DNA from: Robinsoniella peoriensis
GTDB lineage: Bacteria > Bacillota > Clostridia > Lachnospirales > Lachnospiraceae
Assembly (NCBI RefSeq): GCF_000797495.1
Contig: NZ_JTGN01000024.1
Span: 1 to 64,000, forward strand
Reading direction: 5' to 3'
Length of the DNA: 64,000 nt
Shown here: one piece after another, positions 1 through 64,000 of the stretch
Position numbering within the stretch: position 1 is the first letter of the stretch
Layout of the letters: every line of letters begins with the position of its first letter
Notes under the pieces: generated by a model
Told to the model about the DNA's origin: nothing
The model's input: only the letters and a program-made list of their open reading frames with translations
Databases searched by the model: none
Made by a program: the position numbers and the translations under genes

Positions 1-131
1 AGCCAAAAAACCGGAAGAACTTGGATGCCAATTATATCAGAAAAATACGGATAGTTAAAAAATTTCATAGAATACCATGACATTTAAAGAGGTGTACCTG
101 TATGCAGGATACTTTGGAAGTAAAGGTGCGA

Positions 132-150
132 AAAAAGTGCCCCACTTTTT
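132..150. terminator. Short perfect hairpin, terminator-like
   Basis: An 8-bp perfect inverted repeat (AAAAAGTG / CACTTTTT) with a 3-nt CCC loop, A-rich on one side and T-rich on the other, so it could terminate in either direction. No convincing gene lies next to it; the first 449 bases hold only this hairpin, the large palindromic element at 187-320, and the 3' flank of the solute-binding protein gene. Confidence 0.4.
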
Positions 151-186
151 AAAATGTCCTTGACAAAGGGTACAGTTCATTTACTT

Positions 187-320
187 AGCTTTTCGAAGTG
201 TTTTTTGGCGGATAGTATTCGACTGGCTCCCATCGGATACTAAGCGGGTACTGAACCGAGAAATGCATCAGGATTTCTCGGTGAATGCCCGCGTGCCGCC
301 AAAAAGCGCTTCGGAAAGGT
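187..320. other. 134-nt structured palindromic element (three-way junction)
   Basis: Two arms of 25 nt (187-211 and 296-320) pair over nearly their whole length, with three G-U wobbles and one mismatch. Inside them are two further hairpins: 213-222 with 233-242 (10 bp, one wobble), and 244-248 with 288-292, extended across an internal loop by a perfect 9-bp stem 256-264 with 273-281. The predicted fold is a closed three-way junction. Wobbles in several stems are what a selected RNA fold would tolerate, but a miniature transposon with long terminal repeats is equally possible. I see no reading frame in it and cannot assign it to a known RNA family. Confidence 0.65.
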
Positions 321-449
321 TAGAAAATACCAGTTCTGCGGCCAGCTGACGGAGCCCATGCCAGTTTCCCACACCCATCTTTCCGTACACTACCTACATC
401 TACAAAGCGTCCCCTTCCTCAGCTAAACCCAAATTTAATAAGTCCCATA

Positions 450-2237
450 CTATTTTTCAGACACCGGTGCTGCATTTAAAATTTCCGTTCTGGTGACTGC
501 CTGGTCTTTTGCATTTTGCATATCCACGGCAAGCACATCCTCATATCCGAGTCCCAGAACCGTATCCTGCATTTCTTTCAGCAAGCTGTTAAATTCTTCT
601 TCCCCTGATGCAAAGATCATCTTCCAGGAATAGTCCACAATGGATGCTTTGCACTGGCTTCTCAGCGTTGTAATGTTGGAATCTTCTTCCGGTGCAATAT
701 AGCTGCTTCCCGGCGCTACCATAATCTGATCATGGCTCTCCAGATAGTCTAAGGTTGTTTTCGCACCCATCTTCTCCTGCCAGTCTGTATCCAGTTTTGT
801 TTTATTCTCTTCCAGTACGGAGTCCCATAACAGATAATTGTATGCCGCATTGGTATTGGGATCGATGTCTACTAATGAATTTGTTTTATAATTCAGGGCA
901 GATACGCCGTCCTTCCAGGAACCGCCGCCCCATTCTTCCGGCACCGCTACATCATTGCTGGGAAGCGCCTGCTTTCCAAAATCTGTGAGGCATGGCTTTC
1001 CATCTTTCATTTCCCATGTGAGACCTTCCGGTCCTGCTGCGCCGGATGATTGTCCGTTAATCTCTATACCTTCCGGAGAATATAACCAGTCAATGAAGTC
1101 CGCCAGTCTCTGTGGATCTTCTGCTTTACTGCCGATAGCCATTACACTATTGGAATTGCCTTCTGCATAACATCCGTAAGAAAAGATTTTCATGTCGTCG
1201 ATTGGTGCCAGCATAAATCCTTTTCCCTCTTCTTTACGCTCCGGAGTATTGTACATATTCTGTCCAAGCCATGGCCATGGGGCATATAAGACTTGTCCGT
1301 CTTTATATTTTGTTCCAAGGGTATCGTAATTCTGTGTCGTGGATTCCGGATCCACAAGCCCCATCTGATTTGCATCAAAGAAGAACTTTAACACACGGAC
1401 ATACATGGAATTATTATCAATTATACTCTGGTAGTCGGAACCATCCGCTTTAGCCAGGACAAATCCCTGCTCGTCATAACCATAGAAACAGGTTGGCTGT
1501 TTTGCATTATTCATCATATTGCCGTCCCAGTCCTTGAATAAAGATATAGCATACGTTTTTTTACCGGAGTCGCTGGCAGGGCATACCTCCTGCATTTTTT
1601 GCAGAACAGGAAGCATATCCTCTAGGGTCTTCATCTGTGGATATCCTGCCTCTTTGTATGCATCCCATCTGAAATACGGTCCAAACGTAAGATCCAGGCC
1701 TTCACTTGGTGTATCCGCCGGCTGTGTGGATATTTCACTTGGAATCGCCCAGGTTCCTTCTTCCTTCACCAGTTTATTGGTTTTGTCAATTGCCGGCTGA
1801 TAATTTTTAACAACATCTTTATCCTTCAGTAAATCCGACATGTCCATTAAAAGTCCTGCCGTAACCAGATTTTGTAATTTTCCATTTCCAGTTCCCGTAA
1901 TAATTAAATCCCCAAGATCCCCTGCTGCGGAACGTGTCTGAAACAGGGTATCTCCTCCGCCTGCAACATTTGGTGCAATGATATTCAGTTCCATATTAAA
2001 TTTATCCTTGACCACCTTTGCAAACCATCCCGACTGTATCCCCTGGTAATTAGCCAGACTGTCAAATACATCAACGGTAATAAAATCTTCATATTTACTG
2101 TTTGAGACTGCTTCTTTTCCTGCTGCCGTACTGCCTCCTGATGAATCTGCCGTCTCCTTGCTTTTGCCACCGCAGCCAGCTAACACAGATGCTGTCATAG
2201 CCATACATAAGAGTATACTGATTAATTTCTTTTTCAT
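450..2237 (-). CDS. Extracellular sugar-binding lipoprotein (LplA/YtcQ type)
   Basis: A 595-aa solute-binding protein of the LplA-like family (500-600 aa). It should sit lipid-anchored on the outer face of the membrane and deliver oligosaccharides to the two permeases encoded upstream. The N-terminus has Lys residues, a hydrophobic stretch and a lipobox LAGC at residues 19-22, so Cys22 is the predicted lipidation site; Gly/Ser/Lys-rich linker sequence follows. It is the last gene of a minus-strand trio after the permeases at 3313-4263 and 2378-3295, and is separated from them by a GC-rich, hairpin-forming gap. No ATPase gene is present, as is usual for systems sharing an MsmX-type ATPase. The substrate cannot be read from the sequence. 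Confidence 0.9.
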   Translation of the reverse strand: MKKKLISILLCMAMTASVLAGCGGKSKETADSSGGSTAAGKEAVSNSKYEDFITVDVFDSLANYQGIQSGWFAKVVKDKFNMELNIIAPNVAGGGDTLFQTRSAAGDLGDLIITGTGNGKLQNLVTAGLLMDMSDLLKDKDVVKNYQPAIDKTNKLVKEEGTWAIPSEISTQPADTPSEGLDLTFGPYFRWDAYKEAGYPQMKTLEDMLPVLQKMQEVCPASDSGKKTYAISLFKDWDGNMMNNAKQPTCFYGYDEQGFVLAKADGSDYQSIIDNNSMYVRVLKFFFDANQMGLVDPESTTQNYDTLGTKYKDGQVLYAPWPWLGQNMYNTPERKEEGKGFMLAPIDDMKIFSYGCYAEGNSNSVMAIGSKAEDPQRLADFIDWLYSPEGIEINGQSSGAAGPEGLTWEMKDGKPCLTDFGKQALPSNDVAVPEEWGGGSWKDGVSALNYKTNSLVDIDPNTNAAYNYLLWDSVLEENKTKLDTDWQEKMGAKTTLDYLESHDQIMVAPGSSYIAPEEDSNITTLRSQCKASIVDYSWKMIFASGEEEFNSLLKEMQDTVLGLGYEDVLAVDMQNAKDQAVTRTEILNAAPVSEK

Positions 2238-2279
2238 ATCCTACCTCCATATTTTTATTATATTTTATATTTAATTTAA

Positions 2280-2370
2280 GCGCAAATAAACTTCATTTAT
2301 TCCCGCGGGCAACGAGCCTGATGGGCACGCGGCACGCTTGCCGGTCCGCCTGGCAATAGCTGCCGGGGCA
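2280..2370 (-). other. GC-rich hairpin-forming intergenic segment
   Basis: The gap between the second permease and the solute-binding protein gene is much richer in GC than its surroundings. It contains several overlapping short hairpins (for example GGCA-N4/5-TGCC twice) and an AT hairpin (AATAAA/TTTATT) near 2285-2300. Such structures between permease and binding-protein genes often set unequal mRNA levels; that role is inferred. Confidence 0.35.
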
Positions 2371-2377
2371 CTATTTA

Positions 2378-3295
2378 TTATCCCTTTACCGATCCGATCA
2401 TAATTCCCTTTACAAAGTATTTTTGGAAAATCGGATAAACAAATAAAATGGGCAGTACTACAATCACAGAAACCGTCATCCGGATCGAAGTAGGTGTCTG
2501 CTGGGTTGCCAGGGCTGCCATATTCAATGCCGATCCTGCATTATTTTTTACCATTGCCGCCAGGGAATTTGCCTGGTTAATATACTGGTACAACAGATAT
2601 TGCAGGGAATAGAGCTTTTGATCCGTAATATAAATCAGAGTATCCTGAAAGGAGTTCCACTGGGCAACTGCTGCAAATATTGCCACTGTCGCAAGAATCG
2701 GCGTACATGTGGGCAGTATGATCTTGCAGAAAATTTTGATAATTCCGGCGCCGTCGATTTCCGCTGCCTCCTGCAGGGATTTGGGTATAGATTCAATGTA
2801 GGTCTTAACCAGAATAATATTAAACGGCTGTACAATCGCCGGTATCACATATACCCAGAAGGTATTGGTAAGATGCAGGGTTTTCATCGTGATAAACATG
2901 GGTATCAGCCCTGCATTAAAATACATGGTGATGACTAAAAAACGATACCAGAGTTTTCTGTGCCACATTTTTTCCTGGGTAAACATAAATCCCAGAAAAG
3001 CCGATGCCAAAACAGTCAGTGCTGTCCCAAGCACGGTTCGTGCCAGAGAGATCAATGCCGCCAGCGGCAGGCCTTTTAACTGCAAAACCTGAATATAATT
3101 CTCTAAATGTACTTTTTGCGGCAGAAAATTAATCATCCCGTTGGCACTTAGGTCATTGGCACTGATTGTATTTATAATAAGATAATAAAAGGGGTAAGCA
3201 CAAATAAGCGTCAGCAGCCCGAAAATCAGATAATTAAATATATTGAATGTTACATCACCTTTTGTAAGATGTTTTTTCTTTTTTATTTCTTTCAT
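2378..3295 (-). CDS. Sugar ABC transporter permease (LplC/YtcP type)
   Basis: About 305 aa, six predicted membrane segments, binding-protein-dependent transport inner-membrane family. The cytoplasmic EAA loop that docks the ATPase is visible as EAAEIDGAGIIKIFCKIILP. An upstream in-frame ATG at 3313 exists, but a strong GGGAGGAG site lies inside that stretch, five bases before the ATG at 3295, so translation probably starts at MKEIKKKKHL. The gene follows the partner permease almost directly. It forms the heterodimeric channel with the product of 3313-4263. Confidence 0.9.
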   Translation of the reverse strand: MKEIKKKKHLTKGDVTFNIFNYLIFGLLTLICAYPFYYLIINTISANDLSANGMINFLPQKVHLENYIQVLQLKGLPLAALISLARTVLGTALTVLASAFLGFMFTQEKMWHRKLWYRFLVITMYFNAGLIPMFITMKTLHLTNTFWVYVIPAIVQPFNIILVKTYIESIPKSLQEAAEIDGAGIIKIFCKIILPTCTPILATVAIFAAVAQWNSFQDTLIYITDQKLYSLQYLLYQYINQANSLAAMVKNNAGSALNMAALATQQTPTSIRMTVSVIVVLPILFVYPIFQKYFVKGIMIGSVKG

Positions 3296-3312
3296 CTCTT
3301 CTCCTCCCAACA

Positions 3313-4263
3313 TTAAATAATAGATTCTCCCCTGGTCTTCTTTGAAACAAAGTTGACAATTACCAGAAGCGTTACACTCACCAGGCTTTTCAGCATACTG
3401 ATGGCAGTGGCAAGGGATAAACTGTTACCTGTCATGCCAATGTTATAAACGTAAAGATCTAATACCTGAATATGTGCTTTGTTGAACGAATTCTGGAACA
3501 CAAAGTACTGGTCCATTCCATTGTTCAGAAAATTGGCAATGGACAGCATAAGCAGTACAAAGAATGTAGGCATCAAAGCGGGAAGGGTAATATTGCGCAT
3601 CAGCTGGAAACGGTTTGCACCGTCCACTCTGGCTGCTTCGTACAATTCCGTATCCACACCTGCGATAGATGCCAGATACATGATGGAGCCCCAGCCCAGG
3701 CCTTTCCAAGTATTCCACAAAATCATCCAGAGCCAGGTATGAGAATCACTGTCTAAAAATTTTAAAGGATCTGTGATTACCCCCATATGCTGCAGCATGG
3801 TGTTCACCATACCACTGTTGGAAAACAGACTGAATGCCACAGAATAGACAAGTACCCAGCTGATAAAATTGGGCAGCGTGGTGAGGGTCTGTACCAGATT
3901 TTTAAACCACTTGCATTTGATCTCATTTAAAAAAATCGCAAATCCGATTGGCAGTATGGATGTTGCTATCCCCAATAAACTCATTGCAAATGTATTTTTC
4001 ATTACCTGCATCAGCTGTTCCATCTGGGTCTTATTTGCAAATAACGTCTGAAACCACTGCAAACCTACAAATTCACATTTAGACAGCGGAAGGGGTGGTT
4101 TATAATCAAAAAATGCGTAGATCCAACCGTGTAACGGAAAATACGAAAACAAAAAGCACAGGATAATAAAGGGCAGTACCCAAAAAAATAACTTTTTCCC
4201 CTGTCTGCTCTTCGCTTTTTTCTGTCTGTCACCAACTGTGGCAGATGCTAAATTCTTCTTCAC
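3313..4263 (-). CDS. Sugar ABC transporter permease (LplB/YteP type)
   Basis: About 316 aa with a positively charged N-terminus, six membrane segments and the EAA loop ELYEAARVDGANRFQLMRNI. An ORF runs up to 4305, but GATAGGAGGAAATAGA precedes a GTG at 4263 with ideal spacing, so VKKNLASATV is the likely start. First gene of the importer operon, transcribed away from the YesL-like gene at 4503. The 240-bp divergent region contains two similar half-sites, TCAAAATTTCAC (4340-4351) and TGTAAAAATTACAC (4360-4373), about 22 bp apart, which could bind an AraC-type activator. Confidence 0.9.
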   Translation of the reverse strand: MKKNLASATVGDRQKKAKSRQGKKLFFWVLPFIILCFLFSYFPLHGWIYAFFDYKPPLPLSKCEFVGLQWFQTLFANKTQMEQLMQVMKNTFAMSLLGIATSILPIGFAIFLNEIKCKWFKNLVQTLTTLPNFISWVLVYSVAFSLFSNSGMVNTMLQHMGVITDPLKFLDSDSHTWLWMILWNTWKGLGWGSIMYLASIAGVDTELYEAARVDGANRFQLMRNITLPALMPTFFVLLMLSIANFLNNGMDQYFVFQNSFNKAHIQVLDLYVYNIGMTGNSLSLATAISMLKSLVSVTLLVIVNFVSKKTRGESII

Positions 4264-4502
4264 TCTATTTCCTCCTATCAATTCACATGGTGCGTTTACT
4301 TGCATTTATGTTATCATCCCAAGGATTTTACGGATACCTTCAAAATTTCACATGGATCCTGTAAAAATTACACCTTTGTGGTTCTGGAGAAAAAATCTCT
4401 AATTTTATCCGTATTTTTTCTATCATTTCTCCTGTAGACCTTTTACCTGCTCCCATATAAGATAGGGCTAATAACTTATTTAATAAATAGAGGAGAAAAC
4501 CT

Positions 4503-5126
4503 ATGAAATTCAATATCAACAGTCCAATTTTTCAATTTATCAATACCCTATGTGAATTCATTCTGCTAAATATCGTATTTCTGATCTGCTGCCTGCCTTT
4601 GTTCACGACCGGTGCCTCCTTAAGCGCACTGTATCAGGTCACTATACAGGAAGCCAGGGGAGATCATGGTTATATTTTGAAAACTTTCTTCCATGCGTTT
4701 CGGGAGAATTTTAAAGCTGCCACTCTGGCTTTTTTGTTTTATTTCCTAACCGGAGCTATTCTTTTATTCAATCTGGTCTTTTGGAATGCAATCGGTACAA
4801 TGGCTGCTAATGTAATATTGCTGGTGTTGACACTGCTCAGCGTTATGCTGGTAATATCCTTTCTGTATACCTTTCCATTGATTACAAGATTTCAAAACCA
4901 TATCACCGAAACAATCAAAAATTCTTACCGGATTGCCTTGGAACATCGGCTGCAGACCATTGCCCTGCTCATCATACAGGGTATTGTCATTCTTTTGTGT
5001 TTCACGACAGCTCAGACAAAGCTGTTCATGGTAATTGTGGGCTTTGCTTTCATTGCTTATTGTAATTCTTTTCTGTTTAACAAAGTTCTTTCTAAATATG
5101 AGGATGAGGCTGTATGTTCAAAATGA
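4503..5126 (+). CDS. YesL-like DUF624 membrane protein
   Basis: A 207-aa DUF624 protein with about five hydrophobic segments. It begins with the family-typical KFNINSPIFQFINTLCEFILLNIVFLICCLPLFTTGAS, followed by the loop around EARGDHGYILKTFFHAFRENF. YesL-like proteins regularly accompany LplABC-type importers and YesMN two-component systems in Firmicutes; their molecular role is unknown. Here it is divergent from the importer, and the GAGGAG ribosome site sits just before the ATG. A strong hairpin terminator follows. Confidence 0.85.
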   Translation: MKFNINSPIFQFINTLCEFILLNIVFLICCLPLFTTGASLSALYQVTIQEARGDHGYILKTFFHAFRENFKAATLAFLFYFLTGAILLFNLVFWNAIGTMAANVILLVLTLLSVMLVISFLYTFPLITRFQNHITETIKNSYRIALEHRLQTIALLIIQGIVILLCFTTAQTKLFMVIVGFAFIAYCNSFLFNKVLSKYEDEAVCSK

Positions 5127-5140
5127 ACAGATATAAAAAT

Positions 5141-5182
5141 ACCGGAGAATCGCCAATTTTTTGGCAATTCTCCGGTATTTTT
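5141..5182. terminator. Bidirectional intrinsic terminator
   Basis: A 16-bp stem with one mismatch (ACCGGAGAATCGCCAA / TTGGCAATTCTCCGGT) is preceded by an A-run and followed by a T-run. It lies between the convergent ends of the YesL-like gene and the IMP dehydrogenase gene and can serve both. Confidence 0.9.
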
Positions 5183-5251
5183 GAAATTCTCAATTTTAAT
5201 CTTTATAACATTAATAATGATACTTTTAATCTTTTTTATATTTCGTATTTC

Positions 5252-6760
5252 TTATTTCACAGGAGTTATATTATTATCTTTTAATACTACATCATGGGCT
5301 CCGCCTTCTACAATACTTACGGATGATACCAGGGTCAGTCTTGCATTGCTCTGGAATTCCGGTATGCTTAAGGCACCACAGTTGCACATGGTAGAACGTA
5401 CTTTACTAAGTGTTATGCTCAGGTTGTCATGGAGGCTTCCTGCATATGGTACATAGGAATCAACACCCTCTTCAAAAGAAAGCTTGGATGCTCCACCCAT
5501 GTCGTATCTCTGCCAGTTTCTGGCTCTTGCGGAACCTTCACCCCAGTACTCTTTCATATAATTACCATTTACCATAACTTTATTTGTCGGGCTTTCATCA
5601 AATCTGGAGAAGTATCTGCCCAGCATACAGAAATCTGCGCCCATAGCAAGTGCCAGGGTGATATGATAATCATGTACAATTCCACCGTCCGAACAGATTG
5701 GTACATAGATTCCTGTTTCTTCAAAATATTCGTCTCTTGCTTTTGCCACTTCGATAACGGCTGTTGCCTGTCCACGGCCGATTCCTTTTGTTTCACGGGT
5801 GATACAGATCGATCCGCCGCCGATACCTATTTTAACAAAGTCAGCACCTGCTTCAGCCAGGAAACGGAATCCTTCACGGTCAACTACATTTCCTGCACCT
5901 ACTTTTACGCTGTCTCCATAATTTTTACGGATGAATTCGATGGTCAGCTTCTGCCATTCGGAAAATCCTTCTGAGGAGTCAATGCAAAGGATATCAGCAC
6001 CTGCTTCTACTAAAGCTGGAACACGTTCTGCAAAATCTTTTGTATTGATACCCGCACCTACAATATAACGTTTGGAAGTATCAAGGAGTTCTAATGGATT
6101 TTCTTTATGAGAATCATAATCTTTACGGAATACAAAAGCCACCAGTCTCTGGTTGTTATCCAGAATTGGAAGAGCATTTAATTTGTGATCCCAGATCACA
6201 TTATTTGCCTCTTTCAGGCTGATACCCTCTTTTGCATAGATTACATTTTCAATCGGGGTCATAAATTCAGAAATTCTGGTTGCAGGATCCATACGGCTCA
6301 CGCGGTAATCTCTGCTTGTAACAATACCTACCAGCTTGCCGTTTGCAGTACCGTCATCGGTTACTGCTACAGTTGCATGTCCGGTCTCAGATTTTAAAAC
6401 CAGAATATCTGCAAGCGTCTGATCCGGTCTCACATTGGAATCACTGGATACAAAACCTGCCTTATAATTTTTAACCCTGGTTACCATCTCTGCCTGCTGT
6501 TCAACTGTCTGTGAACCATATATAAAGGAAATACCACCTTCTTTGGCTAATGCAATTGCCATGTTGTCATCGGAAACCGACTGCATGATCGCAGATACAA
6601 GCGGAATATTCATAGAAATCGCCGGTTCCTCACCCTTCCTGAATTTCGTTATCGGGGTACGTAAGGATGCATTTGCCGGAATACACTGGGCTGAAGAATA
6701 TCCTGGTACTAATAAATACTCGCTAAAAGTGTGGGATGGTTCGTTGTAATAGAATGCCAT
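5252..6760 (-). CDS. guaB: IMP dehydrogenase
   Basis: 502-aa inosine-5'-monophosphate dehydrogenase, which makes XMP from IMP and NAD+ in guanine nucleotide synthesis. Visible features are an N-terminal barrel start with the substrate-side segment [24 protein letters not shown], a tandem CBS insert at roughly 113-220, the phosphate-binding [11 protein letters not shown], and the catalytic loop [14 protein letters not shown] with Cys319. The loop reads GGSICITR rather than the common GSICTTR, and the protein belongs to the slightly longer clostridial type. It stands alone, downstream of and co-directional with the antiporter gene; no purine riboswitch was recognised in the 124-bp gap upstream. 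Confidence 0.95.
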
Positions 6761-6884
6761 TTTATCTTCTCCTTCATCTGATTTTATGTTATATCATAAG
6801 ACTTTTTACGGATAAATACAAGGCTTTTTACTCCCAAATTTCATTTTTCGGCAAATGTCGCAAAATTATTCCCACTTTTGGCTC

Positions 6885-8474
6885 TTACATGTTCATAACT
6901 AATATATCTCCAGTCTGTATCTTTGTATTTCCACTGGGTATTAAAATTTCTGAATTCCTCTTGATCATCACAATCAGAGAATCTTTGGGAAGGGTAATCT
7001 GATTCAGCGGTTTATCTGTCCATTCATGTTCACTGGAAATCGGCACTTCAACCAGTGGAATATCCGAACTGCTTCTGGATGCAATTCTGTTGGAGATCAG
7101 AATATCGCCTTCGGATATAATCGTATTGCCTTTTGGAATAATGGTATTGCCTTCTCTTTTAATCATTACAATCAGAGAATCTGAAGGCAGGCATACTTCA
7201 TTGATCATTTTGTCTTTCCATGGGCTGTGTTCATCGATACAGGTTTCAATCAGCACCATATCCGTATCATCCTGATAATCATTGAAGGTCTTCATAACAT
7301 TTTCATCATCGTATACCAGATTTAGTTTTTTAGCCAGCAGCGGGAGAAAACTTCCCTGGAATGTTACTGAAAGAAGGGCAATACAGAAGATAATATGAAA
7401 AATATCATTCTGCGGGTCTGCCTGATTCGTTACTGTCATGATTGCAAAAACAATCGATGCCGCTCCCCGAAGCCCTGCCCATGACGTAAATACAATTTCC
7501 CGGAACGATCGTCCAAATGGTTTCATGATACAGTACACTGCTGCCGGACGTGCTATAAAACTCATAAAGCCCGCTATTAATAATGCAGTCAAAAGGATTC
7601 CCGGAATCTGGGAAGGAAATGCCAGAAGACCAAGAAGAAAGAACAGAAGAATCTGCATCAGTCCTGATAAGCTGTCAAAGAACTGGATCAGTTCCACCTT
7701 TTGCACCATCTTACTGTTACCCATAATAATTCCTGCCACGTACACGCTCAGATATCCATTTCCACCAATAAAGGACGGAAGTGTATAAGCAGTCAAAGCT
7801 GCGGCTACAACAAAAATCGTCCGCATTCCGGTAGATTCAAACCGGACTCTCTGCAGAATCAGTACCGCCAGCAGCGAAATCAGTACGCCGGCAAGAAGAC
7901 CAAACATCAATTGCTTAAAAAAAATGGAAATCACCGGAACGGAAGAACCTCCGGACATAAAGGATAAAAGAATAAGAGTCATGGTATAGGCAACCGGGTC
8001 ATTACTTCCACTTTCCAATTCCAGTACGGAAGCAAGGCCATTTTTCAGATTTAACTTTTTAGAACGCAAAATGGAAAAGACAGATGCCGCATCCGTAGAA
8101 CCGACTACAGAACCTATCAGCATACCTTCCAGCAATGTCATGCCAAGTACGAAATGGCAAAACAGTCCTGTTATACCGGCAGTAATCAAAACACCAAAGA
8201 CAGAGAGCAGAATTCCCTGTATACTGGTAGCCTTTGCCGCTGCCCAGTTTGTCTCGAACCCCCCGGAAAACATGATAAAAATCAATGCGGTAGAGCATAT
8301 GGACTCCGCCATACCGAAATTATCAAATGGGATTTTGATAAATCCATCCGATCCAAAACACATTCCCAGAATCATAAAAAGCAACAGACTTGGGACTCCC
8401 AGACGACCGGATATCTTTCCCAGGAAAACACATAGCAGCAAAACTGCACTGCAAATAGCTAAAATGTAGAGCAA
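6885..8474 (-). CDS. CPA1-type K+/H+ or Na+/H+ antiporter with two TrkA-C domains
   Basis: About 529 aa: twelve or so membrane segments of the cation:proton antiporter family, with core motifs GSTDAASVFSILRSK and LELESGSNDPVAYT, followed by a cytoplasmic tail from about residue 400. The tail holds two RCK/TrkA C-type repeats (compare DSLIVMIKREGNTIIPKGNTIISEGDILI with DSLIVMIKRNSEILIPSGNTKIQTGDILV). This architecture matches the NhaP2/CvrA potassium/proton antiporters. The reading frame opens further upstream, but AGAGAGGTGAT precedes a TTG at 8474, which I take as the start; an ATG at 8480 overlaps that ribosome site. Cation preference cannot be decided from sequence. Confidence 0.85.
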   Translation of the reverse strand: MLYILAICSAVLLLCVFLGKISGRLGVPSLLLFMILGMCFGSDGFIKIPFDNFGMAESICSTALIFIMFSGGFETNWAAAKATSIQGILLSVFGVLITAGITGLFCHFVLGMTLLEGMLIGSVVGSTDAASVFSILRSKKLNLKNGLASVLELESGSNDPVAYTMTLILLSFMSGGSSVPVISIFFKQLMFGLLAGVLISLLAVLILQRVRFESTGMRTIFVVAAALTAYTLPSFIGGNGYLSVYVAGIIMGNSKMVQKVELIQFFDSLSGLMQILLFFLLGLLAFPSQIPGILLTALLIAGFMSFIARPAAVYCIMKPFGRSFREIVFTSWAGLRGAASIVFAIMTVTNQADPQNDIFHIIFCIALLSVTFQGSFLPLLAKKLNLVYDDENVMKTFNDYQDDTDMVLIETCIDEHSPWKDKMINEVCLPSDSLIVMIKREGNTIIPKGNTIISEGDILISNRIASRSSSDIPLVEVPISSEHEWTDKPLNQITLPKDSLIVMIKRNSEILIPSGNTKIQTGDILVMNM

Positions 8475-8682
8475 TCGCATCACCTCTCTTAAAAATATTT
8501 GTAATATTATGTAAACCACTTTTTTATAATATCACAGGAAAACACAGCCGTAAAGTAAAATATGCAAAAATACTGGTTTTTATCCATCAGGAAAGCCCCA
8601 TTGCATTCAATTGAGAACTACGCTAGAATATATTTATTAACAATCCGTCATCCATAAAATACATCTTATGAAAGGAACCGCT

Positions 8683-9408
8683 ATGACAAAGAAGAAAGTC
8701 TTTCTTTATACATATGCAGGAATCTGTTTCCTGCTGGCAGGATGTGCTCCTGTAACCCAAACTTCAACCGAGCCTTCAACGGCGTCTTCCGGCAATATTA
8801 CACAGGAGACCTTTACACTTCCTCCTGAAGTGGAAACAAATCCGATATTTATACATTCCGATGCAAAGACAGAACAAACCAAAAAAGAAACCGAAGCAGA
8901 TATCCAGGCTGCGGACGGCATCAATCTGAATACGCCTGTAACCGTGACCGAGAACCAGAAAAGAAGCGTTACGTACACTGTAGAACAGGTAGAGATAGCA
9001 AAAATACCCGGTTCTCATCCTGCCATGGACATAAAACCGCCAAATGATGCTGCGGATGGGATAGCTTCTGCTGACGATACCCATTCCTATGTCTGGGTAA
9101 CCTTAAAAGTTCATAACAATGATCCAGGAAAAATTGTTGAATTTGTACCTGCAAACCGCCAGATACGCTTTAACCGGGTCTCAGATGGTACGCAGCCCCT
9201 AAGAAGTATAGAATCCCGGATTCTGCCTGAAAAAGGCTATTATCCCATTCAGGCGGGGGAAGACCATACTTTTATACTGGGCTACGTTGTTCCCGATTCC
9301 CTTTTATCCCAGATGTATCTGGAGACAGGCGGCAGATATGGGTACACCGAAAGCTGTGACATGCGGTTTGATTTTAGCGAAGTATTTTATCTGAAATTAT
9401 TTAAATGA
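8683..9408 (+). CDS. Lipoprotein with DUF4352-like domain
   Basis: About 241 aa. Signal sequence with lipobox LAGC at residues 18-21 (Cys21), a Thr/Ser/Glu-rich linker to about residue 85, then an immunoglobulin-like beta domain with the DUF4352-type pattern (NTPVTVTENQKRSVTYTVEQVEI ... YVWVTLKVHNN ... GYVVPD). An in-frame ATG at 8668 exists, but GAAAGGA is correctly spaced before the ATG at 8683. The gene stands alone between the divergent antiporter and the convergent guanine deaminase. DUF4352 proteins are cell-surface proteins of mostly unknown role. Confidence 0.75.
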   Translation: MTKKKVFLYTYAGICFLLAGCAPVTQTSTEPSTASSGNITQETFTLPPEVETNPIFIHSDAKTEQTKKETEADIQAADGINLNTPVTVTENQKRSVTYTVEQVEIAKIPGSHPAMDIKPPNDAADGIASADDTHSYVWVTLKVHNNDPGKIVEFVPANRQIRFNRVSDGTQPLRSIESRILPEKGYYPIQAGEDHTFILGYVVPDSLLSQMYLETGGRYGYTESCDMRFDFSEVFYLKLFK

Positions 9409-9466
9409 AGAATGTAGCTCCATCCCCGGCAAAAAGCTGCTGCTTTTCTTTCCCTGCTGTGGATTT

Positions 9467-10744
9467 TCAGATGATCTCTCCTGCCACAATTTTTTCAACG
9501 ATGTTGTCTGCATCTCCCAGATAGATGACACGTTCCAGTCTTTCCAAAAGCCCCAGTTCCTGGGGATGCCAGATGGATTCATCCTCTATAACCAGAACAT
9601 CAAACTCATAGCCGGATTCAAAACTGCCTATTTTTCCAAAGAATTCTCCGCCTCCCTTTGTCGCCAGATAAAAGGCTTCCTTTACATTAAGCGGTGATGC
9701 TGACTGATCCCACATACGCCAATAGAGCTTTGATACCTGTATTGCATCTGACATAGCACGGAACATGGACATTGAACTTCCACCTGCCAGGTCGGATCCC
9801 AGCCCCACATGCAGGCCTTCATCCAGATATTTTCTAATGGGGGCTATACCGGAAGAAAGATTCATATTGGACTGTGGGCAGTGTGCCACATATACTCCGT
9901 TTCTTTTGATCAATGCTATCTCCTCTTCTACAGAAGATACGCAGTGCGCCATGACTGTCTTACATCCATTCCCGAACAGGCCTGCATGTTCATATGCCTC
10001 TCCGTAAAATCCTGCAGCCGGACACAATTCCTTTACCCATGCAATCTCCCCTTCGTTTTCCGATAAATGGGACTGAACAGGCAAATGCTGTGATTTCTGA
10101 ATTTCGCCCAGCGTCTTCATCAGACTGTCTGAACAGCTTGGTATAAATCTGGGTGTTAATATAGGTTCTACATATTTATACTGCCCCTGCATTTCCTTAA
10201 GCCACTGCAGCGTCTGCGCTGCGGATTCTTCTGTTGATTCACATAAATATTCCGGAGCATTCCGATCCATATTAACTTTTCCTACCATCGTGCGCAGCTT
10301 CGTTTTCTCCAGCAGATCCATCAGTATCTTTGTGGCATCCCTGTGAATCGTTGCAAATATGCAGGCTCTGGTAGTAGGGCTCTTCTTCAACTCTTCCGTA
10401 AACATACCATATGCCTTTTTAGCATATTCCTCTTTGGCATATTTTGCCTCTTCCGGAAATGTATAAGTATTCAGCCAGTCGAGGAGTTCCAGATCCATTC
10501 CAAAACCACGCAGCCCATATTGGGGCGCATGCATATGCAGATCCACAAGACCGGGTATAACCAGCCTGTCACCATAATCCTTTACCTGAATACCATTATA
10601 TTTCTCCGGCAGTTTTGCAAAAGCTCCTCCACAAATACCATTTTCGCAGACAGCGTAACCATTTTCTATAAGGATCAGCTGATCCGGTGTGGTACTATAT
10701 ATGATATTTCCTTTTATCGCATAACTATTTTTATTACTCACCAT
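9467..10744 (-). CDS. guaD: Guanine deaminase / amidohydrolase
   Basis: About 425 aa, metal-dependent amidohydrolase fold. Metal and catalytic motifs visible in order are DLHMHAPQYGLRG (the HxH pair with the Gln-Tyr typical of guanine deaminases), SHLSENEGEI, the second His in VMAHCVSS and the Asp in GSDLAGGSS. It should convert guanine to xanthine and ammonia in the cytoplasm. AAGGAGTGAAT precedes the ATG at 10744, favouring MVSNKNSYAIKG over an upstream ATG at 10795. The gene is divergent from a GGDEF-EAL gene and shares a short regulatory region with it. A closely related aminohydrolase activity is possible. Confidence 0.85.
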   Translation of the reverse strand: MVSNKNSYAIKGNIIYSTTPDQLILIENGYAVCENGICGGAFAKLPEKYNGIQVKDYGDRLVIPGLVDLHMHAPQYGLRGFGMDLELLDWLNTYTFPEEAKYAKEEYAKKAYGMFTEELKKSPTTRACIFATIHRDATKILMDLLEKTKLRTMVGKVNMDRNAPEYLCESTEESAAQTLQWLKEMQGQYKYVEPILTPRFIPSCSDSLMKTLGEIQKSQHLPVQSHLSENEGEIAWVKELCPAAGFYGEAYEHAGLFGNGCKTVMAHCVSSVEEEIALIKRNGVYVAHCPQSNMNLSSGIAPIRKYLDEGLHVGLGSDLAGGSSMSMFRAMSDAIQVSKLYWRMWDQSASPLNVKEAFYLATKGGGEFFGKIGSFESGYEFDVLVIEDESIWHPQELGLLERLERVIYLGDADNIVEKIVAGEII

Positions 10745-10896
10745 ATTCACTCCTTTTCCATTATTATTATCGATTATTTTCCATTTAATTTTCATTCATT
10801 ATTATCTTCCCTGGTATTCTTTACTCAAAGCTACTTTATCACAAAAGTATCCGGGATGCAAAAAAAGAATTTTTTCATTTTAAAAACCTTCCATTT

Positions 10897-10919
10897 AATG
10901 TATAATAGGTTTATACATT
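10897..10919. promoter_or_regulatory. Palindrome over a -10-like element between guaD and the GGDEF-EAL gene
   Basis: AATGTATAA-TAGGT-TTATACATT is a perfect 9-bp inverted repeat. On the plus strand it contains TATAAT (10901-10906), a credible -10 about 80 bp before the GGDEF-EAL start. Such placement fits a repressor operator; no regulator is identified. Confidence 0.45.
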
Positions 10920-10983
10920 ACTAAAAACGATATTTCTCAACAAATATTTCCTTTCTTATCTTCTGACGAAAAGAGGTGTACCG

Positions 10984-12660
10984 ATGACTGATAATGAACA
11001 AATATTTCATGATTTTACGATTGACCCATATCTATTCTATGAAGCCATAGAAAACAGTACAGATGACTATATTTATATAGTAGATATGACTCGGGATATC
11101 TCCCTTATCTCTAAAAATATGCTGCATGATTTTGATCTTCCGGGCAGAAAGGTGCATGGACTTGTTCCTCTTTGGGGTGAACTGGTACACGAAAAGGACA
11201 GACAACGCTACTTTGATTCCATCGAAAAGATGCTGAACAAAGAGACCGATGAACATAATGTAGAATATCAAATCCGTAACCGTAAAAATGAATATGTCTG
11301 GGTTATCTGCCGTGGTCTGCTAAAAAGGGATCAGAAAGGAAATCCGCTATTTTTTGCCGGAGTAGTGACGAACCTTGGCAGTAAAGGGAAAATTGATTAT
11401 ATAACAGGTCTGTTTGCCCAGCGGGAATGCGAAAAATTAATTACCAGGCTGATTCAGAATGAATGCCATCCCGGCGGCATACTCCTGCTCGGACTGGATG
11501 ACTTCTCCAGAATCAATGCTTTGAATGACCATATATTTGGTAATACGGTATTGCGTCAATTTGCCCAGACAATCCTGCGATTTCTTCCTCCGGATGCGGA
11601 TCTGTTCCGTTTTGACGGGGATGAATTCGCTATTGTATATAAAAATGCTTCCGGGCAGGATTTATACCAGCTTTATCAAAAAATACATGCATATGCTAAC
11701 CGCAGACAGATTACAGATGGAATTTCTTACTTTTGTACAGTCTCAGGGGGCATCGCAATGATCGGCGCGGACGGGGATAATTATCTTGATTTAATTAAAT
11801 TTGCTGCAAGCGCTCTTGAAGTATCCAAGCAGAAAGGGAAAAATACCTGTACGTTTTTTTCTCCTGATTTAATTAAAGCAAAACTTCGTACCCTGGAAAT
11901 TACGAACCAGCTGCAGTTAAGCATTATGAATCACATGGAGCATTTCCATATGGTATATCAGCCTTTAATCAGTAATGATACACTTGCAGTCGGAGGGGCC
12001 GAGGCATTGCTTCGCTGGTCCAGCGAGACTTACGGATCCGTAAGTCCGATAGAATTCATTCCTGTGCTGGAATCCGGCGGGCTTATTGTACCCGTCGGCA
12101 AGTGGGTTTTGGAGCAGGCCGTCAAAACCTGCAAAGAATGGATCTCCTATGCTCCTGATTTCGTAATGAATATTAATATTTCGTATTTGCAGATGCTGGA
12201 TGTATCATTCCTTTCATACATTCGTGACCTTCTGACACAGTATCAGCTGGAACCCCGTCATATTGTGCTGGAACTGACAGAGAGTTATTTTGTCACCGAT
12301 ATGGAGGCTCTGAAATATACGTTCGCCCAGCTGCGAAACGAGCATATTAAGATCGCCATGGATGATTTTGGAACCGGATATTCTTCTCTTGGTATGCTGG
12401 CTCAGTCACCGGCTGATATTGTAAAAATAGACCGGATCTTTATATCTGCAATTAACCGGGAGGTTTTTAACTATTCCTTCATCAGCGCCGTGATACAGCT
12501 ATGCCACAGTGTTGATATCCAGGTATGCGTTGAGGGCATTGAATACCCGGAAGAACTGGAAACCATACGTTCCATTCATCCGGACAGCATCCAGGGATTT
12601 TACTTTTCAAAACCCATAAGTGCTTCTGACTTTAAAAAAAGATATTGGGAGAACCATTAG
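10984..12660 (+). CDS. PAS-GGDEF-EAL cyclic-di-GMP protein
   Basis: 558 aa, soluble. A PAS-like sensor at about 12-130 (with NRKNEYVWVICRGLLKRD), a GGDEF domain at about 135-295 and an EAL domain at about 305-555. The GGDEF signature reads RFDGDEFAIVY, so its first Gly is Asp, and no RxxD inhibitory site precedes it. The EAL domain keeps its key motifs: AEALLRW, LELTES, MDDFGTGYSSL and VKIDRIF. The likely net activity is c-di-GMP hydrolysis, with the GGDEF part perhaps sensory. AGAGGTGTACCG precedes the ATG. A hairpin overlapping the stop codon ends the transcript. Confidence 0.88.
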   Translation: MTDNEQIFHDFTIDPYLFYEAIENSTDDYIYIVDMTRDISLISKNMLHDFDLPGRKVHGLVPLWGELVHEKDRQRYFDSIEKMLNKETDEHNVEYQIRNRKNEYVWVICRGLLKRDQKGNPLFFAGVVTNLGSKGKIDYITGLFAQRECEKLITRLIQNECHPGGILLLGLDDFSRINALNDHIFGNTVLRQFAQTILRFLPPDADLFRFDGDEFAIVYKNASGQDLYQLYQKIHAYANRRQITDGISYFCTVSGGIAMIGADGDNYLDLIKFAASALEVSKQKGKNTCTFFSPDLIKAKLRTLEITNQLQLSIMNHMEHFHMVYQPLISNDTLAVGGAEALLRWSSETYGSVSPIEFIPVLESGGLIVPVGKWVLEQAVKTCKEWISYAPDFVMNINISYLQMLDVSFLSYIRDLLTQYQLEPRHIVLELTESYFVTDMEALKYTFAQLRNEHIKIAMDDFGTGYSSLGMLAQSPADIVKIDRIFISAINREVFNYSFISAVIQLCHSVDIQVCVEGIEYPEELETIRSIHPDSIQGFYFSKPISASDFKKRYWENH

Positions 12661-12678
12661 GTCCCCCAATATCTTTTC
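12637..12678. terminator. Bidirectional terminator overlapping the GGDEF-EAL stop
   Basis: AAAGATATTGGG pairs with CCCAATATCTTTT, flanked by A-run and T-run. It lies between the convergent GGDEF-EAL and rarA genes, and its left arm is inside the coding end. Confidence 0.85.
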
Positions 12679-12726
12679 TTATAAAATTTGTTCCTTTAAC
12701 TACTTCTGTACTTTGGGACAGCAGTT

Positions 12727-14040
12727 CTATTCCCTCAACCATTTCATATGTTCCTGTATTTTTTTCTCATATCCATTTTCTGATGGCTCATAAAAGACTT
12801 GTCCCACCAGCTCATCGGGCAGATACTGCTGTCTGGAAAAGTGTTTTGGAAAATCGTGGGCATATTCATAACCTATGCCATGACCCAGTTTTGCCGCACC
12901 TTTATAGTGGGCATCCTGGAGATAAGGAGGTATGGTTACCTTTTTATTCTTTACTGCCTCTGTGGCGTGGAATATGGCATTGGTAGCCGAATTACTCTTT
13001 GGTGCCGCAGCCACATAGAGCACCGCCTGCGCCAGGATCAGCTGGGATTCCGGCATACCGATACGCTCCACTGCCTGAGCCGCTGCTACTGCCACCTGAA
13101 GCGCCTGGGGATCTGCATTCCCTACGTCCTCCGATGCACAGATCATAATACGCCTTGCAATAAAAGTAACGCTCTCTCCCGCATAGAGCATCCGCGCCAG
13201 ATAATATACCGCCGCATCCGGATCTGATCCCCTCATGCTTTTAATAAATGCCGAAATGGTGTCGTAATGATTATCTCCGGTTTTGTCGTATCTTACTACC
13301 CTCTTTTGAATACATTCCGATGCTACATCCAGGGTAATATGAATCTTGCCATCCTCACTTTTCTGGGTCGTTAAAACGCCTAATTCAATTGCATTTAGTG
13401 CTGATCTGGCATCCCCTCCGGCTATATCTGCCAGAAATTCCAGGGCATCCTCTTCCACAACAGCGTTATAAGCGCCCATTCCCCGTTCCACATCATAAAC
13501 AGCACGCTCAATTAGCGTACGGATATCTTCCTTTACAAGAGGCTTAAGCTCAAAAATAATGGATCTGGAAATCAAAGCACCGTTTACTTCAAAATAAGGG
13601 TTTTCCGTGGTTGCCCCTATCAGGATCAGAGTTCCGTCCTCTACAAAGGGAAGCAGATAATCCTGTTGGCTTTTGTTAAAACGGTGGATCTCATCTACAA
13701 ACAGAATCGTCTTTTTTCCATACATCCCAATCTTATCCTGCGCACCCTTTACAACCTCTTCCATGTCTTTCTTACCTGCTACCGTTGCATTGATCTGGGT
13801 AAATTCTGCGCTGGTGGTATTCGCGATAACTTTTGCAAGCGTCGTCTTCCCGGTACCGGGCGGTCCGTAGAATATAATTGAGCTTAACTTATCCGCCTTA
13901 ATGGCACGATACAGCAGCTTGTCTTTTCCGATGATGTGCTGCTGTCCCACCACCTCTTCTAAGGTTTTGGGACGTATTCTGGAAGCCAGGGGCGCTTCGT
14001 TTTCCATGGTATTGCTTCGCATATAATCAAATAAATCCAT
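12727..14040 (-). CDS. rarA: Replication-associated recombination protein A (RarA/MgsA)
   Basis: 437-aa AAA+ ATPase of the RarA/MgsA/WRNIP1 family acting at stalled replication forks. Visible: Walker A [12 protein letters not shown], Walker B [14 protein letters not shown], sensor region [14 protein letters not shown], arginine-finger region [11 protein letters not shown], and the C-terminal tetramerisation part with [33 protein letters not shown]-like sequence. The length is normal for the family. The ATG at 14040 has AGGAGAAAAGAAT in front. It is followed on the same strand, upstream, by the polysaccharide deacetylase gene 31 bp away, so the two may be co-transcribed. Confidence 0.95.
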   Translation of the reverse strand: [437 protein letters not shown]

Positions 14041-14071
14041 ATTCTTTTCTCCTGTCCGTTTCTTAAATCTA

Positions 14072-14860
14072 TTATTCTAACAATATATCCTCAACGGTTA
14101 CAAACCGGTATCCTTTCGCCTGCAGCTGATCTACAATCTGTAACGCTGCATCAACGGAAGACTGATAATAGTCGTGTAATAAAATAATAGCATTTTCTTT
14201 GGCTTTCGTCACTACCCTATTTGTAACTGTGGAAGCATTCATGGTTTTCCAGTCCAGTGGATCGATATTCCACATCACCGGCAGCATGGTAATGCGGCAG
14301 TCTAACTGATCATTCCATACACCAAACGGAGGACGGACATACTCTGTCCCTTTTCCGGTAAGTTTTCTCACCAGATCACTGGTTTTGGCAAGTTCGCCAC
14401 AGGCTTTTTCCGCTGACAGCTGGTTCAGATTCACATGAGAATATGTATGATTGCCAATCACATGACCTTCATCTGCCATCCTTTTAATAATATCTTCGTG
14501 TCCTTTGATATTTTCTCCCATAACAAAAAAACTGGCTTTTACCCCCCGCTCCTTTAGACCATCCAGCAGCTTTGGCGTAAAAACAGGATGGGGACCATCA
14601 TCGAAAGTCAGAGCTATCTTCGGCTTCACATCATCTGCGGCCTCTGCCTCTGTCTCTTTATCTGGTCCCCGTCCTGCTTCAGTTTCTTTTATTTCTGTTA
14701 ACGGTGTCTCCCCGGAATCTTCATAAATCTTTGTATCCATTGCATCCAGACTCTCTGCCGGACCTGAACCGGACTGCCACAGATTTACCATACATAATAC
14801 AAAAACCACAATTCCACCGAGGATCAATCCTCTTTCCACATATTGTTTCCACTTCTCCAT
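14072..14860 (-). CDS. Polysaccharide deacetylase (CE4), membrane-anchored
   Basis: About 262 aa. One N-terminal membrane segment (about residues 11-27), an acidic Thr/Glu-rich linker, and a NodB-type deacetylase domain at about 85-262. Motifs present: TFDDGPHP (catalytic base Asp and metal Asp), HTYSH (metal histidines), RPPFG and the final LHD in ILLHDYY. It probably removes acetyl groups from peptidoglycan or another wall glycan outside the cell. An alternative TTG at 14872 extends the frame; the ATG at 14860 is preferred, though its ribosome site is weak. Confidence 0.88.
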   Translation of the reverse strand: MEKWKQYVERGLILGGIVVFVLCMVNLWQSGSGPAESLDAMDTKIYEDSGETPLTEIKETEAGRGPDKETEAEAADDVKPKIALTFDDGPHPVFTPKLLDGLKERGVKASFFVMGENIKGHEDIIKRMADEGHVIGNHTYSHVNLNQLSAEKACGELAKTSDLVRKLTGKGTEYVRPPFGVWNDQLDCRITMLPVMWNIDPLDWKTMNASTVTNRVVTKAKENAIILLHDYYQSSVDAALQIVDQLQAKGYRFVTVEDILLE

Positions 14861-14902
14861 ATATATCCACAATCCATTGAAGTCTTAACAACAATATATG
14901 CT

Positions 14903-17110
14903 TTACTCGAAAAACATATGCTCCATATAAAAATCGTTAAATTCTTTGTCACTGGATAGATTAATTTCCTTCGACAGATCTACCATACGTTCCATATCCC
15001 TGTCACCATCTTCGGATATAAAATAACGAATGGCACCGCCCAGACTGCTGTTTCCTACCGTCTGAATCTTATTTGCAAATTCCCTGGGAAGCATACCGAT
15101 CTGGAACGCCTTTTTCGTATCTATATGGAAACCAAATCCTCCTGCCAGATAAACCGTTTTTACCTGATCATAAGTTACACCATAGCGCAGGAGCAGCGTT
15201 TCTACTCCTCCTCTGACAGCTGCCTTGGCAAGTTGGATTTCCCTTACATCTTTTTGGGTAAATACTATGTTTTTCCCATCCGGTGTTTTAGCAATTGGAA
15301 ATCCGTCGTCAAAATAATCTTCATCCAAAAGCCCTGTCTCATCCACAAATTCTTCCCGTACAAGTTCCGCTGCTATCTCAATTACCCCCGTACCGCACAG
15401 GCCGATGGGCGGTTCGTTTCCAATGGTCTCCACCTCAGCTTTTTCTTTATCCAGACGGACACCGCAGACCGCACCTTTTACGCTGCCCATTCCCCAGGTA
15501 ATATTACCGCCTTCAAAAGCCGGTCCTGCCGCTGTGGAAGAAACCAGTATCTTATCCTTATTTCCCAGAGCCATCTCTCCGTTGGTTCCCAGGTCAACCA
15601 GAAGGCAGATATCTTCGCTTTTAAAAAAGTCACAAAAGTACATCCCGGATACAATATCCCCGCCAACGTAAGTAGAAATTCCAGGCAGCACTGCTAATTC
15701 ACAATCCAGCAGCCCACTCCCCATGATTTTTTCAAAAGGTTCTTTTATCATCTTAATGTTAACCGGTGTAAAAGGCACTACTCCAAGTGTTTCACAGGAA
15801 TAGCCCATCAGAAGATGCCCCATGGTTGTGTTGCATCCGATTACTACCTGCTCCACCTGCTTTGGGGAAATTCCCGTTTCTTTTATAATCTCGCGGATGC
15901 CGGTTAACAGATCCTGACGGATGGAAGCCTGCAGTTCTTTTTTCTTCCCGTCATTGGATGCCTGGATACGGGATATTACATCTGCTCCAAAACTTCTCTG
16001 TTTATTAATGGTAGAAAAGGAGTATACCACCTCCTTACTCTGTTTTCCGATCAGATTCAGGGCGATTGTAGTAGTTCCAATGTCAATGGCAATGCCAAAA
16101 GCAGTGTCATTTGATGCTCCTGAATCAGATTGTTTTCCTGAATAATCCGATACTATTTCAAAGTCTGACTCATCATTTCTGTCTAACGCAATCTTACAGT
16201 CTTCCTTGGGAAATGCCCTGCATGACAGCCGATAACCTTTTTCCAGCTCCTCTTTTGTGAATTTTTTTTCATCGGAAGGGGTTACATCAAGGCTGCCTTC
16301 CAGAAGCTGAATCTTACATTTACCACAGATTCCTTTTCCTCCGCATACCGCACTGAAATATACATCATGGGCTATCAGTGCATCTAATATACTCTGCTTT
16401 TCTGCACATGGTATCCGGTAGCTTTTTCCATTCTCAATTACTTCAATCATAACAGGTGCCACCTTTCTTAATTTACAATGCAGTGCACTGCATTTTCTAC
16501 AATCGTGCTGCATCCGGAATTCCTTTTCATCATCGGTTAAGACCAGTATCAGACAGGAGGTTTTTACCGGATCAAACATATATCCTGATGTGATGCCGAT
16601 CCCCAGCATTTCTTCCGCCCTGATCTGGCGGTGCATTACCTGCTGCATTTCCATAGGGATATCGTGAGGCGCTTCCAGACGCTTCTTTATACCCGCTTTT
16701 CGATTCGCACATTCTTCCCGCAAAACATCCTGCAGCGCATCTTCCATCTGAAACAGAAAACTGTCAGCCATGGCATCAATCAGCATCCCTTTCAGATAGT
16801 CTCCCTGTTGAAACATCAGGGTACTGTAGGCACTTACTTCCCTGCCAACGGTCGTCAGAACATATGCCGCCTGTTTTTCCCTTAGATTTATCTGCTTTGC
16901 TATCTCTTTTGGTACCTCATCGAATTTAATTAAAGCATGAGGATCTATTTTCCCATAAACGATCTCCTGAAGTTCCTCATATTCTTCCTCAACCTCTTCA
17001 TATATAGGGTTATCTTCCTTACAGTCTAGCAACTGCAGGACTACCTTTTTATCTATCCTGACATCGAATCCATCCAGACAGATAATCTCACCCTTTCTTG
17101 TTATCTGCAT
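14903..17110 (-). CDS. Corrinoid-activating protein: MetH-activation-like + [2Fe-2S] + ASKHA (DUF4445)
   Basis: 735 aa. Residues 1-215 resemble the B12-dependent methionine synthase activation domain and end in a Cys motif (C204, C207, C212). Residues 222-305 form a plant-type ferredoxin with Cys256, 262, 265 and 297. From about 337 an ASKHA/DUF4445 ATPase domain begins with GIAIDIGTTTIALNLI. The ferredoxin-ASKHA part is the RACE/RamA-like layout that reduces inactive Co(II) corrinoid proteins with ATP. The gene lies downstream of the corrinoid protein gene (17309-17947) on the same strand, which is its presumed target. The extra N-terminal domain may bind the cap face of the corrinoid protein; that is inference. 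Confidence 0.88.
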   Translation of the reverse strand: MQITRKGEIICLDGFDVRIDKKVVLQLLDCKEDNPIYEEVEEEYEELQEIVYGKIDPHALIKFDEVPKEIAKQINLREKQAAYVLTTVGREVSAYSTLMFQQGDYLKGMLIDAMADSFLFQMEDALQDVLREECANRKAGIKKRLEAPHDIPMEMQQVMHRQIRAEEMLGIGITSGYMFDPVKTSCLILVLTDDEKEFRMQHDCRKCSALHCKLRKVAPVMIEVIENGKSYRIPCAEKQSILDALIAHDVYFSAVCGGKGICGKCKIQLLEGSLDVTPSDEKKFTKEELEKGYRLSCRAFPKEDCKIALDRNDESDFEIVSDYSGKQSDSGASNDTAFGIAIDIGTTTIALNLIGKQSKEVVYSFSTINKQRSFGADVISRIQASNDGKKKELQASIRQDLLTGIREIIKETGISPKQVEQVVIGCNTTMGHLLMGYSCETLGVVPFTPVNIKMIKEPFEKIMGSGLLDCELAVLPGISTYVGGDIVSGMYFCDFFKSEDICLLVDLGTNGEMALGNKDKILVSSTAAGPAFEGGNITWGMGSVKGAVCGVRLDKEKAEVETIGNEPPIGLCGTGVIEIAAELVREEFVDETGLLDEDYFDDGFPIAKTPDGKNIVFTQKDVREIQLAKAAVRGGVETLLLRYGVTYDQVKTVYLAGGFGFHIDTKKAFQIGMLPREFANKIQTVGNSSLGGAIRYFISEDGDRDMERMVDLSKEINLSSDKEFNDFYMEHMFFE

Positions 17111-17126
17111 ATCTGTCCCTCCCGCA

Positions 17127-17281
17127 TACCGCAGACCTGTCTGCGGTACTGCACTAATAAAGAGTGTGAAAGCGATTTTCTTTCACACTTGTCCCTCACG
17201 TATCGCCAATCTCACACATCTTATGTACGCTGATAAATACAATCAAGGCTGTCACATAACCTCTCAGGTATGCGACAGCCT
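17127..17281 (-). other. Three hairpins between corrinoid protein and activator genes
   Basis: The 198-bp gap holds three separate inverted repeats: 17127-17148 (perfect 10 bp, TACCGCAGAC/GTCTGCGGTA), 17163-17190 (10 bp, AGTGTGAAAG/CTTTCACACT) and 17246-17281 (13 of 15 bp, AGGCTGTC.../...GACAGCCT). None has a strong T-run in the direction of the operon, so they look like partial attenuators or mRNA stabilisers that let the corrinoid protein outnumber its activator. Confidence 0.55.
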
Positions 17282-17308
17282 ATGTAAATTTTTTTGTTTT
17301 TTATGACT

Positions 17309-17947
17309 TTAATTGGCTAATACAGCTTTTTTAGCAACTTCGGCGCAGGTTGCTGCATCCGGTGTATAATAATCTGCTCCAATTTGTTCTGCAAAGCTTT
17401 CATTTACTGGCGCCCCACCAACCATTACGATATATTTATCACGGAGTCCTTTTTCTTTTAACTCATCAACTACAGTCTGCATATTCGGCATTGTTGTAGT
17501 CAGAAGTGCTGACATACAGATTAAATCTGCTCCAACTTCTTCTGCCTTATCAATAAATGCTGCCGGCTCTGCATCTACGCCGATATCATGAATTTCAAGA
17601 CCTGCTCCTTTTAACATCATTACTACAAGGTTTTTACCAATATCATGTAAATCACCTTTTACAGTACCAACAACGGCTTTCCCAACCGGTTCATTTCCAA
17701 CTTCTACAAGCTTTGGTTCCAGAATTGCCAATCCTGCGTTCATTGCTCTGGCTGCTACCAGTACTTCCGGTACGAAAACTTCATTATTTTTGAACTTTTC
17801 ACCGATGATCATCATTCCGGATAACAGACCTTCATTTAATACTGCCTTTGGATCTAAATTTTCATCAATTGCCTGCTGTACCAATGCTTTTACATTTTTT
17901 GCTCTTCCTTTTTGTAAAAAAGCTGAAATTTCTTCAATAATTGCCAT
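17309..17947 (-). CDS. Corrinoid protein of a methyltransferase system
   Basis: About 212 aa, the standard size for MtaC/MtbC/MttC-like corrinoid proteins. An N-terminal helical cap (1-85) is followed by a Rossmann-like B12-binding domain (86-212) with GDLHDIGKNLV, where His101 should coordinate cobalt. The later nucleotide-loop motifs MSALLTTTMPNMQ and VGGAPVNE are also present. A longer frame opens at 18046, but AAAAGGAGGATATTAGTC precedes the ATG at 17947, giving the family N-terminus. It would shuttle a methyl group between a substrate methyltransferase (none adjacent here) and a second methyltransferase; the UroD-like proteins elsewhere in the window are candidates for the latter. Confidence 0.92.
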   Translation of the reverse strand: MAIIEEISAFLQKGRAKNVKALVQQAIDENLDPKAVLNEGLLSGMMIIGEKFKNNEVFVPEVLVAARAMNAGLAILEPKLVEVGNEPVGKAVVGTVKGDLHDIGKNLVVMMLKGAGLEIHDIGVDAEPAAFIDKAEEVGADLICMSALLTTTMPNMQTVVDELKEKGLRDKYIVMVGGAPVNESFAEQIGADYYTPDAATCAEVAKKAVLAN

Positions 17948-18098
17948 GACTAATATCCTCCTTTTATTTGCCACTACATTTTTTATTACATCAGCTCTCC
18001 GCAAAGCTTCTGTAACTTGTATGTCCACAGTATAATTCATTTCCAATTTCTTTTTTTGTAATTATTTTAGATTCAATGTATTTTTTTTGCATTATGTA

Positions 18099-18174
18099 TG
18101 CTATAATGAAGAAAAATAAGGGATTTATTTGCGAATTGTCTATAATACACAAATTGTCTCTTTGGAATTTGTAT
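18099..18174 (+). promoter_or_regulatory. Divergent control region: extended -10 and repeated AATTGTCT
   Basis: An extended -10 (TG-C-TATAAT, 18099-18107) faces the PocR-AraC gene. Downstream are direct repeats AATTGTCT at 18134 and 18152 (18 bp apart) and a related AATTTGTAT at 18166. The region separates the corrinoid protein gene from its divergent regulator and is a plausible binding site for that regulator. Confidence 0.4.
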
Positions 18175-18237
18175 ATTTTTTACTTTAGATATCACTCTCA
18201 CAAAAATTTTACCATTTAATGGCAGGGAGGTAATAAC

Positions 18238-19488
18238 ATGACGCCATATCTCTATACTGTGGTTGAAAAAGAACATTTGACAGAAATGCTGGGAGCATTC
18301 CAGGCATGCGTTAATCTTCCTATTCAGGTAATCGATGAAAACGGTAAGATCCTGGAATCCTGTGGCGCAGAGACTTGTTTCTGCAACACTTTTAAAAAAC
18401 ATCTGCCTAAGGATGATAGCTGCGAACTGCTGCATATTAACGCCAGTAAGCGAGCCATAACGCTAGGGGAGACCTATATATTTTCCTGCCATGCAAATCT
18501 GAACCATATTGTATTTCCTCTGCTGAATAAAAACGCCTTCTTCGGTTCTATTCTCGTAGGACCTTTTTTAATGGATGTTCCGGATTCCCTTATGATTCTG
18601 GATATCGCAAAGCGCTATGAGATCCCTACCGAATCTCTTTTGGAGCTGTATGAGGAATCGAATTCCATTAAGGTAATTACACCTGCACATGTGACCCAGA
18701 TCAGTAAGCTGCTCTACTATCTGTTCTCAAGCCTGATTTCAGACAGCCGGCAGCAATTGATCATTAACCAGGGGAAATTACATCAGCAGTCAAAAATAAA
18801 TGAGTCGATTCAGATGTACAAATCATTTGGAGATGATGAAAAAGTCAGCTATCCTTATGAAAAAGAGAAAGAACTGATTACCAAGGTGAAGACAAAAAAT
18901 GTACCGGAGGCAAAAGGAATCCTCAACGACCTGTTAGGTTATGTACTATTTTCCGGCGGAAACAGCATGGATATCTTAAAATCCAGGGCAATAGAGCTGT
19001 GCTCCCTGCTATCCAGGGCTGCTATTGAAGGCGGTGCAGCAACGGACAGTATTTTAAAAATAAATAACCACTTTTTACAGAACCTTCAGAACATAAACAA
19101 TCTGGATGAACTGTGCTATAAGCTCCAGGAAAGCGTGGAAGTATTCACCGAATCCATGTTTAACTATATTCCTTCAAAAAACAATGAACTGATGAAGAAA
19201 GCAATTGCTTATATTTCCAAAAATTATTCTAAAAATCTTACTTTAGAAGAAGTGGCAAATGATGTACATTTAAATCCTGCCTACTTCTCTACGGTCTTTA
19301 AGCAGTCCTGCGGTTCTTCTTTTAAAGAATATCTGAATATGGTGCGGATTGAAGAAAGCAAACGGCTTCTGGCGAATACGGATTATTCCGTTATTGATAT
19401 TGCTATAGCTGTAGGATTTGAGGATCAGAGTTATTTTTCTAAAGTATTTAAAAAATATACCGGTTTGACTCCAAAGCAATACCGGTAA
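18238..19488 (+). CDS. PocR-domain AraC-family transcriptional regulator
   Basis: 416 aa. Residues 1-165 match the PocR ligand-binding domain (start YLYTVVEKEHLTEMLGAFQACVNLPIQVIDENGKIL, with CGAETCFCNTFKKH and CHANLNHIVFPL). The last about 100 residues are a double helix-turn-helix of AraC type (LTLEEVANDVHLNPAYFSTVFKQSCGSSFKEYL ... SVIDIAIAVGFEDQSYFSKVFKKYTGLTPKQYR). PocR domains respond to small organic ligands such as diols. Divergence from the corrinoid protein gene implies that it controls the corrinoid module. GGGAGGTAATAAC precedes the ATG. Confidence 0.88.
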   Translation: MTPYLYTVVEKEHLTEMLGAFQACVNLPIQVIDENGKILESCGAETCFCNTFKKHLPKDDSCELLHINASKRAITLGETYIFSCHANLNHIVFPLLNKNAFFGSILVGPFLMDVPDSLMILDIAKRYEIPTESLLELYEESNSIKVITPAHVTQISKLLYYLFSSLISDSRQQLIINQGKLHQQSKINESIQMYKSFGDDEKVSYPYEKEKELITKVKTKNVPEAKGILNDLLGYVLFSGGNSMDILKSRAIELCSLLSRAAIEGGAATDSILKINNHFLQNLQNINNLDELCYKLQESVEVFTESMFNYIPSKNNELMKKAIAYISKNYSKNLTLEEVANDVHLNPAYFSTVFKQSCGSSFKEYLNMVRIEESKRLLANTDYSVIDIAIAVGFEDQSYFSKVFKKYTGLTPKQYR

Positions 19489-19499
19489 AACATACAAGA

Positions 19500-19546
19500 A
19501 AAGGTGCAGCACCGGGAACTCTTTCCCTTATGGCTCTGCACCTTTT
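19500..19546 (+). terminator. Intrinsic terminator of the PocR-AraC gene
   Basis: AAAGGTGCAG pairs with CTGCACCTTTT, with a further partial stem inside, ending in TTTTCTT; it starts 12 bp after the stop codon. Confidence 0.85.
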
Positions 19547-19620
19547 CTTAATGCTGTGATAATGCTGGTAATCCGGTATCCGGGGAACTGATGAAATACT
19601 TCCGCAAAGATGGTTCACAT

Positions 19621-20331
19621 CTATTGAACCGTAACCCCATCAAATTCTTCCTGCTTCAATACAACACCCCGTTTTTCAATACACCTGTCTACGTATCTGA
19701 CCAGTAATTCATTTCGGTAAACCAAACCGTATTTGCTCCGGATTTCTCCGCTGCTAAGTCCATTGACATCTTTTCCGTTTTCCTGGCAGAATGAGAGAAT
19801 CTGCTCATCTGTATATTTTAATTCATTGTCTTCCATGATTTTAATCAATTCCCTGGATAAATTACTGATGGAATAACTTAAATATGTGGACATACTGTAG
19901 TTCTTATTTCCGTATACGATTTTTCCACTTTTTACAGAAGTCTCCCTGTCTGCATTTTCTTTTTCCATCTCTTCTTTTATCTCGTCAAATTGAACTGCTT
20001 TGCTAAGCCCTCTTTCCCTTGCCAGAATAAAAATCATCTGTTCCCTCAGGCAGTCCTGCTTTGCCTCTGCCTTTAACAACGTGGCTGCAGACATACCTTC
20101 TTCGGCTTCTCTGTTCCAGAATTCCCGGTCAACTGTTTCCCCCGGTTTCTGATATCTGCTGATGATATTTGTTCTATTTTTATCTAAATAATACTGAAAC
20201 TGCTCGTTTGATATTTCTACATGATCCAGTTTCATAATATACGTATCTGTATCCTTTAAAGATATGTAAATAATACCTGCTGCCAATCCCAGGAACAGGA
20301 TGCAGACAACGCTCCATCGTATATACTTCAT
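19621..20331 (-). CDS. Membrane-anchored SurA/PrsA-like protein, function unknown
   Basis: 236 aa: one N-terminal membrane anchor (about residues 6-25), then a helical extracytoplasmic part with sequence of the SurA/trigger-factor chaperone kind (KLDHVEISNEQFQYYLDKNRTNIISRY, LKAEAKQDCLREQMIFILARERGL). No parvulin peptidyl-prolyl isomerase domain is recognisable, and the length is short for PrsA. The gene starts directly after the stop of the large PIG-L protein gene (ATAATATG), suggesting translational coupling. It may help secretion or folding of the two very large surface proteins encoded upstream; that is inference from context. Confidence 0.6.
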   Translation of the reverse strand: MKYIRWSVVCILFLGLAAGIIYISLKDTDTYIMKLDHVEISNEQFQYYLDKNRTNIISRYQKPGETVDREFWNREAEEGMSAATLLKAEAKQDCLREQMIFILARERGLSKAVQFDEIKEEMEKENADRETSVKSGKIVYGNKNYSMSTYLSYSISNLSRELIKIMEDNELKYTDEQILSFCQENGKDVNGLSSGEIRSKYGLVYRNELLVRYVDRCIEKRGVVLKQEEFDGVTVQ

Positions 20332-20332
20332 A

Positions 20333-23300
20333 TTATTCCACTTCTATTTCCGCCAGACCGGTACTGGTTGTACTGCCAGATACGGAGGTTATTACGAATT
20401 TAACACTCCTGGAATTTTTATTTACCGGAATCTCCAGTGGCCTTCCGTTATTGGGAAGTTCTCCCACCTCAATCTCGGAACCGTCATCGAATATCAGTTT
20501 ACCGCCTGTGATCTGGTTATCCATATCCGGTCTGTCATATAATTTAATCAGTCTCATATCTACTTTATTTTGGAAATCCAGGTTGATCCATGCCCCTGCT
20601 GTTTCCTGGTTTGTTACCCATTCTGCATGTGCAAATCTCATGTGGCCATAGGGCAGTCCTCCTGCTTCTCCATCCAGGACGCCATCTACTGCTTTAACGG
20701 CACTCTGGTCCAGCTTTCTGTCTGTATTGCTCATTTCTGATGAAGCCGTTACTACAGCATTCATTGCGAAACTGGTAAAATCCCTGGTCCAGAATATCTC
20801 ATTCACCTTAGCAAAGGATCCAATGTAGCCATAATACTGTGAGGTATATAGACGAAGCGCCTGGTCTTTTAAGTTAAAAGAAAATGGTGTCTGCCTCATG
20901 GAATAAGGTACGTTAACATTTTCTCTCTCTGACCACTGAAACATGGTCAGATCCTCAAGCCCCTGAGGCATATTAAATGCCTGGATGCCTGCTTCATCAC
21001 TGTTTAACACCGGCCAGTTACCGTCTCCTGCGCAGGAGTGAATAATACTTTCATGCAGAGTCGGATTATAGGACGGATTATCTCTCTTTATACTCTGGAT
21101 TGCCTCTATTGCAAACAAGTCCAGATAGGCGTGGTCAAAGTGCATATCATATCTGGATGGAACATAGATGTCTGTAGCATTGCTGTTAATAATAGCATCC
21201 TTTAAATCATTCACAAAATTTGCCCTTGTATATAAGGAGTGCTCTCCTGTTAATTCAAAGCGGTAGTCCTGCTTGATGTCCGGATTGCCATAACTGTATT
21301 GATTGCCGAATCTGCTGGTAAAAACAGTATCATCTTCAGCCGTATATAATTTATGCAGAAAGCTGTCCCAGTAAGTCTGCGTGCCGCCAAGACCGCCCGT
21401 ATCTGCATATCCCAGGAACATGATATTATCTTTGGTAAGCCCCAGTGCATTCAGCGCATTGATCGATTCCACGATTCTGCCCTGTCCGCTTCCCTGTCCG
21501 TTGTAGTCGCCATTGGTAGCAAGGAGTACCTTTACATTGTCGCCTGCGTCTACCGCCCGTTTGATGATTCCGCCTGCCATCAGCATCTCATCGTCCTGAT
21601 GTGGTGCCAGTATTAATATATTTTTCCCGCTGGGCACGCCTGCATCCAGTCCATCAAAATGGATGCCCGTAACTTCCAGGTCAGCTGAAGGATTTGTGAA
21701 TAAAAACCTTACATATTTAGCCGGTGTTTCCGGTATTTTAATTTTCTCTTCCGCTGTCTGGCCCGATACCTCAGAGAGGATAGTCCAGTTCTCATTGTCG
21801 GAAGATACCATGAACTGATAATCATTTTTCGATGTATTTTCTGCAAATTCCACCTTATGGCTTCTGATATTGAATTCTCTGCCCAGATCAAGCTGCAGGT
21901 ATGCCGGTTCTTCTGAAGCCGCCGGTTTCCAGGAAGTTGCAGGATCATTGTCTGTTACCGCTTCTCCCTTATAATTTTCTGCTGTACTTGACGCCTCCAC
22001 CGGCTGTCCAAAAGCAAGGTCCAGATTCAAGTCCTGTCCCGCCTCTGTCGGCACACTTGTATCCACTGCAAAAGCCCTGAACTCCGGAATGATTGCCCAC
22101 GCAAACGGACGCTGGGAAGGCTTGCCTGTGATTGTGACCCTGATTTTGCTGCATTCAATATCCACGTCTGCTGTCTGTACCAGCGAAGAAGCCGGATCAG
22201 TATAGGGTGATTCCTGTGAATAATCCACTGCGGTAACCCAGTTTTCTCCTCCGTCACCGGAATACTCAATTGTGTACTTCCAGTCTTCCGCCAGATCAAT
22301 ATCCTTGTCCTTTAAATCTTCCCATTCGATCTCCAGTTTTTTTACGTTATAAATGCTCCCTAAATCCACTGTCCACCAATAGGGGAAGGAACCGGTATTT
22401 CCACTGAAGGTCTTTGTATCTCCGTCCACCGCCAGTCCGGGCGCATTACTTCCTCCAGACTGTTCCGCATTCTTGTGTAAAGCTACATTGCTTAATTGAT
22501 TGTCGGTAAACACCTTGAATTCTGCAAATCCACACCAATAGGTTTCAGCCGGAAGGCCGGTAATGGTCACTCTCACATACTGGAATTTGGTATTCTCCGG
22601 GAATACTCCGGTCTGGGTCTTATTCCCATCGGTATTTTCCGTCCGGTCAGTGAGCATGGTGAAATTCACTCCATCTGAAGAACCTTCAATTTTGTATTTC
22701 CACGGATTGCTCTCATCTTTTTCAAATGTTAATTCGAAATCCAGAAGATCATAATCCTGACCCAGGTCAACCTGCCACCATTTATCCGCACCAGGTCCGT
22801 TATTGATCCACATAGTGTCATAATTCCCATCATTTCCATTGGATGCCGGACGTTGATTATCTCCGGATGTAGTTACCGGTTTGTTCTGTGACACGTTTAA
22901 CTTCGTGATATCCACATCTTCTAAGATCAGGTTGTCCAGCTTTATTTCACTGGAGCCCCCCTGGCTTTCCATCACGAGATAAACAGCCATTTCATCGTTG
23001 TTAAAATCGGTGATAAAATCCTGTTCCTCAGTCCCCACAGAAAAGGTATTGCTCTCGGATCCCGAAACTACTTTCACTGTTGCCCCACTGCTTGAAAAAG
23101 CTGAAAATCCACGGAATATTTTCCCATAGGGAATGGCAATTTTACTTACCTGGGCATCCTTCGTCAAAGTCTCCGACCATAGTTTTACATTTCCGCCGGC
23201 AGCTCCTGTAAAAAAACCACCGGTTCCAAAATCGCATCCTCCATAGATCCCGGTAAGCGCCTGTTCTTCACCACCCCTGTCTTCAAAATCGATGACCGTC

Positions 23301-23554
23301 TGCTGGATATCGGCTTCTGATGCATTTACTCCTTCTGATACATGAACTTCTTCTGCCGCATTTACTTCTTCTGATGCATTTACTTCTTCTGCCGCATTAA
23401 CTACTTCTGCCGCATTTACTTCTTCTGCTGCATTTACTTCTTCTGCTGCATTTACTACTTCTGCCGCATTAACCCTTTCTGCCGGTATAACGGTGATTCC
23501 TCCCAGAATCAGTGCTGTTGATACAAATACTGCTATCAATTGTTTTTCTCTCAT
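20333..23554 (-). CDS. Secreted PIG-L deacetylase with F5/8-type C domains
   Basis: 1073 aa. Signal peptide 1-29, then nine six-residue VNAAEE-type repeats (28-81), a beta domain (about 85-215), two F5/8 type C (discoidin) carbohydrate-binding domains (about 218-350 and 355-500), a third at about 508-635, then a PIG-L/LmbE-type N-acetylglucosaminyl deacetylase domain starting at about 645 with APHQDDEMLMAGG (zinc motif PHxDDE). A C-terminal discoidin-like region follows from about 950. It probably deacetylates GlcNAc-containing glycans outside the cell. No LPXTG or S-layer anchor is visible. It sits in the glycan operon after the beta-helix protein, separated by a hairpin. Confidence 0.85.
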   Translation of the reverse strand: MREKQLIAVFVSTALILGGITVIPAERVNAAEVVNAAEEVNAAEEVNAAEVVNAAEEVNASEEVNAAEEVHVSEGVNASEADIQQTVIDFEDRGGEEQALTGIYGGCDFGTGGFFTGAAGGNVKLWSETLTKDAQVSKIAIPYGKIFRGFSAFSSSGATVKVVSGSESNTFSVGTEEQDFITDFNNDEMAVYLVMESQGGSSEIKLDNLILEDVDITKLNVSQNKPVTTSGDNQRPASNGNDGNYDTMWINNGPGADKWWQVDLGQDYDLLDFELTFEKDESNPWKYKIEGSSDGVNFTMLTDRTENTDGNKTQTGVFPENTKFQYVRVTITGLPAETYWCGFAEFKVFTDNQLSNVALHKNAEQSGGSNAPGLAVDGDTKTFSGNTGSFPYWWTVDLGSIYNVKKLEIEWEDLKDKDIDLAEDWKYTIEYSGDGGENWVTAVDYSQESPYTDPASSLVQTADVDIECSKIRVTITGKPSQRPFAWAIIPEFRAFAVDTSVPTEAGQDLNLDLAFGQPVEASSTAENYKGEAVTDNDPATSWKPAASEEPAYLQLDLGREFNIRSHKVEFAENTSKNDYQFMVSSDNENWTILSEVSGQTAEEKIKIPETPAKYVRFLFTNPSADLEVTGIHFDGLDAGVPSGKNILILAPHQDDEMLMAGGIIKRAVDAGDNVKVLLATNGDYNGQGSGQGRIVESINALNALGLTKDNIMFLGYADTGGLGGTQTYWDSFLHKLYTAEDDTVFTSRFGNQYSYGNPDIKQDYRFELTGEHSLYTRANFVNDLKDAIINSNATDIYVPSRYDMHFDHAYLDLFAIEAIQSIKRDNPSYNPTLHESIIHSCAGDGNWPVLNSDEAGIQAFNMPQGLEDLTMFQWSERENVNVPYSMRQTPFSFNLKDQALRLYTSQYYGYIGSFAKVNEIFWTRDFTSFAMNAVVTASSEMSNTDRKLDQSAVKAVDGVLDGEAGGLPYGHMRFAHAEWVTNQETAGAWINLDFQNKVDMRLIKLYDRPDMDNQITGGKLIFDDGSEIEVGELPNNGRPLEIPVNKNSRSVKFVITSVSGSTTSTGLAEIEVE
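23312..23473 (-). repeat. Nine 18-bp tandem repeats in the PIG-L protein gene
   Basis: Nine consecutive 18-bp units encode VNAAEV/VNAAEE/VNASEE-like hexapeptides directly after the signal peptide. The last two units (VHVSEG, VNASEA) are most divergent. The number of units can probably change by slipped-strand pairing without shifting the frame. Confidence 0.9.
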
Positions 23555-23570
23555 AGCTCTTTCTCCCTTC

Positions 23571-23604
23571 CAGAGCGTGCATCCTAAGATGTTGGCACGC
23601 TCTG
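23571..23604 (-). other. Intergenic hairpin with AGAGCGTG ends
   Basis: CAGAGCGTGC pairs perfectly with GCACGCTCTG across a 14-nt loop in the 60-bp gap between the beta-helix and PIG-L genes. No T-run follows in the operon direction. The arm ends match the outer ends of the palindromic repeat at 32516-32677, so it may be a minimal relict of that family. Confidence 0.55.
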
Positions 23605-23614
23605 CTGTTTTCTT

Positions 23615-26600
23615 CTATTTTACCTTATAATTTATTGTATTGGAATAGCTACCCCAGATCTTTTCCTTGCCATACTTGATATAGGTACGTACTTTGAAGC
23701 TGTATGTTTTTCCTTTCTTCAGCTTTGGAGACTGCAGCTTTGTCTTGGTGGTTTCTCCGATTTTTTTGTAGGAGCCTTTGCCGGTTTTCATACGGATCAC
23801 ATATGTTGCATTCTTCACGCTGGTATATCTCAGTACCGCTCTGCCCCGGGTAGATTTCTTTACTGATTTCAGCTTTGCAGCACTTGGCTTTGTTACCCCA
23901 GTCAGGCTGGCAGAATTCTTTCCGGTTCCACCTGCATTTACGCCTGCAACCCGGTAAGTATAAGCAGTGCCTTCCTTCAGTCCGGTTATCTTCACGCTAT
24001 TATCGTAGGTACGCTTTACCTCTTTCCACTTCTTACCTTTTTTATTATAGAGGTAAACCTTGTAATAATCGGCGTCTTTATTCTTTTTCCAGGATATTTT
24101 CAATGAATTATTGGAAATAGCTGATGTTTTAACATTTGTTATTTTCCCTGGTTTTTTCACTTTTGCATCTTTATATTCTACCGTCACCAGACACTTCTTC
24201 ACAAATCCGCCGTCTGCCGATTTAACGGTGATCTCGGATCTGCCATTTTTCAGTGCCGTTATTTTGCCGGTGTTGGATACCGATACGGTTTTTGGCTGGG
24301 AGGAACTCCAGGTCAGGGTTTTTTCGCTGGCATTTGCCGGGATTACCTGTGCATTGAGCTGAACGGATGCACCTTTTTTGGTAATCTTAAGGTCTGACTT
24401 ATCTAAGGTAATTCCGGTTACTTTCACAGGTATTGCAACATTTACCTTGCAGACTGCAGTCTTGTTTCCGTCCCTTGTAGCAGCAATAATATCCACTTTA
24501 CCATTGCCCACTGCGCTGATCATTCCACTTGCATCCACTGTAGCCACCCTGCTGTCGGTAGACCGGAAGCTGACGGTTTTATCCGTTGCGTTCTGAGGAG
24601 ATACTACTGCCTTTATCTGTACCCGTTCTCCTGCTTTTGTCAGGGTTACCGCAGTTTTATCCAGTTCTACTTTGCTGACCGGTATAACAGGAGCAGGAAT
24701 CTCCACGGTTACCAGACAGGTTGCTTTTAGATCTGTACCTTCTACTGTGGCTGTTATTACAGATGTTCCATTTGCTTTGGCACTCACCACACCTTCCTGG
24801 TTTACCACAGCCACACCCTGGTTGGATGACTCCCAGATGACATTTCTATTATCTGCATCCTCCGGAGTAACGACTGCCTCCAGCTGTAAGGTTTCATTTG
24901 CTTTTGCAAGCAATGCTTCCTCCTGGTTCAGGGTGATACCCGTTGGCGGAATTTCTTCGGGAGCAGCTTTTTCATATACTTTGAATTCTGCAAATCCAGG
25001 CCAGTAATCGTATCCCGGGAATTTCGTCAGGATTACTTTCAGATAACGGTAAGTCCCGTTTGTCCCAAAGGTTCCGGTCTGTACTCTGGAACCGTCTGTA
25101 TTATCTGACCTGTCAAATAACATTTCAAATTCATCGTCCGGACCTCTCCTTCCCTCAATCTGATATCCCCAGGCCTCTTCTTCATCCTGTTCAAATACCA
25201 ATTCAAAGTTATTTAAATCATATTCCTGTCTAAGATCTACCATCCACCATTCGTTTAACTCATCTCCTGCATGAACCCACATGGTTCCTTCATTTCCGTC
25301 GTTTCCGCAGGATCCCGGATACTGGTCATTGCCGCTTGTGGTGACAGGCTTGTTCAGGGCAATGTTTACCGGTTCATATTCTCCTTTTTCCAGAAGCAGG
25401 TTATCAAAATATACCCGGCTTCCTGCACTGCCTTCCACCGTTACGGTGAGATTATCAATTGCTGATGTAAGCCCTGTATTGAAATAGTTATTTGCGGAGG
25501 TTATCAGGAATGATTTCTTATATCCCTCTGCTTCCAGAGTTACCCATGCAGTCCCTTCACATTGTGCCTGAAAGCTTTTCAGTTTCTGGCCCTTAGGCAG
25601 GGAAATTACTCCACTGGTCTCTCCGTCAGCCAGATAAAGGGTTTTGAGTCCGTCTGCTGATCCTGTTCTCCACTCTCCGGAAAAGATACAGTTTTTGTAC
25701 ATTTCCGTAAATGGAGTTTCATCCTCCGGGCGGTCCTCAAAATCAATCGTACCCTCCGGTACCTGATTTGCTGCTTTGCTGTTGTCAGCTCCGATATTTG
25801 GTGCCCCTACAGCCGATACCGGATTGCCCCAGTAATCACGTCCGCCATTATCTTCAATTAATGTTCCAGCTTCTATACAGCCGGAATTTTCGCTCAGCTG
25901 ATAACCGCCTACACTGTCAAGCCCCAGAGATCCTGTGCCTATATTTACAAAATCATCCGCAGTAACGGTAACTGCCTTCTCGTCATCGCTTCTTAAGATG
26001 CTGGCATCACTGCCTCCGTATGCATTGTTTTCAGCCGTTCCCATTAAATCCTCGTGCCAGCCTTTGGAAGTGGCATCGCTGTAAATTACATTGTTGGTAA
26101 AACGGAAGTTCTCTTTGTTAACAGGAGTTCCATCCCAGTTATTGGTGATATAGCTGTTATGCCCCTCACTGAGATAAAAATCGTTGTTATATACATACAT
26201 CCTGTTATTATCGCCGGTGGACCAGCCGCCCATTGTGACAATGGCACCTCCACCATAGCTGTTTGTACCATAACCGTCATTCTGACTGATATTATATCGT
26301 ATATGAGTGGTATATGTAGTGCCCAGTGCACATTCAAAATAAGCTCCGGAAGGATTGTCATGTGTATAATTATACTGTATGTAATTCAGTGTTGCATTCA
26401 CATCCGCATCAAATGCCTGGGAATCTTCTTTAGACTCCGAAGCGCCTGAACCGAATACCTCATTAAACTGTGCGACTGTGTATTCGCCATTCTCCCACCA
26501 GATCGGCACATTGCCGTTTGGCCCGCTGTTGCAGCTATTGCAGGTATTGTATTCAATCACTGCATTGGAGTATGCCGTAGGGCAGATAGCCGCGTTTCCA

Positions 26601-27445
26601 ATATCCTCACAATAATTGTTGCGGATTACCAGATTCGTGCTGTTATATCTTGAACCTGCATACTCACTGTCTGGAATTCCCGTTTCATGCTCAAAGCGGC
26701 TGCTTCCCCAGGTAGACATAAAATTGATTCCATAGTGGTTGATATTAGGACCTACAATATTGTTTTCCACGGTGATATCATTCCATCTGGTAGGAACCTG
26801 ATTGCCTCTGATACTGTAAATGATTCCGCCGCGTCCGATACCTGCCTGCTGGCCAATGGGATGTGACACAATATCATGCACATAGAGATCCCTGCAGTTT
26901 ATCTGCTCTAAGGTTCCCGCATCTTCCGCCATAATCAGTACGCCATATTTTTTAATATGGTCATCCGGATTGTCGCCGGGAATCCGATTGGTCACCTCAA
27001 GTGAGGTAATTTCCCAGTATTGCTGATTATAGAAATACACTGCCGCATTAAAAATCCTGTTTTCCAGGTCATCTCCGTTTTCACCGCACCAGTTATTTCC
27101 CTGTATGAGAGGCCTTGCTTCTGAATCTCCATAAGCACCTATCTCGATGGGGTTTCCTTTTTCCCCGGAGCCTTTTGGACTTAACTGACCAGTCCAGACA
27201 TCTCCCTTTTGGAAGAGTATCTTATCACCGGGTTCAAAGGTAGTGCTGTTTATCTTCTCCAGAGATGACCATGCATCCTCTTCACTTGTTCCGGGATTCC
27301 CGTCATCCCCTCCGTCATAATCAATATAATACGTAGTTCCGGCTGACTCCTCTGCCTGAACTTCTACCCCCGGCATGATCAGGCTTCCTAATACCAGCAT
27401 AGCACTAAGCCCCAGGCTAATCCATCTTTTGCTCTTTTTTAGCAT
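23615..27445 (-). CDS. Giant secreted parallel beta-helix protein with F5/8C, Big2 and Fn3 domains
   Basis: 1276 aa. Signal peptide 1-31 (AxA-like site before EES), then a right-handed parallel beta-helix of polysaccharide-lyase/glycosidase type (about 35-550; repeated NN-rich turns such as ENNIVGPNINHYGINFM and IRNNYCEDIGNAAICP). A small beta domain follows (560-690), then F5/8 type C (about 690-830), three bacterial Ig-like Big2 domains (about 833-1095), an Fn3 domain (about 1105-1190) and a basic beta-rich C-terminal module. The beta-helix may cleave or bind a polysaccharide; catalytic residues were not identified. It shares the glycan operon with GH65 and the importer. ATG follows GGAAGGAGAAAGTT. 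Confidence 0.85.
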   Translation of the reverse strand: MLKKSKRWISLGLSAMLVLGSLIMPGVEVQAEESAGTTYYIDYDGGDDGNPGTSEEDAWSSLEKINSTTFEPGDKILFQKGDVWTGQLSPKGSGEKGNPIEIGAYGDSEARPLIQGNNWCGENGDDLENRIFNAAVYFYNQQYWEITSLEVTNRIPGDNPDDHIKKYGVLIMAEDAGTLEQINCRDLYVHDIVSHPIGQQAGIGRGGIIYSIRGNQVPTRWNDITVENNIVGPNINHYGINFMSTWGSSRFEHETGIPDSEYAGSRYNSTNLVIRNNYCEDIGNAAICPTAYSNAVIEYNTCNSCNSGPNGNVPIWWENGEYTVAQFNEVFGSGASESKEDSQAFDADVNATLNYIQYNYTHDNPSGAYFECALGTTYTTHIRYNISQNDGYGTNSYGGGAIVTMGGWSTGDNNRMYVYNNDFYLSEGHNSYITNNWDGTPVNKENFRFTNNVIYSDATSKGWHEDLMGTAENNAYGGSDASILRSDDEKAVTVTADDFVNIGTGSLGLDSVGGYQLSENSGCIEAGTLIEDNGGRDYWGNPVSAVGAPNIGADNSKAANQVPEGTIDFEDRPEDETPFTEMYKNCIFSGEWRTGSADGLKTLYLADGETSGVISLPKGQKLKSFQAQCEGTAWVTLEAEGYKKSFLITSANNYFNTGLTSAIDNLTVTVEGSAGSRVYFDNLLLEKGEYEPVNIALNKPVTTSGNDQYPGSCGNDGNEGTMWVHAGDELNEWWMVDLRQEYDLNNFELVFEQDEEEAWGYQIEGRRGPDDEFEMLFDRSDNTDGSRVQTGTFGTNGTYRYLKVILTKFPGYDYWPGFAEFKVYEKAAPEEIPPTGITLNQEEALLAKANETLQLEAVVTPEDADNRNVIWESSNQGVAVVNQEGVVSAKANGTSVITATVEGTDLKATCLVTVEIPAPVIPVSKVELDKTAVTLTKAGERVQIKAVVSPQNATDKTVSFRSTDSRVATVDASGMISAVGNGKVDIIAATRDGNKTAVCKVNVAIPVKVTGITLDKSDLKITKKGASVQLNAQVIPANASEKTLTWSSSQPKTVSVSNTGKITALKNGRSEITVKSADGGFVKKCLVTVEYKDAKVKKPGKITNVKTSAISNNSLKISWKKNKDADYYKVYLYNKKGKKWKEVKRTYDNSVKITGLKEGTAYTYRVAGVNAGGTGKNSASLTGVTKPSAAKLKSVKKSTRGRAVLRYTSVKNATYVIRMKTGKGSYKKIGETTKTKLQSPKLKKGKTYSFKVRTYIKYGKEKIWGSYSNTINYKVK

Positions 27446-27460
27446 AACTTTCTCCTTCCA

Positions 27461-28333
27461 TTAACTGTTATTTTGTTCCGTGAGAAACCTTATAAAGCTT
27501 CCGACACCTCCTCCCACCTGCTTTACCTCATTTGGACGTAAGCCTTCTGTGTCTGACACATCGAAGAATTCCCCGTGTCTTGTTTTCTCCGTTATCATAT
27601 AACTGTCACTTCCAAATAAGCATTCATCAAAACCGATATATTCATCACCCCAGAAGCTGCATTCCTCTTCCCGGATCTGATACTGATTACCAAAGTAATC
27701 CATGAAATCATTCACATTATCGCTCTTACTGGAAATTCCCACCTCCAGATATTTGGCATCTGTAGTTGCACATACCGTTATGCCGTGTTTTCTTCCCATA
27801 TCCTCTGCCAGGTCAATCAATCCCCTAATTCCTCCGGTAAATCCATGGCTGTTCAGATTTGCAATAAGCTGCTCCTTCTCCCCTTCCTGTAAAAACAGGG
27901 ATTCTCCCCTGCTGTTTTCTACCATCAGATCGATCTTGCAGTAATTTGGACGGCTGAATACAATATCGGTAGGAATTTCATAATCCTCCTGTAAGCACCT
28001 GTGTATGTCATAGCAGATATCATGAATCCGGATTAATCCTGACTTAGCCGGGATCCGGTGGCTCAGCAGGTAAGGGCTGCCGTTTTCATCGAAAGCATAA
28101 TTATATGCCCCTCTGCCAAGTCCTAAGAACAGGCTCTTACGCTCTTCTACCGTAAAATATTCATGCAGTTTTCCCTCCGCAATATTTTCCAGGGTTGTAC
28201 CGCTTATGACCGCCAGTTTTACCCCCTGGGCAAGGAGGTTTTTCATGGGTGCCACCACATCATCTACCGGTGCCTTCCTGGACAGCACCGCCGTACCATC
28301 CCAGTCAAAAAAAATCGCTTTATATTTTTTCAC
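27461..28333 (-). CDS. HAD-family hydrolase
   Basis: 290 aa, haloacid-dehalogenase fold. Motif I FFDWDGT (nucleophile Asp10, Asp12), motif II VISGTT, and a motif IV-like region FWGDEYIGFDECLFGSDSYM. The cap resembles Cof or sugar-phosphatase types, not the about 220-aa beta-phosphoglucomutase usually beside GH65 enzymes. The start is a GTG, nine bases after AAAGGAGG, and overlaps the GH65 3' end by 14 bp. Likely role: dephosphorylating or sensing the sugar phosphate made by the GH65 phosphorylase; inferred from coupling. Confidence 0.8.
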   Translation of the reverse strand: MKKYKAIFFDWDGTAVLSRKAPVDDVVAPMKNLLAQGVKLAVISGTTLENIAEGKLHEYFTVEERKSLFLGLGRGAYNYAFDENGSPYLLSHRIPAKSGLIRIHDICYDIHRCLQEDYEIPTDIVFSRPNYCKIDLMVENSRGESLFLQEGEKEQLIANLNSHGFTGGIRGLIDLAEDMGRKHGITVCATTDAKYLEVGISSKSDNVNDFMDYFGNQYQIREEECSFWGDEYIGFDECLFGSDSYMITEKTRHGEFFDVSDTEGLRPNEVKQVGGGVGSFIRFLTEQNNS

Positions 28334-30665
28334 AGCAGCTTGCCTCCTTTTCTGATAGCTTTATTTTCTTTCCATTTACAGATAACTCTAATCCTTCGCC
28401 GCTTATTAAAGTAAAGGTACACTGATCCTTCGTCATGCTGGCTTCCAGTATGCTTCCCCGGTAATTAATACGGAAGGCATATCCCTCAAAGCCGTCTGGC
28501 ACAAATGGGTTAAACTGAAGAATTCCCGCATTTGTCCGAAGCCCGGCAAAACCATTTACGATAGCCAGCCAGGTGCCGGCCATATTAGCGGCATGTATAC
28601 CTGCATAAAAGTTATTATGGTAATCATCCAGGTCCATTCTTGCTGACTGGGAAAAATACTCATATGCTTCCTCATGATATCCGATTTCGCTTGCCAGAAT
28701 TCCAAATATGCAGGTGGATAAAGAAGAGTGATGCAGCGTCACCTCCTGATAAAAGTCATAATTACGCTTCAGTTCCTCTCTGGTAAACAGGTTGCTGTGC
28801 AGATACATACCTAAAATCGCATCTGCCTGCTTGGACATCCGCTGGCGGTATATAAACAGCGGGTGATAATTCTCGTATAACAGATGCCGCTTCTCCACAG
28901 GAATCTTCGAATCATCCCATGGCTTTCTCATCATAAATCCGTCATCCAGCGGATAAACCTTGCGCTTTTCGTCATATGGAAAATACATATTTTCTACAAT
29001 CCGCTTCCAATACTCCGTTTCCTGGTCTGTTATGGACAGCCTTCTGACAAACTCCTGATAAAATTCAGGTTCTGTTTCCTTAAGCCGGCTCAGTGCATTC
29101 AGCGCATACCGGATATTCTCTCTCGCCATCAGGTTGGTATAAAAATTATTGTCTACAATTGCATTGTATTCGTCTGGACCGGTCACTGCACAGATACAGT
29201 ACTTATTCCCTTTGCTTTCTGCAAAGCATCCCACGTCCGCCCATACTCTGGCTGTCTCGCAGAGTACCTCAGCCGCCATTTCCTTTAAAAACTGTGTATC
29301 CCCTGTAACATCCACATACAGCTGGAATGCATAGGCGATATCTCCATTGATATGGTACTGCGCCGTTCCCAGTGGAAAATAAGTGGATGCCTCCTCCCCA
29401 TTAATGGTTCTCCAGGGATAGAGTGCGCCTGTTTCATGACCCAGCACCTTCGCCCGCGCCCTTGCCTGATCCAGGGTATGGTAACGGTATTCCAGCAGCT
29501 TTTTCGCCAGTTTGGGCGCCGTATAGACAAACACCGGCAGCACATACATTTCTGTGTCCCAGAAATAATGGCCTTCGTACCCCTCTCCGGAAAGTCCTTT
29601 TGCTCCCAGGGAAGTACGTCCATCCCTGCCCGCAGCCTGCATAATATGGAACAGATTAAACCGTATTCCCTGCTGCAGCGCTTCATCTCCCTGTATCCTC
29701 ACATCTGCAATGTCCCAAAATGCCTTCATATAATCCTTTTGTTTTTCTTTGAAGTAATCGTACCCCAGTGCGGTACACTCCCGGCACTTTCCTTCCACAA
29801 ATCCAGCCAGACTGTCCTCCGGCATATCAAGGGAGGATGTACAAATGATAAATTTATCCAGTATTAGCTTCTCACTCCGCTGTCCGCGGTATGTCCATGC
29901 AAGCTCTGCATATGCATCTTTTTGCATTGCAGATATGGACTGAAAAGACATAGAACCGTGGCAGCTGTGTCCCACTCCAAAGGCAGCGGTCAATCCGCTT
30001 TTTTTCGTCTTTCCTTCAAAATACAGCAGTTCCTCAGAGGCACTGCATCGATTCTGTGTAATCCGCTTTCCAAACGGACCGTAATCCACTAAGGGGTTTG
30101 TCTTTCTCGTATGGTTTTCCACATCGGCATCTATATAGGAACATATCCTCACTTCACAGTCCTGATTCAGCAGCAAAAGGCTGAGTCTTTGCACCATTAC
30201 ATTTTTATCTGCAAAAGACACCATGCGTTCAAATAAAAGCCGGATCTTTTTCCCCTTGGGAGATGTCCAGTCCACCGACCTCACTACCGTCCCATTCTTC
30301 ATGTTCAGCGTTCTCTGATAAAAATCCAGACACCCCTGCCTCATATCAAATAACTCATCGTCCAGATATATTTTTACGGGTTTTCCGTTGGGAAGATTCA
30401 AGAGGGACTGGCTCTTTAGCGGAAATCCGAAATTCCATTCCCCGTAACGTATATCTTCACTTTCATAAAAGCCGTTGATAAAATTCCCTTCCAGGCCCTC
30501 ATCCACGGAAAAATCATAGTCTTCCTCGAAGGTTCCCCTTGTTCCGATATAACCGTTAGACAAGGCAAATGTTGTCTCATTCCTGTAGTTGTTCTCCATA
30601 CAGAACCTGTCTTCTGTAATATTCCAGGGTTCTATGGGATATATTTTTTTATTATGTAATTCCAT
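28320..30665 (-). CDS. Glycoside hydrolase family 65 disaccharide phosphorylase
   Basis: 781 aa, normal length for GH65. Domains: N-terminal beta-sandwich (about 1-270), (alpha/alpha)6 barrel (about 320-690) and a C-terminal jelly-roll (about 700-781). Diagnostic residues: GYEGHYFWDTEMYVLP in the barrel start, LYPWRTINGEE, and CAVTGPDEYNAIVDNNFYTN with the proposed general acid Glu499. The family phosphorolyses alpha-linked glucose disaccharides (maltose, trehalose, kojibiose, nigerose) to beta-glucose 1-phosphate; which one is used here cannot be read. It acts in the cytoplasm on sugar brought in by the preceding importer. Confidence 0.93.
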   Translation of the reverse strand: MELHNKKIYPIEPWNITEDRFCMENNYRNETTFALSNGYIGTRGTFEEDYDFSVDEGLEGNFINGFYESEDIRYGEWNFGFPLKSQSLLNLPNGKPVKIYLDDELFDMRQGCLDFYQRTLNMKNGTVVRSVDWTSPKGKKIRLLFERMVSFADKNVMVQRLSLLLLNQDCEVRICSYIDADVENHTRKTNPLVDYGPFGKRITQNRCSASEELLYFEGKTKKSGLTAAFGVGHSCHGSMSFQSISAMQKDAYAELAWTYRGQRSEKLILDKFIICTSSLDMPEDSLAGFVEGKCRECTALGYDYFKEKQKDYMKAFWDIADVRIQGDEALQQGIRFNLFHIMQAAGRDGRTSLGAKGLSGEGYEGHYFWDTEMYVLPVFVYTAPKLAKKLLEYRYHTLDQARARAKVLGHETGALYPWRTINGEEASTYFPLGTAQYHINGDIAYAFQLYVDVTGDTQFLKEMAAEVLCETARVWADVGCFAESKGNKYCICAVTGPDEYNAIVDNNFYTNLMARENIRYALNALSRLKETEPEFYQEFVRRLSITDQETEYWKRIVENMYFPYDEKRKVYPLDDGFMMRKPWDDSKIPVEKRHLLYENYHPLFIYRQRMSKQADAILGMYLHSNLFTREELKRNYDFYQEVTLHHSSLSTCIFGILASEIGYHEEAYEYFSQSARMDLDDYHNNFYAGIHAANMAGTWLAIVNGFAGLRTNAGILQFNPFVPDGFEGYAFRINYRGSILEASMTKDQCTFTLISGEGLELSVNGKKIKLSEKEASCCEKI

Positions 30666-30672
30666 CCTGTGA

Positions 30673-31515
30673 TTATCCTTTCACCGCACCTGCGGTTAAA
30701 CTTTCCATTACCTGTCTCTGCAAAATGATAAATACGGCTATTGTTGGCAGAACAGTCATGACTACAGCAGCAAAAAGAGCCGAATAATTATTGGCAAATG
30801 TCCCCATGTAGTAATTCAATGCAATTGGTATCGTTCTTGCCGTATCCCCGCTGGTAAGCATTAAAGCAAAGTAAAATTCATTCCAGGTATTGATGAACTG
30901 CAAAAGTGCTATGGTAACCAGCCCCGGTTTTGCCAGAGGCAGAATAATATGCCAGAAGGTCTGCAAAAATGTTGCACCGTCAATATAAGCCGATTCCTCC
31001 AGTGCCATGGAAATCGTTTTATAGTAGCTCGTCATAACAAAGAATGACATAGGAATACCCATAGCAGAGTAAACAATAACAAGTCCAAGCTTCGTATCGA
31101 AGATCCCAAGCTTCTGGAAGATGGAAAATAAGGGCTGGGATATGGCCTGTGCCGGAAGCATTAACGATGCCGAAATCAAAAGCACAATTAACGGCTTCAT
31201 TTTGAACTCGAATCTTGAAATAATGTAGGCACACATAGCTACAAATGCCAGAGTTACCAGTACGCTGCAGCCTACAATAACTACGCTGTTCAGAAAATAT
31301 TTGGCTATAGGAGCATATTTAAAAGCTGCTTTATAATTGTCCAGATTAAATGTGGACGGCCAGGACAGTGCAGAGGAATTGATCTCTGAATAGCTCTTGA
31401 AGGAACTTATAAATGCCCATACAATCGGACCTACTGCAATAAATACAAAGAATATTAAAAATATATATTTACCTATGACGGCACAGACGGTTGATACTTT
31501 TGATGTTTTCTTCAA
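30673..31515 (-). CDS. Sugar ABC transporter permease (MsmG type)
   Basis: 280 aa, six membrane segments, EAA loop ALEESAYIDGATFLQTFWHIILP. It begins with TTG immediately after the TAA of the partner permease, with AGGGAGGGGAAATAA as ribosome site inside the previous gene's end. It forms the channel with the product of 31516-32403 and serves the solute-binding protein at 32681. The operon lacks its own ATPase. Confidence 0.92.
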   Translation of the reverse strand: MKKTSKVSTVCAVIGKYIFLIFFVFIAVGPIVWAFISSFKSYSEINSSALSWPSTFNLDNYKAAFKYAPIAKYFLNSVVIVGCSVLVTLAFVAMCAYIISRFEFKMKPLIVLLISASLMLPAQAISQPLFSIFQKLGIFDTKLGLVIVYSAMGIPMSFFVMTSYYKTISMALEESAYIDGATFLQTFWHIILPLAKPGLVTIALLQFINTWNEFYFALMLTSGDTARTIPIALNYYMGTFANNYSALFAAVVMTVLPTIAVFIILQRQVMESLTAGAVKG

Positions 31516-32403
31516 TTATTTCCCCTCCCTTATCTCTTTTTTTTCACGGAACAGCTGCTGAATCAGAACCACCAAAACCAGCCCCAGCACGATCTGTACA
31601 ACCCCCACAGCATTTGCCTTTCCGTAGTTATTCTCAAGCGTCGCCGCTTTATATAAAAACATCGGCAGGTTTAAAGTGGTACTTCCGGGCCCGCCCTTTG
31701 TTGTCACATAGATGATGTCAAACTGTGATACCATTGCAACGGATGCCAGTATGACACAGGTGCCAAAAATATTTCTCATGAGGGGAAGCGTTATAAACCG
31801 GTCAACCTGCCAGGGCTTTGCTCCGTCCACCCGTGCTGCCTCGTATATCTCTTTATCTATGGCGCCCATCTCAGCCAGGAATATAATGGTATTAAATCCC
31901 GCATAGAGTATCCAGGTAAGTGTTACGGTCCAGAATGCATACTTGGAGTTTCCGAACAGGTTAGGCACCTGGGATGCATTGAATCCAAGAGCCTCAACGA
32001 TGGGCTTCACCACACCAAAGGAAGGATTCAGCAATAAAGTGAACATAACGCCAGTTGCCGCCGTAGGTATAATATTGGGAATCATATATGCGGTCCGCAC
32101 TATTTTCCATCCTTTTGGCTTTCGTCTCAACACCAGTGCCATAGCCAATCCCAGGCACACATGGAAGGTCGATTGCAGTAAAACCCAAACAAGCGTATTT
32201 TTAATTGCTGCTAAAAACGTCTCATCCTGAAAGATGACCATAAAATTTTTTAAACCGGTAAAAGCCGGGCCTGAAAAAGTCGTATAATCACAAAGTGAGG
32301 TATAAATAACGGTAACGATAGGCGCTGCGTACACAAGGGCAAACAAAGCCATACACGGCAGCGTAAACATAATGATCCAAAACTTCTTATTTTTTACTTT
32401 CAT
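31516..32403 (-). CDS. Sugar ABC transporter permease (MsmF type)
   Basis: 295 aa, six membrane segments, EAA loop EIYEAARVDGAKPWQVDRFITLP. GAAAGGGTGTTGAT precedes the ATG. Between this gene and the upstream solute-binding protein lie a terminator-like hairpin and a 162-bp palindromic repeat, which would make the permease transcript less abundant than that of the binding protein. Confidence 0.92.
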   Translation of the reverse strand: MKVKNKKFWIIMFTLPCMALFALVYAAPIVTVIYTSLCDYTTFSGPAFTGLKNFMVIFQDETFLAAIKNTLVWVLLQSTFHVCLGLAMALVLRRKPKGWKIVRTAYMIPNIIPTAATGVMFTLLLNPSFGVVKPIVEALGFNASQVPNLFGNSKYAFWTVTLTWILYAGFNTIIFLAEMGAIDKEIYEAARVDGAKPWQVDRFITLPLMRNIFGTCVILASVAMVSQFDIIYVTTKGGPGSTTLNLPMFLYKAATLENNYGKANAVGVVQIVLGLVLVVLIQQLFREKKEIREGK

Positions 32404-32427
32404 ATCAACACCCTTTCATCTCTCTTT

Positions 32428-32472
32428 AAAAAATTAGATCCGCAAGTTTTCTGCCTGCGAATCCAATTTTTT
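32428..32472 (-). terminator. Attenuating terminator between binding-protein and permease genes
   Basis: In the minus direction, a hairpin of about 15 bp with a few wobbles (AATTGGATTCGCAGGC / CTTGCGGATCTAATT) ends in TTTTTTAAAG. It probably ends most transcripts after the solute-binding protein gene and lets a fraction through to the permeases and enzymes. Confidence 0.7.
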
Positions 32473-32515
32473 ATCCCGGAGCGTGTCTTAAATCCTTGAA
32501 TTTTCAACACACTCT

Positions 32516-32677
32516 AGAGCGTATTCTAAAATTGCTTTCTGGCAGCTGTGCGTCACACTTTGTGGGAGATTTGTCCCGGATGAAGGGCGCGTAGCGGGCT
32601 ACGTAACCTGAATTCGGGGCAAATACACCGCAAAGTGGGGCGTGCAGATGGCAGGAATGAATTTTCAAACACGCTCT
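32516..32677. repeat. Palindromic intergenic repeat, full copy A
   Basis: 162 bp forming one long imperfect hairpin. The outer arms (about 50 bp each, starting AGAGCGTATT and, from the other end, AGAGCGTGTT) match at most positions. The central part (ATTTGTCCCGGAT / ATTCGGGGCAAAT and GCGTAG-CGGG-CTACGT) pairs too. It starts 3 bp beyond the stop codon of the solute-binding protein gene. A short related palindrome (32479-32515) abuts it. The same element occurs at 44682-44833, with compensatory changes. It has no coding capacity. Confidence 0.85.
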
Positions 32678-32680
32678 AAT

Positions 32681-34111
32681 CTATTCCTGATTTTTAGCTG
32701 CAGAATCAGATAATTTTTGACAGAATTCTTTTGGTGTAATATTGCCATATGCCAGTTCCGGAAGTTCTGTAGAAAATGTATCGATTGCATTCTGATACCA
32801 ATATGCCTGGTTCTGCCCATATGTTAATTTAGCTTTATTCTGAATCTCCAGAACCTGAGCCATCAGTGGATCTTTTTCGCTTAAATCAGAAGGAATGTCC
32901 AGATTGTTGGATACCGGCTGAAGCCCCGTCATCTCCAGTGCTTTAATCTGATTTTCAGGACTTGTCTCAAACTTTAAAAATGCTACTGCAGCTTCGATTT
33001 TATCTTTGTCCTTTGCTCCCACCATATCTCCTGGTGTTGGAACCATTTCCATACCGTCACCCGGCATCAGCATAATTCCAACTTTGTCATAGAAGCCTTC
33101 CGGAGCCTTTTCTGTCTGGGAAAAGTCAGGAATCATCCATGGGCCATTTGGGAACATCGCTACTTCTCCATTGAAGAAATGGGTTGCCATTGGATCATAT
33201 TTTCCGCCTATTGCATCAGCAGTGGTGTAATTCTCAAACATTTTTTGAATGTTTTCTGCTGCTTTTTCTACTTCCGGCGTATTAAAATCAGTAGGATAAA
33301 GTGTATTCATCCATTTATTTCCCGCATCTCCATCTGTGCCTATCAATGCGCTCATCCAGAGATTAGTAAGCCATCCGCTGTCTGCGGTATCCATGCCAAG
33401 AGGTGTAATATCAGCTGCTTTGAGCTTATCGCAGGCTTTAAAAAATTCATCCCAGTTTGCAAAAGATGTTTCCGGAACTTCAACTCCTGCTTTTTCAAAT
33501 AATTCCTTATTATAATAGATATAAGAGATTTCCTTAGAAACCGGCACTCCGTAGATTTTACCGTCTACTGTATTAAAGTTCAGGGAAGTTTCATCAAACA
33601 GTGCCTTCCACTCCGGATCTGCCTCAAAATAAGGTGTTAAATCTGTAACTTTTCCTGACTTTGCAGCCAGCTCTGTAATATTATTTCCTCCGTTGAATAC
33701 AATATCCGGGAGGTCACCGCTGGATATCAGCAGCTTAATCTTTTGATTATAAGCATCTGTTGTGGGAATCTCTTCAAAATTAAACTCTACATTTTTACCG
33801 GCAACGGTCTTTTTGAATTCCTCAAATAAATTTTTGTAATATTCAGCTGCATAATCCGTACCAACATGGTAGTTGATTACATTTAACTCTACTTTTTTAC
33901 CTTCTTCGCCTGATGCATCCCCACTGCCGTCATCAGATGCCTGTCCCTCTGTTGCAGCATCTGTTGTCTTACCTTCCGTCGTCTGTCCATCAGTTGTCTT
34001 CTCATCTGCTTTACCTGCTGTCTCACTATTTCCTCCACATGCAGTGAGCCCGAAAACCATAATACCTGCCAATGCTGTAGCAATCACTCTTTTTGTTAAT
34101 TTTCTTTTCAT
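32681..34111 (-). CDS. Extracellular sugar-binding lipoprotein
   Basis: 476 aa. Basic N-terminus, hydrophobic stretch and lipobox LTAC at about residues 22-25 (GLTACGG), then a low-complexity Thr/Asp/Gly linker (to about residue 65) and a family 1 solute-binding fold. An upstream ATG (34129) exists, but AAGGAGGATTCAT is correctly placed before the ATG at 34111. First gene of the glycan operon, divergent from the YesMN pair, and so probably under its control. It would capture oligosaccharides released by the surface enzymes encoded further down. Confidence 0.92.
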   Translation of the reverse strand: MKRKLTKRVIATALAGIMVFGLTACGGNSETAGKADEKTTDGQTTEGKTTDAATEGQASDDGSGDASGEEGKKVELNVINYHVGTDYAAEYYKNLFEEFKKTVAGKNVEFNFEEIPTTDAYNQKIKLLISSGDLPDIVFNGGNNITELAAKSGKVTDLTPYFEADPEWKALFDETSLNFNTVDGKIYGVPVSKEISYIYYNKELFEKAGVEVPETSFANWDEFFKACDKLKAADITPLGMDTADSGWLTNLWMSALIGTDGDAGNKWMNTLYPTDFNTPEVEKAAENIQKMFENYTTADAIGGKYDPMATHFFNGEVAMFPNGPWMIPDFSQTEKAPEGFYDKVGIMLMPGDGMEMVPTPGDMVGAKDKDKIEAAVAFLKFETSPENQIKALEMTGLQPVSNNLDIPSDLSEKDPLMAQVLEIQNKAKLTYGQNQAYWYQNAIDTFSTELPELAYGNITPKEFCQKLSDSAAKNQE

Positions 34112-34135
34112 ATGAATCCTCCTTGTCATCTTATG

Positions 34136-34146
34136 GCTAAATTATA
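34136..34146 (-). promoter_or_regulatory. Likely -10 element of the glycan operon
   Basis: Read on the minus strand, GTTATAATTTA carries a consensus TATAAT about 25 bp before the start codon region. A clear -35 is not visible, as expected for an activator-dependent promoter. Confidence 0.4.
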
Positions 34147-34236
34147 ACTTTAAATTTCAAAATAGTGAATAAAATATGAGATTCATGACTTGAACTTTCA
34201 GATCCCATTCCCGCCATATTTTTTTTACAATTCATT

Positions 34237-34265
34237 ATTTTGACAAAAACTATGAAAATTTTGAC
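34237..34265 (-). promoter_or_regulatory. Two ATTTTGAC direct repeats, 21 bp apart
   Basis: ATTTTGAC occurs at 34237-34244 and 34258-34265. The 21-bp phasing (two helical turns) in the divergent region between YesMN and the operon it faces is typical for sites bound by tandem AraC-type helix-turn-helix domains such as that of the response regulator at 36243. Confidence 0.45.
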
Positions 34266-34380
34266 CTTTTCTTTAAAAATCCGGTCATCCTGCTGAAACT
34301 TATTGATACCCTTCTTTAAATATGGCATAATTCCTATTATTATCACAGAACCTGAATAACGCTTTTTAAGGAGATGGCAT

Positions 34381-36147
34381 ATGTCCAAAGAAGGAACTGT
34401 TACCAGCAAAACGCTGTCCTTGCGTACATTTATCACCGTTATCATTTCACTGACGATTACTGTAATACTGGTGTTATCGATTTTGTTCTTTTATAAAGGA
34501 ACGTCTTATATTCTGATCAATGAATATGAGCAGTCCATAACGGCTCAGCTAAGCCAGGTAAACCAGCAGATAAGTGAACAGATCGATGCCCTGGATTCCA
34601 TTATTCCCATGTTTCTTTCCAATTCACTGATATCAAACACACTGGAATCCATCAACTATAATTCGGTAACCTACGACAGCAAAATCAGCATTGAAAAACA
34701 AATGTCCCACACCTATTACAGTACCTCGCTGTCCAGCAAAAATTTTATAAACGGGATCCACATATTCAGCGATGACGGTACGGAATTTTACATTCCCACC
34801 TCCGGCAAATCGGAGCGGGATATTGACCTGAACCAGAAACTGCTGGATAATATAGATCCCTCCGACCCCGGACTGATCTGTATGTCACTCTACTCCGAAT
34901 ATAAAAGTATCTTTTTTGCCAGAAACATATTCAGCAGCAATACCGGCAGGCATATAGGCATCTTTATAGTAGACGTTGCTCCTGTCAACTGGATTCAGTT
35001 CTGTGCCAAAGGGCTGGATCCCTCATGGTTCATTTATTTATATAATAATGAAATGAGTATACTTTCCAATGAAGATATGGAAGTCCAAAGCGCTCAGCTG
35101 CTAACACAGATCGCTCCCCAGAATTCCACCGTTTCCTTCCAGGAGCTAACCCTTTCGGGAGAACCCTATTTTGTGGCAGCCCAGGAATTACAGGGACTGC
35201 ATATCACTTCAGCCGTTGCTGCACCGAAACTTTTAATGATGAGTGATTTGAACCAGACCTTAAAATCTTACCTGCTTTTAATGTCCGGAATCGTATTAAT
35301 CGCCCTGGCGGCAGCTGTTGTTCTAAGCCGTGCAGTGACAAGGCCGATTAATAAAATGGTCTTTCATATTAATGAAATTTCCCAGGGACGCCAGGACAGC
35401 CTGCCACCGCTTAAGATGCATTATGAGTTTCAAATATGGATGAACGCATTCAATGAAATGTTGAAAAAGCTGGACATCTCTTATAATGATAATTTCCAGA
35501 AGCAGCTGCTTCTAAAAAATGCTGAGATCCAGGCTCTGCAGTCCCAGATGGATCCCCATTTCCTGTTTAATGTGTTAAATACCATTGCCTGGAAAGCCCA
35601 GATGAGCGATAATGAAGAGATCTATGATATGATTATCTCTCTCGGGGAACTGCTCAGAATCAACACCATATCAAAAGAATCTGCCTACACTCTGCTGGAG
35701 CAGGAAATGAAATATGTGAAATTCTATATCTACCTGCAGCAGATGCGGTTTGAGGATAAAATTTCCTTTGATATCCAGGTACCAGATTCTCTCCTGCAAT
35801 GTAAGATACCCGGCTTTTGCATACAGCCTCTGGTGGAAAACGCAATCGTACATGGGCTGGAGCCAAAGAAAGGGAATGGAAAGTTATCCATCAATATTAT
35901 TGAAACAAAACGGTATATGGAAATATCCATCAATGATAATGGCATTGGATTTGAAACCATTCCTGATATACGGCAGATTGCTTCCAAGAACGATGGATCC
36001 CACACCCATGTGGGGCTTAAAAATCTGGATAAACGCCTGGAGCTCTTATATGGGGAAGAGTCGAGGTTACATATTCTGAGTACGCCAAATGTATGTACTT
36101 CCATATCTTTTCGCATTCCAATTCATACGGATGTACCGGAATTGTAA
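34381..36147 (+). CDS. YesM-type sensor histidine kinase
   Basis: 588 aa. Membrane segments at about 17-40 and 297-320 enclose an extracytoplasmic sensor; a HAMP domain (about 320-370) is followed by a His_kinase domain with LQSQMDPHFLFNVLNTIAWK (phospho-acceptor His393) and an HATPase domain with VENAIVHGLEPKKGNG and DNGIGF. It belongs to the family that controls polysaccharide uptake in Firmicutes. The response regulator follows at 36243 and the glycan operon is divergent. AAGGAGATGGCAT precedes the ATG. Confidence 0.93.
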   Translation: MSKEGTVTSKTLSLRTFITVIISLTITVILVLSILFFYKGTSYILINEYEQSITAQLSQVNQQISEQIDALDSIIPMFLSNSLISNTLESINYNSVTYDSKISIEKQMSHTYYSTSLSSKNFINGIHIFSDDGTEFYIPTSGKSERDIDLNQKLLDNIDPSDPGLICMSLYSEYKSIFFARNIFSSNTGRHIGIFIVDVAPVNWIQFCAKGLDPSWFIYLYNNEMSILSNEDMEVQSAQLLTQIAPQNSTVSFQELTLSGEPYFVAAQELQGLHITSAVAAPKLLMMSDLNQTLKSYLLLMSGIVLIALAAAVVLSRAVTRPINKMVFHINEISQGRQDSLPPLKMHYEFQIWMNAFNEMLKKLDISYNDNFQKQLLLKNAEIQALQSQMDPHFLFNVLNTIAWKAQMSDNEEIYDMIISLGELLRINTISKESAYTLLEQEMKYVKFYIYLQQMRFEDKISFDIQVPDSLLQCKIPGFCIQPLVENAIVHGLEPKKGNGKLSINIIETKRYMEISINDNGIGFETIPDIRQIASKNDGSHTHVGLKNLDKRLELLYGEESRLHILSTPNVCTSISFRIPIHTDVPEL

Positions 36148-36242
36148 TGCCGGGCTTTAACAGAAATTGCTTAGATTCAGAAATATTTTAACTGCCAGAA
36201 CGCTGCATCGTTATATCTGACAGTAAAAAAGGAGATGAAGTT

Positions 36243-37766
36243 ATGATATTTCAACTATTAATTGTGGATGATGAATCCACCATGAGAAAAGGCATTTCTA
36301 ATTTTATGAACTGGGAATCCATAGGATGTGAAGTTGCAGGGACTGCCAGTGACGGCATAGAAGCCATAGATTTTATCAAAAAAAATCACGTGGACATTGT
36401 GATAACCGACATTCGAATGCCGGTCTCAGACGGGCTAGAGGTAGCAAAATATGTATACGAAAATATGCCTGATGTACAGGTCATCCTGTTGACTGGCTTT
36501 GCAGACTTTGAATATGCCCAAAGGGCAATCCATTACAATGTCTCTGCATTTATCCTGAAACCCACCAATAAAAAGGATCTATTTGAAGCAGTCCAGTCGG
36601 CACAGAAAAAAATGCTCACATCCAAAAAAAATAATTCTGCTGCAGAGGAAGATCTGACTTTTTTAAAGGAACAATTGCTTCAGGAACTGACCGTGTCACT
36701 CCTGACCCCTTCACTGGAACAGCGAATTGATCAGTATGGAATATGTCTGGAACAATACTATATTGCAGCTTTTCAGATTACCCCTCCAAATCCTGATATC
36801 TCTTCCTTTAAAAAACTAATCTTATCTGAACGTGCCTATTGCTTCCGCTACAACCACCTGGTTATCGTCGTATACTATCAGGCAAAGAGCGGCAATCATG
36901 TTCCCGGATGGATTCTGGATAATTGTTCGGAAATAGCTGCCATCACCCATACCTTGGATTCCAGCCAGGCTGCCATCGGTATCAGCCGCAGTCATGATAC
37001 TGCCGCAGAATTCAGTACTGCCGTATCGGAAGCGATCTACGCACTCTCTCTGGCATTCTATACAGAAAACAATATTGCACGTTTTACCCAGACGGCAAGT
37101 CCTGATGATTACGACATTAACGCTGAGAATTCTATGGATTTGCTCCAGCTGGAAAACACCCTGAATCAGTTTAGCTTTGATGAATCCCGCAACATTATTC
37201 ACAACCTTTTTACAAAGTTCAAGCGAAACCTGGTGAAATCCAGAGATGCCAAGAATATCTGCTCCCAGATTTACTATATCTGTTCCAGAGTATCCCTAAA
37301 AAGGGGCATTACGCCCTGCGGCGCGGAATACCTGACGGGAATATATAATTCCAACGATATTTTCACCCTGGAAACTTCCATGCTGGAAATGCTGGATACT
37401 ACCATAAGCCACTTAACCGGAAGCGGAACTTCTCAGAATAAGATTGTAGAGGATACCATCAAGTACATCCACAGCCATTTATCGGAATCCCTTTCTTTAG
37501 AAACGATAGCGGAAAACTTACATATATCTCCTTCCCATTTAAGCAGAACATTTCGAAAGTCATACAGTGAACCGCTTACGGAATATATCAACAAAACAAG
37601 AATTGAAAAGGCGAAGGAATACCTGATCAATCCGGGTACCCTCTCATATGAGGTTGCCGGACTGGTAGGCTATAATGATCCCACCTATTTTTCATCTATC
37701 TTCAAAAAATATACCGGAACAAGCCCCACAGAATTTAAACATCAGTACCGTTATAAACGAAACTGA
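36243..37766 (+). CDS. YesN-type response regulator, AraC output
   Basis: 507 aa. Receiver domain 1-125 (acidic DD at 9-10, phospho-Asp56 in ITDIRMP, Lys in FILKPTNKK), a middle region of 270 residues, and a C-terminal AraC double helix-turn-helix (LSLETIAENLHISPSHLSRTF ... EVAGLVGYNDPTYFSSIFKKYTGTSPTEFKHQYR). It is cognate to the upstream kinase and probably activates the glycan operon through the repeats at 34237-34265. Confidence 0.93.
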   Translation: MIFQLLIVDDESTMRKGISNFMNWESIGCEVAGTASDGIEAIDFIKKNHVDIVITDIRMPVSDGLEVAKYVYENMPDVQVILLTGFADFEYAQRAIHYNVSAFILKPTNKKDLFEAVQSAQKKMLTSKKNNSAAEEDLTFLKEQLLQELTVSLLTPSLEQRIDQYGICLEQYYIAAFQITPPNPDISSFKKLILSERAYCFRYNHLVIVVYYQAKSGNHVPGWILDNCSEIAAITHTLDSSQAAIGISRSHDTAAEFSTAVSEAIYALSLAFYTENNIARFTQTASPDDYDINAENSMDLLQLENTLNQFSFDESRNIIHNLFTKFKRNLVKSRDAKNICSQIYYICSRVSLKRGITPCGAEYLTGIYNSNDIFTLETSMLEMLDTTISHLTGSGTSQNKIVEDTIKYIHSHLSESLSLETIAENLHISPSHLSRTFRKSYSEPLTEYINKTRIEKAKEYLINPGTLSYEVAGLVGYNDPTYFSSIFKKYTGTSPTEFKHQYRYKRN

Positions 37767-37777
37767 TGTTGATTTAC

Positions 37778-37823
37778 CCCGGAAACGGCAGGCACAGCAA
37801 GCTGTACAGACTATTTCCGGGGC
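37778..37823. terminator. Hairpin between convergent genes
   Basis: CCCCGGAAA pairs with TTTCCGGGG over a 28-nt loop, just after the response regulator stop. T-runs are absent, so termination is likely but imperfect. Confidence 0.5.
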
Positions 37824-37840
37824 AGTTTACCTATCCCGGT

Positions 37841-38710
37841 TCAGCTGTCGCCGGGATTTTCCATCTCAATCTTTGACTTCACATTTTTAGCCCCGTTAAT
37901 CTCCAGCACAACCAGAATCTTTCCCGCCTGATACTCTGTAAGCGGATATACAAGGGGCTCCTTTAAATTACTCACATCAATTATTTCTTCTTTCTCATCC
38001 TGAATAATATGCATGAGCAGCTGACCCTCTTCACAGCTGATCTGGGCGTGCAGCACTGCCTGATTGTCATCAATCCGGAATTTTGCACTTTTGCGGAATC
38101 CCTCCGATGCATATTTAAAGCTTAAGTTCCAGTCATCACCCCACTTATTTTCAATGGATGCCATGATAATACCAGTATTCCAGGTGTTTTTATCCAGGAA
38201 ATCATCTGTGGTAAATGCAAGAACGACAAAGGAAATAAAACATCCAATCATCAGGATTCCTGACAGAATAGCCGCTATCATAAATCCAAATCCTTTACTT
38301 GATTTCTGCACTGCCATTTCCTCCTGACGTCCCTGGTTTTCTTCCCCGCAGTTTTCACAATATCTGGCTGACGCCTTGATCCGATATCCGCAATACCTGC
38401 ACAAAATCCTGTTTTCCCCTCTTGTAATCATATAGATAATTATTCCTAATATGGGAGTTGCAATGAACACGATGATCATCCAAAGCAGTCCATTCTCTCC
38501 TCTTTTTGCACAATCCCGGTAGATCCAGATACAGATGCACACATAGACCAGAAGAGCACATAGAAGCCCTACAATCAGAAGTCCTGCTGCAAGTAAACTA
38601 ATGCCTCCTATCCCTTCTTTCATTCCCCATGCTGCGGCCCGTATCACAATTGCTGCAAATAAAACCACAATCCCAATGATCATATACTTTTTCTTTTTAT
38701 CAGAAGTCAT
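37841..38710 (-). CDS. Membrane protein with PLDc_N-like segment and zinc ribbon
   Basis: 289 aa. Several membrane segments at about 9-27, 33-62 and 72-97; the third follows the phospholipase-D-nuclease-N-terminal-like pattern IYRDCAKRGENGLLWMIIVFIATPILGIIIYMI. A cytoplasmic zinc ribbon at about 105-122 (CRYCGYRIKASARYCENC) comes next, then a further membrane segment (about 144-170) and an about 115-aa extracytoplasmic domain. Its start overlaps the end of the preceding gene by 4 bp (ATGA). It is the third gene of the ECF sigma operon and may be the surface-stress effector or sensor; its function is unknown. Confidence 0.75.
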   Translation of the reverse strand: MTSDKKKKYMIIGIVVLFAAIVIRAAAWGMKEGIGGISLLAAGLLIVGLLCALLVYVCICIWIYRDCAKRGENGLLWMIIVFIATPILGIIIYMITRGENRILCRYCGYRIKASARYCENCGEENQGRQEEMAVQKSSKGFGFMIAAILSGILMIGCFISFVVLAFTTDDFLDKNTWNTGIIMASIENKWGDDWNLSFKYASEGFRKSAKFRIDDNQAVLHAQISCEEGQLLMHIIQDEKEEIIDVSNLKEPLVYPLTEYQAGKILVVLEINGAKNVKSKIEMENPGDS

Positions 38711-39153
38711 GCCTTATTCCCTCCTTTTTTAAATACCAGAACCATCTTTTCTTTTAAATCAGAAAACCACATACCTGCAGCTGTAAGCGCCACACCTGCT
38801 ATTGCCATGTAGATGCAGATACTCATAACCAGCTTTGCCAGTAACACGCTTGGAATCAGATAGTACCCCAGAAAAGCCAGCATGCCAAATAGCAGTCCAT
38901 TTAATAGCATGGGAAGATACCACAGTGAAATGGTTCTGGCACCGGAAGACTCTTTTAGATATGCTTCTTTTTCCCGGATCTGCCTCATCAGGATTTTATT
39001 GAGATTCTCATCCGGTGTTTCATAAGAAGCCATGACATTTTTAATCCCTTGTCCCAAAGGGTCATCTAACTGCGGCTCTTGATTATCCCGGATTTCATAT
39101 TCCAGGCTATTATCCTGGCTATTATCCTGGCTACTATTATCCTTCTTATTCAT
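38707..39153 (-). CDS. Small membrane protein after ECF sigma factor, possible anti-sigma
   Basis: 148 aa. A soluble N-terminal part (1-80) starts with a DNSQDNSQDNS repeat; two membrane segments follow at about 84-104 and 108-130. It overlaps the sigma gene by 8 bp (ATGAATAA), which indicates translational coupling, as usual for sigma/anti-sigma pairs. No zinc-anti-sigma HxxxCxxC motif is present, so the anti-sigma role rests on position and topology only. Confidence 0.65.
   Translation of the reverse strand: MNKKDNSSQDNSQDNSLEYEIRDNQEPQLDDPLGQGIKNVMASYETPDENLNKILMRQIREKEAYLKESSGARTISLWYLPMLLNGLLFGMLAFLGYYLIPSVLLAKLVMSICIYMAIAGVALTAAGMWFSDLKEKMVLVFKKGGNKA
39108..39131 (-). repeat. 12-bp tandem repeat within coding sequence
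   Basis: Two perfect copies of TATTATCCTGGC, plus partial copies on each side, encode the repeated DNSQ peptide at the N-terminus of the small membrane protein. Confidence 0.8.
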
Positions 39154-39667
39154 ATCCCTGTTCCTCCAATCTTTTCTTAATGATACTGCGGGCTTTATGC
39201 AGCCTGCTCTTTATAGTACCGACGGGTTTTTTCATAATCTTACTGATCTCCTCCAGTGTAACATCACAGGTATAATAGAGAATAACCGGTATCCGGAATT
39301 TCTCCGGCAGCTCCTCCATGATCCTTCTCAGCACTCCATCTCTGATTCGTGCCAGTACTTCACTTTCCAGATCAACCTGGCCAGCCGCCAGATTTTCATT
39401 GTCATCATCAAGGGAAACACTTGGTGCAATCCGGCTGTGCCTTGCCATTTTACGGACCTCATTCATCCACAGTCCATTTGTAACAGAAAACAAAAATGCT
39501 TTCGGATTTCCATCCCGGTTCAATTCCATGGAAAGTTCCAGAACTTTTAAAAAAGTCTTTTGATATAAATCCTCCGCATCTGACCTGTTTCTGCATAGTC
39601 TGGAACAAAACCGGTATATATCCGTTCCATATTGTTCAATCAAAACCTCTACCTGATCTGCAAGCAC
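39146..39667 (-). CDS. ECF-type RNA polymerase sigma factor
   Basis: About 173 aa. Region 2 is visible as YRFCSRLCRNRSDAEDLYQKTFLKVLE and region 4 as RIPVILYYTCDVTLEEISKIMKKPVGTIKSRLHKAR. AAAGGAGG sits seven bases before a GTG at 39667, preferred over the GTG at 39673, which is too close. First gene of a three-gene operon with two membrane proteins; it should direct transcription in response to an envelope signal. Confidence 0.9.
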   Translation of the reverse strand: MLADQVEVLIEQYGTDIYRFCSRLCRNRSDAEDLYQKTFLKVLELSMELNRDGNPKAFLFSVTNGLWMNEVRKMARHSRIAPSVSLDDDNENLAAGQVDLESEVLARIRDGVLRRIMEELPEKFRIPVILYYTCDVTLEEISKIMKKPVGTIKSRLHKARSIIKKRLEEQGYE

Positions 39668-39755
39668 ATCCACACCTCCTTTTTACCCTGCTATTATATA
39701 ATCGTCACAACTCTTTTAGAGGTTCATTTATTTTCATAAATATTTTCATAAATTC

Positions 39756-39814
39756 AGCCCCGGATATCTTCTTCTGTTCCAAAACTCCCTTGGAACAGCA
39801 GAAAAACCGGGGCT
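39756..39814. terminator. Long hairpin downstream of the AIM24-like gene
   Basis: AGCCCCGG pairs with CCGGGGCT, and inside it TTCTGTTCCAA pairs with TTGGAACAGcAGAA. The 59-nt structure lies between the AIM24-like gene and the sigma operon promoter region; T-runs are weak. Confidence 0.55.
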
Positions 39815-39844
39815 TTCATCTGCAATAACATAACTGCTGCTTTG

Positions 39845-39907
39845 TCTCTGTATTATCTGTATTATCTGTATCATCTGTATTATCTTTATTCTCTGTATTC
39901 TCTGTAT
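39845..39907. repeat. Seven-unit 9-bp tandem repeat (TATCTGTAT type)
   Basis: Seven exactly spaced 9-bp units: TCTCTGTAT, TATCTGTAT twice, CATCTGTAT, TATCTTTAT and TCTCTGTAT twice. The array lies in the 3' flank of the AIM24-like gene, outside any gene I can support. Confidence 0.9.
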
Positions 39908-39920
39908 CTTCCTGTCAGCT

Positions 39921-40604
39921 TCAGCTGCTCTGGTTCGGGATATAAGTTCGTATCCTGCCCACGAATTCCGAAAAATTCTGTGTCTGCAGCACGACTCTTC
40001 CAGGTCCTGTGAGCCTTGTAATAAACAGGCCTTCCCCACCCAGGAAAATATTCATACCGCCGCGCATCATTTCCACCTCATACCGCACTGTGTTCTCAAA
40101 TGCCACTAAATTGCCGGTGTCAACCTTAAGAACTTCGCCTGGTGCCAGCACTTTTTCCACCTTATTGCCATCCACTTCTAAAAATGCCATGCCATTTCCG
40201 GACATTTCCTGCAGGATAAATCCTTCGCCGCCAAAGAAACCGGCTGACATTTTTTTCGTGAAGACAGCTTTGACATCCACCACGTTCTGTGCGCACAAAA
40301 ATGCACCCTTTTGGCAGATCAGGCTTCCATATGTACTTAAATCCACAGGCAGGATCTCTCCCGGAACCGTAGCCGAGAACCCTATGGTGACGCCATCCTG
40401 CATGGCAGAATAAGTGGTCATAAAAAAGGACTCCCCGGAAAACATCCGTCCCAATCCTTTCATAATCCCTCCACGGGCATTTGTAGACATCTCAATTCCT
40501 TCGCTCATCCAGGACATGCCGCCTGACTGGGTATAAATTGCTTCTCCCTGTCTGAGGCGCATTTCAACTGCCGGCATAACCTCTCCTATCAATCTGTATT
40601 CCAT
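39921..40604 (-). CDS. AIM24 / TIGR00266 family protein
   Basis: 227 aa, a beta-sandwich protein of the AIM24 (TIGR00266) family: starts MEYRLIGEVMPAVEMRLRQGEAIYTQSGGMSWMS, with the glycine-rich GGIMKGLGRMFSGESFFMTTY and later GGEGLFITRLTGPGRVVLQTQ. It is full length. Molecular function is unknown; membrane-associated roles have been suggested for relatives. ATAAGGAGGTCAAAGGT precedes the ATG. It is a single gene, flanked on both sides by 9-bp tandem repeats. Confidence 0.88.
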   Translation of the reverse strand: MEYRLIGEVMPAVEMRLRQGEAIYTQSGGMSWMSEGIEMSTNARGGIMKGLGRMFSGESFFMTTYSAMQDGVTIGFSATVPGEILPVDLSTYGSLICQKGAFLCAQNVVDVKAVFTKKMSAGFFGGEGFILQEMSGNGMAFLEVDGNKVEKVLAPGEVLKVDTGNLVAFENTVRYEVEMMRGGMNIFLGGEGLFITRLTGPGRVVLQTQNFSEFVGRIRTYIPNQSS

Positions 40605-40639
40605 ACCTTTGACCTCCTTATATAATATAAAATTGCAGT

Positions 40640-40666
40640 TATCTTCTCTATCTTCTCTATCTTCTC
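40640..40666. repeat. Three-unit 9-bp tandem repeat (TATCTTCTC)
   Basis: Three perfect consecutive TATCTTCTC units lie about 36 bp upstream of the AIM24-like start codon, in its probable promoter or leader region. Confidence 0.85.
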
Positions 40667-40704
40667 TTTCCCAACCAGTTTACCATGTCCGGATATAAAT
40701 TTCC

Positions 40705-40750
40705 ATAAAAATAAGAGCTCCTCCCCATATTCATTCGGGGGAACAGCTCT
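40705..40750 (-). terminator. Terminator of the methyltransferase-thioredoxin cluster
   Basis: On the minus strand, AGAGCTGTTCCCCC pairs with GGGGAGGAGCTCT and is followed by TATTTTTATGG. It ends transcription from the cluster 40821-45407. Confidence 0.8.
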
Positions 40751-40766
40751 CACTTATCTTCTACTC

Positions 40767-40816
40767 AGAGTGTGTTATCAAACTGTCTTTTGACAGCTTT
40801 ACGCCACACTTTATGG
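40767..40816. repeat. Palindromic intergenic repeat, half copy C
   Basis: A 50-bp sequence starting AGAGTGTGTT and containing TGACAGCTTTACGCCACACTTTATGG aligns along its length with the left arm of copy A (32516-32565). The right arm and centre are missing. It ends 4-5 bp from the stop codon of the UroD-thioredoxin gene. Confidence 0.7.
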
Positions 40817-40820
40817 AATA

Positions 40821-42176
40821 TTAACAGCTTTTTTTATCCACTGCTGCCTGGAAACATGCGGTCAGCTCCGCATTATCCGGCAGAATACTCTCGTATTTCA
40901 CTTCGCCGTCCACGCAGATCGTCGGTACATTCTTAGCACCTAATTTCATCATACAGGCAACGCCCTCTTTTTCTTTGATCTTATGCTCGATGATCTTTAC
41001 TTTATCACCAAGTGGTGCAGCTGCAGTATAAACTGCTTCCATATTGTACTGACATGCAGCACAGGATTCAGAATCCAGTGTAATACAGTCTATAATAACC
41101 TGTTTTTCACTTGCATAATCCGGTAATTCATAGTCTACACCAGCCATAACGTCTTCGCCTTCAAAAATCTCTTCAATATTGCCGTGCACAGTGCTGGTAA
41201 CAGCCTGAACGTTGGCAACCGGGGTTGCATAAGGCATATCACAGCCAGGAGCCAGAATGTATCCTTTTTTGCCACCGATATTCATACAGTTTGTAGCATC
41301 CCGCACGTTGTCATAAGGAGTACCAAACAGCATGGTCAGCGTCAGCTTGATATTTCCTCCAACTGATACATTGTATGGTTTACAGGTTTCCACTACGTAC
41401 TCCAACGGAATATTCTCGTCAATGGAGATGTTGTCGCAATGGGTCTGGCACATCGCTTCAATATTACGTTTTGCATTTCCGCATACGAAGAAGGAGCCTA
41501 ATTTGCCTCTTTCACGGATATAATCAAATACAGGAGTTACATAAGGCGTTACAAATTCTTCGAAGTTATCCGGAGAAATCTGGGATGTCATAGGATCTAC
41601 GATTGCCACGATATCCACACCTGCATCAATATACATTTTAGCAGTATTGATTGCTACCTTCTGGCAGAATTCCATCAATTCTTCCACTTCTTCCGGTTCA
41701 TCTAACATATCATAAAAGATGTCGGTTCCTTTTAAATGAAGTGCCAGGGTAAACGGACCTGTGATTAATCCGTAAACTGCACATTTATCACCAATTGCTT
41801 CCACAATACGTCTTGTGGCTTCCATTGCTATAGGGAAACGTCCGTCTTCCTCTGTAGGAATCTTCAAATCTTCCAAGGTCTTACCCTGCTCTAAGATATG
41901 GCTGGATACTGCCGGAGGGTTATCTTTTGCATACGTCAGGTTACATCCCATTGCTTCTGCTTCCAGCTGAAGGTCAAATAACGCGGGAATGCCATCCGGC
42001 TGATACAATTCTACTGCTTTTAATACACCATTTACGATATGGTCTGCGCTTTTAAAAAACTCCTCACAATTTACATCTATCAGACTTGCTGCATGGCATC
42101 CTACAAAAGGAACCCAGGGTATACGGTCAACTTCTTTGCACTGCATTGCACGAAAAACTAATTCTCTTGAATTCAT
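40821..42176 (-). CDS. UroD/MtaA-type methyltransferase fused to a thioredoxin-like domain
   Basis: 451 aa. Residues 1-345 are a UroD/MtaA/CmuA TIM barrel; residues 355-451 are a thioredoxin-like domain with CAAC (Cys372, Cys375) and a cis-Pro segment NVPTICVDG. In MtaA the zinc site is HxC plus a later Cys. Here the HxC position reads FFVCGN (Cys232, no His) and the later Cys is kept in APGCDMP (Cys312). It is therefore probably a corrinoid- or thiol-dependent methyltransferase with altered metal ligation, not a haem-pathway decarboxylase. AAGGAGAATTAATAGA precedes the ATG. It is the last gene of the lipoyl/CobW/LplA/DUF5714 cluster, 200 bp after the ligase gene. Confidence 0.85.
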   Translation of the reverse strand: MNSRELVFRAMQCKEVDRIPWVPFVGCHAASLIDVNCEEFFKSADHIVNGVLKAVELYQPDGIPALFDLQLEAEAMGCNLTYAKDNPPAVSSHILEQGKTLEDLKIPTEEDGRFPIAMEATRRIVEAIGDKCAVYGLITGPFTLALHLKGTDIFYDMLDEPEEVEELMEFCQKVAINTAKMYIDAGVDIVAIVDPMTSQISPDNFEEFVTPYVTPVFDYIRERGKLGSFFVCGNAKRNIEAMCQTHCDNISIDENIPLEYVVETCKPYNVSVGGNIKLTLTMLFGTPYDNVRDATNCMNIGGKKGYILAPGCDMPYATPVANVQAVTSTVHGNIEEIFEGEDVMAGVDYELPDYASEKQVIIDCITLDSESCAACQYNMEAVYTAAAPLGDKVKIIEHKIKEKEGVACMMKLGAKNVPTICVDGEVKYESILPDNAELTACFQAAVDKKSC

Positions 42177-42227
42177 TCTATTAATTCTCCTTTTTGTAAT
42201 TTATTGTCTACTGTTCCATTATACCGT

Positions 42228-42307
42228 CTGTCAGAATTTATTTAAAAATCCTTTCTGACAGTTGTGCGCTTCATACGCTCTGATGCCGCCTGCGGATTAA
42301 CGGCATC
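42228..42307. repeat. Two hairpins with degenerate copy D of the palindromic repeat
   Basis: CTGTCAGAA (42228) pairs perfectly with TTCTGACAG (42253-42261), and GATGCCG (42282) with CGGCATC (42301-42307). The stretch 42246-42275 resembles the left arm of the family repeat (AAAATxxCTTTCTGxCAGxTGTGCG). It lies in the 200-bp gap upstream of the UroD-thioredoxin gene. Confidence 0.5.
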
Positions 42308-42376
42308 AACCATACACTCATTATACCAGCATGTCAAAATATTTTTTGAAATAATCATAGTAATTTGGTAATTATT

Positions 42377-43375
42377 TTAGTAAAAACACTCCATCAGTTC
42401 TTCTTTTGTAATATTGCCAAAATACTTTACAAGAGGTGTGTGGTCCAAAATTCCTTCCACCGCCTCCCGCCTGTATTCCAAACCCCTTAGCTGATCTTCA
42501 AGATCAGAGGCCGGACAGAGTGCAAGGAAATCACCGCTGATTTTACATTCGGTAATCCTGCCCTTCTTTATCAGCATCTCCACCGTCACTTTTCCATTTG
42601 TAAACCGCTTTTCTTTTCTGTGGTTAAACATAGGGGACCTGCCGTAATTCCAATCCCTGGAGACATATTTATGAAGTGCCAGTTCTTCCGCAGCGGCAAT
42701 GATCTCCGGTGTAATTGTTACCCTTGTGATCCCTCCTGCTTCCTTTTCAAAATATGTGCGCAGGTAATCCCGAAATTCCAGTACACTCATCCTTGGATCA
42801 TTCAGGTAGTCCCTTATATTTCCAATCCTGCTTCTCACCGACTTCACACCTTTTGAAGATAACTTGTCCTGACTGACCTTTAAGAGTTCCCCTGCCATGG
42901 CAAGATCTGCATCAAATAAAAGCGTACCATGATGAAGTATCCGGTTTCGATGCTGAGCCTGGGCATTGCCGGATATCTTTTTCCCATCTGCGGTAATATC
43001 GTTTCTGCCGCTTTTCACAGCCGGAATTCCCAATGCCTGCAGTGCATGAATGACTGGGTTCAGAAATCTCTCATAGGATATATCCACTTCCTCATTCGCA
43101 GTGGTAATAAATGAAAAGTTCATATTCCCCAGATCGTGGAAGACGGCTCCCCCTCCGGTATTTCTGCGCACTACTTTTGTGCCGTGCTTCTCTACTGCTT
43201 CTTCATTTATTTCTTCCAGAGTATTCTGGTGTTTGCCAATGATGATACTGTTTTCATTCTGCCATAACATCAGAATGTCAGCATCCGGATCCCCTGCTAT
43301 GTTTTGATAAAACAAATACTCTTCCAGCGCCAGATTTTTATAGGGGTCCGTAAATGGACTTTCCACATACAACAT
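42377..43375 (-). CDS. lplA: Lipoate-protein ligase (LplA family)
   Basis: About 332 aa. Starts MLYVESPFTDPYKNLALEEYLF, the family N-terminus. The lipoyl-AMP site is visible as VRRNTGGGAVFHDLGNMNFSF, and the conserved lysine region as DITADGKKISGNAQAQHRNRILHHGTLLFD; a C-terminal accessory domain completes it. AGGAAATGGT precedes the ATG at 43375; an alternative ATG at 43408 overlaps the CobW stop. It attaches lipoate to lysine with ATP; the obvious local acceptor is the 101-aa lipoyl-domain protein two genes upstream. Confidence 0.93.
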   Translation of the reverse strand: MLYVESPFTDPYKNLALEEYLFYQNIAGDPDADILMLWQNENSIIIGKHQNTLEEINEEAVEKHGTKVVRRNTGGGAVFHDLGNMNFSFITTANEEVDISYERFLNPVIHALQALGIPAVKSGRNDITADGKKISGNAQAQHRNRILHHGTLLFDADLAMAGELLKVSQDKLSSKGVKSVRSRIGNIRDYLNDPRMSVLEFRDYLRTYFEKEAGGITRVTITPEIIAAAEELALHKYVSRDWNYGRSPMFNHRKEKRFTNGKVTVEMLIKKGRITECKISGDFLALCPASDLEDQLRGLEYRREAVEGILDHTPLVKYFGNITKEELMECFY

Positions 43376-43400
43376 ACCATTTCCTAACTGCCTGGTATCA

Positions 43401-44366
43401 TTATTCATATATCTCACACGCTTCCATACAGGTTGATTTCCAGGTATCTTCCAGTCTCTCTTCAAATTCCTCCGGTCCACTGCCGATAACTACCAGTTTT
43501 GTATGCGTGATCACATCCCTTTTACCGGCTTTAAAAGGTTTTATGTCCAGATAATCCCCTACGGAATCTACCTGTATCCATCCCTCCTGCGTTTCTGCAA
43601 TACCTTTGATCCGCAAGGCCAGGGGCTGCATTTTCTTCACGAACTGCTCTAAAGCTGTCTTATTTACTTGTGTCCCGCATTCCAGGGAATAAGTAGCCGG
43701 CCGGTTCCATGGCTGATTACTGGTCTCACCCACATATCCGTTATCAATCAGTTTTTCATCCAGTAGCCCCAGCGGGACCTGTGCAAACATCGTTTCATAC
43801 AGGTATGCTTCCGGATTTAATTCATGTATTTTTTCTTTTATTTTTTCTATAGTCACCTGATTCACCAGATCCACTTTATTAATCACAATAAAATTACTGG
43901 TTGCAATCTGGTTCTGCACCGGTGCCAATACCTGCACATGCCTAAGAAACGTAACACTGTCCGTAATGCAGACTGCTCCACGGTACTGATAGGGGCGGAA
44001 TTTAGAATCTTCCCTGGAATGGCTCACCATACTTTCCATCTCCTGCAACAGTAAATGCATATTAGAAGGATCCGCCATTCCTGAATTCTCAATGAGCAGG
44101 ATATCAATTTCTTCCTTAGAAAACCCAATGAGCGTCTTTACAAATCCCCCTTTTAAGCAGGCACAGAAAATAGAGCCGTTGTTGATCTCTACTAATTGAA
44201 TGCCCTCTTTTTCTACCAGCATGCCGTCAATTCCCAGGCTGCCGAATTCATTAATAATGACTCCAATCTTCTTATCCGGCAATGCCTGCAGGAGTTTCTG
44301 CAAAAAGGTTGTCTTTCCCGCCCCCAGAAATCCTGATATCAGATATAAATCAATCTCTTTTTTCAT
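43401..44366 (-). CDS. G3E-family (CobW-like) GTPase / metallochaperone
   Basis: 321 aa. P-loop GFLGAGKTTFLQKLL, switch region INEFGSLGIDG, NKVDL base-recognition motif, and a C-terminal CobW domain from about residue 220. The metal-binding CxCC of classical COG0523 proteins is altered to FCACLKGG (Cys-Ala-Cys-Leu). Its start overlaps the lipoyl gene end by 4 bp (ATGA). Such GTPases deliver metals or assist cobalamin enzymes; here it may load zinc or another metal into the adjacent UroD-type methyltransferase. A second CobW gene pairs with another UroD gene at 51760. Confidence 0.88.
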   Translation of the reverse strand: MKKEIDLYLISGFLGAGKTTFLQKLLQALPDKKIGVIINEFGSLGIDGMLVEKEGIQLVEINNGSIFCACLKGGFVKTLIGFSKEEIDILLIENSGMADPSNMHLLLQEMESMVSHSREDSKFRPYQYRGAVCITDSVTFLRHVQVLAPVQNQIATSNFIVINKVDLVNQVTIEKIKEKIHELNPEAYLYETMFAQVPLGLLDEKLIDNGYVGETSNQPWNRPATYSLECGTQVNKTALEQFVKKMQPLALRIKGIAETQEGWIQVDSVGDYLDIKPFKAGKRDVITHTKLVVIGSGPEEFEERLEDTWKSTCMEACEIYE

Positions 44367-44668
44367 TCCTGCTCCTTTCCATCCTCGATATAGCCCAGTA
44401 TCTCCTGGTATGCAAACTCTTCTTCATCTTCGATACAAATCTCACACAGGATACCGCTGCAGGGTGCCGTAAATTCCAACGCCTTTTTTTCTACTTCTCC
44501 CTCGCATACAGTCTCCCCTTCTTCAACTGCTTCCCCTATCTCTTTCAGCCAGGTCAGCGTACCCGTTTTAAAAGTCAGGTTCACCGGGCGGTCCTGACAC
44601 GGACATGGGTGCACCGGATCCTTTTTTGGCATTGCCTTTTTCGGTACGGTTATTTCAATTCTTGACAT
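44363..44668 (-). CDS. Stand-alone lipoyl-domain protein
   Basis: 101 aa. Residues 25-95 form a biotinyl/lipoyl-type beta-hammerhead: LKEIGEAVEEGETVCEGEVEKKALEFTAPCSG, in which Lys62 (EVEKKA) matches the lipoylated lysine of E2 domains (ETDKA). The N-terminus carries a HPCPCQ motif (Cys22, Cys24), and Cys55, 70 and 75 add to an unusually high Cys count. It is not part of a 2-oxoacid dehydrogenase or glycine cleavage operon. Neighbours are a G3E GTPase (overlapping by 4 bp), a lipoate ligase and a methyltransferase-thioredoxin fusion. AGGAGGAAATT precedes the ATG. Biotinylation is the alternative, but the presence of LplA favours lipoate. Confidence 0.85.
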   Translation of the reverse strand: MSRIEITVPKKAMPKKDPVHPCPCQDRPVNLTFKTGTLTWLKEIGEAVEEGETVCEGEVEKKALEFTAPCSGILCEICIEDEEEFAYQEILGYIEDGKEQE

Positions 44669-44681
44669 AATTTCCTCCTGG

Positions 44682-44833
44682 AACGTGTATTAAAATTGAT
44701 TGATGACAACTGCGCCACACTTTATTAGAGATAAGTACCAAATGAAGGGCACATAGCGGGCTATGTAACCTGAATTTGGTGCTAATATACCGCGAAGCGG
44801 GGTGTGCAGATGGCTGGAATGCCTACTCAAAAT
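44682..44833. repeat. Palindromic intergenic repeat, full copy B
   Basis: About 152 bp forming a long imperfect hairpin homologous to copy A. The centre reads CCAAAT-GAAGGGC-ACATAGC-GGG-CTATGT-AACCTG-AATTTGG, against CCGGAT, GCGTAGC, CTACGT and ATTCGG in copy A. The two paired positions that differ changed on both sides and still pair. The right arm covers the stop codon and last codons of the DUF5714 gene. Confidence 0.85.
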
Positions 44834-45407
44834 ATGGACAAGCTTTTCCCTTACACTCTTTATTGTTTTTATAGTATTTGCAAGTAACCTTTTCCGGCTT
44901 TTCCAGTTCAATCCCAAGGTATTCCCGGATACTTTCCGCCGCACTTTCTAAAGCCAGATAAGTATTCCGCTTGCAGCATCTGGGTCCGTCCACACCGGAG
45001 ATAGCAAGAAGAGCCTTGCCTACTCCATGGTTGGTCCATGCCCAGGTTCCCTTAGACAGTGGTGTTGTCTGGGTATAAATGCTCAGGAAGATTCCCACTC
45101 CCACAGCAGCACCGCAGGAGCCATAGAGTCCGCAAAACCCGCCAAGTACATTTTTAGCCCTGGACAGCGCTTCCCTTAAATCCTCTTTGAGAATCTCTAT
45201 CTCATCCCCTTCTTCCTTATGGCAGGCGGTTAAAAGCACCCCCGGCATGAGATAGTGGTGGGGCGGGCAGTGCATGGGAAGTCCATCAAGATCCATCAGT
45301 TCTTCCGCCAGCTCCCAGATTGTCTTGTTTTCATCTGATTCATAATATGTAATTAGTTTCTCTGTCATCTTATCATAATAAACATCTAATTCACTGTAAT
45401 TTCCCAT
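44823..45407 (-). CDS. DUF5714 protein
   Basis: About 194 aa, DUF5714. Typical segments: DLDGLPMHCPPHHYLMPGVLLTACHK, GFCGLYGSCGAAVGVGIFLSI and GPRCCKRNTYLALE, ending in a Cys cluster CKYYKNNKECKGKACPYF. About ten cysteines suggest metal or Fe-S binding. The family is often found beside corrinoid methyltransferase genes and has no established function. The start at 45407 follows AAAGGGTAAAGTAT; an ATG at 45425 is possible. It is the first gene of the lipoyl/CobW/LplA/UroD-thioredoxin cluster. Confidence 0.8.
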   Translation of the reverse strand: MGNYSELDVYYDKMTEKLITYYESDENKTIWELAEELMDLDGLPMHCPPHHYLMPGVLLTACHKEEGDEIEILKEDLREALSRAKNVLGGFCGLYGSCGAAVGVGIFLSIYTQTTPLSKGTWAWTNHGVGKALLAISGVDGPRCCKRNTYLALESAAESIREYLGIELEKPEKVTCKYYKNNKECKGKACPYFE

Positions 45408-45526
45408 ATACTTTACCCTTTGCATATAGCACGCGTCCTGCTATCCTGCCCTTTCTGTATTTATTATAAACTCACTGCCCGGATTAAAAAAGTAAAAAAC
45501 CTGGATTATTGGGAAAATTTTTAGAT

Positions 45527-45742
45527 TTAAGATAAATTTAAAACAGAAAAGCTGATTATCTGCTCTTTGCTGAATACCTGCCCTCGATGCGAATACAGGA
45601 AATAGAACAGGTCAAACTTTTTAGCAGTCAGATATATCTCTTGTCCTTTGTTATTCGTAAAGATTCTAGTAAATGGGTCTATGGAAAACTCATGGCTTTG
45701 CTCTGTAAGAATAGAGGGAACACAGATTAAATTTTCAGACAA
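45527..45742 (-). pseudogene. Truncated winged-helix (response-regulator C-terminal) fragment
   Basis: 71 codons from a TTG. Residues 17-62 resemble the OmpR/PhoB winged helix (FSIDPFTRIFTNNKGQEIYLTAKKFDLFYFLYSHRGQVFSKEQI), but the recognition helix and wing are lost; the frame ends in unrelated ISFSVLNLS. It marks the left edge of the AT-rich foreign segment. Confidence 0.7.
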
Positions 45743-45747
45743 ACAAA

Positions 45748-46485
45748 TTATTTTAGTAATTGAGATGTGTTTTCACATCTAATCAACGAAACACCGTACG
45801 GTGTAAACGATAATTCCATATCCCATGTTTCTACTCCCTTTTCAATAGCATTGCTCATTGCATTATACACTTCTCTGTAGTGTGTGCTTTTTTGATGTGA
45901 TTTGGGGCAAGTGATTTTGTATTGGTAAACAGTCAACAAAATTGCTCTCTCTTGTTCTTTTAATAAATTGGCTAACGCATTAATGTGTTTTGTAAAACGC
46001 TCTGTAGATGAAAAAGGTGTAATTGGCTTCGTTTTGATACCTGTTCCATATTTTGCATGAATTGTAGTTAATGGTGTTTTAACTTCAATGTATGTATTAT
46101 CAACAAGAATATCTAATTTGGAATTTCCAAGAGGAACTTCACGTTTTATATTTTCATATCCAGAAATCATATTGCCTAATTGATGAGTGATTAAAAAATA
46201 TTCCACTAACTTGTTTGATAAAATTTGATTTATACCTATCCAGTTCTTTTCTTTTGTATCAAGTTCATCACAAGAAATTGCTTCCACAGTATATAGTAAT
46301 TTCCTTTTAGTATTATTACTTTGAGATACTAAACAAGAAATGTTTTTTACATCTATATCACCGATACGCCCTGTTGTCGGACAATGACATTTCACAATCT
46401 TATCATCTAATAAAACATCCATTGTAAACTGACTGTTGCGTTTCAAAATTATTCCTTCTTGAAGTGGAGTGGTAAATGAATACAT
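45748..46485 (-). CDS. sfsA: SfsA-family DNA/RNA nuclease
   Basis: 245 aa, SfsA family: N-terminal OB-like part with KIVKCHCPTTGRIGDI, and a nuclease-like C-terminal half with KLDILVDNTYIEVKTPL (D...ExK catalytic pattern) and the AILLTVYQY strand. SfsA was first linked to sugar fermentation genes in Escherichia coli and later to nuclease activity. The gene is AT-rich compared with the cluster genes on either side and overlaps the PPOX gene (TAATG), so the pair is probably co-expressed cargo of the foreign segment. Confidence 0.8.
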   Translation of the reverse strand: MYSFTTPLQEGIILKRNSQFTMDVLLDDKIVKCHCPTTGRIGDIDVKNISCLVSQSNNTKRKLLYTVEAISCDELDTKEKNWIGINQILSNKLVEYFLITHQLGNMISGYENIKREVPLGNSKLDILVDNTYIEVKTPLTTIHAKYGTGIKTKPITPFSSTERFTKHINALANLLKEQERAILLTVYQYKITCPKSHQKSTHYREVYNAMSNAIEKGVETWDMELSFTPYGVSLIRCENTSQLLK

Positions 46486-46949
46486 TAGCGTCCTTCTGGT
46501 TTATCAATCCATTTTCCTGATAAATGCTCTATATTTAATTCAAAGGCAAATATATTATTAAGGGCATGTGGTATTCCCTGCTTCGCATTTTCCCATGCAA
46601 TTTCTGGAACAAATTTTTCTACAAGTTTTTCTAAGACCATTTTTCGTTTTTCATTAACCTCATTGGCTGTACCAAAAAAAATCACACTTTGGCTTTTTAT
46701 TCCATCTTCTGTTTCTATAACCGTGAAACATATTTTAGGATTATTCTTCAAAGCATCAACTTTATGTCCACCTGCTGAACTGCAATGAAAATATAAAGAA
46801 TTTTCCAACATGATATAATGAACAGGTACTCCATAAGGATAGCCATTTTCTCCAATAACAGAAAGAACACCAAACTTTCCTCTTTTGAGGATTGCCTTTG
46901 CTTCTTCACTACTCAAAACCCTATCTTGACGTCTTAAATCTTTAAACAT
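46485..46949 (-). CDS. Pyridoxamine 5'-phosphate oxidase-like flavoprotein (Nim-like)
   Basis: About 154 aa, FMN-binding split barrel. Begins MFKDLRRQDRVLSSEEAKAILKRGKFGVLSVIGENGYPYGVPVHYIM, characteristic of the PPOX/NimA-related group, and has FHCSSAGGHKVDALKNNPKICFTV. GGAGGATAAAAAG precedes the ATG at 46949. It lies divergent to a TetR-type regulator with a palindromic operator between them. Relatives reduce nitroimidazoles or other small electrophiles; the substrate here is unknown. Confidence 0.85.
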   Translation of the reverse strand: MFKDLRRQDRVLSSEEAKAILKRGKFGVLSVIGENGYPYGVPVHYIMLENSLYFHCSSAGGHKVDALKNNPKICFTVIETEDGIKSQSVIFFGTANEVNEKRKMVLEKLVEKFVPEIAWENAKQGIPHALNNIFAFELNIEHLSGKWIDKPEGR

Positions 46950-46993
46950 CTTTTTATCCTCCATTTGACATATAATTAAAAATATAATATAGT

Positions 46994-47015
46994 AAGTGCA
47001 ACATTTGTTGCACTT
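46994..47015. promoter_or_regulatory. Probable TetR operator
   Basis: AAGTGCAACA-TT-TGTTGCACTT is a perfect 10-bp inverted repeat in the short region between the divergent PPOX and TetR genes. On the plus strand, TTGCAC within it, followed 16 bp later by TAAGAT, could be the tetR promoter, so binding would repress both directions. A half-site (TTGCAACA) recurs near 47062. Confidence 0.75.
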
Positions 47016-47090
47016 GGATTATATCTAAATAAGATGAATTGGTCAAGTTTATAACCTTTAATTGCAACAAAACAGGAGGTATTGTTGCTA

Positions 47091-47618
47091 ATGAAAAAAA
47101 ATAAAATTTCAGAAACTATGAAAGGATATATTGTAGAAGCATTTCTTTTGATACTGCATAATAAACCGTTTAATGTAATTACAATAGGTGAAATAACAGC
47201 AAGAGCAGGGGTAAACCGTTCAACATATTATCGCAATTTCAACTGTAAAGAAGATATTATCAAATTTTTTTATTATCAGATCCTTGAAAATTGTATTTCT
47301 AACAAAACTGATAATAATATTGAACAGCATTTAATCAATATTTTTGAACAATTCCTATTATATAAAGATGATTTACTCTGCTTACATAAAAATAGTTTAT
47401 CGTATTTATTATTGGAATCTCTTAATAATTTTTTTGCTATCCAAAATCCGAATCTCAATCCAATCAATGTAAGAGATAATTTTGAAATATATTATCATAC
47501 AGGTGGAATATTCAATACTTTTTTATTATGGTTTGACTCTGAAATGAAGATTAATCCCCAATCTTTAGCTAGAAAATCTCTACAAATTTTACCGTCTGAT
47601 TTTAAACCAATGCTATAA
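47091..47618 (+). CDS. TetR/AcrR-family regulator
   Basis: About 175 aa. N-terminal helix-turn-helix ITIGEITARAGVNRSTYYRNFNCKEDIIKFFY, then a helical ligand-binding region of TetR_C type. AGGAGGT precedes the ATG at 47091; upstream TTG codons sit too close to that site. AT-rich like its neighbours. It probably represses itself and the divergent PPOX-SfsA pair through the palindrome at 46994-47015. Confidence 0.85.
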   Translation: MKKNKISETMKGYIVEAFLLILHNKPFNVITIGEITARAGVNRSTYYRNFNCKEDIIKFFYYQILENCISNKTDNNIEQHLINIFEQFLLYKDDLLCLHKNSLSYLLLESLNNFFAIQNPNLNPINVRDNFEIYYHTGGIFNTFLLWFDSEMKINPQSLARKSLQILPSDFKPML

Positions 47619-47662
47619 CATTAAAATAACATATTTGAAAACATCGTGATATTTTATTCCTA

Positions 47663-47809
47663 GAAGTCAATCAGGCATTGGGCGATTTGGAACGAGTGGA
47701 GGATATGCTGAAACAGGGGGAAAACAAACTGCGGAAACTGGCAGATGAAAACAAACATGCAAATTGGCTCATTCAGAACGGCAACCGCATTCAGATTAAA
47801 CGGAAATAG
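47663..47809 (+). pseudogene. Coiled-coil C-terminal fragment of a mobile-element protein
   Basis: An open frame without a start codon encodes [20 protein letters not shown] and continues through a charged helix to RIQIKRK-stop. The charged coiled-coil character and position directly before a broken Tn916-type integrase suggest the tail of a mobilisation or relaxase protein. The parent family is not certain. Confidence 0.45.
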
Positions 47810-48221
47810 TTTGAGAAAATCATAGATAACTTTGGAGAACAGCAATCGGTATATTCATGGAAACTGGTGGCTACGGACAGGGTGCCGAAAGGAAAGCGTG
47901 ACTGTGTATCGCTTCGGGAAAAAGAAGCGGAGATACGCAAAGACCTTGAGGACGGCATAGACGCTGTAGGCAAGAAAATGACGCTGTGCCAGCTTTACGC
48001 CATACAGAACGCCCAAGGGGCAACGTGAAGAAAAGCACACAGAAACAGCGTGAACAACTCATGGAGATACTAAAAGCGGACAAACTGGGCACAGGAGCAT
48101 TGACACAATAAAACCGTCAGACGCTATAGAATGGGCTGTCAGAATAAAAGAGAACGGCTACGCCTATCAGACCATCAACAATTACAAGCGTTCCTTTCCA
48201 AAGGCAAATATCAACGGATAG
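47810..48221 (+). pseudogene. Tn916-type tyrosine integrase, fragmented
   Basis: Three frame-shifted pieces in order match the N-terminal arm-binding part of Tn916-family integrase: FGEQQSVYSWKLVATDRVPK continuing to KKMTLCQLYAIQNAQG (ends at TGA 48026), then STQKQREQLMEILKADKLG, then IKPSDAIEWAVRIKENGYAY followed by QTINNYKRS and a stop at 48219. The catalytic domain (Arg, His, Tyr) is absent. This is a relict of an integrative conjugative element. Confidence 0.85.
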
Positions 48222-48487
48222 TAAAAATGCCCGTAAATCCTATAGAATAAGGATTAGCGGACATATAAAAAGTTATAAAGAGATAATCAAAATCTTATTT
48301 TAAATTCATAGAAATTTTACTAAAAATCCAAAATTATGAAAATATCCCTGCTGCCGGAAACGCTATAATATATGTAGAAACAGCAGATTCCGTTTAGGAT
48401 CAGGTTTATATACATCCTGACAAACTTAACCCTGCTTACTGATGCAGGAATAAATTTTAAACAAGCTCATGAATGGAGGAGATTATC
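48222..48487 (+). promoter_or_regulatory. Leader and promoter region of the HyuA-UroD-CobW set
   Basis: The region holds no gene. TATAAT at 48364-48369 is a plausible -10. Between it and the start codon are two hairpins: GTTT-TCAGG / CCTGA-AAAC (48392-48425) and CCTGC/GCAGG (48431-48448). A further perfect hairpin AATCCT/AGGATT lies near 48236-48256, at the edge of the integrase remnant. No known riboswitch consensus was recognised. Confidence 0.4.
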
Positions 48488-50494
48488 ATGATTGGAATTG
48501 GCATTGACACAGGGGGCACTTATACAGATGCTGTCATCTATGATTTGGAGAACAAACAGATATTAGAAAGCGCAAAATCCCTGACGACAAAAAGCCGCCT
48601 GGAAACAGGCATTACAAATGTACTGGAAAAGTTATCACAGACAGCTCTTCAGTCTGCATCGTTTATGGCACTGTCTACAACCCTTGCCACAAATGCCTGC
48701 GTGGAAGGCAAAGGCGGACGGGCTAAGCTAGTATTTATCGGGGTGAATCCCGGAACGGTAGATGAGACTTATCTCTCTTACGGGCTGCCTCCCTCCCGGG
48801 AAATATATTTTATGGATGGTGATCCGGCTGATGCACTGCGCCCTGAGATAAAGCCGGACTGGGTCAAATTCCGCCAGGATATCCGCACCTGTTTTACCGA
48901 TTGTGACAGCATAGCCGTGGTGCAGATTCATCCCAAAGACAACGGTGCTGCTTATGAAAAAACGGCTCTTCAGATTATTACGGAGGAACTGGATGTCCCA
49001 TGTATTACAGGTTACGAACTGTTCCATGACCTAAACGTCCTGCGCCGGGGTGCCAGTGCCCTGTTAAACGCCCGGCTGATGCCGGTAATGAAGGAATTTT
49101 TCAAGGCAATCAAAGTTTCACTTGAAAATCTGGGGCTGTCTCTTCCTATCGTAATTGTTAGAAGCGACGGTTCGCTCATGTCCCAGGGATTTGCCTCCAC
49201 AAGGCCGGTGGAAACGCTGTTATGCGGTCCGGCTGCCAGCGTAATGGGCGGCGTGGAACTGGCGGATGAAGAAAATGCCCTGATCGTGGATATGGGGGGT
49301 ACGACTTCTGATATCGCCATTGTGAAAAACCATACCCCCGTTACCGTCCGGGAAGGAATCCAGATCGGGATCTATAAAACCTTTGTGAAGGGCCTGTATG
49401 TAGATACTTTCGGCCTGGGCGGCGACAGTGCCATCCGCTATGAAAACGGCAGGCTCTATCTGGATACGGAACGGGTTATCCCCCTTTGTACCCTTTCTTC
49501 CCAGTTCCCTGGCGTGCTGGCACAGCTGGAAGAATTAAATCAGACGGGCAAGCCCCACAGCCATTTCCTCCACGAGTTCTTTGTATTAATGAAAGAACCC
49601 AGGAACAAAAGCAGCTACACACAGGTAGAACTGGACTTTTGCTCTGCTCTGTCAGATGGTCCCCTGATTTTTACAAAAGCGGCCGCAGCCATTCATAAGG
49701 ATACTTATAACTTCAGTATGAAACGGCTGGAACAGGAAGGAATTGTCATGCGTTCCGGTCTTACGCCAACTGATATTATGCATATCCGAAAGGACTACAC
49801 GCCCTTTGACCGGAAGGCTTCCGTGCTGGGCGCAGAGTTCATAGCCCGCTCCGTGGAGATTACAGCGGACCGTCTGACCGATAAAGTCTACCATCTGGTA
49901 AAAAAGAAACTTTACTGCAACCTTGTACGCATCCTGCTAAGCGACCATAATTCCACAAAGCATAAACACCTGAACCCGGATATGCTGAACAGCCTGATTG
50001 AAGAAAGCTACGAAGATGCCGTAACCCATGAAACGTCCAGTTTCTTTTCCACACAGTTTCAGACCCATGCTACGCTGATTGGCGTTGGTGCCCCGATCCA
50101 CATCTTCTTAGAGGACGTGGCAAAACTGCTGGGCACAAAAGCCGTCATTCCCAGAAATGCAGCCGTAGCAAATGCACTGGGTGCCGTGGTAGGTAATGTA
50201 TCTGCATCTTACGATGTAGAGATCAAACCACTTTACGACTCATCCGATTTGACCGGTTACCAGGTCTTCACGCGAAGCGGATGCCTGAGCTTTAAAGATT
50301 ACGATGCCGCCAGGGAAACAGCCATTGAAGAAGCACTGGATGGCGCCAGATCAGAAGCTTACCAGAGAGGGGCTGTAGGAGAAATCACAACATCTTACGA
50401 AAGCAGCATTTCTGAGGCTGCAATTGGGGAAAACAACTTATTCCTGGGTGAAATGATTGTGGGCCATGCCATAGGCAGAATTATTTCCCTATAA
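48488..50494 (+). CDS. Hydantoinase/oxoprolinase A-family protein (HyuA-like), stand-alone
   Basis: 668 aa. ASKHA-type fold signatures: MIGIGIDTGGTYTDAVIYD, ALSTTLATNACVEGKGGRAKLVFIG, RSDGSLMSQGFASTRPVETLLCGPAASVMGG and IVDMGGTTSDIAIV. The family usually works with a HyuB subunit, which is absent here. The next genes are a UroD-type methyltransferase and a CobW GTPase, so the ATPase-like fold may serve a methyl-transfer or cofactor-reactivation step, not hydantoin hydrolysis; that is inference. GGAGGAGATTATC precedes the ATG at 48488. Confidence 0.85.
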   Translation: MIGIGIDTGGTYTDAVIYDLENKQILESAKSLTTKSRLETGITNVLEKLSQTALQSASFMALSTTLATNACVEGKGGRAKLVFIGVNPGTVDETYLSYGLPPSREIYFMDGDPADALRPEIKPDWVKFRQDIRTCFTDCDSIAVVQIHPKDNGAAYEKTALQIITEELDVPCITGYELFHDLNVLRRGASALLNARLMPVMKEFFKAIKVSLENLGLSLPIVIVRSDGSLMSQGFASTRPVETLLCGPAASVMGGVELADEENALIVDMGGTTSDIAIVKNHTPVTVREGIQIGIYKTFVKGLYVDTFGLGGDSAIRYENGRLYLDTERVIPLCTLSSQFPGVLAQLEELNQTGKPHSHFLHEFFVLMKEPRNKSSYTQVELDFCSALSDGPLIFTKAAAAIHKDTYNFSMKRLEQEGIVMRSGLTPTDIMHIRKDYTPFDRKASVLGAEFIARSVEITADRLTDKVYHLVKKKLYCNLVRILLSDHNSTKHKHLNPDMLNSLIEESYEDAVTHETSSFFSTQFQTHATLIGVGAPIHIFLEDVAKLLGTKAVIPRNAAVANALGAVVGNVSASYDVEIKPLYDSSDLTGYQVFTRSGCLSFKDYDAARETAIEEALDGARSEAYQRGAVGEITTSYESSISEAAIGENNLFLGEMIVGHAIGRIISL

Positions 50495-50684
50495 CCTTTC
50501 AATGATTGTATTTAGTAATTTTTTTCGATAATCCAAAGTTATACCCTTTATAGTATATTATCATTTCAGTATGAATTCCATATTTTTTACAAATTTTCTA
50601 TGTTTTTTTCTAAAATTTTGTTTTGAAATATTCTATACTTTGCTCATGAAAATGAAACGGCGAGTACTGTTACCAGCGTAATCA

Positions 50685-50704
50685 CAGCTGGATAGAGCAC
50701 CTGA
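50685..50704 (+). other. 20-nt tRNA D-arm-like sequence
   Basis: CAGCTGGATAGAGCACCTGA is the D-loop to anticodon-stem sequence common to several bacterial tRNAs. The 5' half of the D-stem (GCTC) is replaced by TCAC, and no anticodon, T-arm or acceptor stem follows, so it is not a tRNA. It sits in the leader of the UroD gene at 50736. Confidence 0.35.
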
Positions 50705-50735
50705 ACCGGAACAAATAGAAAGCGGGGTATTTATT

Positions 50736-51773
50736 ATGAATTCTATGGAACGTGTAGTCACTGCATTGCAGCACAAAGAACCAGACCGGGTACCGGTTTA
50801 TCCCATCATCAGCGGAGCTTCCAGAAGGCTGATCGGTGCATCTTATAAGGACTGGTCCAACGATGCTGATATCTGTGCGGAAGCATTGTTAAAAGCAAAG
50901 GAAGAATTTGACCTGGATTGTATCGTAACACTCATTGACCTCTCCATTGAATGTGATGCATGGGGACAGGAACTGGTCTATCCGGAGGACGAAGCGGCAC
51001 ATCCTAATTACAACAACTGTGTCGTTCAGGAAATCGAGGACTATGCCAAGATAAAAAAAGTGGATTACCGTACATCAAAACGTATGATGATGCACATTGA
51101 TACCTGTAAGAAACTGGTAGAAGCTGCTAACGGCGAATACCCGGTGGTCGCTTTTGTCTTCGGTCCACTGGGAACGCTTTCCATGCTCCGTAACCAGCAG
51201 GATATGTATATGGATCTCTATGACGATCCGGATGCCGTACATGATGCTGCGAGGGAAGTAAACGAAACCCTGAAGGATTACTGCAACGCACTCATGGACA
51301 CCGGAGTCAACGGTATTATGTTCGACACGCTGTTCTCATCCGGGGCAATTATGAGTAAAACCATGTGGATGGAAATGGAAGGGGATCTTGTAAAAGAACT
51401 GGCTGATGTGGTTCATGCCAGAGAATGTCTGGTAATGATTCACAACTGCGGGCAGAAAATATATTTTGACGCTCAGATAGAAACAATGAATCCCACGGCA
51501 ATCTCCTTCCTTTATCCGCCGGATGACTGTGCAGATTTTCAGGAATGCAAAGCTAAATACGGCGATAAGGTTACCCTGATCGGCTGCGTTACTCCTGCAA
51601 GTGCGGTTATCGGAACCGATGAGGAGTGGGATCTGGAATGTAAAAACAACATTGATGCCATGGCAAAAGGCGGCGGCTTTATGTTGGCGACCGGCTGTGA
51701 ATACCCCGCAAATGCCTCATTTGACCGGGCAAAGCGCATGGTAGATATTGCAAAAACTTATGGCCGTTATTGA
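50736..51773 (+). CDS. UroD/MtaA-family methyltransferase
   Basis: 345 aa, UroD-type TIM barrel starting MNSMERVVTALQHKEPDRVPVYPII. The MtaA-type zinc ligands are all present: HNC (His236, Cys238) and Cys321 in LATGCEYPANAS. This points to a zinc-dependent methyltransferase moving a methyl group between a corrinoid protein and a thiol or tetrahydrofolate, and away from haem synthesis. It overlaps the CobW-like gene by 14 bp. It follows the HyuA-like gene after a 241-bp AT-rich gap that may hold its own promoter. Confidence 0.88.
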   Translation: MNSMERVVTALQHKEPDRVPVYPIISGASRRLIGASYKDWSNDADICAEALLKAKEEFDLDCIVTLIDLSIECDAWGQELVYPEDEAAHPNYNNCVVQEIEDYAKIKKVDYRTSKRMMMHIDTCKKLVEAANGEYPVVAFVFGPLGTLSMLRNQQDMYMDLYDDPDAVHDAAREVNETLKDYCNALMDTGVNGIMFDTLFSSGAIMSKTMWMEMEGDLVKELADVVHARECLVMIHNCGQKIYFDAQIETMNPTAISFLYPPDDCADFQECKAKYGDKVTLIGCVTPASAVIGTDEEWDLECKNNIDAMAKGGGFMLATGCEYPANASFDRAKRMVDIAKTYGRY

Positions 51774-52701
51774 TCTGATCACCGGATTTTTAGGCGCCGG
51801 TAAAACTACATTTATTAAATACTATGCCGATTACCTGATCCGCATCGGGGAATCTGTGACAATTATAGAAAACGAATTTGGTGCTGCTGGGGTAGATACC
51901 GCTTTTCTCCAGGGCCGGGGGTTAAAAATCAATCAGCTTACAGGTGGCTGTATCTGCTGTTCCCAGAAAGTCAATTTTCATGATATGCTGCTGGAACTGT
52001 CCCATCAAGGCTGCTCCCATATTATTGTGGAACCCTCTGGCATATATAATATGGACGAATTTTTTGATATTGTGAACAGCCCTGCCGTCCGGTCCTGCTG
52101 CAAAGTGGGAAGCATTCTGACCATTGCTGATCCGCATCCTCTGACTGACCTGTCGGAGGATGCAATGTATATTATGTATTCCCAGCTGTTGAATACCGGA
52201 AAGGTAATTTTAAGTAAAACGGGGAATGTAACTCCCGAAGAGATCTTATCTTCTATTGCAGATTTAAATGATCTCATGAAGCATTACAAAAGTGACCGGA
52301 TATTTGGAACGGACGTCTGTATCAAAAACTGGTCTGATTTTACGGATGATGATTTTGAAAGTTTTCGAAACGTCGGCTGTCAGGCTCACTGGCACGAAGA
52401 GAAACGCTTTGACCACAGCCGCCTCTATTCCAGCACTACCCTTGCCGATTTCTGTCAGAATGAGGCAGACCTCCTTCATGCATTGAAACAGATTATGAGT
52501 GGGCGCTGTGGCTATATACTCCGCATAAAAGGCTATATTCCCACTCTGGACGGCAATTGTTACGAAGTGAATTGTTCCGCAAACGAATTACTCGTCACTT
52601 CCTGCCGTCCCCGAGATGCATTGCTGAATATTATTGGAAAAGACATCAACCGTAAAAAAATAAAGGAATATTTTGTCGGAATGCCAAAAGTATCATCTTG
52701 A
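51760..52701 (+). CDS. G3E-family (CobW-like) GTPase / metallochaperone
   Basis: About 313 aa. P-loop GFLGAGKTTFIKYY, a classical CxCC metal motif in GGCICCSQKV, the switch segment IENEFGAAGVDTAFL, and a C-terminal CobW domain. The ATG at 51760 lies inside the end of the UroD gene, so the two are translationally coupled. Together with the pair at 40821/43401, this is the second UroD-CobW association in the window. It probably supplies zinc or another metal to the methyltransferase. Confidence 0.88.
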   Translation: MAVIDLITGFLGAGKTTFIKYYADYLIRIGESVTIIENEFGAAGVDTAFLQGRGLKINQLTGGCICCSQKVNFHDMLLELSHQGCSHIIVEPSGIYNMDEFFDIVNSPAVRSCCKVGSILTIADPHPLTDLSEDAMYIMYSQLLNTGKVILSKTGNVTPEEILSSIADLNDLMKHYKSDRIFGTDVCIKNWSDFTDDDFESFRNVGCQAHWHEEKRFDHSRLYSSTTLADFCQNEADLLHALKQIMSGRCGYILRIKGYIPTLDGNCYEVNCSANELLVTSCRPRDALLNIIGKDINRKKIKEYFVGMPKVSS

Positions 52702-52726
52702 CTTTTTCTAAAATAAGTTCTATACT

Positions 52727-52765
52727 AATTGCGCACGCAAATGGTTATTTGCGTGCGCAATTTTT
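52727..52765 (+). terminator. Intrinsic terminator after the CobW gene
   Basis: A perfect 16-bp stem AATTGCGCACGCAAAT / ATTTGCGTGCGCAATT with a GGTT loop, followed by TTT, starts 25 bp after the CobW stop. Confidence 0.9.
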
Positions 52766-52929
52766 ATCATATAGCCTATTCAGTTTAAACACGAAATCTC
52801 ACATCCCGCTAATTCCAGCCTTTTATATGGTATCCAACAGTAAAAGTCCGGGAATACTATGGAGAAATTGTGTTAATCACAGCTATTCAGAGATATTATG
52901 ATAAAACAAAAGAAAAAGGAGGAACCAAA

Positions 52930-54333
52930 ATGAAGCCAGTTTCACAAGAAGCAAATAATCCCCTGGGATATCGTAAAGTATCCAGGCTTTTGACCGGATA
53001 TGCCATTCCCTGTATCATTTCCATGCTGGTTACCGCACTTTATAACATAGTGGATCAGATATTTATCGGGCAGGGTGTGGGCGTTTTAGGAAACGCCGCA
53101 ACAAACATTGCTTTTCCATTGTCCACTACCTGCACTGCAATTGCTCTGCTGCTTGGTATCGGCGGCGCCTCTAATTTTTCACTGGAACTGGGTGCCGGCA
53201 GGAAGGATGATGCGGCGAAGTCCGCTGGAAATGCAATCACCATGATGGCAGTATGTGGAATCGCACTTTTTGTGATTGTAACAATCTTCCTGACTCCCAT
53301 GCTGAAATTCTTTGGTGCCACGGATGATGTTCTTCCTTATGCCCAGACCTATACCCGGATTACCTCCATTGGATTTCCATTTCTGATTATCAACACTGCA
53401 ATCAGTAAACTGATCCTGGCGGACGGCAGTCCCAAATATTCCATGACCTCCATGCTGGTTGGCGCCGTTATCAATACCATCCTGGACCCTATCTTTATCT
53501 TTGTATTCGATATGGGTATGGCAGGCGCAGCTCTTGCAACCATAATCGGACAGATCATTTCCTTTTGCATCAGCGTAAAATATGCATTCCATTTTCATCA
53601 TATTACACTGACACGCAAAAGCTTTCAGCTAAAGTATAAATACTGCAGAAATATTTTTGCCCTTGGAGCCAGCGCCTGTTTTAATCAAATTGCCATGACC
53701 GTAACTCAGATTGTCATGAACAACGTGCTCTCCTATTATGGTGCAAGATCTATATATGGAAGCGAAATTCCCCTTGCCTGCGCAGGTATTATCATAAAAG
53801 TAAATATGATTTTTATGGCGCTTGTCATCGGTATCTCTCAGGGAACCCAGCCCATTGTAGGATTCAACTACGGAGCAAAAGAATACGGACGCGTCAAAGA
53901 GACTTATAAACTGGCAGTTTTCAGTGCAACGCTAATTTCTATTCTGGCATTCCTCTGCTTTCAGTTTTTCCCGCGGCAGATTATTTCCATCTTTGGAAAC
54001 GGAAGCGAGACCTATTTTAAATTCGCGGAACGGTATTTCAGAATCTTTTTGTTTTTGACTTTTATAAATGGCATACAGCCGGTTACTTCCAATTTCTTTA
54101 CCTCCATTGGGAAATCCGTACTGGGTGTATTCATGTCCCTTACCAGACAGATTATTTTCCTGCTTCCGCTTTTTGTCATTTTTCCTATCTTCCTGGGAAT
54201 CGACGGCGTAATGTATGCCGGCCCCATAGCAGATGCGGCTGCAGCGGTTGTCTGCATTTACTTCCTGATCCGGGAAATGCGTGAACTTACACGGCTTCAG
54301 AAAGGATTGGAAGAAGCAACACCAATTGCTTAA
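52930..54333 (+). CDS. MATE-family efflux transporter
   Basis: About 467 aa with twelve predicted membrane segments and MatE-type repeats (ALYNIVDQIFIGQGVGVLGNAATNIAFPLS ... ICTCIA-like core; second half GISQGTQPIVGFNYGAKEYGRVKETYK). An ORF extends upstream to 52870, but AAAAGGAGGAACCAAA is correctly placed before the ATG at 52930. It should export organic cations or drugs by Na+ or H+ antiport. It has its own transcription unit after the terminator at 52727. Confidence 0.92.
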   Translation: MKPVSQEANNPLGYRKVSRLLTGYAIPCIISMLVTALYNIVDQIFIGQGVGVLGNAATNIAFPLSTTCTAIALLLGIGGASNFSLELGAGRKDDAAKSAGNAITMMAVCGIALFVIVTIFLTPMLKFFGATDDVLPYAQTYTRITSIGFPFLIINTAISKLILADGSPKYSMTSMLVGAVINTILDPIFIFVFDMGMAGAALATIIGQIISFCISVKYAFHFHHITLTRKSFQLKYKYCRNIFALGASACFNQIAMTVTQIVMNNVLSYYGARSIYGSEIPLACAGIIIKVNMIFMALVIGISQGTQPIVGFNYGAKEYGRVKETYKLAVFSATLISILAFLCFQFFPRQIISIFGNGSETYFKFAERYFRIFLFLTFINGIQPVTSNFFTSIGKSVLGVFMSLTRQIIFLLPLFVIFPIFLGIDGVMYAGPIADAAAAVVCIYFLIREMRELTRLQKGLEEATPIA

Positions 54334-54380
54334 AATGAATGATTAATGAGGCACTCATTTATCTGCAGTGCCATATTATT

Positions 54381-54426
54381 ATAAGCCCCCGAAGTATCCG
54401 ATTTATCCAATACTCCGGGGGCTTAT
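54381..54426. terminator. Hairpin between MATE and DUF2284 genes
   Basis: ATAAGCCCCCG pairs with CGGGGGCTTAT; inside it AGTA pairs with TACT. It lies between the convergent genes and probably terminates both. Confidence 0.75.
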
Positions 54427-54464
54427 ATAATCTCCTGATTCATCTTCTCAGGCATTTTCTATAT

Positions 54465-55001
54465 TTAAAAAAATATATTACTGAAATAAGTCACTGTATT
54501 TGCGCCGTTTATGTAATGGATCCCTGCCGCAGAGGCTTCTTTATTCACATAGATTCCAAAGCTTTCCACTGAGGGAAACATCTGATCCGGGAATCGGCAC
54601 GGTGCATCCGGGTAGGTACAGGATTTGCAATTCTGGCACCCTTCCGATGACAGCATCAGGATATCATCCCTGTCTTCCAGGAAGATTTCCCTTACCTTTT
54701 TACTCACCTCTTCATGCCTTTTTTTCGCATCCATCATCCCATCCCAGTCAAAGGAATCTTCCAGATTTGAAACCGTAGAAAAAACTACCACGTTTTTGTA
54801 TTTCATAGCCCGTTCCCTGCATTCCTCCAGTGTTCCAACCCCCGGAGGACATGCCCAGGTCTTCCCATACTGCCCGCACTGGTTGACTGCGCACATTTCT
54901 CTCACTTCATCCGAAAATACAATCTTCTCCACAGGTACCACCGCTGCCTCGTGTACCCCCGCTTCCTTGCATTTGCTTAATACTTCTTCCAGATCTCTCA
55001 T
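54465..55001 (-). CDS. DUF2284 Cys-rich metal-binding protein
   Basis: 178 aa. Cys motifs typical of DUF2284: MCAVNQCGQYGKTWACPPGVG and SEGCQNCKSCTYPDAPCRFPDQM; the second resembles a ferredoxin cluster loop. It probably carries an iron-sulfur cluster. It is the last gene on the strand after two UroD-family genes, 135 bp behind, and may supply electrons or metal to them; no activity is known for the family. GGGGGATTTTAC precedes the ATG. Confidence 0.8.
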   Translation of the reverse strand: MRDLEEVLSKCKEAGVHEAAVVPVEKIVFSDEVREMCAVNQCGQYGKTWACPPGVGTLEECRERAMKYKNVVVFSTVSNLEDSFDWDGMMDAKKRHEEVSKKVREIFLEDRDDILMLSSEGCQNCKSCTYPDAPCRFPDQMFPSVESFGIYVNKEASAAGIHYINGANTVTYFSNIFF

Positions 55002-55135
55002 GTAAAATCCCCCATTGTCATCGTCTGTTTTACAGACTCATTATCCGGGAAAACAGCTATTTGTGTTTCCCTCTTTGTTATTCTTATTGTACCAAAGCAG
55101 CGCATAAAAGCAAGTGGATTTTTATGATTTCTCCA

Positions 55136-56206
55136 TTAAAATACTTTTTTGCCTCTGTACTCCTCGGCTGTCTTTATCAGATAATCCGCTTCCTCAGGAG
55201 TACTGCAGTTCATGCGGTATAATACACCCTCTGGCCTTAACTGCTCCAACAGTACCGGCAGATCTTCCTTAACAATATCGATGTGGATCATCTTCCCCGC
55301 ATTCTGTATCTTTTTCAGCGTTTCAATCCAGTAAGCCGCCGTAGGCTGACCAGCTCCGTATACCCATTGAATGCCATCCAGCCCCTCCAGCTCCAGCAGG
55401 CTGTCCAGCTGCCGTAATGCGCCGGGTCCATCCAGGTGGAAAATAGTATGTTTCAGGAACCCGATTTCTTCTTTTAACTCAGGAATCACGAATTTCTGAT
55501 ACATTTCTTCAGAAATCATTCCTCCAAAATCACAGGATGTCACATACCAGCCCTGCTGATGGTAAATCCCCATCCAGTTGGAATTCCCCTGCTGCTTTTC
55601 TTGCAGAATATCATTCAGACTGTTATATACCTCCTTAAACCGCATGCACATTTCAAAATTCAATTTCTGTACCAGCTCCGGCTCTTCAAATATGTCAAAG
55701 CACAATTCCTGTGGTCCCCGTAATGATACCAGCCCATCTAATCCCGGATGGATATCTGTAATTCCAACCAGATAATCTCCACGGCTGTCATCCAGCATCG
55801 CTTTCGTCAGTTCCACAGTCTTACGAAACCAGATATTGTCTTCCTTTATGCAGCTTACATCAATATCCTCCAGTTTTTCAACATGGCTGGATGCCCAGCT
55901 GGTATCTTCCCCAAAAGTAATGCCGCATCCAAAGTATGCGCCAAATACGTCAGGTCCCAGGTTTGGACATACCAATGGATATGCTTCTCCTGCAAAATAT
56001 AAGGATTCCTGAAGTGCCCGCTCTCTTCTTACCACATATTCAGTATCCATCCACTGATCATACAGATTTTCTCTTTTTTCTGAAAATACAGATCGGTAAT
56101 CATATCGCGGCGCCCGTATGTCCATTAGCGGCCTATCATGATTTTCCTTTGCCCAATAGGCATCATAGCGTTTTTTGATCTTATCAAAGTTATCAATGTG
56201 AATCAT
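55136..56206 (-). CDS. UroD-superfamily protein lacking the zinc Cys
   Basis: 356 aa. UroD-like barrel starting MIHIDNFDKIKKRYDAYWAKENHDRPLMDIRAPR, with LVGITDIHPGLDGLVSLRGPQ. At the MtaA HxC position it reads HLD (His257, Asp259), and no later Cys replaces the third ligand. It may use a different metal or none, or act on another substrate. It directly follows the UroD gene at 56234 (27-bp gap) within a sugar-type ABC operon. AAAAGGGGGCTTAAA precedes the ATG. Confidence 0.78.
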   Translation of the reverse strand: MIHIDNFDKIKKRYDAYWAKENHDRPLMDIRAPRYDYRSVFSEKRENLYDQWMDTEYVVRRERALQESLYFAGEAYPLVCPNLGPDVFGAYFGCGITFGEDTSWASSHVEKLEDIDVSCIKEDNIWFRKTVELTKAMLDDSRGDYLVGITDIHPGLDGLVSLRGPQELCFDIFEEPELVQKLNFEMCMRFKEVYNSLNDILQEKQQGNSNWMGIYHQQGWYVTSCDFGGMISEEMYQKFVIPELKEEIGFLKHTIFHLDGPGALRQLDSLLELEGLDGIQWVYGAGQPTAAYWIETLKKIQNAGKMIHIDIVKEDLPVLLEQLRPEGVLYRMNCSTPEEADYLIKTAEEYRGKKVF

Positions 56207-56233
56207 TTTAAGCCCCCTTTTATGATATCTCCC

Positions 56234-57307
56234 CTAATAAGCCCCATATTCTTCCACTGCCTCGAAGAAAGCAATCAGATTCTCCCAGCTCACTTCCGGC
56301 TCCACCATATGATTGGGTCCAATGAGATATCCACCGTCTTTTCCAAGGATTTCAATACAACGTTTAACCTCTTTCTTCACCTGCTCCGGCGTACCAAAAG
56401 AAAGGTTGGTCTGGGCACTAACCCCTCCCCAAAACGCCAGCTTATCTCCATAGGTATCCTTTATTTTCTGCAAATCCATGCATTCAGGCTGGATCGGATT
56501 TAAAATGTTGACCCCTATCTCAATTAATTCCGGAATAATCTGGCACGGATTACCGCAGGAATGGTAAAAGACCGGTATATCAGGGGTTATCTCCCTTGCT
56601 CTCGCAATAATCCGTGCCAGTCTGGGCTTAAGGAACTCCCGCCAGGTATCCACTCCAATCAGCATTCCTGTCTGCATCCCCACATCATCCCCCAGCATAA
56701 GCACATCTATTCCGGCCTTTAGCATAAGTACTACCTGCTCCATACGCATCCGGGTGATGCGCTCCATTAATATCGTAATCGCCTCCGGCTCTGTTAACAT
56801 GTCCATCATAGTTTCTTCAAATCCCCGGATAGCCCAGGTTTTTTCAAAAATTGTCTGGGTCAGGCTTCCGCACACTGCAAGCCCTTTTTCATGGCACTTA
56901 TCCACATAAGACTTAAAATGTGCACTTCTCCTTGGTTCTAAAAAGTCCGGCAACGGAAATTCTTCTGCCTGCCGCTCTGTCATGCCGGCCTTAAAAGGGG
57001 AGATAATATGTTCAAAATGTAAATTCGTATCCCTGGATTTTCCGCTTCCCACGCCCCATTCATTGACAGAAAATCCTGGTTCCTGGTCTCTGCCCGCATA
57101 ATATTCCGAGAAATCCCTTTTTACTTCTGTTGGTGCAAAATCCAAAAACCGGATATCTAAGCCAAAGTATTCAAAATAATCATCACATCCCGTTCTTTTA
57201 CGGAATTCTGCTTCCAGCGCCGGACACAATCCCCAACTTAAATCCTTTGGAATTTTATCCGGAACCTTTCTGTTCACCACCGCCAATACCCGCTCTCTTC
57301 CATTCAT
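56234..57307 (-). CDS. UroD/MtaA-family protein
   Basis: 357 aa. Starts MNGRERVLAVVNRKVPDKIPKDLSWG; the zinc HxC motif is kept (His249, Cys251 in YHSCGNPC), but the third-ligand position reads LIGPNHMV, so Cys is replaced, perhaps by Asn or His. Probably a corrinoid- or thiol-linked methyltransferase relative, not a porphyrin decarboxylase. GGAGGATGGTATC precedes the ATG. Lies 95 bp after the second permease gene of the importer. Confidence 0.82.
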   Translation of the reverse strand: MNGRERVLAVVNRKVPDKIPKDLSWGLCPALEAEFRKRTGCDDYFEYFGLDIRFLDFAPTEVKRDFSEYYAGRDQEPGFSVNEWGVGSGKSRDTNLHFEHIISPFKAGMTERQAEEFPLPDFLEPRRSAHFKSYVDKCHEKGLAVCGSLTQTIFEKTWAIRGFEETMMDMLTEPEAITILMERITRMRMEQVVLMLKAGIDVLMLGDDVGMQTGMLIGVDTWREFLKPRLARIIARAREITPDIPVFYHSCGNPCQIIPELIEIGVNILNPIQPECMDLQKIKDTYGDKLAFWGGVSAQTNLSFGTPEQVKKEVKRCIEILGKDGGYLIGPNHMVEPEVSWENLIAFFEAVEEYGAY

Positions 57308-57401
57308 GATACCATCCTCCTGACTTTTATCTCATTTAATTACTGCCTTTGCTTTTGCTACCTTTACTACCTTTACCGGGCATTTACCGCTCACACTCCC
57401 G

Positions 57402-58235
57402 CTATTGCTTTACACTGCCCGCAGTCAGACCGTCTATAATATTTTTTTCAAACAATATAACAAATAATACAATGGGGATCATCATAATAGTTGCCAGAGC
57501 ACTGATTTTCTCCCATGGTACGTTATACTGGTTTATTCTTGGGATCAATGTCAGCCCCACACTCAGCGGTGTTGCTTTCCTGTTGGTAAAAACCAGCGGT
57601 ATCATAAACTCATTCATGGTATTAATAAAATTAATAATAGCCATGGTGGCAATTGCCGGCTTCATAAGTGGAAACAGTACCTTGAATATCTTGGTGCAGA
57701 CGTTTGCCCCGTCAACTGCAGCCGCTTCTTCTAACGAATAGGGTATCTGCTGTATGAAAGTCACAAAAGACATCGTGGTAAATGGTATAAACCCGCTGAC
57801 ATATAATATGATCAGACCCACGTGGGTATCGTGGAGATGCAGAGTCTTATATGTCTGAAACATGGGAATTAAGGTCATAATAACCGGCAGCATTGCAGAA
57901 AAAACCAACATAGAATAGGCCGCGCCTGATCCCCGGAATGTAAATCTGGCAAAGGAATACGCAGCCAGTATGCTTATTACAATTGTTGCGATAATGGCAA
58001 ATACGGCTACAATCAATGTATTGAACGCTAACCCAGTGACATCCACCTCTTTAAACAGCGTATAATAGTTCTGAAGTGTAGGATTCTCAGGAAAATAGGT
58101 AACCGGCGTAGTGAACAGCAATTCTTTTTCCGTAATGGACGATGTAAATATCCAGAATACCGGAAATAAGATGATCAGAGCCAGTATCATAGTTGTAATC
58201 CAGATAAAAATCCGATAACCTTTCGACTTTTTCAT
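57402..58235 (-). CDS. Sugar-type ABC transporter permease (MalG-like)
   Basis: 277 aa, six membrane segments, EAA loop SLEEAAAVDGANVCTKIFKVLFP. TAGGGGGTGGGAAA precedes the ATG, 11 bp after the partner permease. It forms the channel with the product of 58247-59134. The gene that follows on the strand is a UroD-family gene, not a glycosidase, which leaves open whether the cargo is a sugar. Confidence 0.92.
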   Translation of the reverse strand: MKKSKGYRIFIWITTMILALIILFPVFWIFTSSITEKELLFTTPVTYFPENPTLQNYYTLFKEVDVTGLAFNTLIVAVFAIIATIVISILAAYSFARFTFRGSGAAYSMLVFSAMLPVIMTLIPMFQTYKTLHLHDTHVGLIILYVSGFIPFTTMSFVTFIQQIPYSLEEAAAVDGANVCTKIFKVLFPLMKPAIATMAIINFINTMNEFMIPLVFTNRKATPLSVGLTLIPRINQYNVPWEKISALATIMMIPIVLFVILFEKNIIDGLTAGSVKQ

Positions 58236-58246
58236 TTTCCCACCCC

Positions 58247-59134
58247 CTAGTAGTCAATCTTTTTCTGCAGACGCATACCGCCACCTGCAACAATTACCAT
58301 GATCAGGAACAACATCATTGATATGGCTGATGCATATCCATAGTTCAGGTTTTTAAAGGCTTCTGTCGTTATCTTGTAACTAATTAAAGAGGTCTTAGCC
58401 CCCGGTCCTCCCTGGGTCATGGCATAGACCAGATCAAAGCTTGTCAGCCGCCAAAGAGTAAAAAATAATCCCATGGTAATCAGAACCCGCTTAATATGCG
58501 GTATGGTAATTGCTAAAAAACGTTTAACGGCACCTGCACCATCCATGGCTGCTGATTCATACAATTCCAGTGAAACACTTTGCAATGCCGCTAACACCAT
58601 AATCGCAAAAAACGGCACATTTTTCCAGACGTCTACGATGATAACTGCCGCCTGGGCACCTGCAGGATTTACCAGCCATGCAAAATTAAAATTAGATTGG
58701 CTGAGCCTTGAGAACAGGTCATTTACAAATCCATAAGTATCGTTAAACGCCCATTGTGCTGCTATACCAATGACGATCGTAGGCATCGCCCATGGTATCA
58801 GAACTATGGAACGCAAAAATTTTTTCCCTTTGAATTTTACGTTTAAAACTAAAGCCAGCATTATGCCTAAAGTCATAATTAATATAACGGAAATGATAGT
58901 AAAGATCAGAGTAAAGCGAATAGATTCCTGCACACCAGGATCTTTCAACAGCTTTACATAATTTTGAAATCCTACAAATTTCTTTGTCTGTGTGATCATT
59001 TTATAATTTAAAAGACTGTACCACGCTGTCGTAATCATCGGATAAATAATGGTGGCGCCCCTTACGAGCAGCGCCGGCAGTACCAGTGCCCAGGCTACCA
59101 GCACTCTCTTTTTTCCCATTGACATTTTTTTCAT
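58247..59134 (-). CDS. Sugar-type ABC transporter permease (MalF-like)
   Basis: 295 aa, six membrane segments, EAA loop ELYESAAMDGAGAVKRFLAITIPH. The ATG at 59134 follows GAGGGGAAGGTTGCGGG. Between it and the binding-protein gene is a 125-bp gap with two hairpins. Heterodimer partner of 57402-58235. Confidence 0.92.
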   Translation of the reverse strand: MKKMSMGKKRVLVAWALVLPALLVRGATIIYPMITTAWYSLLNYKMITQTKKFVGFQNYVKLLKDPGVQESIRFTLIFTIISVILIMTLGIMLALVLNVKFKGKKFLRSIVLIPWAMPTIVIGIAAQWAFNDTYGFVNDLFSRLSQSNFNFAWLVNPAGAQAAVIIVDVWKNVPFFAIMVLAALQSVSLELYESAAMDGAGAVKRFLAITIPHIKRVLITMGLFFTLWRLTSFDLVYAMTQGGPGAKTSLISYKITTEAFKNLNYGYASAISMMLFLIMVIVAGGGMRLQKKIDY

Positions 59135-59157
59135 CCCGCAACCTTCCCCTCTTTTTC

Positions 59158-59202
59158 TATCTGCCTGCCGCAGATGCCAAGAGGGAACCCCGCAGTGTTC
59201 CC
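59158..59202 (-). other. Two hairpins between binding-protein and permease genes
   Basis: ATCTGC/GCAGAT (59159-59175) and GGGAAC/GTTCCC (59183-59202). No T-run follows in the operon direction; they may protect the upstream binding-protein mRNA or thin out read-through. Confidence 0.5.
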
Positions 59203-59259
59203 CCTTTTATTCTTACGGCCTGTAAAATACTGTAACGGACTGATAAAGTGCAGTTACTT

Positions 59260-60621
59260 TTATTCTTCAACCAGAGCCTGAATCTCTGCAGTAGCTTTTT
59301 CTACACATTCGTCCAAAGACATTTGATTGGTCAGATAGGACTGTGCATAGGTCTCCGCAACCTCCATAAGCTCATTTACCGTTGCCGGCATCGGTCTTGG
59401 AACTAACGAACCTGCTGCCGAATATTCTTCCAGCGCCTGGCCTGCCCGGTTTACTTCCTTAGCCTCCGGTTTTGCCATTACCTTAGCATGAGAAGAACCT
59501 TCCATCTGAAGATTGCACATCTGTCCTTCTTCACTGGCCCATACCTTAAGCACTTCTTTTGCTGCATCCACTTTTTTAGAATTCTTATTAATTGCCATAT
59601 GCCAACCTGCTACGATAGTATGGTTTGTTTTAAATACCGGCATGGGTTCAATCTGTATGTTATCCCCCCATTTATCTCCGCAGACATCTGCCAGGTAAGC
59701 CCACTGGAACACCATTCCGTATTTGTTGTCGATAATCTTCTGGTTCATGGCATCATAGCTGTCACCAAGTGCTGCTTCCGATACCACTTTATCTTTATAA
59801 AGCATATCATACATAAACTGCAGTGCTTCTTTTGACTCCGGTTTTGTCCAATCATATATATCACCCTCAAAACAATACATCCACCGGATTAAATCATTAT
59901 ATAACTGTCCTCCCTTTGACCAGGCTGCGCCATATCCATAAGCCTCCTCATTCGTCATAGCCTTTGCCGCTTCCAGAAATTCATCTGTATTCGTGGGAAT
60001 CTTTGCGCCCGCCTTGTCAAATACCTCTTTGTTAATAAACAGATACATGGCATTCAATTCCTGGGGCAGCAAATAATAATTTCCATCTGCACTCTTGCAG
60101 ATCCGTTCCAGAACATCTGCCGGATAATTTTCTTTTTCAGCCTCAATAATTTCATTAATGGGTTCCAGATAGCCTGCTGTACTGTATGTAACGCCTAATA
60201 ACTCGTCCACATGCACAATATCAAAAGAATCATCTCCGGCAGTCAGTATCGAACTCAGTTTCGTTACAACATCCGGATAATTAGTCGGTGCAACCACTCC
60301 CTCAACGATTATGCCTGTTTTCTCTTTTACCAGATCAACAAAGGGCTGCCATCCTTCCATATCTACATTTCGCGTATATACCGTAACCGTTTCTCCCGCA
60401 AATGGCTGATCGCTTCCTTTCTCCGGCGCTTCGCTTTCCTGTACAGATGACGATTCTGCTCCCTGTGAATCCTTTGTATCTGTCATCTTCTCTGTGCTTT
60501 CAGAACTCGTTCCCGCACTTCCTTTTGTTTCTCCTGCCCCGCTGTTACCTGAACCGCCGCATGCTGTCAGACTTGCTGCCAGTGCCAATGTTAATAAAAC
60601 GCTGATAAACCTCTTCTTCAT
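59260..60621 (-). CDS. Extracellular solute-binding lipoprotein
   Basis: 453 aa. Lipobox LTAC at about residues 18-21 (SLTACGG), a Ser/Thr/Glu/Gly linker to about residue 75, then a family 1 solute-binding fold (TVYTRNVDMEGWQPFVDLVKEKTGI ... VTKLSSILTAGDDSFDIVHVDELLG). GAAGGAGAGGGTACT precedes the ATG. It is preceded by the terminator of the two-component genes and so has its own promoter. Cargo unknown; association with UroD-type enzymes makes a methylated compound conceivable. Confidence 0.92.
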   Translation of the reverse strand: MKKRFISVLLTLALAASLTACGGSGNSGAGETKGSAGTSSESTEKMTDTKDSQGAESSSVQESEAPEKGSDQPFAGETVTVYTRNVDMEGWQPFVDLVKEKTGIIVEGVVAPTNYPDVVTKLSSILTAGDDSFDIVHVDELLGVTYSTAGYLEPINEIIEAEKENYPADVLERICKSADGNYYLLPQELNAMYLFINKEVFDKAGAKIPTNTDEFLEAAKAMTNEEAYGYGAAWSKGGQLYNDLIRWMYCFEGDIYDWTKPESKEALQFMYDMLYKDKVVSEAALGDSYDAMNQKIIDNKYGMVFQWAYLADVCGDKWGDNIQIEPMPVFKTNHTIVAGWHMAINKNSKKVDAAKEVLKVWASEEGQMCNLQMEGSSHAKVMAKPEAKEVNRAGQALEEYSAAGSLVPRPMPATVNELMEVAETYAQSYLTNQMSLDECVEKATAEIQALVEE

Positions 60622-60671
60622 AGTACCCTCTCCTTCACTTGTTTGATATAACTAATATAGATTTTATCCGT

Positions 60672-60708
60672 AAAAAAAACAATGTACCAATTTCTAGGAA
60701 ATGGTACA
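60672..60708 (-). terminator. Terminator of the two-component operon
   Basis: On the minus strand TGTACCA...TGGTACA (7 bp plus partial inner pairing) is followed by ATTGTTTTTTTT. It separates the response regulator gene from the binding-protein gene. Confidence 0.85.
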
Positions 60709-60738
60709 CTTTTCTTATATCTTCTATTATATTTTCTA

Positions 60739-62250
60739 TTATTTGTTCAGAAAATGGTTCTTGTATTCCTGTGGCAATTCCCCTGTACGTGCCCGAAATA
60801 CTTTTGAAAAGTATCTGGATGAGTTATATCCGATCATCGCAGATATCTCGCTGATTTTATAATTTCCGGACTTCAACAGCTCTTTCGCCTTTGCAATTCT
60901 TAAATTTGTTACATAATCATTGTAATTGCTGCCCGTCTTCGACTTAAACAACGCCGAAAAATAGCTCTGGTTAAAATAGAAAACACTGCAGATTTTCTGG
61001 GTAGAGATATCCTGGGTAAAGTTTAAATGAATATAATTGATTACCTCATCGATTGTTCCGCCATAATGCTTCCCCTGAATCTGTTCTAATGCCTTGCATG
61101 CAGGCACTGCAAATGAATAAAATCGTTCCATCAGCCGTTTTGTGTCCGGTGCTGCCGTTAACTGAGAGAAAATATCCTTTTGTTCAAATTCCGGCGGTAA
61201 AACCGTATTTTCTTCGCACAGATTCCATATTTCCTTTGCACATTTTTGTACAAACGAATAAATGACATAAGGCGGCAGAGATATCTTATAACGATCTGCA
61301 GTCTCCTGTACTAACTCCAGTACCTGTTCCCTGTTTTGAAGATGAAGTGCACTTTCTACCACTGAGATATCCCTGGCATAAATGCTGCCGGGACTTTTAT
61401 ATGTATATGGGAGGCGCTCAAACAAGCAGCAGCGGTCCTCTCTGCACTGGGCCTCATATAATGCTGCTTTCGCCTTCCTGTATGACATGGGTATTTCCCT
61501 CATTCCTGATACGGTATCCCCGATTCCCATAGCAGCGTTTCCCCCCTGCCCTTTTGCATATGCCAGCAGTTCCATCCAGATCTTTTCAATTGCATGTTCC
61601 CGGGTATCTACCCCTACCAGGATAATAATGATCAGCCCGTTCTTGTTGTAAACAATGTATTGCTCATATGTCTGCTTTTGCAGAATTTCATCACAGTATA
61701 TTCTGACCTTTTCCGTATCCCATCCATTTTTCCCGCCGTCATATCCGTTCACTGCCAGAACCCTGTGGGGCATCTGCTGCTGCAATTGCTCTATATGTTC
61801 TTCATCTGCAGACATAACTTCCTCTTCCAGCACCTTATCATAAATCGTGGACTGTAATTTTTTCCTGATCTTATTTTTATTCCCGATCACCCGTTGTGCA
61901 TCTTCCAGCATTTTCTTAAGCAGCGCCGGATTGATCGGCTTATTGATATAGTCCAGAACCTGATAACGTATCGCCGCTCTGGCATATTCAAATTCACTGT
62001 ATCCGCTGAGCAGAACAAATTCACAGGTAATATCCTGCTCCCTGCAAGCACCAATCAGCTGAATGCCATCCCATTTTGGCATCATAATATCACAAATTAC
62101 CAGATCCGGCTTTTTTTCCCGGATGGCATCGTAAGCCGAGACTCCATTTTCACAAGTCTGCAGCAGTTCAAATCCTTCTGTTTCTTTTACAAATCTCCCG
62201 ATTCCTTCCCGTATGACTTTCTCGTCATCTACTACAATAACCTTGATCAT
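60739..62250 (-). CDS. YesN-type response regulator, AraC output
   Basis: 503 aa. Receiver domain 1-125 with Asp54 in ICDIMMPKWDG and Lys in YINKPINP; a long middle region; C-terminal AraC helix-turn-helix pair (ISTQKICSVFYFNQSYFSALFKSKTGSNYNDYV ... KISEISAMIGYNSSRYFSKVFRARTGELPQEYK). It overlaps the kinase gene by 4 bp (ATGA). It presumably activates the ABC-UroD operon downstream. Confidence 0.93.
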   Translation of the reverse strand: MIKVIVVDDEKVIREGIGRFVKETEGFELLQTCENGVSAYDAIREKKPDLVICDIMMPKWDGIQLIGACREQDITCEFVLLSGYSEFEYARAAIRYQVLDYINKPINPALLKKMLEDAQRVIGNKNKIRKKLQSTIYDKVLEEEVMSADEEHIEQLQQQMPHRVLAVNGYDGGKNGWDTEKVRIYCDEILQKQTYEQYIVYNKNGLIIIILVGVDTREHAIEKIWMELLAYAKGQGGNAAMGIGDTVSGMREIPMSYRKAKAALYEAQCREDRCCLFERLPYTYKSPGSIYARDISVVESALHLQNREQVLELVQETADRYKISLPPYVIYSFVQKCAKEIWNLCEENTVLPPEFEQKDIFSQLTAAPDTKRLMERFYSFAVPACKALEQIQGKHYGGTIDEVINYIHLNFTQDISTQKICSVFYFNQSYFSALFKSKTGSNYNDYVTNLRIAKAKELLKSGNYKISEISAMIGYNSSRYFSKVFRARTGELPQEYKNHFLNK

Positions 62251-63986
62251 TTTTTTCCCTCCGCAATTGGTATTAAAATCTCAATTCTTGTATAATGTCC
62301 CACACGGCTTTTTATTTCCAGGCCTTTTTCCACAGAGTAAGTCAGACAGATTCTTTTGTTAACATTAGAGAGCCCTATGCTCTCCTTTATTGTTCCTTCC
62401 GTACTCTGATATACCTCCCTTATTTTCTGCTGTTCCATACCATTTCCGTTATCAAATACCATAATTTTCAGCATGTTTTCCTCAATACGAAGTTTTATAA
62501 CCAGTACACCGTCTTTCTTATCCTTTAAACCATGTACGACTGCATTTTCAACTAGCGGCTGAATAATCAGGCATGGTATAACCTGCTTTAATGCTTCTTC
62601 CTCTACATCATAAAAAGCTTCAAAAGAGTGGTCATAACGAATCTCCTGAATATACAGATAATTCTTAATCTGCAGAATTTCCTGACTTGCTGTTACATAT
62701 TTCCCATACTGATAAGTCGTATATCTCAGCATGTCGCCCAGGCAGGTAATCATATTTGTAACCTCAGGCATATCCAGGAACATCACCTTCCAGTTAATAG
62801 TATCCAATGTATTAAATATAAAATGTGGATTAATCTGGGATTGCAGCGCCTCTATCCTGGCGTTTTTTTCATTCAGGCTTATGACATAATTCTCATTGAC
62901 CAGGTTCTGTATCCGCGTGAGCATATGATTAAAATCTTCCGCAATATTTTCAATCTCACTGTATCCGCTGGCATCTACTTTTCTGGCAATGTCAGTTATT
63001 CCAATATCCTGAATCTGATCCACAAAGGTATGCATAGGCTTTGTTAACTTTTTCGAAATCAAAAGCACTAATATCAAATTTAATATAACTAAAATAATAA
63101 GAAACTCAATCAATGTATTCTTAAAAGAGCTGATTGAAAGGCTGATATCCTGAACCGGTGTCACAATTACCAGCTTCTGCTCCAGAGATTCAATCTCACG
63201 CTCCAGCATTTGTGGTGATGTACTGCCATCTGAATCTTCTTTTACCACTTCCGATAATAATTGACCGTTAAGATCATCCCGGGTAGCATAAGTCACTTCA
63301 CCGTCCCCATTTAATAACATAGCATAACTACCCGGTGTCGTAACTGCATTTTTCAAAATATCCCGGATATACTGCCCACGGATCATGACCATAACCGTCC
63401 CTGTAATCTGATCATCTTTCAGAACATTTTTAAAATCCTTAATCGTTCTTGCAAATATAATGCTATGTTCCTTTCCCACATCATAGCATTTAATTGCTCC
63501 TTTATTTCTGATTACCGGTTCCTGCGCCTGTTCCCGGTAAGCCCGGTGTACCTGATAGGTCGTACTGCTGTAATTCTTGATCAAATAGATATCTGTCTTT
63601 GCTGAATCCTCCAGAAAAATACCTACCGAATGTATAAAATTATAAGACAGCAGATAATCATAACACAGGCTCTCAGCCTCAAAAGCCAGGGATTGACGCT
63701 GGGCATTATTTTCAAATTCCCCTCTGAATATCCGGCTGCAAATATCATTCAGGTTTGCATCCGAATACATTTTTAACGTAAGATCATTTAAATAAAACCG
63801 GACATCATCAAAATTTTTATTAATATTTTCCGCTGCAATTCGATTATTTTCCAAAATATTAGACTTTGCTATTTTGAAATACTGGGAGTTGATCAGATAA
63901 AAGAACAGCAGGAAACTGACCACATTTAGAGAAATAAAAAAAATGGAAATGCTGAATGCGATACTTTTAGATCTTTTCTTTTTCAT
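62247..63986 (-). CDS. YesM-type sensor histidine kinase
   Basis: 579 aa. Membrane segments at about 8-32 and 288-312 around an extracytoplasmic sensor domain, a HAMP linker, His_kinase domain with LQSQINPHFIFNTLDTINWK (His388) and HATPase with VENAVVHGLKDKKDG and DNGNGM. The ATG lies 14 bp inside the right edge of the window, preceded by GGGAGGATTGCCCT, so the gene is complete. Paired with the response regulator at 60739; its signal is unknown. Confidence 0.93.
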   Translation of the reverse strand: MKKKRSKSIAFSISIFFISLNVVSFLLFFYLINSQYFKIAKSNILENNRIAAENINKNFDDVRFYLNDLTLKMYSDANLNDICSRIFRGEFENNAQRQSLAFEAESLCYDYLLSYNFIHSVGIFLEDSAKTDIYLIKNYSSTTYQVHRAYREQAQEPVIRNKGAIKCYDVGKEHSIIFARTIKDFKNVLKDDQITGTVMVMIRGQYIRDILKNAVTTPGSYAMLLNGDGEVTYATRDDLNGQLLSEVVKEDSDGSTSPQMLEREIESLEQKLVIVTPVQDISLSISSFKNTLIEFLIILVILNLILVLLISKKLTKPMHTFVDQIQDIGITDIARKVDASGYSEIENIAEDFNHMLTRIQNLVNENYVISLNEKNARIEALQSQINPHFIFNTLDTINWKVMFLDMPEVTNMITCLGDMLRYTTYQYGKYVTASQEILQIKNYLYIQEIRYDHSFEAFYDVEEEALKQVIPCLIIQPLVENAVVHGLKDKKDGVLVIKLRIEENMLKIMVFDNGNGMEQQKIREVYQSTEGTIKESIGLSNVNKRICLTYSVEKGLEIKSRVGHYTRIEILIPIAEGKK

Positions 63987-64000
63987 AGGGCAATCCTCCC

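Follow-up and report, generated by a model that had tools for sequence, protein, structure and literature searches.

Lipoate is known from the 2-oxoacid dehydrogenases, the glycine cleavage system and sulfur oxidation. ORF calling in the window, a 64,000-nucleotide stretch of Robinsoniella peoriensis contig NZ_JTGN01000024.1, revealed a cluster of five genes, all on the minus strand, which encodes a stand-alone lipoyl carrier together with a methyltransferase-thioredoxin fusion. Neither 2-oxoacid dehydrogenase nor glycine cleavage genes lie near the cluster, which raises the question of what the lipoyl arm does there. The cluster consists of the following genes:

40821..42176, minus strand: UroD-Trx, an MtaA-fold methyltransferase (residues 1-335) with a CxxC thioredoxin domain (about 355-451)
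42377..43480, minus strand: LplA lipoate-protein ligase, likely start at the ATG at about 43408
43401..44366, minus strand: CobW/G3E GTPase (Pfam cobW, 1e-36)
44363..44668, minus strand: Lip, a stand-alone 101-aa E2-like lipoyl carrier (Pfam Biotin_lipoyl, 6e-8, over the cut-off)
44823..45425, minus strand: short DUF5714 protein, Cys-rich, all-helical in its model (Pfam DUF5714, 5e-60)

All five genes of the initial annotation are real and lie where it had placed them, with the DUF5714 ORF extending to 45425; an inner ATG moves this end to 45407. The lip and CobW genes overlap by 4 nt. A scan of 40500-46000 for promoters and terminators gave no sites above those in shuffled sequences. The absence of glycine cleavage genes, from which the annotation had in part started, holds for the locus and not for the genome, because a glycine cleavage operon is present on another contig (its genes besides gcvH were identified by eye). 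E2 proteins had no match anywhere in the R. peoriensis genome, the assembly of which is rated 98.3% complete and 6.4% contaminated.

The barrel of UroD-Trx matched Pfam URO-D (2e-67), and its best PDB sequence match was 4ay7, the methylcobalamin:coenzyme M methyltransferase MtaA of M. mazei (4ay7/4ay8). The predicted model (pLDDT 93.1) was also closest to MtaA (4ay8; VIA Z 42.9, rmsd 2.0, 325 residues aligned), with UroD as the next family (Z 37). The fold is common to both proteins over residues 1-335, whereas UroD-Trx is only 24% identical to MtaA, carries the extra C-terminal thioredoxin domain, and scored below the curated models TIGR01463 (170.8 vs 235.4 bits) and NF040654 for MtaA (149.5 vs 400). 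The thioredoxin part matched Thioredoxin_3 at 1.3e-4, with 22.3 bits below the curated cut-off of 24.8, but its CxxC did not vary in any of the 56 aligned fusions, in which F230, C232, C312, C372 and C375 are all conserved. The URO-D match, the MtaA fold and the invariant CxxC thus bear out the proposed fusion of a UroD/MtaA-type barrel to a thioredoxin domain. Both zinc-ligand Cys residues of MtaA are kept (C232 and C312), whereas the zinc-ligand His is replaced by Phe in all 56 fusions, so that the MtaA barrel is present without the His-Cys-Cys zinc site of the MtaA/CmuA type. UroD-Trx probably acts as second methyltransferase within a corrinoid system. Members of the family were found in Firmicutes and marine Bacteroidetes, and in a few groups besides.

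In six genomes, an in-frame TGA occupies the codon of one ligand Cys, and SelB was detected in all six over its cut-off. The counterpart of C312 is accordingly a candidate selenocysteine position in some lineages. A bSECIS search found stems 3' of the TGA in two loci (L133, L136) and weak folding in two others (L058, L060), and two Cys homologues gave similar energies; the presence of SelB is better support for selenocysteine than the hairpins are. Such a residue at a metal-ligand position would provide a sharp handle on the chemistry of UroD-Trx. The bacterial Mlp proteins of the type 1 mlp gene clusters, where Mlp2- and Mlp3-lineage genes occur together, are MtaA-like and, as UroD-Trx, are encoded with a corrinoid protein and an activase; S- or Se-methyl chemistry has been proposed for them, and they are described as keeping His-Cys-Cys with the exception of several Mlps1 (Kountz and Balskus, PMC10418091). 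The Phe-Cys-Cys of UroD-Trx argues, at the level of sequence, against membership in these clusters. In the main text of that paper, the words lipoyl, lipoate, CobW, DUF and fusion do not occur, and thioredoxin occurs once, in the title of a reference. We found no assignment of a methyl acceptor to the UroD-Trx family, and among the literature titles and abstracts listed none connected lipoyl proteins to UroD-type corrinoid methyltransferases.

Genes for a corrinoid protein and its activator are present in the window 23 kb from UroD-Trx:

14903..17110, minus strand: RACo-type reductive activator of corrinoid proteins
17309..18046, minus strand: MtaC-type corrinoid protein, likely start at the ATG at about 17947
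18238..19488, plus strand: PocR/AraC-type regulator adjoining the MtaC gene

The MtaC-type protein is 86% identical to the corrinoid protein of another UroD-Trx cluster (L061) and is likely the partner of UroD-Trx. We compared 97 distinct UroD-Trx loci with up to 10 kb per side, some shorter; one search for candidate loci covered 80 of 494. CobW was the commonest neighbour, within three genes of UroD-Trx in 76/97 loci. A corrinoid protein was encoded in 56 loci and a RACo-like protein in 32, a count that includes proteins of the Met_synt_B12 activation type, which shows that UroD-Trx is encoded with corrinoid protein and activase as MtaA/CmuA-type enzymes are. Regulators matching the PocR/AraC-type protein of the window were found in 26 of the 97 loci, and an MtaB-cluster gene lay at most two genes away in four.

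Lip matched PF00364 over the cut-off, and its profile matches in the PDB were E2 lipoyl domains. It appears to have the E2-type arrangement, in which the lipoyl fold presents its lysine at a hairpin turn. The lysine that aligns with the ETDK lysine of the E2 domain is Lys61, kept in 6/6 Lip orthologues, and not Lys62 as initially annotated; position 62 varies (K, K, N, K, T and Q, the last two read by eye). Lys61 is therefore the predicted lipoylation site. PF01597 (GcvH) did not match Lip at 0.01, its sole match in the genome being gcvH on the other contig. The GcvH-related lipoyl proteins of NF045810 are also stand-alone carriers, and this model matched both GcvH-like proteins of locus L060 below its cut-off of 150 (61.9 and 118.1), whereas the matches of the tested Lip proteins are E2 lipoyl domains. 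That Lip is simply an E2 or biotin carrier of the usual kind was rejected, given a genome without E2 match and matches of Lip to E2 lipoyl domains. Among 200 genomes of the family sample, eight others had a Lip match. The best of these (L003) lies alongside LplA- and LipA-like genes, as seen by eye, and was rejected as an ordinary short lipoyl domain; the remaining seven were set aside on weak, partial alignments alone. In the class sample, 63 of 391 genomes had a match at 1e-6, and near full-length, strong Lip proteins besides that of R. peoriensis were seen only in G806 and G977, with G823 alone inspected among the rest. One further set of 24 other genomes contained full-length Lip in two.

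The ligase matched LplA-B_cat (1e-69) and TIGR00545 over its cut-off (405.3 vs 280 bits). The genome has no second LplA/LipB-type match, and this ligase probably serves both Lip and glycine cleavage.

The short DUF5714 gene precedes Lip in all six genomes with full-length Lip (the window and five orthologues), and UroD-Trx is present in all six, of which only G806 and G977 turned up independently of what was known about UroD-Trx; as a yardstick, 20/398 genomes of the phylum had a strong match to the Trx domain. In 4/6 of these genomes the DUF5714-Lip pair is encoded away from UroD-Trx, so that the constant neighbour of Lip is DUF5714, not UroD-Trx. Conversely, 5/6 loci have DUF5714 next to UroD-Trx but no Lip (L061, L062, L131, L134, L135), and Lip was not found elsewhere in their genomes either. 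A genome-level link of all DUF5714 proteins with UroD-Trx was rejected: in two samples of 398 genomes, which look to be the same set, DUF5714 occurred in 51 and UroD-Trx in 20, and the five in common (G000, G259, G275, G339, G513) are near the 2.6 or so expected by chance. No lipoyl match was obtained in fourteen loci with longer forms of DUF5714 (L198-L211) or in L193-L197, of which L193 has the short form in a UroD-Trx genome. The window protein also matched the model of MbdU, a metal-binding double selenoprotein with a DUF5714-type region (NF045648), at 2e-30; this model has 468 positions, whereas the window protein has 200 aa and scored 105.9 bits (cut-off 600).

The constant pairing raises the possibility that sulfur or a soft metal reaches DUF5714 and CobW by way of the lipoyl arm, which would in this manner build or repair the metal site of UroD-Trx. 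Sulfur carriage has likewise been proposed for the lipoate-binding protein of the sHdr pathway. Besides the gene order, such a role is consistent with the fusion of DUF5714 to CobW next to UroD-Trx in L061 and L062 and with seven invariant Cys residues of DUF5714 in 24 aligned sequences (C98, C104, C150, C151, C182, C191, C196). The four top VIA rows for the DUF5714 model were all CyuA, an Fe-S enzyme, but the matches are poor (Z 6.2-7.3, rmsd near 5); the best (Z 7.3, rmsd 4.8, 156 aligned) is below the safe level for helical folds and only a lead. Lip itself has three Cys residues (C24, C55, C78) that are invariant in four aligned orthologues, but C55 is missing in G977 and C78 in G806, as judged by eye. 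No sulfur-transfer gene was recognised within the cluster. We consider a sulfur or metal carrier unlikely.

Any lipoyl gene was detected in 9/97 UroD-Trx loci, or six when large E2 proteins are left out, and none in the other 88 within at most 10 kb per side and with the few seed sequences used. The whole gene set occurred at one other locus, L064, in the same partner order as in the window and with an additional Lpd-like reductase between CobW and LplA (393 aa; 273.8 vs the curated lipoamide dehydrogenase cut-off of 408.8, below it). Two more groups have other lipoyl carriers adjoining UroD-Trx: GcvH in L048 and L054, and GcvH-like proteins in L058, L059 and L060. In L060, LipA-like, LplA-like, Lpd-like and two GcvH-like genes surround split UroD and Trx genes, and L059 is arranged alike without the LplA-like gene. 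Twenty arbitrarily chosen regions from six genomes contained no lipoyl carrier, a control too small for an enrichment by counts (9/97 vs 0/20), which was rejected. The association is instead argued from the genes being adjacent and on one strand, and from their recurring in separate groups. Conservation of the set, which the initial annotation had made a test, thus held in part: the linkage exceeds chance adjacency and recurs in L064, but the entire set is found at only one other locus of the 97.

These comparisons bear on two further explanations. Lip and LplA may simply ride along, the ligase being there as the genome's only one, for glycine cleavage, and Lip being vestigial or unmodified. 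The single ligase match, the glycine cleavage operon elsewhere and the five loci with DUF5714 and UroD-Trx but no Lip would fit this; yet L064 repeats partners and order with LplA and an Lpd-like gene, Lys61 is kept in every orthologue, and Lip tracks DUF5714 and UroD-Trx. We regard passive carriage as quite improbable. In the other explanation, put forward in the initial annotation, UroD-Trx would pass the methyl or C1 group to the dihydrolipoyl thiol of Lip, which would correspond to coenzyme M in protein-tethered form and be re-reduced by the Trx domain. The barrel is MtaA-like, the known acceptor of MtaA is a thiol, and three kinds of lipoyl carrier occur beside UroD-Trx (Lip in the window and L064, and the two groups above). 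Against it stand the loss of the zinc-ligand His, the separation of the Lip pair from UroD-Trx and the DUF5714 loci without Lip, and no gene for the onward removal of a methyl group from lipoate came to notice in passing; a role of the lipoyl arm as general acceptor is not supported. With no lipoyl gene detected in 88/97 loci, the idea is less supported than a redox arm, and we regard it as distinctly unlikely. A direct part of the arm in corrinoid methyl transfer, whether as tethered methyl-acceptor thiol or as dithiol carrier of metal or sulfur to the site of the methyltransferase, with three groups recruiting different lipoyl carriers to UroD-Trx, is on the whole rather unlikely.

We favor, at a probability of roughly 45%, a module for corrinoid methyl transfer that has a dedicated but optional arm for thiol redox chemistry. 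In it, the lipoyl arm most likely serves the thioredoxin, DUF5714 and CobW parts as a dithiol redox partner that is optional. The identities of the genes, the fold, the conserved residues and the recurrent linkage are read directly from the sequences. A precedent is the mycobacterial Lpd-lipoyl protein-AhpD-AhpC chain, in which the thioredoxin-like AhpD is described as reduced by a lipoamide protein with NADH (PMC8945050, citing Bryk 2002), and this precedent supports the redox arm. In both cases a lipoyl protein would pass NADH electrons to a thioredoxin-like CxxC protein; the target of the AhpD chain is a peroxidase, whereas the target proposed here is the corrinoid methyltransferase or DUF5714, and the carrier is a dedicated small Lip.

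For the redox arm we infer that Lip is lipoylated, which way the electrons flow, the metal and the direct partners, as follows. UroD-Trx would take the position of MtaA and exchange methyl groups between the corrinoid protein, here MtaC, and a thiol-type acceptor, with MtaC being reactivated by RACo. LplA would attach lipoate to Lys61 of Lip, and a dihydrolipoyl dehydrogenase would reduce lipoyl-Lip; its gene may be the one within the cluster in L064, and here the enzyme is possibly that of the glycine cleavage operon. The dihydrolipoyl arm would then give electrons to partners rich in Cys, namely DUF5714, the CxxC of the Trx domain or both. With this supply, the thiol/metal site may stay reduced, and metal would be loaded by the CobW GTPase.

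If a lipoyl carrier is indeed tied to a corrinoid methyltransferase, this would be another setting for lipoate, and related clusters point to a so far unrecognised role of lipoic acid in one-carbon chemistry, probably one in redox. Judging by the neighbouring genes, the methyl groups may come from methanol, methylamines and perhaps methyl sugars, and the module may therefore bear on one-carbon flow in anaerobic habitats.

Five genes on a single strand had been described in the initial annotation, and this was borne out: they occupy 40821-45425, all on the minus strand.

44823-45425 (-), DUF5714 protein
44363-44668 (-), stand-alone lipoyl protein of 101 aa (Lip)
within 40821-45425 (-), CobW/G3E GTPase
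within 40821-45425 (-), lipoate ligase LplA
40821-42176 (-), UroD-Trx, an MtaA-fold URO-D barrel fused to a C-terminal CxxC thioredoxin domain

The lipoyl lysine had been placed at Lys62. The predicted residue is instead Lys61, which aligns with the ETDK lysine of E2 and is retained in all six Lip orthologues aligned, whereas position 62 varies; a Lip profile search also matched E2 lipoyl domains in the PDB. The four best structural matches of the DUF5714 model were all cysteine desulfidase CyuA, with weak Z scores.

The AlphaFold model of UroD-Trx (pLDDT 93.1, pTM 0.87) best matched the methylcobalamin:coenzyme M methyltransferase MtaA (4ay8; Z 42.9, rmsd 2.0, 325 aligned residues), followed by UroD (Z 37). 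When the fusion is aligned with MtaA, Phe230 takes the place of the zinc-binding His, while both Cys ligands have counterparts, Cys232 and Cys312. F230, C232, C312, C372 and C375 are invariant across 56 aligned fusions. A His-Cys-Cys site is stated for S-methyltransferases in PMC10418091. Because UroD-Trx failed two tested marks of MtaA, the His ligand and the model score, it is not classed as MtaA, although it would act in an MtaA-like manner, and its likeliest role is that of second methyltransferase in corrinoid systems. Elsewhere the window encodes a PocR/AraC regulator and the following proteins.

17309-18046, corrinoid protein (86% identical to that of the L061 cluster)
14903-17110, RACo activator

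A second cluster at 48473-52701 (+) contains a hydantoinase/oxoprolinase-like protein, another CobW-like GTPase and a URO-D protein with the HxC and C of MtaA. At 54465-60621 (-), a DUF2284 protein and two URO-D-like proteins, possibly O-methyl-sugar demethylases, adjoin a sugar-type ABC transporter (by eye).

When 398 phylum genomes were queried with the Trx domain, 25 had a match, 20 of them at 1e-12 or better, including the window genome. The phylum sample comprised 20 stretches from 18 genomes with a strong match, G450 and some second matches being left out, and a scan of genome contigs, with 494 candidates in all, contributed its best 80 loci. Most of these 80 are labelled Firmicutes or marine Bacteroidetes; the remainder include Neiella and an Armatimonadetes MAG. 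Removal of three duplicates (L043, L050, L094; identical 200-aa segment) from 100 loci left 97, not counting the window. In this set, which includes the best 80 of 494, CobW was within three genes of UroD-Trx in 76 loci, a corrinoid protein was present in 56 and a RACo-like gene in 32 (a count taking in a Met_synt_B12-type protein); MttB occurred in five, MtrH in two, and genes of one MtaB cluster (one member checked with Pfam) in four. Since the methyltransferase-type neighbours vary, the first methyltransferase seems variable, while the corrinoid protein, UroD-Trx and CobW remain. Nine loci (L067, L069, L071, L072, L073, L075, L076, L077, L078) have a separate Thioredoxin_3-like protein of ~92 aa directly after UroD-Trx (one checked with Pfam).

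P450, ferredoxin and alcohol dehydrogenase gene sets serve methyl-sugar demethylation. Such genes were seen by eye in L098 and L115 of marine Bacteroidetes, and L094 has genes from the same clusters. In these three loci, UroD-Trx, a corrinoid protein and a URO-D-like gene lie close to porphyran methyl-galactose type genes (by eye), an arrangement that hints at an anaerobic counterpart of that system.

Six genomes carry TGA where Cys312 would be encoded, and homology continues past it.

G339, locus L043 (= L133)
G983, locus L136
G474, locus L056
G390, locus L058
G505, locus L059
G433, locus L060

The TGA context in their UroD-type proteins is PGU-DMPY or PGU-DMPF, and SelB exceeded the curated cut-off in 6/6 of these genomes; none above it was found in the window genome. 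The UroD-type methyltransferases of these loci are candidate selenoproteins. UroD and Trx are separate genes in L056, L058, L059 and L060. Two selenoprotein reviews nowhere use the word uroporphyrinogen in their main text. Several URO-D-like genes also turned up in one control region, L250 (G505:C1:300000-319000), along with a corrinoid protein.

The expected co-occurrence beyond the window held in one locus, L064 of a Lachnospiraceae MAG, and nowhere else among the 97 (best 80 of 494 included). Its consecutive genes encode DUF5714, Lip (64% identical to the window Lip), CobW, an Lpd-like reductase, a short LplA and UroD-Trx. Lip screens gave some match in ten of 25 chosen genomes, three full-length, and in 63 of 391 class genomes, three full-length and strong (own genome included in both threes); a further orthologue stands alongside DUF5714 in G513. 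In all six genomes with a Lip orthologue, a DUF5714 gene (~200 aa) directly precedes Lip, and the pair lies away from UroD-Trx in four. UroD-Trx was likewise present in 6/6, of which only G806 and G977 are unbiased because G599, G612 and G513 were chosen for having it; none was found in G823, whose lipoyl protein is of the ordinary E2 type. DUF5714 occurs in six of the 97 UroD-Trx loci (best 80 of 494 included), fused to CobW in L061 and L062. Five of the six (L061, L062, L131, L134, L135) are without Lip, and full-length Lip is also missing from those genomes.

Other lipoyl carriers were found near UroD-Trx. GcvH immediately follows it in L048 and L054, with no GcvT or GcvP recognised in either stretch. 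In L058, L059 and L060, where UroD is of the Sec type, a GcvH-like protein lies near it and Trx; L059 and L060 add a LipA-like protein (Pfam gives radical SAM only; LipA read by eye), an Lpd-like protein and a second GcvH-like protein, and L060, whose carriers resemble the GcvH-related NCBIfam family NF045810, an LplA-like protein. Large E2 proteins lie at greater distance in L109, L114 and L117. Any lipoyl gene was present in 9/97 loci (best 80 of 494 included), always on the UroD-Trx strand, and in none of 20 arbitrarily picked 19-kb regions from six genomes, a sample too small for a test. The dihydrolipoyl thiol of Lip had been proposed as methyl or C1 acceptor. Since the arm is optional, of three kinds and accompanied in some loci by Lpd-like partners, an interchangeable electron donor fits better than an obligatory methyl acceptor. 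AhpD, a thioredoxin-like CxxC protein, is reduced by a lipoyl protein with NADH (PMC8945050).

The window genome (7.39 Mb; completeness 98.3%, contamination 6.4%) has one GcvH match and no match to a 2-oxoacid dehydrogenase E2. The GcvH gene belongs to what, by eye, is a complete gcvT-H-PA-PB-lpd operon of contig C17. Because the LplA of the cluster is the sole LplA/LipB-type ligase in this genome, it probably serves both GcvH and Lip. In L141 (G000:C17:74000-92000), the glycine cleavage operon is immediately preceded by a sugar-type ABC transporter together with two URO-D-like genes; downstream come a pterin-type methyltransferase-like gene and a gene for a corrinoid protein (by eye).

The lipoyl arm would serve UroD-Trx as an optional, interchangeable electron donor. 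DUF5714 is the constant neighbour of Lip, so the route to the methyltransferase site may run by way of DUF5714 and CobW, with electrons as the cargo or, in an alternative version, metal or sulfur. This combination was undescribed in the titles and abstracts searched on lipoyl/corrinoid and thioredoxin/MtaA/UroD themes, the two likeliest papers, on selenoprotein neighbourhoods, lying outside that search. The individual parts are already known, and their combination is what would be new.
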